From a virus, in the IMG/VR virus record IMGVR_UViG_3300020442_002678, positions 1-38,522 of that record: a stretch of DNA of 38,522 nt; one strand, written 5' to 3'. Under the pieces are notes generated by a model. It was not told the DNA's origin. It made no database searches and was given only the letters and a program-made list of their open reading frames with translations. This document shows positions 1 through 38,522 of this stretch, piece by piece. Position numbers and translations under genes: made by a program. The first letter of the stretch is position 1, and each line of letters begins with the position of its first letter.

Positions 1-986
1 TTCTTGTCTATTAGGTCACTGTCAACAGCATTTAAACTATTATACACTATTTGGTCTACATTTTCAACTTCAATATCGTCTACTACTCGCCAGTCCTGTG
101 CATGTTCTTCTTTTTTAGTAGGCATAAGTGTTATCTCTCTTACACCAAACTGTTGACTGAATGTTTCTTTGATAAAAGTTGCTTCTTCGTAACTGATTGC
201 AATGTCCAATGTTGCTCTGCAATAAGTTTTATCATTGAGTATCACATCTGGTTCATCTATCAGTCTACTCAAACTAACAGTTCTATATCTTGGGCCTGCA
301 AAGTCTACATACTCAGGCTTGCCTCCCCATTCTAATATCATCATACCACGTTCATCGTCCCAAGCATCAGCATAGTTGTGTGGAAAAGGACTGCCCAAAT
401 AGTGTACATTGCCTTTGTGTTGTCGTTTGTGAAAGTGTCCAGTAAACACATACTCTGGACCTTGCAAGTGTTCTGCATTCAGTTGTCCGTGATCTGGCAT
501 TTCTACCATAGCATTCATTTTAAAGTAAGGCAGTTCAAAATGTCCAAACATGTATCTACATTTTGTTTTGCTTACTTGTGTCCATTCGTCTCCTACCAGC
601 CAAGGCACAAGTGCAACATCATCTTGTACAAGTGTTTGTTCATTTACAAGATGTACATTGTCAAACAGTTCTGCATAAGGCAAACTATTATAGTCACGTT
701 TTTCTCTGTAGTACAAATCGTGGTTGCCAGTAATCATGTACACACGTTCAAATGCTTCACTTAGTTTGCGTACATTGTTTACACTGTAATTGAGTGTGCT
801 GACATTTACACTGGCTCTGTGATGATGCCAGTCTCCTAAGAATATACAGGTTTCGCAGTTATTGGCTTTTGCTTGTTGCACAAACCAATCCACAAACTCT
901 GCACAATCTTTGTTGTGTGTCTTGCTGTTGTTTTTGTTGCCAAAGTGTATATCAGTAAAACAGGCAACGCGATTAAAAAATGTCAT
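1..986 (-). CDS. 47: gp47-like recombination endonuclease subunit (Mre11/SbcD-type metallophosphoesterase), partial
   Basis: This is a calcineurin-like metallophosphoesterase, the nuclease half of the gp46/gp47 (SbcCD, Mre11-Rad50) complex that processes DNA ends for recombination-dependent replication in T4-like phages. Reading leftwards from an ATG at 986-984, the frame stays open to the window edge, so at least 328 codons are present and the C-terminus is missing. Metal-binding motifs appear in family order: D12-I-H14, G51-D52-W-H, GNHD at 87-90, a GH near 148-149 and GHFH at 183-186. A gp46 partner would be expected beyond the left edge. No strong Shine-Dalgarno sequence precedes the start. 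A TTGACA-17-TATACT promoter lies just upstream, immediately after the stop codon of the sigma factor gene. Family assignment is firm; the gp47 name rests on family plus neighbouring gp55. Confidence 0.88.
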   Translation of the reverse strand, partial: MTFFNRVACFTDIHFGNKNNSKTHNKDCAEFVDWFVQQAKANNCETCIFLGDWHHHRASVNVSTLNYSVNNVRKLSEAFERVYMITGNHDLYYREKRDYNSLPYAELFDNVHLVNEQTLVQDDVALVPWLVGDEWTQVSKTKCRYMFGHFELPYFKMNAMVEMPDHGQLNAEHLQGPEYVFTGHFHKRQHKGNVHYLGSPFPHNYADAWDDERGMMILEWGGKPEYVDFAGPRYRTVSLSRLIDEPDVILNDKTYCRATLDIAISYEEATFIKETFSQQFGVREITLMPTKKEEHAQDWRVVDDIEVENVDQIVYNSLNAVDSDLIDK

Positions 987-1019
987 GGTTGTTCATATAT
1001 CCAGGTTACAGTTTTGTTT

Positions 1020-1048
1020 AGTATAGTTTCATAACTATACCTTGTCAA
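1020..1048 (-). promoter_or_regulatory. sigma70-type promoter for the gp47-like gene
   Basis: Read on the minus strand, TTGACA (1048-1043) is followed after 17 bases by TATACT (1025-1020). That is a full-consensus -35 and a 5/6 -10 at ideal spacing. Transcription would begin near 1013, giving a leader of about 27 bases. The -35 sits directly after the sigma factor stop codon (1052-1050), so the nuclease gene can be expressed independently of read-through. Confidence 0.75.
1021..1040. promoter_or_regulatory. Perfect inverted repeat inside the gp47 promoter (candidate operator)
   Basis: GTATAGTT (1021-1028) and AACTATAC (1033-1040) are exact reverse complements separated by the four bases TCAT. 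The dyad overlaps the -10 hexamer and fills most of the spacer up to the -35, the place where a dimeric repressor would block polymerase. It could also form a short, weak hairpin, but it has no T-tract and lies upstream of the start site, so a terminator is unlikely. The operator role is inference from position. Confidence 0.45.
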
Positions 1049-1049
1049 C

Positions 1050-1928
1050 CTAGATATTGAATCCGTGTTCCTTGCGTTCTTTATCTGCTTTTTCGTCCCA
1101 TTTGGCACGTTCTGCCATCTCATGTTCAATTTGGCGTGTCCAACTTGGTGTTTGACCTGCTTCTTGTAGTAGGTCATCTCTGATGTTTTGATTGCGTTTC
1201 TCTAGGTTAAGCACCCTAGTGAAACTGTTGGTTACTGCGGCTGTGTAGTATGCAAAAGGATTTTCACTTTTAAGTTCGTTGAACTGTAATCCAATTTGTG
1301 ATAACTGCAATAATGCATGGCTACGCATTTCATCTACATATGTGTATCCTCGCCAGTTGCTACGCATACTGTACCTCTCGCATAATTTTATAAACATTTT
1401 TGCTAGATTGTTTGATATAGCACCATGTTGTGTGTTGAATTTACCATTGTCAAGTCCACCTTCCCAATGGCTCCTAAGGCATTCTTTTAATTCACCATGC
1501 ACATATGCATAGTGTTTAAAAGGAGGAAAGTTGCACTTGCTGTGATGATCTGCTACTGTTTTAGGTTTGTTTTTTCTACCAGGCTCCAATGGTACATGTT
1601 CAAATGTCATTAGTCTAAAAACTAGACTTTGTTCGTCTATTGTGTCTGGATCTATTTTGTAATTGATTTGTTTTGGTTTCTGACTTTGTTTGCTTTTAGG
1701 ATCATTATACCATTCTAAATATGCAGTTTCATATGCTTCTGTACTTAATTGTCTTGCTCTATTTTCTTTTGCTGTTTGAATAACTTCAGGTTTGTTAACA
1801 TCTTCTAAGTCTTCGACGATTGTATCAAATCTTGCATACTCGTCGTCTAGTACATAACAAAAGCTCAATTTGCTTTTGTGTATTTCCTTTAGCATGTCCT
1901 TGTTGTTTAAATAATTTTGTTTCCTCAT
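1050..1928 (-). CDS. 55: gp55-like late-transcription sigma factor
   Basis: This 292-aa protein resembles T4 gp55, the small divergent sigma factor that lets host RNA polymerase recognise TATAAATA late promoters together with gp33 and the sliding clamp gp45. The recognisable core is around residues 190-255: a segment with GYTYVDEM, then a Ser-Glu-Asn-Pro-Phe-Ala-Tyr run and an NSFTRVLNLEKR stretch, matching the sigma region-2-like part of gp55 where an N-P-F-A-Y motif is typical. It is longer than T4 gp55 (185 aa), mainly through an N-terminal extension of about 100 residues rich in charged residues. The ATG at 1928 follows AAGGA at suitable spacing and a perfect sigma70 promoter. T4-type late promoter motifs elsewhere in the window support the assignment. 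Confidence 0.85.
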   Translation of the reverse strand: MRKQNYLNNKDMLKEIHKSKLSFCYVLDDEYARFDTIVEDLEDVNKPEVIQTAKENRARQLSTEAYETAYLEWYNDPKSKQSQKPKQINYKIDPDTIDEQSLVFRLMTFEHVPLEPGRKNKPKTVADHHSKCNFPPFKHYAYVHGELKECLRSHWEGGLDNGKFNTQHGAISNNLAKMFIKLCERYSMRSNWRGYTYVDEMRSHALLQLSQIGLQFNELKSENPFAYYTAAVTNSFTRVLNLEKRNQNIRDDLLQEAGQTPSWTRQIEHEMAERAKWDEKADKERKEHGFNI

Positions 1929-1949
1929 TGTAATTCCTTATTTGATTCC

Positions 1950-1978
1950 ATTATACACAATATTTGGTGCAATGTCAA
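1950..1978 (-). promoter_or_regulatory. Perfect-consensus sigma70 promoter for the late sigma factor gene
   Basis: On the minus strand TTGACA (1978-1973) and TATAAT (1955-1950) are separated by exactly 17 bases: both hexamers and the spacing match the bacterial consensus. Transcription would start near 1943, about 15 bases before the ATG at 1928. This is what an early phage promoter served by unmodified host polymerase should look like. Confidence 0.85.
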
Positions 1979-1999
1979 TAACTACACATATAATTATCC

Positions 2000-2008
2000 T
2001 ATAAATAC
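2000..2008 (+). promoter_or_regulatory. T4-type late promoter (TATAAATAC)
   Basis: TATAAATAC matches the T4 late promoter core recognised by gp55-bearing polymerase. With the motif at about -13 to -6, transcription starts near 2013, giving a leader of roughly 14 bases that carries AGGAGA (2015-2020) before the ATG at 2027. It opens the rightward structural gene block and is back to back with the early promoter of the gp55 gene. Confidence 0.85.
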
Positions 2009-2026
2009 AACTATAGGAGACACCCA

Positions 2027-2620
2027 ATGAAATATGCACAGTTGACAGAAGATATAGCAAAAGATATTGCTGTTTTTTACGGTGGTAGATTTCAGCCTAT
2101 GCACAAAGGTCATCATAAGGTTTATATGGATCTAGTGGAACAGTTTGGTTCCTCTAACGTATTTATCGCTACTACAGTAAGCAAAACTGCGACACCTGAG
2201 CGTGATCCTTTTAGCTTTGATGAAAAACGTATGATAATGAATGACATGTTTAACATACCTTTGAACAACATAGTGCAGACACAACCATACAGACCAGACG
2301 TAAAACTAACTGGCAAAAACCCAGATGATACTGCGGTTATACTTGTATTCAGTGCCAAAGATGCAGGTAGGTTAAAAAGAGGTGGCTTCTTGCGAGATTA
2401 TGAACCAGGTGCTGAAATGGTACCTAGTGACCAGGGTGCTTACATACTTGAAGTGGGCATACAAGAAGGCGGTATGAGTGCTACAGATTTTAGAACAGCA
2501 ATGAAGAATGACAGCCTAAATGACAATCAAAAGATGATGATTTTTAGAGAATTTTTTGGCACTATTGAGCCCAAAACATACGAATTTATAAGGGATAAAC
2601 TTAATGCCAGTGCTAGCTAA
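2027..2620 (+). CDS. Nucleotidyltransferase (NMN adenylyl-/cytidylyltransferase-like)
   Basis: This 197-aa protein belongs to the HxGH nucleotidyltransferase superfamily, which transfers NMP from an NTP to a phosphate-bearing acceptor. The signature GGRFQPMHKGH lies at residues 19-29, with H26 and H29 forming the HxGH site, and the second motif S151-A-T-D-F-R156 corresponds to the family's ISxTxxR phosphate-binding loop. The GRFQP form is closest to archaeal-type and NadR-type NMN adenylyltransferases. Similar genes in marine T4-like phages are usually labelled cytidylyltransferase. Substrate cannot be decided here: NMN (NAD salvage), a sugar phosphate or glycerol phosphate are all possible. 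It is the first gene behind the late promoter and overlaps the gp48-like gene by 17 bases, so it would be made with structural proteins. Start has a strong AGGAGA site. Confidence 0.82.
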   Translation: MKYAQLTEDIAKDIAVFYGGRFQPMHKGHHKVYMDLVEQFGSSNVFIATTVSKTATPERDPFSFDEKRMIMNDMFNIPLNNIVQTQPYRPDVKLTGKNPDDTAVILVFSAKDAGRLKRGGFLRDYEPGAEMVPSDQGAYILEVGIQEGGMSATDFRTAMKNDSLNDNQKMMIFREFFGTIEPKTYEFIRDKLNASAS

Positions 2621-3206
2621 AAACCGTGCTAAATTAGTCTTAAAACCAAATGCACCCAGTATTTTTCTTACAGGACCTGCACAAGTGTTACAACAACACA
2701 GAGGAATTATGTTTCCTATACAACCAGATATTGTTTATGCACAGTCTGTGGGTTATAGTCCTTACGATTTGACACATACCAATTATACATACAATGCCTA
2801 CAGAAATACTCCAAGTCCAAGTATACAGGTAACAGCTCAGTTTGCTAGTGTTACAGATGAAGAAGCTAGATATACCTATGGGGTTTTACACTTTTTAAGA
2901 AGCGTTACTAAAATGTTTTTTGGAAAAAATCAAACTAGTCCAGTTGCAGGTACACCGCCTCCTGTGTTAGAATTCAGTGCGTTTGGCCAACAACAATTCA
3001 ACAATATACCTGTTGTGTTAACAACATTTTCAACTACATATGATTCAAATGTTGACTTAAAGCTAGTTGATGGCGATACACAAATACCAGTTATGATGAA
3101 TATTTTTATTGACATAGCTGTACAAATCAACCCAGATAAACAAAAGAACGAATTTACTACAAATGAATTTATAAGTGGTTCTGCTTATCAGCGAGGATTC
3201 ATCTAA
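2604..3206 (+). CDS. 48: gp48-like baseplate tail-tube cap protein
   Basis: This 200-aa protein resembles the tail-tube-cap proteins (gp48, possibly gp54) of T4-like phages, which sit on the baseplate hub and start tube polymerisation. The most recognisable part is residues about 45-115, with a YSPYDLTHTNYTYNAY-type segment followed by an LHFLRSVTKMFFG-type segment, a pattern I associate with cyanophage gp48. It is shorter than T4 gp48 (364 aa). It starts inside the end of the nucleotidyltransferase gene behind AAGGGA and ends at a TAATG junction with the gp53-like gene. Baseplate role is well supported by context; the choice between gp48 and gp54 is less certain. Confidence 0.7.
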   Translation: MPVLAKNRAKLVLKPNAPSIFLTGPAQVLQQHRGIMFPIQPDIVYAQSVGYSPYDLTHTNYTYNAYRNTPSPSIQVTAQFASVTDEEARYTYGVLHFLRSVTKMFFGKNQTSPVAGTPPPVLEFSAFGQQQFNNIPVVLTTFSTTYDSNVDLKLVDGDTQIPVMMNIFIDIAVQINPDKQKNEFTTNEFISGSAYQRGFI

Positions 3207-3511
3207 TGGCAAGAACAAAGTACAGTACACAAAGCAATTATGGTATAACTCCTATTAACAAAAAATACTTAGAAATATATCAACCGCCTTTGACAGCTGA
3301 CAGTCTGTCAGAAGAAACAACAACTCTTATTGTGCAACCCAAGTTTAACAAAAGACCAGATTTACTAGCATTTGAAATGTATGGTAGTGCTAAACTTTGG
3401 TGGGTATTTGCACATTATAATAGAGACAAACTAGTTGATCCCATTATGGATTTTATTTCAGGAACAAAAATAGTCGCACCAAAGACCTATAGAATCACAA
3501 GGACTGCCTAA
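3206..3511 (+). CDS. 53: gp53-like baseplate wedge protein
   Basis: This 101-aa protein matches the pattern of T4 gp53, a baseplate wedge subunit that joins wedges to each other and to the hub. The diagnostic middle (residues about 48-95) has RPDLLAFEMYGS, then LWWVFAHYN, then a DP...GTKIVAP tail; this resembles a short LysM-like fold and recurs in gp53 homologues. It is about half the length of T4 gp53, keeping only the core. Both ends are TAATG junctions where the upstream stop shares its last A with the ATG, with GAGGA about eight bases before the start, suggesting translational coupling with the genes on either side. Confidence 0.78.
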   Translation: MARTKYSTQSNYGITPINKKYLEIYQPPLTADSLSEETTTLIVQPKFNKRPDLLAFEMYGSAKLWWVFAHYNRDKLVDPIMDFISGTKIVAPKTYRITRTA

Positions 3512-6240
3512 TGGCGCAATTTAGTTTCTATCAAGATAATGTACTCAACAGGTTCGACAACTGGACCTACAACTGGACAATGTATATGATACGTCCAGAA
3601 GATGTTGGTCAAGTCAATGACATTATTGGTACAAACAGAGTAAAAATAATAGCACAAAGTGGTGTTGAATCTGAAATCAACATTGTTAGTGTTGAACACG
3701 ATCTGAAGATGGCGTTTAACAAACAACAGCAAGACAGAGAAGCCTTGGCAAATGTGTTTAGTTTTAGTTTGAGCGAACCTTTGGGTGCAACACTGTACAC
3801 TAGAATATTCAAAGCCGCCAAAGATTTGGGCATACCTAATCACTTGAAAGCATGTTATTTGCTGGAACTAAGATTTATAGGTTATGAAACGGACGGTACT
3901 CCTGTAGACAATATCACAAGTCCTTACTATTGGACTACAGTAATGACTGGACTTGATTTTCAATACAACGAAGGTGCAACTCAATATAGAGCAGATCTAG
4001 TTGAAACAACACAAGAAAGTTTCAAAAAACTTAATCTTTACATGAACAAAGCTGTACAAGTTACAGGTTCAACATTTGGTGAATATTTAAGCAATTTGCA
4101 AGAGATGATCAATGAACAAGAAAAACGCAAAGTAATCAACAGTACAGCTAGAACATTTCCTCATCAGTATACATTTGGTTTTGGTGACAGGGCTGAAGAA
4201 TGGAAAGATTGGGCATTTGATGTTGCTAGCGGAGATAATCCACTGACTAGTGTGAGTATAACAGGATCTGGATCGTTAACATTTAATATCAAAAAAGGTA
4301 CAAGCATAAGTGACTTGATACTGGTAGGATTGTATCAAACAAAAAACTTTAGAAAACTTCCAACAGACAAGGGAGGATTTCACAAAGATAATCCAAATGA
4401 TCCTGTAGCAAAAGCAAAAACATTCAGCGATTTAAGTGCCTGGTTTGCATTTGAAACTGATTGCAAATATAGAGTGTATGATTTTATAGCCAGAGATTAT
4501 GCAAAAGATTTCACAATAAACATACAGCGTATAACAGTGCCTGAACTACATCACGACGTTATTGCATATGAAAAAGTAATAGCTGACAGAGGTATCCAAA
4601 AAGAACGCATAAGAAACATGGCACTGAATGAAACATTGGTAAAACGCTTTGATTATTATCATACTGGTCAAAACACAGAAGTATTGAGTTTAGACATTTA
4701 TTTGAATCAAACGTATTATCAGATACAAGCACTCAATCAAGGTGCTGGTAAATTTATTGGTCAATCACAAGCAGGTGCTGGTAGTCCAAATAACGATTAC
4801 AACATCAAGTCTACTGAACTACAGAACATAAACAAAGAAATTCGATCATTGAATGATGATTTAATAGAACTGCAAAATAAAAGAAAAACATTTAAAGAAA
4901 ATTTACAAAACAATAATTTTTCAGGACCTGAAGGCTCTAGTGTAGATAGAATTGCCAACAGGATGACAGAATTTGATAATCAAGAAAAAGATATCAAAGC
5001 AAAAATTAAAAAACTAGAAGACAGTAGAGGACCATTGGAAGATCAGCTTATTCCCTTACTTGAAGAGGAAGAAGCAAGAGAAAGATTAAGACAAGGTGAT
5101 GTAAATCAAATCACAGGTGGAAGATACTTGACACAATCTGAGCTTATTGGTACAGCCAGAGGAGATGATGAAACACACCCACTAACACATGATATAACCA
5201 ATATCAATAGTAAAGCAACAAACGGCCCTGACCAAGATGATACAAGCGGTGCAGTATATTTGGGTGCAGTAGAACTAAACCTAAATTCCTTAGGAGACTT
5301 GGTTTCTCAACGTATTAGTATCAAAGGAGATCCTTACTGGTTAGGCAGACCACGTAGGAGAACAAGTCACCCTGGAGCTCATTACGGACGAGGTGGCGTA
5401 AGCTATTTTTTAAATCTAAACTTTCCAACATATCCAGACGAAGGTACAGGACTAATGCAAATACCAGAATCTAACTTTGGTATTGTTGGATTGTACAGAG
5501 TTATAAGTGTCAATGCAAGATACAGCGAAGGTCAATTTACTATGGACCTTGATGCTTTCAGAGATATCAACACCAATCTCGGACTTGTTTGGGAAGAAAT
5601 AAGCACAGGTGTTATTGACATTGAACCTACTAAAAAACAAGAGCCGCTCAAACTTCCAGAGGACCAAGGCGAAGGTGACGGAGAAACAGGAAGTGAATCA
5701 CCAGATATAACTGGTCCTGAACTGATAGAAGAAGGCATTGTTGATGGCAATGTTACCAACCCTAGTGTAATAGAATCACAAATTGGTTCTGCTAGCACAA
5801 TACGAAACCAAGCAATCAAACCTGAACTCAAAAGTATATTGGCATCAGCGGCACAAAAAAGCGGATTAGATGTTGAAGTATACAGTGGTGGTCAGCCAGC
5901 TAGAGGATCAGGTGGACGTAGAACAGGTACAACAAGACACGACAATGGCGCGGCGGCTGATATTAGATTAAAAGATTCGAGTGGTAGAACTCTAAGTTTA
6001 AACAATCCAGCTGATGTTCCTCTGATACAAAACTTCCTAAGAGAAGCCAAAAACGCAGGAGCAACAGGTATTGGTGCTGGCAACGGCTATATGGGAGACA
6101 ATGGATTTCATGTAGATATTGCCGCAAAATTTGGACAAGCACCCGGAGGTAGTTCTTATTGGGGCGGAAGACCAGATGGCAGTGGTAGAATTAGAGCAAA
6201 AAATGCTCCACAATGGTTAAAGGATATTATGATAGGTTAA
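3511..6240 (+). CDS. Baseplate hub protein with C-terminal M15-type cell-wall peptidase domain
   Basis: This 909-aa protein lies between gp53 and gp5. The N-terminal ~200 residues look like a tail hub domain (gp27 position), residues about 433-526 form a charged coiled coil, and residues about 625-710 hold another structured block ending in a segment on virion-protein-like repeats of Tyr/Asn. Residues about 770-890 form a separate peptidase: a TGTTRHDNGAAADI-type motif gives H810 and D817, and GFHVDI gives H867 and D869. This HxxxxxxD...HxD arrangement matches zinc D,D-/L,D-carboxypeptidases and endolysins of family M15. The likely job is local digestion of peptidoglycan crosslinks during tail-tube penetration. 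The peptidase call is strong; equivalence of the N-terminus to gp27 is inferred from position. Confidence 0.75.
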   Translation: MAQFSFYQDNVLNRFDNWTYNWTMYMIRPEDVGQVNDIIGTNRVKIIAQSGVESEINIVSVEHDLKMAFNKQQQDREALANVFSFSLSEPLGATLYTRIFKAAKDLGIPNHLKACYLLELRFIGYETDGTPVDNITSPYYWTTVMTGLDFQYNEGATQYRADLVETTQESFKKLNLYMNKAVQVTGSTFGEYLSNLQEMINEQEKRKVINSTARTFPHQYTFGFGDRAEEWKDWAFDVASGDNPLTSVSITGSGSLTFNIKKGTSISDLILVGLYQTKNFRKLPTDKGGFHKDNPNDPVAKAKTFSDLSAWFAFETDCKYRVYDFIARDYAKDFTINIQRITVPELHHDVIAYEKVIADRGIQKERIRNMALNETLVKRFDYYHTGQNTEVLSLDIYLNQTYYQIQALNQGAGKFIGQSQAGAGSPNNDYNIKSTELQNINKEIRSLNDDLIELQNKRKTFKENLQNNNFSGPEGSSVDRIANRMTEFDNQEKDIKAKIKKLEDSRGPLEDQLIPLLEEEEARERLRQGDVNQITGGRYLTQSELIGTARGDDETHPLTHDITNINSKATNGPDQDDTSGAVYLGAVELNLNSLGDLVSQRISIKGDPYWLGRPRRRTSHPGAHYGRGGVSYFLNLNFPTYPDEGTGLMQIPESNFGIVGLYRVISVNARYSEGQFTMDLDAFRDINTNLGLVWEEISTGVIDIEPTKKQEPLKLPEDQGEGDGETGSESPDITGPELIEEGIVDGNVTNPSVIESQIGSASTIRNQAIKPELKSILASAAQKSGLDVEVYSGGQPARGSGGRRTGTTRHDNGAAADIRLKDSSGRTLSLNNPADVPLIQNFLREAKNAGATGIGAGNGYMGDNGFHVDIAAKFGQAPGGSSYWGGRPDGSGRIRAKNAPQWLKDIMIG

Positions 6241-6244
6241 TAAA

Positions 6245-7735
6245 ATGGCGAGATATTCAGGAAGTAATGATTCAGGTACAGGTTTAATGGCACAGCATGA
6301 TGCCACAAAAACAGCTGGCGGATTAGCAAAATATACTGGTGTCTTTATATGTAAAGTAATCGACATTGTTGATGACAGATATGAAGGATATATGTATGTT
6401 GAGATTATTGGCGAAGGCTATGTAGGTGATACAGATACAAAAGCCAATAGGCACAAATATCAAAGAGTAAGACGTTCAAGTCCTTATGGAGGTTCCTATC
6501 AATATGCAAATGCAACCAATACATATGGATTTAGCAGTCATCCACCTGCTCCAGGCAGTCAAATACTTGTTGCATTTCCTGCCAACAGTGATACTGGAAT
6601 AATGATTGGTGTTTTACCAGATGTGACTAGAAATGCAAGTTATCCTAATAATCCAGCAGGATTTATAGACAGTCAGTCTGAGACAATTGGTCCAACACTA
6701 GATACTAGTGTTTTTAAACAAACAGATAAAAATGAAAGACCAAGAGCATCAGCAGAAACAGTTAGAAACAGTGAAGAATACAGTGACAAAACAATGGATG
6801 GAGAAGCACATGCTGGTCAAGGACTAGGACTTGATAGCATTAGAGGTTTAAGCAGTAGTAGTTTTAGAAGAGAATCTCCAACACAAGTTTTGGGTATGAA
6901 TACACCAGGTGGTCACAGTCTAGTAATGGATGATGGCACACTACCCAACAGTGAAACTTGTCTTACACCAGACAAAGATAGAAAAGGCGGCAAAAGTAAT
7001 CTTGTAAGACTAGCAAGTGCTGGTGGCGCTCAAGTATTAATGCATGATAGTACAGGTATAATTTACATTATAAGCCAAACAGGAAAAACTTGGATACAAA
7101 TGAGTGCAGATGGAAAATTAGATTTGTATGCAGAAGAAGATATTAGTATGCACACTACAACAGATTTCAATTTATATTGTGGTGGCGACTTCAATCTAGA
7201 TGCAGATACCATTAACATGAAAGCTAGAAAAGGTGATATGAATGTTGAAATGGCAATGGGAGAATTCAACTTACATGCAAACAAAGATATTAAATTGACA
7301 AGCGATTTAAACGGACATATCAAATGTGCTGGCTACACAAGAATGACAGCTCAACTTATTGATTTAAATGGCCCTGAAGCCACAGCCGCTACAAAACCCA
7401 CAGTTAACAATCTCACTGTAAATCAAAGTGTAAAACAAAGTATTACAAGTAGGGTACCAGAAACTGAACCATGGGGCGGACATGCTGAAGAACAAGAACC
7501 GTTAGCACAAGTAGCCAGTAGTGACCAACAATTTAGTGCAAAAGATATTGACATGAGTAGTATTACAAATAGACAACAACCTAATGTAAACAAAAATAAT
7601 GTAAAATCAAAAAGTGGTAGTAATCCTAGGAATAGTCAACAAAATGTAGAATCGTTTAACGAAAATCCAAACAATAATAATTCGGCAGGACAAAATCTTC
7701 CTGCTCAATTTAATAGTAGAAAAGGTGCAGTGTAA
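6245..7735 (+). CDS. 5: gp5-like baseplate central spike (OB fold plus beta-helix, no lysozyme)
   Basis: This 496-aa protein resembles T4 gp5/VgrG spike proteins, which form the trimeric needle under the hub. Residues about 28-135 look like the OB-fold domain (alternating strands, then PPAPGSQILVAFPAN and a GIMIGVLPD segment, typical of gp5). Residues about 245-385 are short strand repeats with patterns such as DLYAEEDISMHT and FNLDADTINMKARKGD, as in the triple-stranded beta-helix. In T4 a lysozyme domain sits between these parts; here the linker (about 140-240) shows no lysozyme-like sequence. The tail after about 400 is Asn/Gln-rich and low complexity. It follows the hub gene by four bases with AGG in front of the ATG. 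Confidence 0.83.
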   Translation: MARYSGSNDSGTGLMAQHDATKTAGGLAKYTGVFICKVIDIVDDRYEGYMYVEIIGEGYVGDTDTKANRHKYQRVRRSSPYGGSYQYANATNTYGFSSHPPAPGSQILVAFPANSDTGIMIGVLPDVTRNASYPNNPAGFIDSQSETIGPTLDTSVFKQTDKNERPRASAETVRNSEEYSDKTMDGEAHAGQGLGLDSIRGLSSSSFRRESPTQVLGMNTPGGHSLVMDDGTLPNSETCLTPDKDRKGGKSNLVRLASAGGAQVLMHDSTGIIYIISQTGKTWIQMSADGKLDLYAEEDISMHTTTDFNLYCGGDFNLDADTINMKARKGDMNVEMAMGEFNLHANKDIKLTSDLNGHIKCAGYTRMTAQLIDLNGPEATAATKPTVNNLTVNQSVKQSITSRVPETEPWGGHAEEQEPLAQVASSDQQFSAKDIDMSSITNRQQPNVNKNNVKSKSGSNPRNSQQNVESFNENPNNNNSAGQNLPAQFNSRKGAV

Positions 7736-8640
7736 TGGCAGAATTTTTAGATGTACCTTTACAACTAACAAAAGTTTGGAGTGACTTTGTTGTAAAAAAC
7801 GAAGATGATTATCAGGACAGACTGGATATCAACACAATTACCAGCAGTGAAAATGCAAGACTTGTGGCTTTGAATTTTTTTAGCGATTACAGTGGATTGG
7901 ATGGCACTGCATACGGTGAAGGTTTATTTAATTTTGGAATGACTGAACAAGAAGCATATGATATATGGGAAGAAAACTATAACAATCAAGAACAACTTGC
8001 TAAAAAACAACTTATAGCAAATGGAGTAACTAGTATATCGCGTAGTGCATACGACGGTATGATATTGCTCAATTGGGCAACAGGAAAATTGTTGAATTGT
8101 AGCATTGGAGAACAAGAATATAAACTACTGCCTAGCATACTAAAAGGTGATTACGAAAGGATTGCAAATATTATTATTAATAGTAGTGTTAACAAACAAC
8201 AATGTCAAAAAATTGCTACGATTGTAAGACTTGCAGATTACGGAAAACCTAAGACTAGAACTTGGCAACGTGAACAAGGTGTGTTTACAATGCGGGATCT
8301 AAATGAAAAGGGCACTCTTAGCACAGACCAGTTGAGAAGAGCAAGATTCAGCTATTATGCTGAAACTGGTAATTTCCTTCCTAGAACACCCGAAAGTTTG
8401 CAAAGACAAATTGCTAAAACATATGAAGATACATTGATAATACAAACATTTACATTCAACGGAAACAATACGTTTAGTTTAGAACGTGCAGTGAGTATGG
8501 ATCCTATTGAAAAATTAAAAGTAACAATAAATGATGCTATTCAACAACATTTTTATGACTTCACTCTTAATGGAAATTCCCTTACAATAAGCAAAAGTAT
8601 GAACACTGGAGATATTGTTAAAACTGTAATTAAGATATAA
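7735..8640 (+). CDS. Baseplate-module protein of unknown function
   Basis: I do not recognise this 301-aa protein securely. It sits between the spike and gp25 and overlaps the spike gene by one base (TAATG), so it is almost certainly co-translated with baseplate proteins. Residues about 95-185 are helical, with an SRSAYDGMILLNWATG segment, a KGDYERIANIII segment and a W-Q-R-E-Q-G-V segment; the spacing faintly recalls the C-terminal half of GH24/T4-type lysozymes, but no Glu/Asp/Thr catalytic triad is visible in the N-terminal region. The C-terminal 80 residues are strand-rich and could be a structural domain. Possibilities are a minor baseplate protein or a degenerate lysozyme-like domain; a structure search would decide. 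No signal peptide or membrane segment. Confidence 0.6.
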   Translation: MAEFLDVPLQLTKVWSDFVVKNEDDYQDRLDINTITSSENARLVALNFFSDYSGLDGTAYGEGLFNFGMTEQEAYDIWEENYNNQEQLAKKQLIANGVTSISRSAYDGMILLNWATGKLLNCSIGEQEYKLLPSILKGDYERIANIIINSSVNKQQCQKIATIVRLADYGKPKTRTWQREQGVFTMRDLNEKGTLSTDQLRRARFSYYAETGNFLPRTPESLQRQIAKTYEDTLIIQTFTFNGNNTFSLERAVSMDPIEKLKVTINDAIQQHFYDFTLNGNSLTISKSMNTGDIVKTVIKI

Positions 8641-8659
8641 ACTTAGTATTTAATTTTAC

Positions 8660-8668
8660 CATAAATAA
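8660..8668 (+). promoter_or_regulatory. Possible late promoter (CATAAATAA) before gp25
   Basis: CATAAATAA differs from the T4 late core only at the first base and lies in one of the few gaps in the structural block (8641-8672). With usual T4 geometry, transcription would begin at about 8673, which is the A of the gp25 ATG, so a transcript from here would have essentially no leader. No Shine-Dalgarno sequence is visible in the gap. Support is the motif and position only. Confidence 0.45.
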
Positions 8669-8672
8669 TAGT

Positions 8673-9035
8673 ATGGTAACCTATATCGGATATAGCACAA
8701 TAGACAGCATTAGTGGTAGCAAAACTCTTACTGATTCAGAGCTTGCAAAACGTGATTTATTGAATCACTTTTACACTAGACGAGGAGAAAGAGTAGGAAA
8801 TCCTACATTTGGAAGTATATTACCAGATTTAGTATTTGAACCACTTGATGCTTTGACTGAAAGACAAGCATTGGATGATGTTAGCACTATTGTAAACAAC
8901 GATCCACGTTGGAATGTTTTAGAAACACTACTAAGCAAGCCAACAGAACACAGTTTAGAAGTGAAGGTTAGATTAGAATATATTGATACAGGAACAGCAG
9001 AAGAACTGTTTCTAAGATTTACAGGTGAGGAATAA
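8673..9035 (+). CDS. 25: gp25-like baseplate wedge protein
   Basis: This 120-aa protein belongs to the GPW/gp25 family found in contractile tails and type VI secretion (TssE), where it links the wedge core to the sheath. The family signature is at residues about 35-58: a TRRGERVGNPTFGSILPDLV-type segment followed by FEPLD, then an acidic mid-region and a C-terminal strand with DTGTAEELFLRF. Length is close to T4 gp25 (132 aa). It overlaps gp6 by one base (TAATG). The start is unusual: no ribosome binding site is visible and a late-type promoter motif ends five bases before the ATG. Confidence 0.9.
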   Translation: MVTYIGYSTIDSISGSKTLTDSELAKRDLLNHFYTRRGERVGNPTFGSILPDLVFEPLDALTERQALDDVSTIVNNDPRWNVLETLLSKPTEHSLEVKVRLEYIDTGTAEELFLRFTGEE

Positions 9036-12000
9036 TGGCACAAGGCGCACGTCAAAGTAGTTTGTTTGCGGCAGAAGATTTTACAGTTGCATACGAAAGT
9101 TTTGCACAAGCAAATCTCAAAGCATATGATTTTGATACCATACGCTCAGCAATGGTTGATTATATCAGTACAAACTATCCAGAAAACTTTAATGACTATA
9201 TTAATAGCAGTGAATTTGTAGCACTAATAGAATTAATTGCATTTCTAGGACACAACCTAGCTTTTAGAGCAGATTTAGGTCAAAGAGAAAATTATTTAAG
9301 TACAGCAGAACGTAGAGACAGCGCCTTGCGTATTGCTGAATTTTTAGGTTATACTCCTACTAGAAATGTTGTAGCTAGTGGTTATCTTAAAATTGATAGT
9401 GTACAAACTGATGAGCAAGTATTTGATGCTACAGGAAATAGTTTAGCAAATGTGGTAACACAGTTTGAAGATGTTACAAATCCTGCAAGTTACCAAAACT
9501 TTTTAGCTATTATGAACAGTATTCTGCAACCTAGCAGTCAGTTTGGATCTCCTTTTAGCACAGCAAACATTGGAGGCATAACACACGACATTTATAGAAC
9601 TAATAGTACAAACAATACAACAAACAAAGAATTTACAAACAAAATAAGCAATAACAATGCTACTTTTAGTTTTCACAGTGCAAGTGTTGATAGTACAACA
9701 AACACAGTAATTGAAAAACGACCTGATCCTTATGCTGTGACAGACTTGCTTTATAAAAATGATAACAGTGGTTTTGGTTCACCTAACACAGGATTTTTTA
9801 TTGGATTTAAACAAGGAACTCTTAACTTCCAAGACTTCCAAATTGACAACGGATTGCCAAATATGGCAATTGACATCAATGCAGATAATGTTGCCAATGG
9901 TGAAGTATGGGTACAGACTATTGACGAAGTTGGACAAATACAAAAAAGTTGGACAAGAGTTGATAGGCTATTTGGCGCCAACACATTGTTTAATGCAAGA
10001 CAAAATAAAATTAGAGATATTTACAGTATTAGTAGTAGAGAAGATGATCAGATCAGTATTGTATTCAGTGATGGAAGATTTGGAAATATCCCAAGAGGTA
10101 TTATTAGAGTTTGGTATAGAACAGGACTTAACAGAACATACAGTCTAACTCCAGATGGATTCAACAAAGTTTCATTTAACATTGAATATATCAGTGCAAA
10201 CGGAAATACGCACACTGCAAGATTCAGTGCAAGTTTAAAAAGTGTAGTGAGTAATGCAAGTGAAAGAGAAAGTATTGCTAGCATTAAAGCAAATGCTCCA
10301 AGATTCTTTACTACACAAGACAGAATGGTCACAGCAGATGATTACGCTATTGCTCCTCTAACTGCTAGTGAAAACATTAGAAAAATTAAAAGTGTAAACA
10401 GAGTACACAGTGGTCACAGTAGATTTAGAGACATATATGATCCTACAGCAACTTACAGTGACGCAACACAGTATGCTGATGATGTTTACATGTATGAAAA
10501 CGGTTGTACAAAAAGAAGTGTAGTAAGTTTGCCTACACCATTAAATGGAACACAAATTTATGACAAGTATATTAAGCCTCGTTTAGCTGATCCTGAAATA
10601 TTTAATTTTTATTACAACAGACAAGGATATTCCAGTACTACATATGATGCACACAAACATTTTACCAATACTACAGATAGCATTAATTTCTTTAATAATG
10701 ATGGTACTGCTAATAATGTATATAGATGGAATCAGATTACAAAAGGAAGTGGAAGTTGCAGTGGTTATATTACACTTAACAGTAATATACAACGCATGGG
10801 ACAAACAACAACCAGTGTACTCAGTAAAGCAGATATCAATGGACTGGTAGAATTCATTGATGCTCCTTATAAAATGGGTTATGTAGATCAAGCAACTGTA
10901 ACAACAGGAGGTAGTGGATATACTAGCACTCCTACGGTAACTATTACTGGTAAAGGTACAGGTGCAACAGCTATAGCCACTTTTGCAAACGGAGAAGTAA
11001 CATCAGTTGCTATCACTAATAGTGGAAGCGGATATGATCAAAGCACCAATATCACAATATCTGGTGGTGGTGGCAGTGGTGCTACTGCAAGAGCAACTGT
11101 ACTAGATGCAAAGACACAATGGGTAAAAATTGATAGACTTTACAAAGACGGACTTGGCGATGATGACAGTGCAGGTAAACCAACAGGTATAGATAATACA
11201 GGAAAAGGAAGTATTGTTTTAAATGATGTGGTTGCCAGCGGAGCAAGAATCAGTAGAATAGTCCCAAGACTTAGTACAGACTTAGACGAAACCACAAGAA
11301 CAAATCTTATTAACAAAATTGAAAATCAAAATGGGTTTGGATTAAGATATAATGCAGGCAGTCAAAAATGGATTTTAATTGATAGCAGTAATTTGCCTTT
11401 AAACAGTACAGCATTGAATGATGTTAGTAACTGGAGTAGACAACACGAAGGTGACGGATCAAGTACAGGTATTGATAACAGCTGGATAATAAGACTTAAC
11501 TATGGTGTGAATGAATGGGAAATGCTTGTAAGAAAAACACAATTTGTAGTAGGTAGTCCTAAAAAACTTAAATTTACAAATCTCAACTTCACAGAAACAT
11601 TTAGCAGTGAAACACTTAAACCTTTGAGAGATAATGTTAAAGTTTTAAGTATTAATCCTACTAGCCCGTCGGATCCAAATCCATTGGGCAGAGATTATCA
11701 ATTCAATGCTTATGGGTACTTCACATATGAAGATGGATACACGGATCCACACAATGTAAGAGTAACTTTAGCAGATCCTGATAATGACGGATATCCAAAT
11801 AATCCAGAAGCATTTACAAAAATTGTTGGTACACAAACTATCAAACTTGGAACAAAAACAGTTGATGGTTTCACTTATACGGTGCAAGATGAAAATGATG
11901 GCACAAGCGTAGTGACAGGCGTAGGAAGTCTTCATACACAATACAATAGAATTGCTGATATCAATCATTTAATTGATCCAAGTACTACAAATATCATTGA

Positions 12001-12571
12001 CACTTATGTATTGTTGGAAAGCTATAACAATACATTTAGAAATTGGGCATTGTTTGATACAAGATTAGAAACACGACCTAACCCTCCTACAATAAGTGAA
12101 CTTACTGATATGTTTGAAAGTTTGAACACTAAAAAATCAATCAGTGATCAGGTGATTTACAGACCTGTAAAATATAAGATTTTGTTTGGAGATTTAGCAA
12201 GTGGTGAACTACAAGCAAAATTTAATGTTACCAAGACACCAAATACATCACTCAGTGATACTGAGATAAAACAGAGAGTCATCAATTTGATTGATACATA
12301 TTTCAATATTGATAATTGGGACTTTGGCGAAGATTTTTATTTTACTGAAATGGCGGCATTTATACACAACAATATGATTGGTGAGATAAGCCAAATTACT
12401 ATCGATAGTGTAGCAACGCCAGACAATAGTACTGCACTATTTCAAATAAACAGTAGTAGCGATGAGTTGTTTTTGCCTGTAGTACAAGCAAACAACATTA
12501 GTGTGTCAAGTACTAGCTTAGGAAATTTAACTACAATTGGTGAAAACACTATTAGTTCTGGAGGCTATTAA
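9035..12571 (+). CDS. 6: gp6-like baseplate wedge protein (enlarged, baseplate J family)
   Basis: This 1178-aa protein matches T4 gp6, whose dimers form the inner ring of the baseplate. The N-terminus (residues about 15-115) has the family pattern of a Y-(I/M)-x-x-x-Y-P-E-N-F-N-D segment, then an IAFLGHNLAFRADLGQRENYL segment and RRDSALRIAEFLGY. Around residues 420-490 are the VTADDYAIAPL and RDIYDP segments seen in gp6/baseplate J proteins, and the last 130 residues form the C-terminal wedge-contact region. It is nearly twice the size of T4 gp6 (660 aa). Part of the excess is a module at about 620-690 with two GSGY-type repeats, also found in the giant next door. The start follows GGTGAGGA; both ends are TAATG junctions with gp25 and the giant protein. 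Confidence 0.85.
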   Translation: MAQGARQSSLFAAEDFTVAYESFAQANLKAYDFDTIRSAMVDYISTNYPENFNDYINSSEFVALIELIAFLGHNLAFRADLGQRENYLSTAERRDSALRIAEFLGYTPTRNVVASGYLKIDSVQTDEQVFDATGNSLANVVTQFEDVTNPASYQNFLAIMNSILQPSSQFGSPFSTANIGGITHDIYRTNSTNNTTNKEFTNKISNNNATFSFHSASVDSTTNTVIEKRPDPYAVTDLLYKNDNSGFGSPNTGFFIGFKQGTLNFQDFQIDNGLPNMAIDINADNVANGEVWVQTIDEVGQIQKSWTRVDRLFGANTLFNARQNKIRDIYSISSREDDQISIVFSDGRFGNIPRGIIRVWYRTGLNRTYSLTPDGFNKVSFNIEYISANGNTHTARFSASLKSVVSNASERESIASIKANAPRFFTTQDRMVTADDYAIAPLTASENIRKIKSVNRVHSGHSRFRDIYDPTATYSDATQYADDVYMYENGCTKRSVVSLPTPLNGTQIYDKYIKPRLADPEIFNFYYNRQGYSSTTYDAHKHFTNTTDSINFFNNDGTANNVYRWNQITKGSGSCSGYITLNSNIQRMGQTTTSVLSKADINGLVEFIDAPYKMGYVDQATVTTGGSGYTSTPTVTITGKGTGATAIATFANGEVTSVAITNSGSGYDQSTNITISGGGGSGATARATVLDAKTQWVKIDRLYKDGLGDDDSAGKPTGIDNTGKGSIVLNDVVASGARISRIVPRLSTDLDETTRTNLINKIENQNGFGLRYNAGSQKWILIDSSNLPLNSTALNDVSNWSRQHEGDGSSTGIDNSWIIRLNYGVNEWEMLVRKTQFVVGSPKKLKFTNLNFTETFSSETLKPLRDNVKVLSINPTSPSDPNPLGRDYQFNAYGYFTYEDGYTDPHNVRVTLADPDNDGYPNNPEAFTKIVGTQTIKLGTKTVDGFTYTVQDENDGTSVVTGVGSLHTQYNRIADINHLIDPSTTNIIDTYVLLESYNNTFRNWALFDTRLETRPNPPTISELTDMFESLNTKKSISDQVIYRPVKYKILFGDLASGELQAKFNVTKTPNTSLSDTEIKQRVINLIDTYFNIDNWDFGEDFYFTEMAAFIHNNMIGEISQITIDSVATPDNSTALFQINSSSDELFLPVVQANNISVSSTSLGNLTTIGENTISSGGY
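10890..11100 (+). repeat. GGSGYTS-type beta module repeat in gp6
   Basis: Within the gp6-like protein two similar units follow each other: one with TVTTGGSGYTSTPTVTI and one with AITNSGSGYDQSTNITI, each followed by a Gly-rich turn (GKGTGA, then GGGGSGA) and an A-x-A-T strand. This degenerate repeat is common in phage tail and fibre proteins. A single related copy occurs in the giant protein at about 17120-17230. Confidence 0.65.
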
Positions 12572-15500
12572 TGAGCGAACGTAAACCTAATCCATATATT
12601 GCTCCTAAGATTACTCGTCCTGGAGAAAGTGTAAAGAAAATAGGATCAAGACGAGTAACGGATTTGTTACCTGACATTCTGCAAACCACAGTTAATAAAC
12701 AGTTTTTTGATAGCACATTTGAACAGTTGATGTCAACTGGTAATCTAGAACCTATTAGAAATTTTGTAGGTGAAACTATAGGTGACAGCAAGTTTACTCC
12801 TAGTATTGAAGATGATTATCTACTACAGAATAAACCAAGTGATGCATTTCAATTTGCACCAGCAATGATCAACAAGAATCAAGACAATAGTATCGATCAA
12901 GTATTAGCATATGATGACCTAATTAACAGTTTACGTTATAACGAACTTAATGTAAACAACCACAGTAAACTATTCAATGAAAAAGGCTACACATTAGATA
13001 TACCAATCAATTATGATATGTTTATTAATCATCACAGATATTTTTGGGTATTGGACGTACTGCCTCCTAATGAATTAAAATATACAAGTTTCTTTGACAT
13101 TGACACAATTATAGGTGAGACTACATACACAACTCCTACAATGCTTAACGGCAGAAGCATTACACTAGAAAATGGTATGAGGATTAGATTTTGTCCACAT
13201 ACAGTTGATAGATTTACACAAACTGTACCTGGTAATACAGTGTTCACAAGTACAGAGCCCAACGCTGTAAAATTTTTAGTGTATGTGAATAACACAAAGA
13301 AAACTATTAACACAGATTATACAATCACTAACGGTGTAGTGACACTTAGCACTGCTCCAGCGTTAACTGATGAAATTGAAATACATGCTTATTATCAATT
13401 CAGTGCTTCAGGAAATAACGAGAATGATGCAGTTTATATCGTTGATGGCGTCGGCGAACCAGAAGGTATTGTTTTCACAAAACAATTTGAACCTGGACAA
13501 TATCAAGGTAAACAAGGCAAAAGAATTTGGAATAATGTAACAGTTTACAACAACCAAGAGCCTAGTGGATTTGATGCAGATGAATTTGCGTTCGACAAAA
13601 GACCTTTTGATCTCAGAGAACATAGAATGACCACAAAAGATTATACTGTTGAGCAAAGACATGGTCCTGACAGAAGTGCATGGAGCCGTAGTAACTTATG
13701 GGTACATGAACAAACAATAGAAAACAGTTTAATCTATCAAGGCACATCAGATAACATCTATGCTATAGAAAGATATAGAGCTGTAAGACCAATAATTGAA
13801 TATAAAAAAGGTATAGAAAAATATCGTAACGGCACTTTCTTTAAATTAAATGTAGATCATTATTTAGAATCTAAAGATGATCCAGCTACAAGTATTGTTG
13901 GTAAAACAAGTTATAGTGTAATAATGAGTGGCATAAGTGATGAATGGACCGCAGGTACAGGATACGAAAGAGGCCAAAGAGTTAAAGTTACAATGGGAAC
14001 TTCTCCAAACTTTGTTGTGACTTTTTGGGAATGTGTAGAAGCACACGGAGAAAGTTATAATCCTACTCACGGAAGCAATCATAGATATTGGGAGCAAATT
14101 GTTCCTGTTGAAGTTGAAGATAATGATTTAATAATTTTCTTTGGATCATCCAATGCAACTTACAATAATAAAATATGGGAAGTTGGCGGAGTAGGCTCGG
14201 GTATTACGCTTACAGAAAGATATAATTTTGATGGCAGTAATGGTGCTATACAACTTAATGACGGTGAAAAAATATTATTGCTCAATGGATTCAACACTTT
14301 TGATTCAGGACAAAGTCAGACAATTGGCGGATATGGTGCTGGAGAAAGAGAAGCTCCAAAAAGTGGAGCAGAGTTATATGTAGACAGTACAACAAATTCA
14401 GGTTGGAGATATGCTAGGCAAAAAGAACATAGAAGCCAAGGAATGCCTGTCGTGCTATATGATACAGACTTAATAGCCATTGATACTGAATCAAAATATA
14501 GTAACAGTGATTTTGCAGGCGCAACATTATTTGATTTTGTACATAACCAAAACAATGATTATGATATAGCACTAGGATTTAATCCGGAATATGTTGACTA
14601 TGGAAATAATCCAGGTTTAAATTTTCACTGTGAAATACTAGATAAAAGATTTACATTCGTAAAACAAAGTAGCGATAGCAGTAGAAGTAATCAGTCAGAG
14701 ATAAAAGGTTATTACTACTATAAAAATTTCACAAACAACCGTTACTTCAACATGTGGAGTGAAATAAGAAATGCACAACCAGTTAACAAAAAAATTAGAA
14801 AAGTTGTATCAGACACAGCTAATCCACTTGTAGTTGATGTTGGGCATTCAGCATTTGTTGGAGATAGATGTTTTAATGTATTCAAAGAATTTGGATTGCT
14901 CGGCATAAGCAGTCAACCTACTACAGATATTACAGTAGGAAAAGTAAACAGAATTGGTGGAAAACTTCCAACTTTGTTTTTACACAATAACAATACCTAC
15001 ACATTCAATACAATGTTTACACAAGCAGAAATTGAATTTGTAAACACAAATGGATCTCCAGTAGGTGCTGGTATAACAAGAACTGCTGGCAGTGGCAATC
15101 AGTTTGATTTGCAGATAGGGACACCTACTGTGTCAAGTATCAAGTATAGACTTGCGGCAGATCCAGCAAACTTTGGCACAATATTCTTTAGTGATAATCC
15201 AAATGAAACAAATGTAAAAGTTTATAAAAATGGTGATACCTTTACCAACTACAGTCATACAGGAAATCTAATTAGCATTACAAGTGGATTGATAAAAGAT
15301 GATGTTTATGAATTTCATTTTATGACCCATGAAAAATACTCTCCCACAGGAGAAGGTCAATTTGACGTTGCTGATGTACAAAAGTTTAATCCACAAAATA
15401 TAAATTTTGGTAAAGTAAGCTACGGTGATTTGATTAATCATCTGACAGAACAAATGACTTCAAATCCTTTGTTTAATGGACAAGTACATGGTACAAACAA

Positions 15501-18500
15501 TTATAGAAATATTGTACAATTACATGAAAGTGGAGGTACAATCAGGCAACAACCATACAGTACTGAATTGCTTAATCAACTATTGGTAGATGTAAGTACG
15601 AATCCTTTTAGCAGTCTACAGTTTACAAGTGCAAATTATGAACAGTTTAAAGAAAAATTTAAGAGTAAAATTGTTCAACTACATGAAAGTTTAGATGAAA
15701 CATTACCAGTTTATCATCTTGTTGATAAAACATTGGAAGCACTCAATTTAGGTAAAAACAAATCTAGTGTTTTTGGCAACAGTCAGATGGCAATGTACAG
15801 AGATTATAAAAGTGTAGACGTAAGTTGGGTTCAAAATCAAACTCCTACATTTAATCTTCCAGAAGAAGTAAACAACTATGATGATACATTTAATCATATA
15901 CAAGTTTGGATACAAATTCCAGACGCCAATGGATATCACAGTTGGATAGCCCTTACTAAATTTAAAGATTATACATTGACAGGAAACAAAATCACTATTA
16001 CCAAAGGTGGTGCAAATTCTTTCCCAAGCAGTGGTAAAAACTTTGCACACATAAGATGGTATCCTAGAACAAGTGTAAGTTTTGTACCTCCTAGTGCAGT
16101 AAAGTTAGGATTGATGGAACAATTTGTTCCTGAGATAAGAAGCGATTATAGTCAAAACAGTACAGGTACAGCAACAGATAATGTAATAATAGGACACGAT
16201 GGCAGTGTACATGTCCGCAATGGAACTGAGCTATTTCAAAGACAACAAGTAGGATTTGATCCTGTTGATGCAGGACTTTGGGATTTAGAAAATAGAATTT
16301 ACAATAACCTTAGCAGTGATTTGACATTGACTGTAAATCAGAATGCATACATGCCAAATGCACACAGACCAGCAGTATATACTTGGAGTCAGGTCAATGA
16401 AACAATTAGAAGTGAATTCAACAAATATAAAGCAAATAACAACATTACAGAACTAAACAGCAACACATATTATGATGCAACAGACAAATTTACTTGGAAC
16501 TATAGCAGTGTAGGTCCACAAATTGGTGGTTGGAGAGGACTGTATCATTTCTATTTTAACACAGATAGACCACATACACATCCTTGGGAAATGCTAGGAC
16601 ACAATTTAAAACCAACTTGGTGGGACGCAAATTACAGTTGGACTGATGCAGTAAAAAGACAAGCATTATTGCTAGCATTACAATATGGACAAACAAGTGA
16701 TCCAGCCTTAGGTGCAAACAATCAAACATATGATATTAATTATTCATATAAAAACTATGACTGGAACAATCAAACACTTGTAACATTGCTTGGCGCACTT
16801 AATGATCCTGAGACAGCAGGTGTGGTTCCAACACCAACTGAACCAGCCAAAGATTTTGTTTTTGGAGATTGGGGTCCGGTTGAAGCTGAATGGCGCAGAA
16901 GTAGTCAAGGTAAAATTGCAATGATACTTGCATTTTTGAGAACAAGACCTTTGATTGTACTTAATAACTATTTTAGAACTGCAAGAAGGCAAATTAAAAA
17001 TCTTGCTGGTTATGATCACCCACAAGAAATAGATATTGATGAATTGAAACTAATAAGTTGGAAAGATATTGATATTAGTGGTAGTAGTATAACTGGAAAG
17101 ATAATTGAAAGTGTAAGGGTACTGTCAGGCGGCAGTGGATATACAAGTGCTCCTGATGTATCAGTAAATGATAATTTTGGCACTGGCGGAGCAATACAGA
17201 CATATATTGAAAATGGCGAAGTTGTTGGAGCAAGCGTACATAGGCAAGGTCAAAAATATTTTAACAGACCATTGTTAGAAATTGCAACAGGTGGAGCATT
17301 GCTTGATCCTATACTGGCTGAAGATGCAACACACTATTATAACGGACTTAGCAATGCTATAATTAACTTTGGTGTTGGTTATGGTATGGATGCAGATACA
17401 CTCAAAACAAGATTGAATAATTTAAGTTATCAAGCGATTGTTAAAGCTGGCGGTTTTGTTAATAGAAATAACAAGTTTATTTTAGAAAGCAGTCAGGACA
17501 AAGGAAGAGTTTTTGTTCCTGAAGAAAATGTCACAACTGTACTATACACAAGCAAACCAGACAAAGAGTATTTTTATGGTGGTATAAAAATTGATAAGAC
17601 TGCAAACGGATATACGATTAACGGTTTTGATAATAGTTTAGCATATTTTAAATATAATAAACCAAACACAGCAACAGATGGCATAACAACATCATTTAGT
17701 GGTGTTACTAATGTAAGTGTTCTTAGATATAAAGTTTTTGAAGAGGAAACTAGTACATTAGATTATAATACTGAATTAAATTCAATACAAGAAGTTTTTG
17801 ACTTTATTAATGGATATGGTTACTATTTGAACGAGTTGGGATTCACACAACAATGGAGAACCAGTGCAGGCAATTTTGTAACATGGGCAGTAGGAGAAAG
17901 TACCACAACATTAATTATTATTCCTGATGATTCAAAAGTTGTAGTAAATGATGGTACAGATGGATACTTTGATAATATCGATAAAAAATATGATGGAGTA
18001 TACAATATCAGTAATCGCAGTGGCAACCAGATATCTAGTAATGAACTTATAATTGACAGAAAAAGCATGGAGCCAGATAGTGAAACTACATTCCAAGTTA
18101 AAGATGATACTACTAGTGAAATATTTGGCATAAGATTATACAAAGTACAGTTGCAACACATTTTTGTATTTGACAACATTACTAATTTTGATGATGTATT
18201 GCATGATTTAAGTATCGGACAAAGTCATACAAGAATTGTTTGGCAAGGGTCGAGAACAAGAAATTGGAATGGTAAATTATATTCACCAGGATACATTGTA
18301 AATGACAATACAGTGCTTCCTAACTATGATACTACCGCTAAAGAAGTGGATCAATACTTAGGAAGAACAAACACACTAAGCAATAGCCAACTTAGTGATG
18401 TAGCAAGATTCAATGCAGGTTACAATAAACCAAGTTGGGGAACAAAACTTGACATAGATGATGATAGCTTGTATGAATTTGTAAAAGGAAGTTACAAATA

Positions 18501-21500
18501 CAAAGGTACCGATCATGCATTGTCGGCATTTATGCGTAATCAGAGTTTGTTTGATGGGGAAGCAAGTGCCGAACTATTAGAGCAATGGGCAATTAGAATA
18601 GCTGACTTTGGTGATACATCTAGTAGAAGCACACTAGAATTTCAACTTACCCCACAGTTGTTGGTCACCAGTCCGCAACCTGTGAGAATCACAAAAGGTG
18701 AAAAATTTGACGTATTAAGTGACATTGTTATTGACATCGACAACAAAAGTCCACTTAAAGTAAGTGATAGCACAGAAGATAATTTTCAAACCAGACCAGT
18801 AAACACATTCAAAGATTCAAGTGACGAATTGTTTGCAGGAGATTTTACAACTTCTGGTTTACCTTTGCTAACTGAAACTGATTATAGAGTTATTAACAAA
18901 GAAGATTTTACAAAATTTCCTAAAGAAGTAAGAATTGCATACGATCACAGTGGTGATTGGCAGAACATAGGACAATGGAATGCAAATGTAAGTTACAAGT
19001 TTAATGAAAAAGTATTGTACCAAGGCAAGACTTGGACCATGCTAGATGAAGATGGTAGTAGTGGTATCGCAACCTCTGATGACCCCATTACAGTTACTGG
19101 TGCAAATCAACTTCCGGTTATTCCTAGCAGTGGTCAAACACTAAGCATAGACGGAAATACAATTACACTAATAAAAACAGCAAACAGTTCAACTAGAAAT
19201 ACTATTAAAGTAAGTGGTACACAAGACATTAAAAACAGCAATGTTGTGCCTCACGGTTCAACATTAATACTTGGTGAATCCAGCGGTATCACAACTACAA
19301 TTACATTTACAAATAGTGTTGCTTCAACAGTATACAACGATATTACAAAATTAGGTACTGTTACTAATCCATCGATTACAGGAAGTAATACTGCTACATT
19401 AATTATTGATGGTACAACTGTAAACTTCAATGATACCAATGCAACTACAACCAACATTACGGCACAAACAGCATATGAAAATGCTTTTAACTCTAGTTGG
19501 ATACAAAATCAATCATCAATAGCCACTACAGCGGCTACACGAATTCAAAGAATTGAAGGATTGAGAACAGACTACATTGCGGCTAACAGTGCCGCGGCAT
19601 GGGGAACTTGGATAACAACGTACTACACAAACAATGCAGGATTGAACATTGCTCATTTAGTTACACTTGTACAAGCAGGAGGCGCCACTCAACAAGCCGC
19701 ACAATTCTTACTAGACCAAGACTTAATCGTAATTAACAATATTAGAGCAACTAATTACATAGGTACAAACGTAGCAAATGGATCACAAGTAGTTGCTCCT
19801 GCAGATATTTCAGCGTCACAGAATGCTTTAAATACTGGAGCATACACAGCCGATATTGCAACTTATTTGAAAAGTGCCGCAGGTCAATCCACAGCATTTA
19901 CAGGTAATACTGTAGTCAAAGTAGCAAGTGGCACACAGTTTAAAACTTATGATTTAAACGCTATTGTACAGGAAATTAATGACGCTAGTATTAGCAATGT
20001 TACAGCAAGTGCAAGTGGTAACAGGTTAAAACTTACCAAAACAACTAATACACCTGCTAATCCATTTAGTTTAAGTATTAGTGTAGGCAGTGAAAACACT
20101 AACGTTGGATTTAGCACAGCCACTGAAACAATACAAGCAAGTGCTAACACCACAGTGACAACACCTAACTTAACACAAACGCAAGTAATACAGCAAATCA
20201 ACAATTCAGGAATAAGCGGTATAAGTGCTCAAGCAGGAGACAATAATTCAAATGTACTACAAATCAACAGTACTAAAGCAAACTTATTCATTGGTACAGG
20301 TACATCAAATGCTAGCACAGGATTGCCTAGCGGATTAATACCAGCAACTACAACAACAAATCAAACTAATATTGGACTTAATATTACTGATATAGTAGAA
20401 CAAATTAACACAGCAAATATCAGCGGTGTTAGTGCCGTTAACGCAAACAACAAAGTTAGAATTACCAGCACAAATAGTACACTTGTAATTGGATCTGGTA
20501 CAGCGAATTCTACCATAGGATTAACAGCTCAAACATACAACGCAACGCAAAGTACAACAAGTGCAATATTCAATGCAATACTAGATGCCAATGGAAATCC
20601 TGTGTTCATTGAAGATCAAAACGATCCAAATATCTTTAGTATATGGGTAGCAGATGACAGTGAATTTGGCAACTACAACCTAGGTTATCAGGTATATCAA
20701 AGCATGGACTTTGGAATGTATTCATATGATATTTGCGGTGGTATTGAAAGTGCTGATGAGGCAGAAATAAAAGTCAGTAGACAACCTGGTGATGTGCAAG
20801 CACATAATTTAATAGTTGGTGATTATATTCTTATAAGAGGTAGCAATAGTGTTCCAAACATAGACGGAATACACAAAGTAGTTAGAGTAAGTCCTGACAG
20901 ACCTGACAAATTTTACATAGACGAGTTTATTGAAATCAATGGTAACACAGGTAATATCTATCCATTGAGAAAAGTAAGATTTTCCAGCTACATAGAAATG
21001 GAATCAGATCGCCAGCAAAAGATAAACAATGTTTACAAATACAATTTCAGTGGCATAAGACAAAATTTAACTGGTAGACCAATTTTTACTTTCGTAGATG
21101 ATGACGGTACTGGTGTAAGTGCAGTTTATAAATGGGACGGTAGTTTCAGTGATGCTAACGGTAATATTGGCAGTTGGGTCAAAGTAAGAGCCGGAAATGT
21201 ACAAGCAAGAAATGATCTCTTAGAACATATTAAACTTTATGATGCTGAAAAACAAAGTACAATTACACAGCTAGAAACCTATGACCCTGCAAAAGGAATA
21301 ATATTTGGATTTGTTGATAGAGAGATTGATTTTAAAACAACTAATGACATTGCCAATTACAACTTCAACAACTTAGATGGTGGTCTTACTAACATTGAGG
21401 CTTGGGGTAGGGAATACTTGGGTACAAGATGGTGGAACACCAGTACCGCAGTTTATTTAGATTATGAACAAAGCAGTATTGATTACCAGCAAAATAATTG

Positions 21501-23883
21501 GGGGCGTTTGTTTGATGGTGCTAGTATTGACATTTACGAATGGACAGCAAGCCCTGTGCTTCCTGAAGAGTGGATAAATCTTGTTACACAAAAAACTATA
21601 GTTGACGGAAAACAAGCAAGTGGAGAAGCATTTAGTATTACAATCAACGGACAAATTGTTTATAATTGGACACAGGAAGATTATTACAACACTGCAAGTA
21701 AACAAACAGAAACAGTATATTACTTTTGGGTAAAAAACAAAATTAACAGTGTAAGAAACAGTAATTATAATGTATTTCAATTGAGTCAGATATTGTTAAA
21801 TCCAACAGGATTCAATGTAAGTTGGGCCGCTCAAGCTGGATCAGATAGTTTATTGCTTACTAATATTGCAAATTATGTAAATGATGACACAGTAGCTCAA
21901 GTAAATCAAAAATCAGTTGGACTTGCACTTCCTATGCAAGATTGGTTAATGCTAGCAGAGAAAGATCCAAATGTTACAATACCAGAATACTTGCATATAA
22001 AAGTACGAGACAGTTTGGCAGGATTCAATAGATTCAGTGTAGACAAAACATTTACTACTTGGAACAACACAACGTTTTATGATAAAGATGCAGTTGTGAA
22101 AGATGGTGCAAATTATTACATAAGTTTGGTTGACAATCAAATTAATAATCCTCCTAGCACAGACACAGATATGTCTCATTGGCGTAGAATATATGACTAC
22201 AGCTTCATTGAAGGTACACAGATTGATGATATCCGTATTTGGAGGGGACAACCTGTGCCAGATCTCAAGCTACACAAGTTCAATAGATACGGACATCAGA
22301 TACGTCCAAGACAAAGTTTATACAGAGATTTAAAAGAAGCTAGACAAAACTTTGTTTATACTGTAAACTCATTGTTAAGTGAAGTAAATGTTATTGACGA
22401 AATCAATAATTGGGAAAATGCATTCACCAGCACTTTTGTAGAAGGAACAGTAACCTATAGAATAAAAGATTATGTAAACCTAGTTGATTGGCATTTGATT
22501 GAGAAAGATAATAATGGTAATGTAACCTATCGATTTAATCCAAATACTGTTGCTGACGTTGTTTACACAACAAAACAAGATTACGTTGATGCTGGAGAGC
22601 CAGCAGAAGGTAGTTATGTACTGATCAAATCATCTAGCCCAGGAGCAGATATTGACAGAGCAGAAATGTATTACTTTATCAATGGAGAAGATAAACTTGT
22701 ATACAAAGAAAAAGCAACGGTACAACTAAGTGAAGAAATGTGGAATCAGGCAAAGTTTGGAAACGGATTTGATGCCATTGGTTTTGATGTAAATCCATTT
22801 GATGCATGTAGCGATAATACTATTGCTAGACTAATGGATCTACTGAGAACAGAAATTTTTGTAGGTACACATCATGTAAAATATAACCAGCTTTGGTTCA
22901 AGTTACTGTTCTCAGCAATTCTACAAAATACAGCAGATGATTTTGCATTTAAAACCACTTACACACATCTAGGGGTAAAAAGACCATTGTTGATAAACAA
23001 ACCAAAATATCAGAATTATAGTATTGATACAGTTGAAGAATTTGTCAATGACATTAAACCATTCCATACCAAATTACTCAGTAGTATGGACAGCAATACC
23101 CATGGTGATGCTACAGATATAGAAATTGAAGATATTGAAAGAAACAATGTAATCACTATGAAATATGAGGATCATAGCACAAGAGATTGGGCATGTGACT
23201 TAGAATTGTTCGGAGGCGGTTTTACTACTGTAATAGGTAACATAGATGAAAGTACATTTACTACACAACAAGCTGATATAACTGATGATTATAACGGAAA
23301 TGTGTTTGTACAACCTGTATGTGAAGGTTGGGGTGAAGAACTTGTGCCAACAGATTTTACTGAAAATATTAGTATTGCAGTACAAACAATGCTTACTCCG
23401 ACCTTAGATAGCGGACATACAAGATCATTTAGAATGATGCAGTTTCAACCAATGGATATACAGTCAAGCAATGTTATTGTTGACGCTCAATGTACAACAT
23501 TATTCACAGACATAAATGCAACTGATACTACAATAGTCGTTGCTAATGCAACAGGATTAGATAATCCAAATACACTTTCAGCAGTACCTGGAGTAATTTA
23601 TATAGGGTGTGAGAGAATAGAATATCAAGCTATCGACAACAATACTCTGTTGTTCTGTACAAGAGGAACAATGGGAACCAGTGCAAAAGCACATACAAGT
23701 GGAGATAGAGTAATCAATACTGGTCCAACTACTAACATTCCAACAGTGGATAAGTTTTCACATTATGGAGATGGACTGAGATTAGCATACAACGACAGTG
23801 GAATGAGCTTAACAGAGCATGTTGCAGTACCACAAACGCCTGAACATAGATTCATTAGAAATGCAGGCAAAGGAACGATATAA
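12571..23883 (+). CDS. Giant baseplate/tail structural protein in the gp7 position
   Basis: This 3770-aa open frame takes up 29% of the window. Its place right after gp6 is that of T4 gp7, the wedge scaffold (1032 aa), and the N-terminus (VTDLLPDILQTTVNKQFF, then a TFEQLM segment) recalls the very large structural proteins of marine T4-like phages. Three modules with Tyr/Trp hold patterns like chitin-binding (CBM5/12) domains lie at residues about 460-512, 2130-2165 and 3160-3210. A GGSGYTSAP module lies near 1519, three tandem flagellin-IN-like repeats at about 2463-2660, and a C-terminal adhesin-like module (strands ending in CTRGTMGTSAKAH) at about 3640-3720. No catalytic motif was seen. 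It starts at a TAATG junction behind GGAGG, and its stop codon lies inside a late promoter motif. Structural role is confident; gp7 homology is not proven. Confidence 0.75.
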   Translation: MSERKPNPYIAPKITRPGESVKKIGSRRVTDLLPDILQTTVNKQFFDSTFEQLMSTGNLEPIRNFVGETIGDSKFTPSIEDDYLLQNKPSDAFQFAPAMINKNQDNSIDQVLAYDDLINSLRYNELNVNNHSKLFNEKGYTLDIPINYDMFINHHRYFWVLDVLPPNELKYTSFFDIDTIIGETTYTTPTMLNGRSITLENGMRIRFCPHTVDRFTQTVPGNTVFTSTEPNAVKFLVYVNNTKKTINTDYTITNGVVTLSTAPALTDEIEIHAYYQFSASGNNENDAVYIVDGVGEPEGIVFTKQFEPGQYQGKQGKRIWNNVTVYNNQEPSGFDADEFAFDKRPFDLREHRMTTKDYTVEQRHGPDRSAWSRSNLWVHEQTIENSLIYQGTSDNIYAIERYRAVRPIIEYKKGIEKYRNGTFFKLNVDHYLESKDDPATSIVGKTSYSVIMSGISDEWTAGTGYERGQRVKVTMGTSPNFVVTFWECVEAHGESYNPTHGSNHRYWEQIVPVEVEDNDLIIFFGSSNATYNNKIWEVGGVGSGITLTERYNFDGSNGAIQLNDGEKILLLNGFNTFDSGQSQTIGGYGAGEREAPKSGAELYVDSTTNSGWRYARQKEHRSQGMPVVLYDTDLIAIDTESKYSNSDFAGATLFDFVHNQNNDYDIALGFNPEYVDYGNNPGLNFHCEILDKRFTFVKQSSDSSRSNQSEIKGYYYYKNFTNNRYFNMWSEIRNAQPVNKKIRKVVSDTANPLVVDVGHSAFVGDRCFNVFKEFGLLGISSQPTTDITVGKVNRIGGKLPTLFLHNNNTYTFNTMFTQAEIEFVNTNGSPVGAGITRTAGSGNQFDLQIGTPTVSSIKYRLAADPANFGTIFFSDNPNETNVKVYKNGDTFTNYSHTGNLISITSGLIKDDVYEFHFMTHEKYSPTGEGQFDVADVQKFNPQNINFGKVSYGDLINHLTEQMTSNPLFNGQVHGTNNYRNIVQLHESGGTIRQQPYSTELLNQLLVDVSTNPFSSLQFTSANYEQFKEKFKSKIVQLHESLDETLPVYHLVDKTLEALNLGKNKSSVFGNSQMAMYRDYKSVDVSWVQNQTPTFNLPEEVNNYDDTFNHIQVWIQIPDANGYHSWIALTKFKDYTLTGNKITITKGGANSFPSSGKNFAHIRWYPRTSVSFVPPSAVKLGLMEQFVPEIRSDYSQNSTGTATDNVIIGHDGSVHVRNGTELFQRQQVGFDPVDAGLWDLENRIYNNLSSDLTLTVNQNAYMPNAHRPAVYTWSQVNETIRSEFNKYKANNNITELNSNTYYDATDKFTWNYSSVGPQIGGWRGLYHFYFNTDRPHTHPWEMLGHNLKPTWWDANYSWTDAVKRQALLLALQYGQTSDPALGANNQTYDINYSYKNYDWNNQTLVTLLGALNDPETAGVVPTPTEPAKDFVFGDWGPVEAEWRRSSQGKIAMILAFLRTRPLIVLNNYFRTARRQIKNLAGYDHPQEIDIDELKLISWKDIDISGSSITGKIIESVRVLSGGSGYTSAPDVSVNDNFGTGGAIQTYIENGEVVGASVHRQGQKYFNRPLLEIATGGALLDPILAEDATHYYNGLSNAIINFGVGYGMDADTLKTRLNNLSYQAIVKAGGFVNRNNKFILESSQDKGRVFVPEENVTTVLYTSKPDKEYFYGGIKIDKTANGYTINGFDNSLAYFKYNKPNTATDGITTSFSGVTNVSVLRYKVFEEETSTLDYNTELNSIQEVFDFINGYGYYLNELGFTQQWRTSAGNFVTWAVGESTTTLIIIPDDSKVVVNDGTDGYFDNIDKKYDGVYNISNRSGNQISSNELIIDRKSMEPDSETTFQVKDDTTSEIFGIRLYKVQLQHIFVFDNITNFDDVLHDLSIGQSHTRIVWQGSRTRNWNGKLYSPGYIVNDNTVLPNYDTTAKEVDQYLGRTNTLSNSQLSDVARFNAGYNKPSWGTKLDIDDDSLYEFVKGSYKYKGTDHALSAFMRNQSLFDGEASAELLEQWAIRIADFGDTSSRSTLEFQLTPQLLVTSPQPVRITKGEKFDVLSDIVIDIDNKSPLKVSDSTEDNFQTRPVNTFKDSSDELFAGDFTTSGLPLLTETDYRVINKEDFTKFPKEVRIAYDHSGDWQNIGQWNANVSYKFNEKVLYQGKTWTMLDEDGSSGIATSDDPITVTGANQLPVIPSSGQTLSIDGNTITLIKTANSSTRNTIKVSGTQDIKNSNVVPHGSTLILGESSGITTTITFTNSVASTVYNDITKLGTVTNPSITGSNTATLIIDGTTVNFNDTNATTTNITAQTAYENAFNSSWIQNQSSIATTAATRIQRIEGLRTDYIAANSAAAWGTWITTYYTNNAGLNIAHLVTLVQAGGATQQAAQFLLDQDLIVINNIRATNYIGTNVANGSQVVAPADISASQNALNTGAYTADIATYLKSAAGQSTAFTGNTVVKVASGTQFKTYDLNAIVQEINDASISNVTASASGNRLKLTKTTNTPANPFSLSISVGSENTNVGFSTATETIQASANTTVTTPNLTQTQVIQQINNSGISGISAQAGDNNSNVLQINSTKANLFIGTGTSNASTGLPSGLIPATTTTNQTNIGLNITDIVEQINTANISGVSAVNANNKVRITSTNSTLVIGSGTANSTIGLTAQTYNATQSTTSAIFNAILDANGNPVFIEDQNDPNIFSIWVADDSEFGNYNLGYQVYQSMDFGMYSYDICGGIESADEAEIKVSRQPGDVQAHNLIVGDYILIRGSNSVPNIDGIHKVVRVSPDRPDKFYIDEFIEINGNTGNIYPLRKVRFSSYIEMESDRQQKINNVYKYNFSGIRQNLTGRPIFTFVDDDGTGVSAVYKWDGSFSDANGNIGSWVKVRAGNVQARNDLLEHIKLYDAEKQSTITQLETYDPAKGIIFGFVDREIDFKTTNDIANYNFNNLDGGLTNIEAWGREYLGTRWWNTSTAVYLDYEQSSIDYQQNNWGRLFDGASIDIYEWTASPVLPEEWINLVTQKTIVDGKQASGEAFSITINGQIVYNWTQEDYYNTASKQTETVYYFWVKNKINSVRNSNYNVFQLSQILLNPTGFNVSWAAQAGSDSLLLTNIANYVNDDTVAQVNQKSVGLALPMQDWLMLAEKDPNVTIPEYLHIKVRDSLAGFNRFSVDKTFTTWNNTTFYDKDAVVKDGANYYISLVDNQINNPPSTDTDMSHWRRIYDYSFIEGTQIDDIRIWRGQPVPDLKLHKFNRYGHQIRPRQSLYRDLKEARQNFVYTVNSLLSEVNVIDEINNWENAFTSTFVEGTVTYRIKDYVNLVDWHLIEKDNNGNVTYRFNPNTVADVVYTTKQDYVDAGEPAEGSYVLIKSSSPGADIDRAEMYYFINGEDKLVYKEKATVQLSEEMWNQAKFGNGFDAIGFDVNPFDACSDNTIARLMDLLRTEIFVGTHHVKYNQLWFKLLFSAILQNTADDFAFKTTYTHLGVKRPLLINKPKYQNYSIDTVEEFVNDIKPFHTKLLSSMDSNTHGDATDIEIEDIERNNVITMKYEDHSTRDWACDLELFGGGFTTVIGNIDESTFTTQQADITDDYNGNVFVQPVCEGWGEELVPTDFTENISIAVQTMLTPTLDSGHTRSFRMMQFQPMDIQSSNVIVDAQCTTLFTDINATDTTIVVANATGLDNPNTLSAVPGVIYIGCERIEYQAIDNNTLLFCTRGTMGTSAKAHTSGDRVINTGPTTNIPTVDKFSHYGDGLRLAYNDSGMSLTEHVAVPQTPEHRFIRNAGKGTI
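19940..20560 (+). repeat. Three tandem ~70-residue repeats (flagellin-IN-like) in the giant protein
   Basis: Three units begin with an I-V/I-x-x-I-N helix (IVQEINDASIS, VIQQINNSGIS, IVEQINTANIS), each followed by V-x-A-x-x-x-N and a strand pair ending with ISVGSENTNVGF, IGTGTSNASTGL or IGSGTANSTIGL. Period is roughly 73 residues. The layout resembles the IN motif of flagellins and hook proteins, where it forms a surface-exposed beta element. DNA identity between units is low, so this is an old duplication. Confidence 0.7.
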
Positions 23884-23887
23884 ATAC
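23879..23887 (+). promoter_or_regulatory. T4-type late promoter overlapping a stop codon
   Basis: TATAAATAC, identical to the motif at 2000-2008, is formed by the last codon and TAA stop of the giant gene. Transcription is expected near 23892. This puts the first ATG (23893) at the transcript end and favours the second in-frame ATG at 23905 for messages starting here. Confidence 0.75.
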
Positions 23888-23904
23888 ATTAAATGGAAAG
23901 AGCG

Positions 23905-24507
23905 ATGAGTTTAGATAAGATCAACGAAACATCATTAATAGGAATTGAAGGGCATATTAAAATATGGGATCCTGAATCAGGTGAAGTATTAGTTCGTAGA
24001 AGAAATGCTATCAACTACGAAAATATGAGTATTGCTATAGCTAGTTTGCTTGCAAACGAAGCTGGCAACTCAGGTAACCATCATATTGCTACAATGAGAT
24101 TTGGAAATGGCGGAACAACCATTGACGGATTAGGAACAGTAACATACAAAGCAACAAACACCAACAGTGCCAGCGGTGCTTTGTATAATCAAACATTTAG
24201 TCAAACAGTTGACGAATCAGTAAGCGGAAGTGCTCTTAACGGTACAGAAATAAATCATACCAGTCCAAACACTTTCAGTGATGTCATAACAACATGTACA
24301 TTGGATTTTGACAGTGTCACAGGTGAAGATGCAGATGACACTGCAACCAATATGAACGGCACATATGTATTTGATGAACTAGCAATTTACAGTGGTAACA
24401 ACGATTTGTTAACACATGTTGTTTTCCATCCTGTACAAAAAAGTGCAAACAGAAAAATACAAGTAATTTATACACTAAGAATTAGATCAAGTTTCGCAGA
24501 CTTATAA
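23905..24507 (+). CDS. Virion structural protein, probable (unknown specific role)
   Basis: This 200-aa protein has an N-terminal segment (GIEGHIKIWDPESGEVLVRRRNAI) followed by an NMSIAIASLLA helix and a strand-rich remainder ending in a YTLRIRSSF strand. I associate this type with small tail or fibre-linked proteins of marine T4-like phages but cannot name a T4 equivalent. Two starts are possible: ATG 23893 (204 aa) and ATG 23905 (200 aa). I prefer 23905 because the late promoter at 23879 would give a leaderless transcript for the first, while GGAA lies six bases before the second. It sits between the giant baseplate protein and two fibre-type proteins, where T4 carries genes 8 to 12. Confidence 0.7.
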   Translation: MSLDKINETSLIGIEGHIKIWDPESGEVLVRRRNAINYENMSIAIASLLANEAGNSGNHHIATMRFGNGGTTIDGLGTVTYKATNTNSASGALYNQTFSQTVDESVSGSALNGTEINHTSPNTFSDVITTCTLDFDSVTGEDADDTATNMNGTYVFDELAIYSGNNDLLTHVVFHPVQKSANRKIQVIYTLRIRSSFADL

Positions 24508-24520
24508 TGAGGAAAAGATA

Positions 24521-25435
24521 ATGCCATACACAATAGATTATAGTCAAAGCAGTAAAACAGCAATAGTTGTTAACGATGGAACAATTGATACCAGTACAAG
24601 TATTGGATTGATTGGTAAAAACTATACACGCTTTGGCGAAATACTAAACGAAAACATGTTACACATAATGGAAAATTTTGCTAATAAAAATGCTCCAAGT
24701 AATCCAACAGAAGGTATGCTGTGGTACGATACAGCAAACAGCCAACTTAAAATTTACGATAACGGTGTATGGAGTGTTATTTTAAGTGGTGCAGGCACAA
24801 CTAAAATTGAATTTAGAAACAGAAAAGACACAGGTGGTAATTATCATAAAACAATAGAAATGATTGTAGATAACAATATTGTAACAATCACAACAGATGA
24901 TACTACAGCTTGGACACCTCATGCAGATGAAAAACTTGAAGATGGAGTAACACAACTTAGCACACAGTTTCCAACTATACAAGCTGGTATCACAATGAAC
25001 AATACCACACATTACAAATTTAGAGGTATTGCCACAAGTGCAGAATATGCCGACCTTGCAGAACGTTATGCCGCAGATGAAGAATATGAAGCGGGCACAG
25101 TAGTAAGATTAGGTGGGACACACGAAATTACACAAACAATGCAAGCACATGACAGTGATGTATTTGGTATAGTAAGTACTTCACCAGGATTTGAAATGAA
25201 TGCCGCGGCTGGTACAGATGCTACACATCCGTTTGTAGCACTAGCAGGAAGAGTACCTTGCAAAGTAATTGGCAAAGTTGTCAAAGGACAAAGAATAGTT
25301 TCAAGCAATACACCAGGACATGCAATGGCAATAGCCACACCAGCTGACCAGTGTTATGCAATTATAGGAAGAGCATTAGAATCAAAAGATACAGACGATG
25401 CCGGAACAATAGAAGTAGTTGTGGGGGCAAAGTAA
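24521..25435 (+). CDS. Tail fibre protein with C-terminal peptidase-G2-like assembly domain
   Basis: This 304-aa protein has two parts. Residues about 25-85 contain a GLIGKNYTRFGEILNENMLH segment, ENFANKNAP, and EGMLWYDTANSQLKIYD, a module widespread in fibres of marine T4-like phages. Residues about 170-304 contain SAEYADLAERYAADEEY, then EAGTVVRLGG, DVFGIVST and an ALAGRVPCKV segment. This recalls the domain at the C-terminus of many phage fibres and appendage proteins, some of which act as intramolecular chaperones that cleave themselves off (peptidase G2 type). Whether this one cleaves is unknown. A GAGGAAAAG site precedes the start, and the stop abuts the next ATG. It probably forms the fibre shaft next to the adhesin-like protein downstream. 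Confidence 0.75.
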   Translation: MPYTIDYSQSSKTAIVVNDGTIDTSTSIGLIGKNYTRFGEILNENMLHIMENFANKNAPSNPTEGMLWYDTANSQLKIYDNGVWSVILSGAGTTKIEFRNRKDTGGNYHKTIEMIVDNNIVTITTDDTTAWTPHADEKLEDGVTQLSTQFPTIQAGITMNNTTHYKFRGIATSAEYADLAERYAADEEYEAGTVVRLGGTHEITQTMQAHDSDVFGIVSTSPGFEMNAAAGTDATHPFVALAGRVPCKVIGKVVKGQRIVSSNTPGHAMAIATPADQCYAIIGRALESKDTDDAGTIEVVVGAK

Positions 25436-26656
25436 ATGGCGCAGTCCATTGGGGATCAAGTACTTAATACTGATTTTAATCTAGTAGCATTTGATGTTAA
25501 CAAGGTTTTTGGAGACAAATATCCAACAGCTCTTGTAACAGATGCTAACAGAGGTGCTACTCATAAATTTGGTTGGGGTGCAATCAATGTTGATGATAAT
25601 ATTGCCAATGGCGTAATAATTACAGCAGAAAGATTACAAGAACTAGTAACAAGAGCAAATATAAGTATTGACCATACCACAGTGAATGATCATGTACTTG
25701 TGTTTATTGTACCAGCAAATAGAACAACCATAGCCGCAGGCACACCTATTAGAGCAGAAGATCTTAACCTAGTAAGATCCAAATTTGATAATATATTAGC
25801 AAACAATGTCCACGCAACTGTAGACCCAACTAATGCAAGTGCATTTGTTGCCAATAGTGCAGGATATGGCAGAACTACAGTATGGGATTACCAACTCAAT
25901 GGTGAACATAAGTGGTTATGGAATTCATATAATGATGCAAGATATTTTTTTAACGGAGGCGGACAGCTAAGAGCTAGCTTAAACATGACCGGTGGTAGCA
26001 CAGCAGGTTACTATAACTGGAGTGATGTTATTAATGAAATGGGTGTCTTAAATTTTACTTTTGACAATGTATTTCAAAGTGCGGCAACAACAAGTGGTAC
26101 CAGCGAAGGAAAAGGTTTTTATGATTTGACTGAATACTACGGAGACGGCAGTGACGCCGGAAGTGCTGACGAAGGATTGCTGTTTACTTCAAGCGGAGTA
26201 ACACTTGGTAAACGTGGTGGAGGCTACGGATATGGTTATGGCTATGGTTACGGATATGGCTATGGTTACGGATATGGACAACAATTATACGGCTATATCA
26301 CAGGAAAAGGTAATTACCCAGACTGGGCTGATCCAGCCAAAAAAAGCGGTTACGGATATGGATACGGTTACGGTTACGGATACAGTGGCATTTATGTAAG
26401 TGCTTATAGCTTGTATTCAACCTATCAATCATTGAAGTTTAGACTATACGGAAAATACACAGACAACGGAGCAGGTGTACAATTTAAGATGGTTTTAGAT
26501 GATACAAGTCATGCAAACTTCATTGACGGAAGCATTACACCAACAATAAGCTATCTAATGCCTGATACACTTACAATAGGTACAACCAGCTTTGACGTAA
26601 CACCAGCACCAACATTCAGTATTATAGACGACTTTACAAGTCCAAATGATAGTTAA
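25436..26656 (+). CDS. Probable tail fibre tip/adhesin with Gly-Tyr repeats
   Basis: This 406-aa protein is the last structural gene before the modification operon. The N-terminal ~240 residues form a globular region (DVNKVFGDKYPTA near the start, a DYQLNGEHKWLWNSYNDARYF-type segment around 150-175). Residues 264-281 are nine consecutive Tyr-Gly pairs and residues 305-316 are six Gly-Tyr pairs, separated by a 23-residue linker with PDWADPAKK. The C-terminal ~90 residues are strand-rich. Gly-rich repeats in distal fibre proteins of T4-like phages (for example S16 gp38) form receptor-binding loops, so a host-recognition role is plausible but inferred. ATG follows the upstream stop without a gap, with GGGGGC as a weak ribosome site. 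Confidence 0.7.
   Translation: MAQSIGDQVLNTDFNLVAFDVNKVFGDKYPTALVTDANRGATHKFGWGAINVDDNIANGVIITAERLQELVTRANISIDHTTVNDHVLVFIVPANRTTIAAGTPIRAEDLNLVRSKFDNILANNVHATVDPTNASAFVANSAGYGRTTVWDYQLNGEHKWLWNSYNDARYFFNGGGQLRASLNMTGGSTAGYYNWSDVINEMGVLNFTFDNVFQSAATTSGTSEGKGFYDLTEYYGDGSDAGSADEGLLFTSSGVTLGKRGGGYGYGYGYGYGYGYGYGYGQQLYGYITGKGNYPDWADPAKKSGYGYGYGYGYGYSGIYVSAYSLYSTYQSLKFRLYGKYTDNGAGVQFKMVLDDTSHANFIDGSITPTISYLMPDTLTIGTTSFDVTPAPTFSIIDDFTSPNDS
26225..26383 (+). repeat. Two Gly-Tyr dipeptide repeat blocks
   Basis: (YG)9 is encoded at 26225-26278 and (GY)6 at about 26348-26383. Tyr codons alternate between TAT and TAC and Gly codons between GGT, GGC and GGA, so the DNA repeats only loosely (an 18-base unit recurs twice in the first block). 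Codon mixing implies the dipeptide pattern is kept by selection on protein. Confidence 0.9.
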
Positions 26657-26663
26657 AAAACTG

Positions 26664-26693
26664 TTGACAACCCACACATAAATAAGTTATAGT
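26664..26693 (+). promoter_or_regulatory. Composite promoter: sigma70 (TTGACA-18-TATAGT) with embedded late-type motif
   Basis: TTGACA (26664-26669) and TATAGT (26688-26693; 5/6 to consensus) are 18 bases apart, and within the spacer lies CATAAATAA (26677-26685), a one-mismatch T4 late core. The predicted starts are near 26700 (sigma70) and 26690 (late), both upstream of AGGAGA at 26707-26712 and the ATG at 26721. It is the only visible promoter for the following ~12 kb operon. Confidence 0.65.
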
Positions 26694-26720
26694 AGTACAT
26701 AATTATAGGAGAAACTCAGT

Positions 26721-27068
26721 ATGGACGAGAGACTCGAAAAAGCACTAGACTTTGCGAATTATCGAATAACATTAGGCAATCAACAACGTACACTTAAACA
26801 ACGTATTCGTGTTTTACAAACTGTACATTACAATAAGGGTGTGTTTTTTGCAGACTCACAAACTATTAGTTTTGTAAAAGCACTAATCGATTGTGATAAA
26901 AAAGAAAGCGTAATTATTGATTCCAAAGAAAATCCAATAGTAATTGATGACCTAAAGGATTTTTTAGATACACTGCTTAGTGCTTACAACGAATCAATGA
27001 ATGAATACAAAGTTCAATCAGACAAAATTAAAAAGTCGAGAAACATCAAAAGTTTGATGGATTGGTGA
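26721..27068 (+). CDS. Conserved phage protein of unknown function
   Basis: This 115-aa protein is the first gene of the right-hand operon. It starts with an LEKALDFANYR segment and contains TLKQRIRVLQ, then FVKALID, IVIDDLKDFLDTLLSAYNESMNEY and a C-terminal KKSRNIKSL. I recognise this arrangement from small hypothetical proteins of marine T4-like phages; no function is established that I know of. It is mostly helical, acidic in the middle and basic at the end, with no cysteines beyond one. The start has a strong AGGAGA site behind the composite promoter. Its leader resembles that of the nucleotidyltransferase gene (both have TATAGGAGA). Confidence 0.72.
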   Translation: MDERLEKALDFANYRITLGNQQRTLKQRIRVLQTVHYNKGVFFADSQTISFVKALIDCDKKESVIIDSKENPIVIDDLKDFLDTLLSAYNESMNEYKVQSDKIKKSRNIKSLMDW

Positions 27069-27071
27069 TTT

Positions 27072-27989
27072 ATGTCTGAGAAAAAAGGTAACGGCATTTG
27101 CATGTTCGTTTACAATAACGAACAGCTGGATTATACTAAATTTAGTATTATTGCGGCTTTATATGCAAAGAATCATATGAAACAAATTCCTGTAACATTG
27201 ATTACAGATGAAGGTACACAAGGTTGGATAGAACAATCAGTTGATGAAAAACTATTGAACCGTGCTATAGACAATATTGTTATTGATAATGTACAGCATG
27301 AAATGAATCCAAGAAGGCATATGGACAGTCCTTGGACTGAATTTAATGCTCCATTTTACAATAGTAATAAACATCAAATTTTTAATCTCACACCATATGA
27401 AAAAACATTGTTAATTGATACAGATTTTTTAATCTGTAATAATTTTTATGAGTATCTGTTTGATACAGATATATCTATAGGTATGCATAGATACGCTGAA
27501 TATTTAGGCGGCGATATACCATATCTAAATGAAGTTACACTTAATAATGCTGGTATAAATCATTGGTGGAGTACAGTAGTCTATTTTGATCGCAGTGAAG
27601 AAAGCAAACTGTTTTTTGATATTTGGGCTCACGTAAAAGATAATTGGGAATACTACAGCTTGTTATACCAATATCCAAAAGCATTGTTTAGAACAGACTT
27701 TTGTGTTAGTATTGCAAGTCATATGTTAAACGGAATGAACAATGACAACTTTGTACATGACTTTCTAGGAACACCACTTTTAAATATGGATCAACAAGAT
27801 GATCTTACAAAAGTAAATGGTATTGGTGAATTAGTTTTTCTCAAACACAACAGAGCAGAAAAGTGGAAGAATATTTTGTGTAAACACACAAATGATAACC
27901 TACATTTAATGAACAAACGTGCATTAGATAGAAATTATGCCGAACTTATAAAAGAATTTGAAGGAACGGAAATTGTCCAAGCAATCTAA
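27072..27989 (+). CDS. Glycosyltransferase, GT-A fold (GT8-like)
   Basis: This 305-aa protein has the layout of GT8-type retaining glycosyltransferases. An N-terminal strand-helix region (CMFVYNN, then SIIAALYAKN and IPVTLITDEGT) resembles a nucleotide-sugar-binding half, and a DxD metal motif sits at D116-T-D118 in TLLIDTDFLICN. Downstream are an NNAGINHWWSTVVYFDRS segment and an FRTDFCVSIASHML segment typical of acceptor and catalytic parts in related phage proteins. It lies three bases after the 115-aa gene and overlaps the next glycosyltransferase by 17 bases. The donor and acceptor are unknown. Surface glycan or virion protein glycosylation fit the setting; resemblance to T4 DNA glucosyltransferases was not seen. 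Confidence 0.78.
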   Translation: MSEKKGNGICMFVYNNEQLDYTKFSIIAALYAKNHMKQIPVTLITDEGTQGWIEQSVDEKLLNRAIDNIVIDNVQHEMNPRRHMDSPWTEFNAPFYNSNKHQIFNLTPYEKTLLIDTDFLICNNFYEYLFDTDISIGMHRYAEYLGGDIPYLNEVTLNNAGINHWWSTVVYFDRSEESKLFFDIWAHVKDNWEYYSLLYQYPKALFRTDFCVSIASHMLNGMNNDNFVHDFLGTPLLNMDQQDDLTKVNGIGELVFLKHNRAEKWKNILCKHTNDNLHLMNKRALDRNYAELIKEFEGTEIVQAI

Positions 27990-28854
27990 AGAATATCCAA
28001 AAAGAGGATTTGTTACGCTAGGTATCAATACTGACCAAGATAATATTAGATATTGTTATGGTTTGGCTTGTAGTATTAAATCATGTGATCCTAATGCTAG
28101 TGTTACATTGATAGTTGATAAGGATAAAATCGGAAATGTGCAAAGTTATTACCAAAATGTCTTTGACTACATTGTAGAATTGCCACACGGCAATAGTGCT
28201 CACAAAGATGGATTTCATGGAATGAATTTGTGGCAGATTTATCATTGTACACCTTATGAAGAAACAATCTACGTTGACTATGATACGATATTCTCAAATG
28301 TAGATGTTGATACATTATGGGATATATTATCAAATGGTGATATAAGTATTCCTTCAGACGCAATGAATTATAGAAATCTTAGAATAGATTATTCAAAGAG
28401 ATTTGAATTTGAAGTGCAGTACAGATTGCCAAAACTTTTTAATAACCTAATTTATTTTCATAAAAATAGTGTGCTAGCAGAACAATGGTTTAAAATGGCT
28501 GATCCAGTTCTTCAAAATTGGAGAGATGTTTATTCACATTTGTTTACAGATAAAAAACCAGAAACTTTTAATAAAAATATCTTAGCCAATGTAGTTACCC
28601 ATTTTTTAGATATGGAAATACAAGTCTCTACGAGATTAAACAATTTGTATGATTTACATTTAAACAGTCATGGAGTATTTTTAAATCCAGATGAGATACC
28701 TCAAAATTGGACTGATTCATTGAATTATTGGGTTACAGATGCAGGTAGAGTACAAATAGAAAACAGCGTAATCGGTGGTGGAATTATTCACTATAGTGAT
28801 GAGTTATTTTTAACAGACGAAGTGTTGGATGTCTTCAGAACCAAAGTTACTTAG
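27973..28854 (+). CDS. Glycosyltransferase, GT-A fold (GT8-like), TTG start
   Basis: This ~293-aa protein is related in layout to its upstream neighbour. It opens with a GFVTLGIN segment and a YCYGLACSIKS helix, then has a DYD metal motif at residues 102-104 (TIYVDYDTIFSN), and ends with GGGIIHYSD, similar to the His-bearing C-terminal motif of GT8 enzymes. An upstream TTG (27958) also fits the frame, but I chose the TTG at 27973 because AAGGA (27961-27965) lies seven bases ahead of it. No ATG is available before the conserved start. It overlaps both neighbours (17 and 26 bases). It may extend the same glycan as the preceding enzyme. Confidence 0.78.
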   Translation: MSKQSKEYPKRGFVTLGINTDQDNIRYCYGLACSIKSCDPNASVTLIVDKDKIGNVQSYYQNVFDYIVELPHGNSAHKDGFHGMNLWQIYHCTPYEETIYVDYDTIFSNVDVDTLWDILSNGDISIPSDAMNYRNLRIDYSKRFEFEVQYRLPKLFNNLIYFHKNSVLAEQWFKMADPVLQNWRDVYSHLFTDKKPETFNKNILANVVTHFLDMEIQVSTRLNNLYDLHLNSHGVFLNPDEIPQNWTDSLNYWVTDAGRVQIENSVIGGGIIHYSDELFLTDEVLDVFRTKVT

Positions 28855-29830
28855 AGAACTACAAAAAGAAAAGCCTAGTCATAAATGGTATGTTTACTAT
28901 GATGTAGACACAGGTGATATCGTCACGGTAACCAACAAAGAAAAAGATTTCATACATCATCCGCATCTAATTACAGACAGTGATGATGCAAGGCAAATGC
29001 TAATGGGCTTTGTTGACCCAAAAAAATATGCTATTGTAGACATCAATGGTGAACTTAAACTTGTTGAGAAATCAGCAGTAATTAGGATCAAAGAAGCTGA
29101 AAACAAACTTAGTATTGTGCCTATAAGCAAAACACAAGCAGATGTTAATATATTCTTGTACAATAATCAATGGAAGATGGAAGTAAACTTTAGTCAAGAT
29201 ACATTGTATAGAATGACAGGCAAACGTTTCTTTAGAAATGTAAGTGTTAATCCTGAATCAGGAGCATACGATCCTATTAACCTATATCTAATAAAAAACA
29301 ATGATCCTAACTTTCTAATCAAAACAATAACAATTGATCCTGCTGAATTAATCGACGAGGGATATTTGATATATGACTTAACACCTCTTAGAAGGTTGTG
29401 TAATCTAACTGAGATATCAATAATGACTAGGAAAATTTTTAGTAGTTATAGATTGCAACGTAGAGTAAACTTTACTGGAGTTGAGTATACTACTAGATAT
29501 ACCAAAAGACGTAATTTTTGTGTACCAACACCAGTTGACAACGATATTGCTTGTGACTTTACTATCCAACAAATTGATGACAAACAATTCATAAAAAGCA
29601 ATTTTGCCAACCCACAGGACGAGAAGATATATAAAGATATAGGAATTTATTTGACAGAACCGCGTAATCCTAATAGATTAGTAGGAATGCTTAATCTCCC
29701 ACTTAAAGAGATAGGATGGCAAAACACAATAGAAATTAATACTGATATTGATTTACTTACTTGCGGATTTTTATGCAAAGACGGCGCAAATTTAACCTTT
29801 GACTATGCAACCACGGAGCAATCACAATGA
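28829..29830 (+). CDS. Unknown protein of the glycosyltransferase/radical SAM operon
   Basis: I do not recognise this 333-aa protein. It starts inside the end of the second glycosyltransferase (ATG 28829, weak ribosome site) and ends in an ATGA overlap with the third. It is strand-rich, with regular alternation of hydrophobic residues, short polar turns and several basic clusters (KRFFRNVSV near 130, RLQRRVNF near 210). No metal, nucleotide-binding or membrane motifs are visible, and only four cysteines. A repeated pattern of a strand followed by a P-x-N-L-Y-L type turn suggests stacked beta domains. It could be a structural or carbohydrate-binding protein in the virion, or a non-catalytic partner of its neighbours. 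Confidence 0.6.
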   Translation: MSSEPKLLRELQKEKPSHKWYVYYDVDTGDIVTVTNKEKDFIHHPHLITDSDDARQMLMGFVDPKKYAIVDINGELKLVEKSAVIRIKEAENKLSIVPISKTQADVNIFLYNNQWKMEVNFSQDTLYRMTGKRFFRNVSVNPESGAYDPINLYLIKNNDPNFLIKTITIDPAELIDEGYLIYDLTPLRRLCNLTEISIMTRKIFSSYRLQRRVNFTGVEYTTRYTKRRNFCVPTPVDNDIACDFTIQQIDDKQFIKSNFANPQDEKIYKDIGIYLTEPRNPNRLVGMLNLPLKEIGWQNTIEINTDIDLLTCGFLCKDGANLTFDYATTEQSQ

Positions 29831-30807
29831 CAAAAGTACCCATCAACGAATTTGACATTGTATACATTAGTTACGATGAACCAAATGCAGAACAAAACTA
29901 TGCAGATCTATTAGATAAATGCCCGTGGGCAAAACGCAGTCACGGAGTATGGGGCAGTGATGCCGCACATAAAGCCGCGGCGGCAATGAGCGATACTGAT
30001 AGATTTATTACTATTGATGCAGATAACATTGTAAGAGATGATTTTTTCAATGTTGAATTAGACATGAATAAAATTAGAGAAACAGATGTGATAAGTTGGG
30101 CAGGCAAAAATGCAGTCAATGGTTTGGTATATGGAAATGGTGGAATAAAATGTTGGCCCGTGGATGTTGTCAACAGAATGCGTACACATGAAGCGGCTCC
30201 TGAAAGTGATAAAGCAAATCAAGTTGATTTTTGTTGGAGTATAAGATATGTTCAAATGAACAATGTCTATTGTGATGTAATGAACAATGGTAGTCCTCTA
30301 CAGGCATGGAGAGCAGGTTTCCGTGAAGGTGTTAAGATGGGTTTAGAAGGAGGAGATGTTGTTGATCCTAAAGACCTTAAACGTATTCATCAGGACAACT
30401 ATAGAAGATTGTTGGTATGGATGAGTATAGGAGAAGATGCTACAAATGGTTTGTGGGCAATCTACGGAGCAAGACTTGGCTGTCACATGACAAATGTAGA
30501 AAGACGCAAATGGGACTGGCGTAATGTAAGAGATTTTGATTGGCTCAGCAACTTTTTTAGAGATGAACTATTCCCTGAATTTGAAGGCGGTGATCAACTG
30601 TGCGTAAATACTGGAGTCACATGGGATTGGAATAAACTTAAAGCTAAAACTGTAGAACTAGGAGAAGACCTCAGAGGAAAACTAGATTTAGAGATAAGTG
30701 ATTTAGATTGGACTGGCAGTAGATTTTTCAAAAGAGTTTACAAAAATCCTCATAGACTAGGAGCAATGGTCAGAGAGGGCGAAGTGGATGATACCATCGC
30801 AGACTAA
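29827..30807 (+). CDS. Glycosyltransferase-like protein (GT2-like, ISYDEPNAE type)
   Basis: This 326-aa protein begins FDIVYISYDEPNAEQNYADLL, a signature I associate with glycosyltransferase-like proteins in marine T4-like phages. A DAD metal motif at D64-A-D66 (RFITIDADNIV) follows an AHKAAAAM helix, consistent with a GT-A fold. An NGLVYGNGGIKCWP segment near residues 98-112 resembles the acceptor loop. The C-terminal 130 residues are rich in Trp and Arg and may bind substrate. The start is in an ATGA overlap with GGAG in front, and the end overlaps the first radical SAM gene by 20 bases. Donor and acceptor are unknown. Confidence 0.72.
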   Translation: MTKVPINEFDIVYISYDEPNAEQNYADLLDKCPWAKRSHGVWGSDAAHKAAAAMSDTDRFITIDADNIVRDDFFNVELDMNKIRETDVISWAGKNAVNGLVYGNGGIKCWPVDVVNRMRTHEAAPESDKANQVDFCWSIRYVQMNNVYCDVMNNGSPLQAWRAGFREGVKMGLEGGDVVDPKDLKRIHQDNYRRLLVWMSIGEDATNGLWAIYGARLGCHMTNVERRKWDWRNVRDFDWLSNFFRDELFPEFEGGDQLCVNTGVTWDWNKLKAKTVELGEDLRGKLDLEISDLDWTGSRFFKRVYKNPHRLGAMVREGEVDDTIAD

Positions 30808-31912
30808 AACTTGCAAGCTAGCCTCAAATGGCTATGATCAAAGATCAAAGGGTGCTTGTTGTTTTATTAAAAATGGTTGGGACAAATTCCCTAGTCCTGG
30901 TACTGTTAAAGGATATTTAAATTCAGCATTTATAAAAGAAGTTAGACATGCACTTGCCAATGGTGAAGAACATAGTGCATGTGAAAAATGCTGGCAAGAC
31001 GAAGCAAACGGTAAAAAAAGTAAAAGAATACATGCTGATGTTAATTTAGATTCACAACCAGACGGAGTGCTCACACAGCTTTCACTTTTTAGTGGAAACA
31101 AGTGTAATTTAGCATGTAGAACTTGTGGCGCACATAGTAGCACTGGATGGTTTAAGGAACATCAATACATACTTAAACAAACAGATAATTTTCCTGGTGT
31201 TTATGATAAAGCTAAGATCAAAAATTTTTCAAACAAAATCAATGTACCACTAGACAAACTACAATACATAGAAGTTCTTGGAGGTGAACCTTTTTACGAA
31301 ACAGAGCATTTAGAATTTTTAGAAAGAGTTTGTAGAGAAGCTGATCCTAGTAAGATTACACTTTTTTATAGCACCAATGGCACCAAAACAATAGAGCCTA
31401 GTATTGAAAAAATGTTCAACAAGTTTAAAAATATTATGATTAGTTTTAGCATAGATGCAGTAGGAAAACGTTTTGAGTATATAAGAACACTAGGCGTATG
31501 GGATCAAGTTGAAGAAACTATAGCATATTGGAAAAGTAGACCTAATGTATCTTTGAAAAACCATGCTACTATGAGTGTGTTAAATATAATGTATGCCAAC
31601 GAAGTTTGGAAATATTTTACTGATGTACATGGATTTGAGAACAATCAAATTGGTTATACATATGCAATATTTCCACCGCATTACAATTACAGTGTAATAA
31701 GCAATGCTACTAAAACTAAACACATGGATTGGATATTAAACAGTTTGTCTTTTGGACAGCATACAAAAAGTATACAAAGCTATTTTAAAAATGCAGAATA
31801 TAATGAACAAAATTTTAAGTACTTTCTTGATGCAATCAAATACACCAACGATTTTAGAAAATTGGATATACAAGATTATTTGCCGGAACTTTGCAAGGTG
31901 TTAAATTTATGA
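30788..31912 (+). CDS. Radical SAM protein 1 with N-terminal SPASM/twitch-like module
   Basis: This 374-aa protein carries the radical SAM cluster motif C106-NLA-C110-RT-C113 (CX3CX2C), which binds a [4Fe-4S] cluster and SAM to make a 5'-deoxyadenosyl radical. A GGEP motif at 165-168, a YSTNGT strand and an ISFSIDAVG strand complete the core barrel. The first 75 residues form a cysteine module (GACCFI at about 22-27, then ACEKCWQDE at about 63-71) resembling a SPASM/twitch auxiliary-cluster domain but placed before the core. The ATG lies inside the glycosyltransferase gene behind AGAGGG. Substrate unknown; SPASM relatives act on peptides and on sugars or aminoglycosides. Confidence 0.85.
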   Translation: MIPSQTKTCKLASNGYDQRSKGACCFIKNGWDKFPSPGTVKGYLNSAFIKEVRHALANGEEHSACEKCWQDEANGKKSKRIHADVNLDSQPDGVLTQLSLFSGNKCNLACRTCGAHSSTGWFKEHQYILKQTDNFPGVYDKAKIKNFSNKINVPLDKLQYIEVLGGEPFYETEHLEFLERVCREADPSKITLFYSTNGTKTIEPSIEKMFNKFKNIMISFSIDAVGKRFEYIRTLGVWDQVEETIAYWKSRPNVSLKNHATMSVLNIMYANEVWKYFTDVHGFENNQIGYTYAIFPPHYNYSVISNATKTKHMDWILNSLSFGQHTKSIQSYFKNAEYNEQNFKYFLDAIKYTNDFRKLDIQDYLPELCKVLNL

Positions 31913-32883
31913 GTTACTGCAAATTATTCAAACATGGACTAACTATTGACCCAGACGGCAGTGTATATCCTTGTTGTGTAATGGACAAAGGTAACGGATA
32001 TCCAAAGTACTCTCTTGAAGATGATTGGCGTAGCAAACATATGGAGATGTATGAACAAAGTAAGCACGGCTGGGTTGATAGATGTCATGGGTGTAAAACT
32101 GTTGAAGAACGAGATGGCTCTAGCTATAGAACAACATATAATAAAAAATTAGAAGGTTATGAAGATTCTGATGGAATATTATTTTGGGATCTAAAAATCA
32201 ATAATACATGTAATCTTGCTTGTAGGATATGTGGAGGTCACAGTAGCAGTACTTGGGAAAAAATTGTTAAAGAAAATCCTGATATGCCTCTAGGTGTTCA
32301 TTACGGAAAACAAAATAGAAAGAAATGGCACAAGGAAGTAAAAGACCTGACCACAGAATTACATGATGCAATGGAAATAAAGTTCACAGGTGGTGAACCT
32401 ATTATGATTCCACAAGTAAGGAAAATAATAGATTACTTGATTGAAAAAGATCTTGCAAAAAATATTAACCTCGCACTGACAACAAATGGCACTTGGGATC
32501 TAAGTGCATACTACGAAAAGTTTCGCAAGTTTAAAGCGACAACGGTGACAATAAGTGCGGACGGTGTTGGACCTCTGTTCAACTATCTTAGACAAAATGC
32601 AGACTGGGAGCAAGTTTGGCCCAACATTTTAGACATGAAGAAAAATATAGAACAGATTTATATTTTATGCACACCACAAGCACTTAACAATCATCTATTA
32701 GATGATATAAGAGATTTCTTCAAACAACACGATATCCACTGTGTTTTCAATCAGCCTGTATACAGTCCAAGTTGGATGAAGCCTGAAGCATTAGATGAAC
32801 CTCGGTTACGCAAGAAGTTTATTGAACAAATGACTTTGTTAGATCAAATACATGGCACTGATTATAGAGAGTTTATGCCATGA
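31909..32883 (+). CDS. Radical SAM protein 2 with N-terminal SPASM-like module
   Basis: This 324-aa protein has CX3CX2C at C101-NLA-C105-RI-C108, GGEP at 161-164 and an LALTTNGTWD strand, as in radical SAM barrels. Its N-terminus is a textbook-looking SPASM start, TIDPDGSVYPCCVMD, followed by an iron-ligand pair RCHGCK near residue 60, again ahead of the core. I chose the ATG at 31909 over an upstream TTG (31891) because it has AAGG ten bases ahead and gives the usual ATGA overlap with the preceding stop. The protein ends in another ATGA overlap with the third radical SAM gene. Confidence 0.85.
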   Translation: MSYCKLFKHGLTIDPDGSVYPCCVMDKGNGYPKYSLEDDWRSKHMEMYEQSKHGWVDRCHGCKTVEERDGSSYRTTYNKKLEGYEDSDGILFWDLKINNTCNLACRICGGHSSSTWEKIVKENPDMPLGVHYGKQNRKKWHKEVKDLTTELHDAMEIKFTGGEPIMIPQVRKIIDYLIEKDLAKNINLALTTNGTWDLSAYYEKFRKFKATTVTISADGVGPLFNYLRQNADWEQVWPNILDMKKNIEQIYILCTPQALNNHLLDDIRDFFKQHDIHCVFNQPVYSPSWMKPEALDEPRLRKKFIEQMTLLDQIHGTDYREFMP

Positions 32884-33662
32884 CAACATTTGGAAAGCAA
32901 GCTCTAACTGACAATGAATTTGATGAATTGTATGACGACTATGTAAAATGGTTGCTAAACTACAAAGTAAACATTGATGCTACACATAGATGCATGTTAG
33001 CTTGTGCATTTTGTAGCAGGACAATTTTAGATTGGGGAATGGATCAGGTCAAAGATTATCAAAATGCTTATGGAGATCTAACAATACAAGACGCTGTAAG
33101 ATTAGGCAACACATTTAAAACACAAATGTTTTGCGGTAATATAAGTGATCCAATTTACAATCCACAGTTTTTAGAAATACTTGATGCACTAGGAGACACA
33201 ACTACAGAACGTGTACAAATACATACCAACGGTAGCCACAAAAAACAAGAATGGTGGCACCAGTTAGTTGATATTTGCAACAGCAAAAAATATTTTACAG
33301 AAATGATTTTTGGCATAGATGGCATTGATCAAAAGACTGCATTGCACAGAAAGAATCAAAAATTTGATGAAAGTTGGTATGCTATGACATACTGTAAACA
33401 AAATTTAAATCCAAAAAACAGTCTTGTTACATGGCAGTTTATACCTTTCAAATACAATCAACATGAAATCGAACAAGCCAAACAGTTGGCAAAGCAACAC
33501 AAAATAAGATTCTTGACTGTAAAAAGCGGTAGGTTTGGATACGACAATGGTCCTTTAGATCCGCCAGATGATCAAAATCTATACAGTACAAATATACAAA
33601 GCACAAGAGAATTTATTAGATATGATCAAGGCGAGGAACACACTGAGGAGGTCAAAGTATGA
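32880..33662 (+). CDS. Radical SAM protein 3 (core domain only)
   Basis: This 260-aa protein has the CX3CX2C cluster at C38-MLA-C42-AF-C45 very near its N-terminus, with no preceding SPASM-like module. GGEP is replaced by an FCGNISDPIYNP segment, followed by QIHTNGS and MIFGIDGID strands that fit the barrel. It is the shortest of the array. Its missing auxiliary module appears to be the separate 103-aa protein encoded immediately downstream, joined by an ATGA overlap with a strong GAGGAGG ribosome site, so the two are probably made in similar amounts and work as a pair. Confidence 0.83.
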   Translation: MTTFGKQALTDNEFDELYDDYVKWLLNYKVNIDATHRCMLACAFCSRTILDWGMDQVKDYQNAYGDLTIQDAVRLGNTFKTQMFCGNISDPIYNPQFLEILDALGDTTTERVQIHTNGSHKKQEWWHQLVDICNSKKYFTEMIFGIDGIDQKTALHRKNQKFDESWYAMTYCKQNLNPKNSLVTWQFIPFKYNQHEIEQAKQLAKQHKIRFLTVKSGRFGYDNGPLDPPDDQNLYSTNIQSTREFIRYDQGEEHTEEVKV

Positions 33663-33970
33663 AGAAACTTAAACCACAATGTATGCCTCATAGATTTGAT
33701 TTTAGCAAAGCTAAGGATTTAGGAAACTTTCCTAATTTTACCAGTGCTGGATTTATGATGCCTTGTTGTTGGTTAGATCATATGCCTCTCAAACAAGAAA
33801 ACTATGCTAATTTGTGGGACGAAGAACTAAACATAAAAAATGTTGATTCTATTGAAGAAATATTGTATAGTAAACAATGGAAAGAATTTTTCAAAATGTT
33901 AATGAATGACCAGGAAAAAGCACATCCTATTTGTTGGAAAAACTGTGCAGTTGATGTTGAGGATGAATGA
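33659..33970 (+). CDS. Free-standing SPASM-like cysteine protein, partner of radical SAM protein 3
   Basis: This 103-aa protein has C36-C37 in an AGFMMPCCWLD segment, a short region with VDSIEEILYSKQW that matches the linker helix of SPASM domains, and C92-x3-C96 in HPICWKNC, plus an N-terminal C8. This order (cysteine pair, an S-x-E-E-I helix, C-x(2,3)-C) parallels the N-terminal modules of the other radical SAM proteins in the operon. It therefore looks like an auxiliary iron-sulfur domain encoded on its own. Strong GAGGAGG precedes the ATG. Metal binding is inferred from cysteine layout only. Confidence 0.68.
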   Translation: MKKLKPQCMPHRFDFSKAKDLGNFPNFTSAGFMMPCCWLDHMPLKQENYANLWDEELNIKNVDSIEEILYSKQWKEFFKMLMNDQEKAHPICWKNCAVDVEDE

Positions 33971-34827
33971 TGCAAAAACTGTGGATATTTGGTGATAGTC
34001 ATGCTGATCCAAATTCTAATTACAAAGAATATAAACATATCCGTCTGCACGAATTACAAAACATCGATGAGTTTGAACATACGTCAACTATACTCAATGT
34101 TTACAGTGAAAAAACTGGACAACGTTATGATACAAATTGTTTAACTTACGAAGGATGGGCTCATTGGTTGTCCAAAGAATATGATGTAGAAAATTATGCA
34201 CAAGTTGGAATAGGCGGTGACACTTGTTTTTTACGTCTTACTAACAAAACTGATGAACATACAGACTGTAAAAATATCAAGGTGATTTTTATATTAGCTG
34301 ATATATCAGATCGTGTGCCAATGATGGGCTACGAAGCTAGTAAGCAATGGAGTTTTTTATTTCATGCATATGATAAAAAGGATTATGATAAAATTATAGG
34401 CAAATCAAATAAGACCGGTGATTGGATAGACACTTACCACAAATATCACGAGTTTGCAAAAACTTTTATGATGGATCATGTAGAAACAGATGAGTATCAA
34501 AATAGGATTAAATTATTTCTAGGTGCTTTGGATCATTATGCTGGATTTTTTAAAAGTTTTATATGTATACCGGTTAACAAATATAAGTACACCGCAACAG
34601 AATGGCACAAGCAACATACTTTTCAAAACATGGAGGTTAGATATGATCTAACTCTAGAGCCTCTAGCAAGGCAAGGTGAAATGCCAAATGAAATGTATCA
34701 AGAAGTGTTTAGAGGCAAAAAACAAGGACGCTTAAAGCCAAAAAATTTATGGCCCAATCATTTAGATACAAAACACAATCGCTATTTTTATGAGCAGATG
34801 AAAGAATGGATAGAAACAGATGGGTAG
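33970..34827 (+). CDS. SGNH/GDSL-family hydrolase or acyltransferase
   Basis: This 285-aa protein shows the SGNH blocks: WIFGDSHAD with the nucleophile S10, a GIGGDTCF segment that may supply the oxyanion Gly, a loosely conserved strand with ADISDR, and HLDTKHNRY with D266 and H269 as the DxxH acid-base pair. Such enzymes remove or transfer acyl groups on sugars, peptidoglycan or lipids. ATG 33967 is also in frame, but 33970 has AGGA six bases ahead, a better spacing. No signal peptide is present, so it would act in the cytoplasm or be carried in the virion. Placed between radical SAM genes, it probably edits the same substrate. Confidence 0.78.
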   Translation: MQKLWIFGDSHADPNSNYKEYKHIRLHELQNIDEFEHTSTILNVYSEKTGQRYDTNCLTYEGWAHWLSKEYDVENYAQVGIGGDTCFLRLTNKTDEHTDCKNIKVIFILADISDRVPMMGYEASKQWSFLFHAYDKKDYDKIIGKSNKTGDWIDTYHKYHEFAKTFMMDHVETDEYQNRIKLFLGALDHYAGFFKSFICIPVNKYKYTATEWHKQHTFQNMEVRYDLTLEPLARQGEMPNEMYQEVFRGKKQGRLKPKNLWPNHLDTKHNRYFYEQMKEWIETDG

Positions 34828-36232
34828 AAAACAATTAGAAGATGAACTAAACGAAACAAGAGACTTGCTCAATAGTATAAGTCCTAGTTTTTGTTTAGCC
34901 AAATGGTTGCAACATACATTGTATTTGCAAAATGGAATGAATCACAGTTGTCACCATCCTCCTACACACAAAATACCTGTTGAAGAAGTATTAAAAAATC
35001 CTAAAGCACTACATAATACCCAACATAAAAAAGAACGTATGAGACAGATGCTTGCTGGCGAAAGACCAAAAGAATGCGATTACTGTTGGAGAGTAGAAGA
35101 TCAAGGAGACAAGTTCTTTAGTGATAGAACTTACAAAAGTCAAACCAGCTGGGCAATGCCACACATATATGATGTTATGGAAAAAGGTGCTGACGCTGAT
35201 ATAGAACCCAGTTATTTGGAAATAAGTTTCAGCAATGTATGTAATCTAAAGTGTGCATATTGTAGTCCTGATCTCAGCAGTAAATGGATGGAAGAAATTA
35301 ATCAGTATGGAGAATATCCAACACATTTTAAACACAATAATTTAGAAGCACAGAAGGACATGGGTAGAATGCCCATTCCTAAAAAAGATCCTAATCCTTA
35401 TGTTGATGCATTTTGGAAATGGTGGCCTGAACTATATCCAAACTTACACACATTAAGACTTACAGGCGGCGAACCATTGATGAGCAAAGATTGTTGGCAA
35501 GTGCTGGAAGCAATTAAAGATAATCCAAGAGATGATTTAGTGCTTGCTATAAACACAAACTTAGATGTAGAACCTAAATTATTAGAAAGATTCATTGCAC
35601 TTGCAAAAGAGATCGGACCAAATATCAAAGAACTACAAATATTTACAAGCGGAGAAAGTACAGGAGCGGCGGCTGAGTATGCACGTTTTGGTTTAGATTA
35701 TGATAGATGGTATAAAAACTGCGATTGGGTATTAAGTGAATTGTACGGAGAATTTAAACTAGTTTTTGCATTTATGACCACAGTCAACATATTGAGCGTT
35801 GGATCATATCATCACTTTCTAAAAGACGTGATAAAATTAAGAGCTAAGTATATTAAACACAAAGACGATGGAAACGTTTTGCCTTGTATGTCTAACTTTC
35901 TTCGTTATCCAAATTTCCTAGCTATATGTAATTTAGATGATGAAACCAAAGCAATAGTGGAAAAAGATATTATAACTTTTGCAGAAAGTTATCAAGTCGG
36001 CAATACAAAGGATACAGGATTTTTATGGTTAGAAGAAATAAACCAATTGGAAAGATTGTTGGCATTTATGAATGATGACAGCATAGGTACATTAGATATG
36101 AACCGCAGTGATTTTTGGAAATATGTAGACGAGTATGATATTAGAAGAAATACAAACTTTGCAAAAACATTCCCAGAGCTAGAAACGTATTACAAAATTT
36201 GTAAAACATATGATTATCAAGGTGAGTCATGA
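34820..36232 (+). CDS. Radical SAM protein 4 (paralogue of protein 5)
   Basis: This 470-aa protein has CX3CX2C at C141-NLK-C145-AY-C148 and GGEP at 216-219 (RLTGGEPLMS). The N-terminal ~110 residues form a module with FCLAKW, an NHSCHHP segment, an HKIPVEEVLKNPKALHNT segment and ECDYCWRVED. This is a variant of the SPASM-like arrangement in which the cysteine pair is replaced by Cys-His-His. The C-terminal ~170 residues are helical and unlike the smaller proteins. It overlaps the SGNH gene by 8 bases and the next gene by 4. The close match to protein 5 indicates tandem duplication. Confidence 0.87.
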   Translation: MGRKQLEDELNETRDLLNSISPSFCLAKWLQHTLYLQNGMNHSCHHPPTHKIPVEEVLKNPKALHNTQHKKERMRQMLAGERPKECDYCWRVEDQGDKFFSDRTYKSQTSWAMPHIYDVMEKGADADIEPSYLEISFSNVCNLKCAYCSPDLSSKWMEEINQYGEYPTHFKHNNLEAQKDMGRMPIPKKDPNPYVDAFWKWWPELYPNLHTLRLTGGEPLMSKDCWQVLEAIKDNPRDDLVLAINTNLDVEPKLLERFIALAKEIGPNIKELQIFTSGESTGAAAEYARFGLDYDRWYKNCDWVLSELYGEFKLVFAFMTTVNILSVGSYHHFLKDVIKLRAKYIKHKDDGNVLPCMSNFLRYPNFLAICNLDDETKAIVEKDIITFAESYQVGNTKDTGFLWLEEINQLERLLAFMNDDSIGTLDMNRSDFWKYVDEYDIRRNTNFAKTFPELETYYKICKTYDYQGES

Positions 36233-37584
36233 AACATAAAGAACTACAAAAAGTTAAAGATCAAGTAAACAAAGTAGGTTGTGGATTTTGTGCGGCTAAG
36301 TGGTATAATAGTACTATATGGTTAAGCAATGGTAGAACTGCTAGTTGTCATCATCCAGAAGCACATTATATTCCACCCAGAGAAGTATTTAAAAATCACA
36401 AAGCAATACACAACACAGAGTTTAAAAAGCAACGTAGAAAAGAAATGCTCGAAGGTAAACGCCCTGATGAATGCACATACTGTTGGGCTGTAGAAGATGC
36501 AGACCCTGACGCAATGAGCGACAGAGTTTTCAAAAGTAGCATTTATACTCCAGAAGAAATAGAAGCAATCAAAAATATTGGTTGGGATGAAGATGTTAAT
36601 CCTAAGACACTTGAAATTAGTTTTGACAATCTGTGCAATCTAAGTTGTAGTTACTGTAATCCTGAGTTCAGTACTACTTGGGCCAATGACATAAAAACAA
36701 ATGGTATATATGAAGGCATGAAAACAGCAGGTGGCGGAGCATATCAGAATGACGGAGATCATGCTCATAGCTTTGGTCTCAAAGGACATGATGGCAACTT
36801 GTTTACCAAAGCATTCTTTAAATGGTTTGATGATGGTCTCAAAGAAGATTTACAAGAGTTAAGAGTAACTGGTGGTGAACCTACTCGTAGTCCTCACTTT
36901 TGGAAGCTGGTAGATAAATGCGAAGGTGAAAAGTTTAACTTTGCAATAAACAGTAATCTTATACTTGAAGATAAAATGATGGATAAACTGATTGATGCAA
37001 GCAAAAAGTTTCAAACATTTGATTTGTATACTAGTTGTGAAACAGCAGGCAAACATGCAGAACTAATACGACATGGATTTAAATATAACACATGGAAACG
37101 TAACCTTGTGCGTTTTGCTAAAGAAGGCAACTATAGACATATTAGTATTATGATGACAATAAGCAACCTTACGTTGTTTAGTATCACTGACTTTTTAGAT
37201 GATATGATTGATCTTAAAAGAGAATTTAGCAACAAAGCATTGTTTCATATGACATTAAACATATTGCGTTTTCCTAGTTTTCAAAGTGTTACCCTGTTAC
37301 CAGAGTATATTAAACAAGAACGAATAGCACATCTGACAGAATGGTTAGAAGCATTTGGAAGTTTCTTAACAGATAGTGAGAAAGCACATATACAAAGATT
37401 AATCACATATCTTCAAAAAATTAATAGAGCAATAGAAGATACAGATACAGTAGAAGATAAACAAGCAGACTTTGTTAAATTCTTCAGCAGTTATACCAAA
37501 CGCAGAGATATTGATATTGTAAAAACAATAGACAATGCAGGATTTACTAAATGGTGGGAGGAAATGAATGAAGCAACAGCCTAA
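36229..37584 (+). CDS. Radical SAM protein 5 (paralogue of protein 4)
   Basis: This 451-aa protein repeats the layout of its neighbour: FCAAKW, TASCHHP, HYIPPREVFKNHKAIHNT, ECTYCWAVED, then CX3CX2C at C136-NLS-C140-SY-C143, GGEP at 215-218, and a helical C-terminal region ending in TKRRDIDIVKTIDNAGF (compare DIRRNTNFAKTFPEL in protein 4). Spacing between all motifs is nearly identical in the two. It carries an extra His/Gly-rich insertion (GGGAYQNDGDHAHSFGLKG, about residues 170-188) between the cluster loop and the second strand. The ATGA overlap suggests coupled translation. Its end overlaps the next radical SAM gene by 17 bases. Confidence 0.87.
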   Translation: MKHKELQKVKDQVNKVGCGFCAAKWYNSTIWLSNGRTASCHHPEAHYIPPREVFKNHKAIHNTEFKKQRRKEMLEGKRPDECTYCWAVEDADPDAMSDRVFKSSIYTPEEIEAIKNIGWDEDVNPKTLEISFDNLCNLSCSYCNPEFSTTWANDIKTNGIYEGMKTAGGGAYQNDGDHAHSFGLKGHDGNLFTKAFFKWFDDGLKEDLQELRVTGGEPTRSPHFWKLVDKCEGEKFNFAINSNLILEDKMMDKLIDASKKFQTFDLYTSCETAGKHAELIRHGFKYNTWKRNLVRFAKEGNYRHISIMMTISNLTLFSITDFLDDMIDLKREFSNKALFHMTLNILRFPSFQSVTLLPEYIKQERIAHLTEWLEAFGSFLTDSEKAHIQRLITYLQKINRAIEDTDTVEDKQADFVKFFSSYTKRRDIDIVKTIDNAGFTKWWEEMNEATA

Positions 37585-38522
37585 CAAAGACCCAAGCAAA
37601 AGTTTTTGTATTATTCCTTGGATACATCTAAATACTTGGCCCAACGGTAGTGTGTTTCAATGTTGTATTACTGACTACAGAAATGTAATTGGTAATCTTA
37701 AAAATAATACGCTTGAAGAAGTATTCAACAATGACTATATGCGAGAACTTAGAAAAGATTTACTAGAAGGAAAATTTCCTGAAAGCTGTGTTAAATGCTA
37801 TGAACAAGAAAACATGGGCATTACAAGTTTTAGGCAGAATGCTAATCGTCAGTTCAATCATCATATTGCAGACATAGAAAACAAAACAACAGAAGAAGGA
37901 CATGTAGATGATGTAAAGTTACACTATTGGGACTTTAGATTTAGTAATTTGTGCAACATGAAATGCCGTATGTGTGGCGGACATCTAAGCAGTCTTTGGA
38001 ATGCAGATGAATTAGCTGTATATGGATCACCTAGCGAATCAGCACCTGGCGGTGTTGTAAACACAAGAGATGTAAGCAAAGAAAACCTTTATGACTTGTT
38101 GGAAAATCATATTGATCATGTAGAAGAGGTATACTTTGCTGGCGGCGAACCACTTATAATGGATGAACACTATTATATCCTAGAAAAACTAATTGAAAAG
38201 AAACGCTTTGATGTAAGAATAAGATACAATACAAATTTACTCAAACTGAAATTTAAAAAATGGGACAACATTGAACTATGGAAAAACTTTGAGCATGTAA
38301 ATGTACTTGCAAGTTTAGATGCTATGGATTCTCGAGGAGAGTACATTCGTAAAGGTACAGTTTGGAAAACAATTGAGCAAAATGTAGATAGAATTATGCA
38401 GGCTAAAGCAGAACAAAATGTTATGTTTAGTATAAGTCCTACAATTAATTTGTTTAATGTTAAAACCACACCTGAGTTTGTAGACTGGTTGTTCAGTAAA
38501 GGTTTGCCAATGCATAATATTC
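37568..38522 (+). CDS. Radical SAM protein 6 with N-terminal SPASM-like module, partial
   Basis: The frame runs off the right edge after 318 codons. The N-terminus is the clearest SPASM-like module of the set: WPNGSVFQCCITD, then VIGNLKNNTLEEVFN, an ELRKDLLEG helix and SCVKCYEQE. It is followed by the radical SAM cluster C129-NMK-C133-RM-C136, GGEP at 192-195 (YFAGGEPLIM), an RYNTN strand and a VLASLDAMD strand. The ATG at 37568 lies 17 bases inside the end of protein 5, with GGGAGGA just upstream. The C-terminus is missing. Confidence 0.85.
   Translation, partial: MKQQPNKDPSKSFCIIPWIHLNTWPNGSVFQCCITDYRNVIGNLKNNTLEEVFNNDYMRELRKDLLEGKFPESCVKCYEQENMGITSFRQNANRQFNHHIADIENKTTEEGHVDDVKLHYWDFRFSNLCNMKCRMCGGHLSSLWNADELAVYGSPSESAPGGVVNTRDVSKENLYDLLENHIDHVEEVYFAGGEPLIMDEHYYILEKLIEKKRFDVRIRYNTNLLKLKFKKWDNIELWKNFEHVNVLASLDAMDSRGEYIRKGTVWKTIEQNVDRIMQAKAEQNVMFSISPTINLFNVKTTPEFVDWLFSKGLPMHNI

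Follow-up and report, generated by a model that had tools for sequence, protein, structure and literature searches.

The right-hand part of the window, which is the whole 38,522-base virus record IMGVR_UViG_3300020442_002678, contains a multi-enzyme operon of glycosyltransferase and radical SAM genes that is conserved in marine viral contigs. The explanation that we favor, with a probability of roughly 0.45, is that the operon encodes an early-expressed pathway that builds a surface glycan and tailors it by radical chemistry, probably on the host envelope. If the operon does tailor a surface glycan, this would be the first function for the enzyme subfamily NF033640, and it would show how large ocean phages change the cell surface during infection. 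The core of the operon (the 115-aa gene, GTa-c and R4-R6), with its own promoter, is a defined unit that could be cloned and assayed, as opposed to an unspecific list of radical SAM genes.

The record has six Radical_SAM matches, all at its right end (30788-38522) and none elsewhere. From 27072 onward neighboring genes overlap throughout, by 4-32 bases, as the first-pass annotation had described, and the sole intergenic gap downstream of 26721 is 3 bases long (Table 1). That annotation had also placed six radical SAM enzymes in a row. The six open reading frames are real, and the motifs reported for them were found (CX3CX2C in all six, GGEP in five), but SPASM and SGNH-like reading frames interrupt the series after the third, so that the six are not strictly consecutive. 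The end of the window truncates the array: a contig that is 98% identical (L008) contains R6 at full length and continues to ten radical SAM reading frames, a number that was also counted independently in another near-identical record. Beyond its array, L008 carries sulfotransferase-like (called from sequence only), ribulose-phosphate-epimerase and nucleotidyltransferase-like genes. The baseplate wedge protein of the window (phrog_10646) is closest to those of the jumbo phages Phosso, Atu_ph07, PA5oct and GAP32, and the same family was found in 17 of the 19 records tested. This affinity, and the sharing of the family with array-bearing records, suggest that the window is probably a fragment of a large T4-like myovirus.

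Table 1. Features of the operon and its upstream flank (positions in the window)
Feature	Position	Strand	Evidence
Fibre/adhesin-like protein with repeats (GY)9 and (GY)6; final structural gene ahead of the operon	25436..26656	+	ORF, repeats, same position in relatives
Sigma70-type promoter TTGACA-18-TATAGT, putative operon start	26664..26693	+	11/12, top score among 71 matches over 15 kb
115-aa protein, first operon gene	26721..27068	+	place conserved in relatives; no PHROG match
GTa, GT8-like glycosyltransferase, DxD	27072..27989	+	glycogenin profile E 0.09; invariant D116, D118
GTb, GT8-like glycosyltransferase	27958..28854	+	glycogenin profile E 7e-7
Variable gene between GTb and GTc	28829..29830	+	position conserved, sequence variable; no PHROG match
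GTc, GT-A fold glycosyltransferase	29827..30807	+	D64, D66 invariant (30-sequence alignment); model pLDDT 90
R1, N-twitch radical SAM, GGEP	30788..31912	+	NF033640 242 bits (cut-off 170)
R2, N-twitch radical SAM, GGEP	31891..32883	+	NF033640 206 bits
R3, radical SAM core lacking both auxiliary domain and GGEP	32880..33662	+	PF04055 29.8 bits
Free SPASM protein, 103 aa, probable auxiliary-cluster partner of R3	33659..33970	+	PF13186 22.0 bits (cut-off 21.5)
SGNH-like hydrolase, variable cassette	33967..34827	+	FGDSHAD motif only
R4, N-twitch radical SAM, operon core gene	34820..36232	+	NF033640 336 bits; model pLDDT 95
R5, N-twitch radical SAM, R4 paralogue (32%)	36229..37584	+	NF033640 292 bits
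R6, N-twitch radical SAM, 318 of ~429 aa	37568..38522, cut by window end	+	NF033640 350 bits

Five of the radical SAM enzymes belong to one subfamily. R1, R2, R4, R5 and R6 all score at least 170 bits, the cut-off of the NCBIfam family NF033640 (N_Twi_rSAM, ‘twitch domain-containing radical SAM’, with an N-terminal auxiliary Fe-S domain), and among the matches listed R1-R6 exceed the cut-off of no other NCBIfam family. Membership of the radical SAM superfamily is given by CX3CX2C in all six and by PF04055 (threshold 29.5 bits), against which R1, R2, R3, R5 and R6 score 29.8-49.9 bits, and R4 scores 26.8 bits alone and 29.5 bits when adjoining stretches of the same frame are included. In the five NF033640 members the radical SAM motif is preceded by N-terminal cysteines in a common arrangement (C, C or CC, CX2C), and C25, C44, C86, C89, C141, C145 and C148 are invariant across 51 R4-type sequences; the N-twitch enzymes are therefore predicted to carry one auxiliary Fe-S cluster before the radical SAM core. 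The paralogues in the window are only 21-32% identical in pairwise comparison, and most of them cluster first with homologues from viruses or bacteria and not with one another, so recent tandem duplication was rejected as the origin of the array. The enzymes thus fall into a named subfamily, NF033640, for which the literature search found neither a substrate nor a published function.

R3 gives no match to NF033640 (cut-off 170 bits), has no N-terminal cysteines, and carries CGNIS where the other radical SAM enzymes have GGEP. The gene that follows it does encode the free SPASM-like protein recognized in the first pass, with a PF13186 score just above the cut-off. Since R3 lacks an auxiliary part and its neighbor is a free SPASM domain, the two probably form a single two-chain enzyme. 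A split caused by sequencing error is unlikely, because the split pair is retained in a diverged contig (L010) and comparable pairs, each a short radical SAM protein and a Cys-rich partner, occur in Bdellovibrionota arrays. The match between the free SPASM protein and the C-terminal SPASM domain of a 389-aa radical SAM protein spans just 12 residues. The next gene, proposed earlier to encode an SGNH hydrolase, has the FGDSHAD motif but no match to any SGNH profile, nor any Pfam, NCBIfam or PHROG match of note, and its assignment is from the GDS motif alone; it is missing from the corresponding place in L010.

The presence of three glycosyltransferases was upheld. GTb matches the glycogenin (GT8) profile and GTa does so more weakly, with an invariant DxD. 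The confident model of GTc has a GT-A fold, with a Z-score of 10.6 to B4GALNT1 over residues 3-153, and nucleotidyltransferases score almost as high as glycosyltransferases in the same fold search. By sequence profile GTc gave no meaningful match in the PDB and no family match, and neither GTc nor the 115-aa protein had a match among isolate phages.

Dozens of further fragments of marine phages contain this gene set. Radical SAM arrays of this kind are common in IMG/VR viral contigs (376 confirmed stretches for R4 alone), yet almost no isolate in the phage collection has one. Core synteny in marine viral contigs, among them many fragments of jumbo-type myoviruses, runs from a fibre gene through the 115-aa gene, GTa, GTb, the variable gene and GTc to R4, often followed by R5-R6; in relatives the 115-aa gene opens the unit and is usually preceded by a fibre or adhesin gene. 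Neighborhoods were counted for 50 non-redundant viral R4 proteins, each preceded by five or more genes. GTa, GTb and GTc all lie upstream of R4 in 26 of these loci, always in the same order; GTc directly adjoins R4 in 21, and the gene after R4 encodes another radical SAM enzyme in 29. The window has R1, R2, R3, SPASM and SGNH inserted between GTc and R4, whereas in L013, L118, L133, L139 and others R4 comes straight after GTc. GTa and GTb are merely ~25-30% identical between distant contigs. NF033640 matches reach a maximum of 21 in one record (518 kb), and of the 36 records about a dozen contain 10 or more; the enzymes are thus far from unlinked singletons in relatives. The conserved order of glycosyltransferase and radical SAM genes, and the recurrence of sugar-nucleotide enzymes around the arrays, agree with the earlier proposal of a multi-gene pathway tied to glycosyl transfer.

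In other contigs the neighbors of the arrays include genes for GT7, UDPG/GDP-mannose dehydrogenase, epimerase, dTDP sugar isomerase, carbamoyltransferase, cytidylyltransferase, methyltransferase and ribulose-P epimerase, and the side cassettes of relatives encode sulfotransferase-like proteins and carbamoyl-, methyl- and cytidylyltransferases. Control stretches of the same records contain mainly replication, nuclease and other genes, with some sugar genes as well. When Pfam alone is counted, the excess of sugar families around arrays is small, and the comparison no more than suggestive. Asp/Asn hydroxylases and 2OG oxygenases also occur near arrays, in both phages and bacteria.

The gap between the fibre gene and the operon (26657-26720) is the sole real gap and contains the top sigma70-type site of a 15-kb stretch. 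In relatives, the same gap has a sigma70 score of 11-12/12 in 15 of 21 cases, compared with 26 of 278 other gaps (Fisher 3e-10) and 8 of 1072 gene starts without a gap. The conservation of this site suggests that host RNA polymerase probably transcribes the operon early and as a separate unit. A T4-late-like motif, TATAAATA, precedes the operon instead in four relatives and the window carries CATAAATA there, so the early timing is not certain; as the operon start, the T4 late promoter TATAAATA was rejected, being found in only 4 of 24 relatives.

The R4 model was compared with known folds. The closest matches were DesII (Z 13.8), SkfB (13.4), anSME (12.9) and BlsE (12.9), with viperin also found. 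Fold matches further included SuiB, EpeE and ChlB; structural families missing from the match lists were not regarded as excluded. DesII is a TDP-sugar deaminase and BlsE acts on a sugar nucleoside; they are the closest R4 folds among sugar-acting radical SAM enzymes, but lie within 1 Z of the peptide enzymes, and the same reaction is not supported. The sugar-enzyme and peptide-enzyme matches tie, so the fold favors neither substrate class.

Almost all of the 58 bacterial loci that carry R4 homologues come from Bdellovibrionota MAGs, with 2-20 copies per genome in the ten genomes searched. A few of the loci (L194, L196 and L200) look like phage contigs in MAG bins, because they carry the same glycosyltransferases as the phage loci. 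In some Bdellovibrionota loci R4 is accompanied by genes for GT group 1, an ABC-2 permease, a carbamoyltransferase and a DegT aminotransferase; the cluster of ABC ATPases counted at bacterial R4 loci may mix unrelated ABC proteins. Other bacterial arrays adjoin housekeeping genes or Asp/Asn hydroxylases and have no clear glycan context, and the literature search found no association of radical SAM enzymes with polysaccharide in Bdellovibrio. A tree of 185 proteins shows viral and bacterial sequences intermixed within groups, with weak support for many deep branches; the intermixing suggests that NF033640-type genes have been exchanged between phages and bacteria.

In the pathway that we favor, host RNA polymerase would transcribe the operon early, and GTa-c would assemble a short glycan using host nucleotide sugars. 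The N-twitch enzymes would then carry out successive radical steps on the sugar or on its nucleotide- or lipid-linked precursor, for which deoxygenation, deamination, epimerization and other C-H tailoring are candidates. Side cassettes (the putative SGNH hydrolase in the window; sulfotransferase-like proteins and carbamoyl-, methyl- and cytidylyltransferases in relatives) may add decoration. The least certain step is the last, in which the product would go to the host envelope, alter the receptor during infection and block superinfection. Counted in favor of this pathway were the glycosyltransferase order (26/50), the separate promoter, the sugar-gene neighbors, some of the Bdellovibrionota loci, the DesII and BlsE folds, and the lack of a gap for a precursor-peptide gene. 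Counted against it were the ties with peptide-enzyme folds, the late-type motifs, the bacterial arrays in non-glycan settings, the small Pfam sugar excess, the absence of three glycosyltransferases upstream in about half of the 50 viral R4 loci, and the fact that the operon, as far as the window shows it, revealed no flippase, polymerase or exporter.

A fibre glycan, a host glycan and a protein are the candidate targets, of which the promoter evidence tends to favor the host surface. The main rival, second to a host-surface glycan and rather doubtful, is that the virion is modified: the glycosyltransferases would glycosylate the upstream fibre or adhesin and the radical SAM enzymes would alter its residues or its glycan, with changed host recognition or fibre protection as the conceivable purpose. 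The fibre gene does lie directly upstream of the operon across relatives, and fibre genes of the window and several relatives have Tyr-Gly repeats, (GY)n or (GYGG)n. Glycogenin, which GTb resembles in its profile match, glucosylates its own tyrosine, and the protein S-glycosyltransferases SunS and ThuS are among the fold matches of GTc. However, the separate sigma70-type promoter sets the operon apart from the fibre transcription unit, most relatives that keep the operon have no GY repeats, and R4 is strongly conserved whereas the fibre genes vary. A bolder form of the glycan explanation, which we consider unlikely, is that an early operon widespread in jumbo-type phages of the sea produces a glycan of a new type, with N-twitch enzymes acting serially on carbohydrate, which is not an established substrate class of the NF033640 subfamily; one enzyme would consist of separate radical and auxiliary-cluster subunits, and the toolbox would have been exchanged with Bdellovibrionota, which are also bacterial predators.

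It is less likely again that the radical SAM enzymes make a peptide-derived (RiPP-like) or other small molecule and that their linkage to glycosyltransferases reflects a shared hypervariable cargo region. The matches to SkfB, SuiB, EpeE and ChlB, and the hydroxylases and oxygenases near phage and bacterial arrays, are consistent with such a product. Against it, the auxiliary cysteines of R1, R2, R4, R5 and R6 are N-terminal and not in the C-terminal SPASM/twitch position of RiPP maturases, and the glycosyltransferase order upstream of R4 is kept at 25-30% identity, beyond what would be expected of a shared cargo site. The window operon has no room for a precursor gene and none was found in it (gaps of at most 3 bases over 26721-38522), although a precursor may lie elsewhere; the one larger gap examined in L008 holds a 66-aa reading frame without Cys. 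General Fe-S or low-oxygen metabolic genes that aid the host cell are a very improbable account: this is how other radical SAM-rich phages have been interpreted in published work (PMC5332604, PMC2853527), but the enzymes here are of one auxiliary-cluster subfamily, in conserved order beside glycosyltransferases, and not of cofactor-biosynthesis families. Least credible of all is a viperin-like system producing chain-terminating nucleotides. Viperin is among the fold matches and there are weak pVip profile matches (18-39 bits), but the alignment covers only the shared core, the N-terminal auxiliary domain is foreign to viperin, and all of the proteins score ~32 bits or less against NCBIfam NF038283 (cut-off 180), on which grounds viperin/pVip was rejected.

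The abundance of radical SAM genes in phages is already known, and the earlier suggestion that an array of this size is unprecedented in phages is contradicted by phages with 11-12 radical SAM genes described in 2010 and 2017 and by radical SAM cassettes near glycosyltransferases described in 2020. The Campylobacter phages CP220, a T4-like isolate, and CPt10 were reported to have 11 and 12 radical SAM proteins (PMC2853527). Our recount for CP220 also gave 11, and its annotation places five of them in a cluster with an amidinotransferase and two nucleotide-diphospho-sugar transferases. However, none of the CP220 enzymes passes NF033640 (best 31 bits), the amidinotransferase sets its cluster apart, and the GTc profile finds no match there; as its enzymes are from other subfamilies, clusters of radical SAM and glycosyltransferase genes probably arose more than once in phages. 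The marine T4-like genome TARA_ERS488813_N000010 has a similar number of radical SAM genes (12), interpreted as Fe-S cluster biology, and the available part of its description gives no operon or subfamily (PMC5332604). Pelagimyophages have a host-recognition cluster in which radical SAM cassettes, gained and lost, lie beside fibre genes and GT8-type transferases; the available text describes no GTa-GTb-GTc-R4-R5-R6 order, promoter, or arrays of 10-21 (PMC7029224). The baseplate of the window, in contrast, is nearest to jumbo phages of the Phosso/Atu_ph07/PA5oct type. Radical SAM and glycosyltransferase genes are also enriched in Tasman Sea viruses (PMC7150976). Among isolates, Vibrio phage K566 has five NF033640-type proteins, two of them above the cut-off, but no GTc match, and identity is 24-26%. 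With NF033640 itself the five N-twitch enzymes share the N-terminal Cys pattern; what differs is that they occur here in arrays with glycosyltransferases, plus an R3 and SPASM pair outside the model. Judged by the literature searched, what is new is the assignment to the subfamily, the conserved GTa-GTb-GTc-R4-R5-R6 unit together with its promoter, arrays that reach 21, the split of R3 and SPASM into a pair, and the link to Bdellovibrionota.

The glycosyltransferase family encoded upstream of the radical SAM genes in the window was also found on three contigs binned as bacterial (L194, L196 and L200), whose bins are assigned to Verrucomicrobia, Neomarinimicrobiota and Rhodobacteraceae. All three glycosyltransferases adjoin radical SAM genes in two of these three contigs; the three contigs are probably phage DNA inside metagenome-assembled genome bins. 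In a neighbouring viral protein, a glycosyltransferase domain is fused to a concanavalin-like domain (see table).

The fibre/adhesin gene, the last structural gene before the operon, carries (GY)9 in the window and (GY)10 in a contig 98% identical to it, and relatives carry (GY)4 to (GY)9 or (GYGG)4; the repeat count therefore differs among close relatives. Only two T4-late-like sites (TATAAATA) occur in the window, fewer than expected by chance; each lies shortly 5' of an ORF, and one precedes the fibre gene group.

Coordinates of features in the window and in compared loci
Feature	Position	Remarks
Fibre/adhesin gene	25436-26656 (+)	repeats (GY)9 + (GY)6
T4-late-like site TATAAATA	2000-2007	close upstream of ORF
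T4-late-like site TATAAATA	23879-23886	close upstream of ORF
GT7 galactosyltransferase domain fused to concanavalin-like (Laminin_G_3) domain	L021:3852-5270	neighbouring viral protein
Radical SAM cluster and sugar transferases	L222:20690-29273 (Campylobacter phage CP220 70690-79273)	annotation

Bdellovibrionota genomes (bacterial contigs L203-L209) have N-twitch radical SAM arrays of their own, with up to 20 such genes per genome; some of these arrays come with pairs of a short radical SAM protein and a Cys-rich partner and with Asp/Asn hydroxylases.

Among isolated phages, two annotated nucleotide-diphospho-sugar transferases directly follow the published radical SAM cluster of Campylobacter phage CP220; this adjacency is not discussed in the passages of the published account consulted (PMC2853527). 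The isolated Vibrio phage K566 (255 kb) encodes five N-twitch-type radical SAM proteins, and a cultured system in which to test such proteins may therefore exist.
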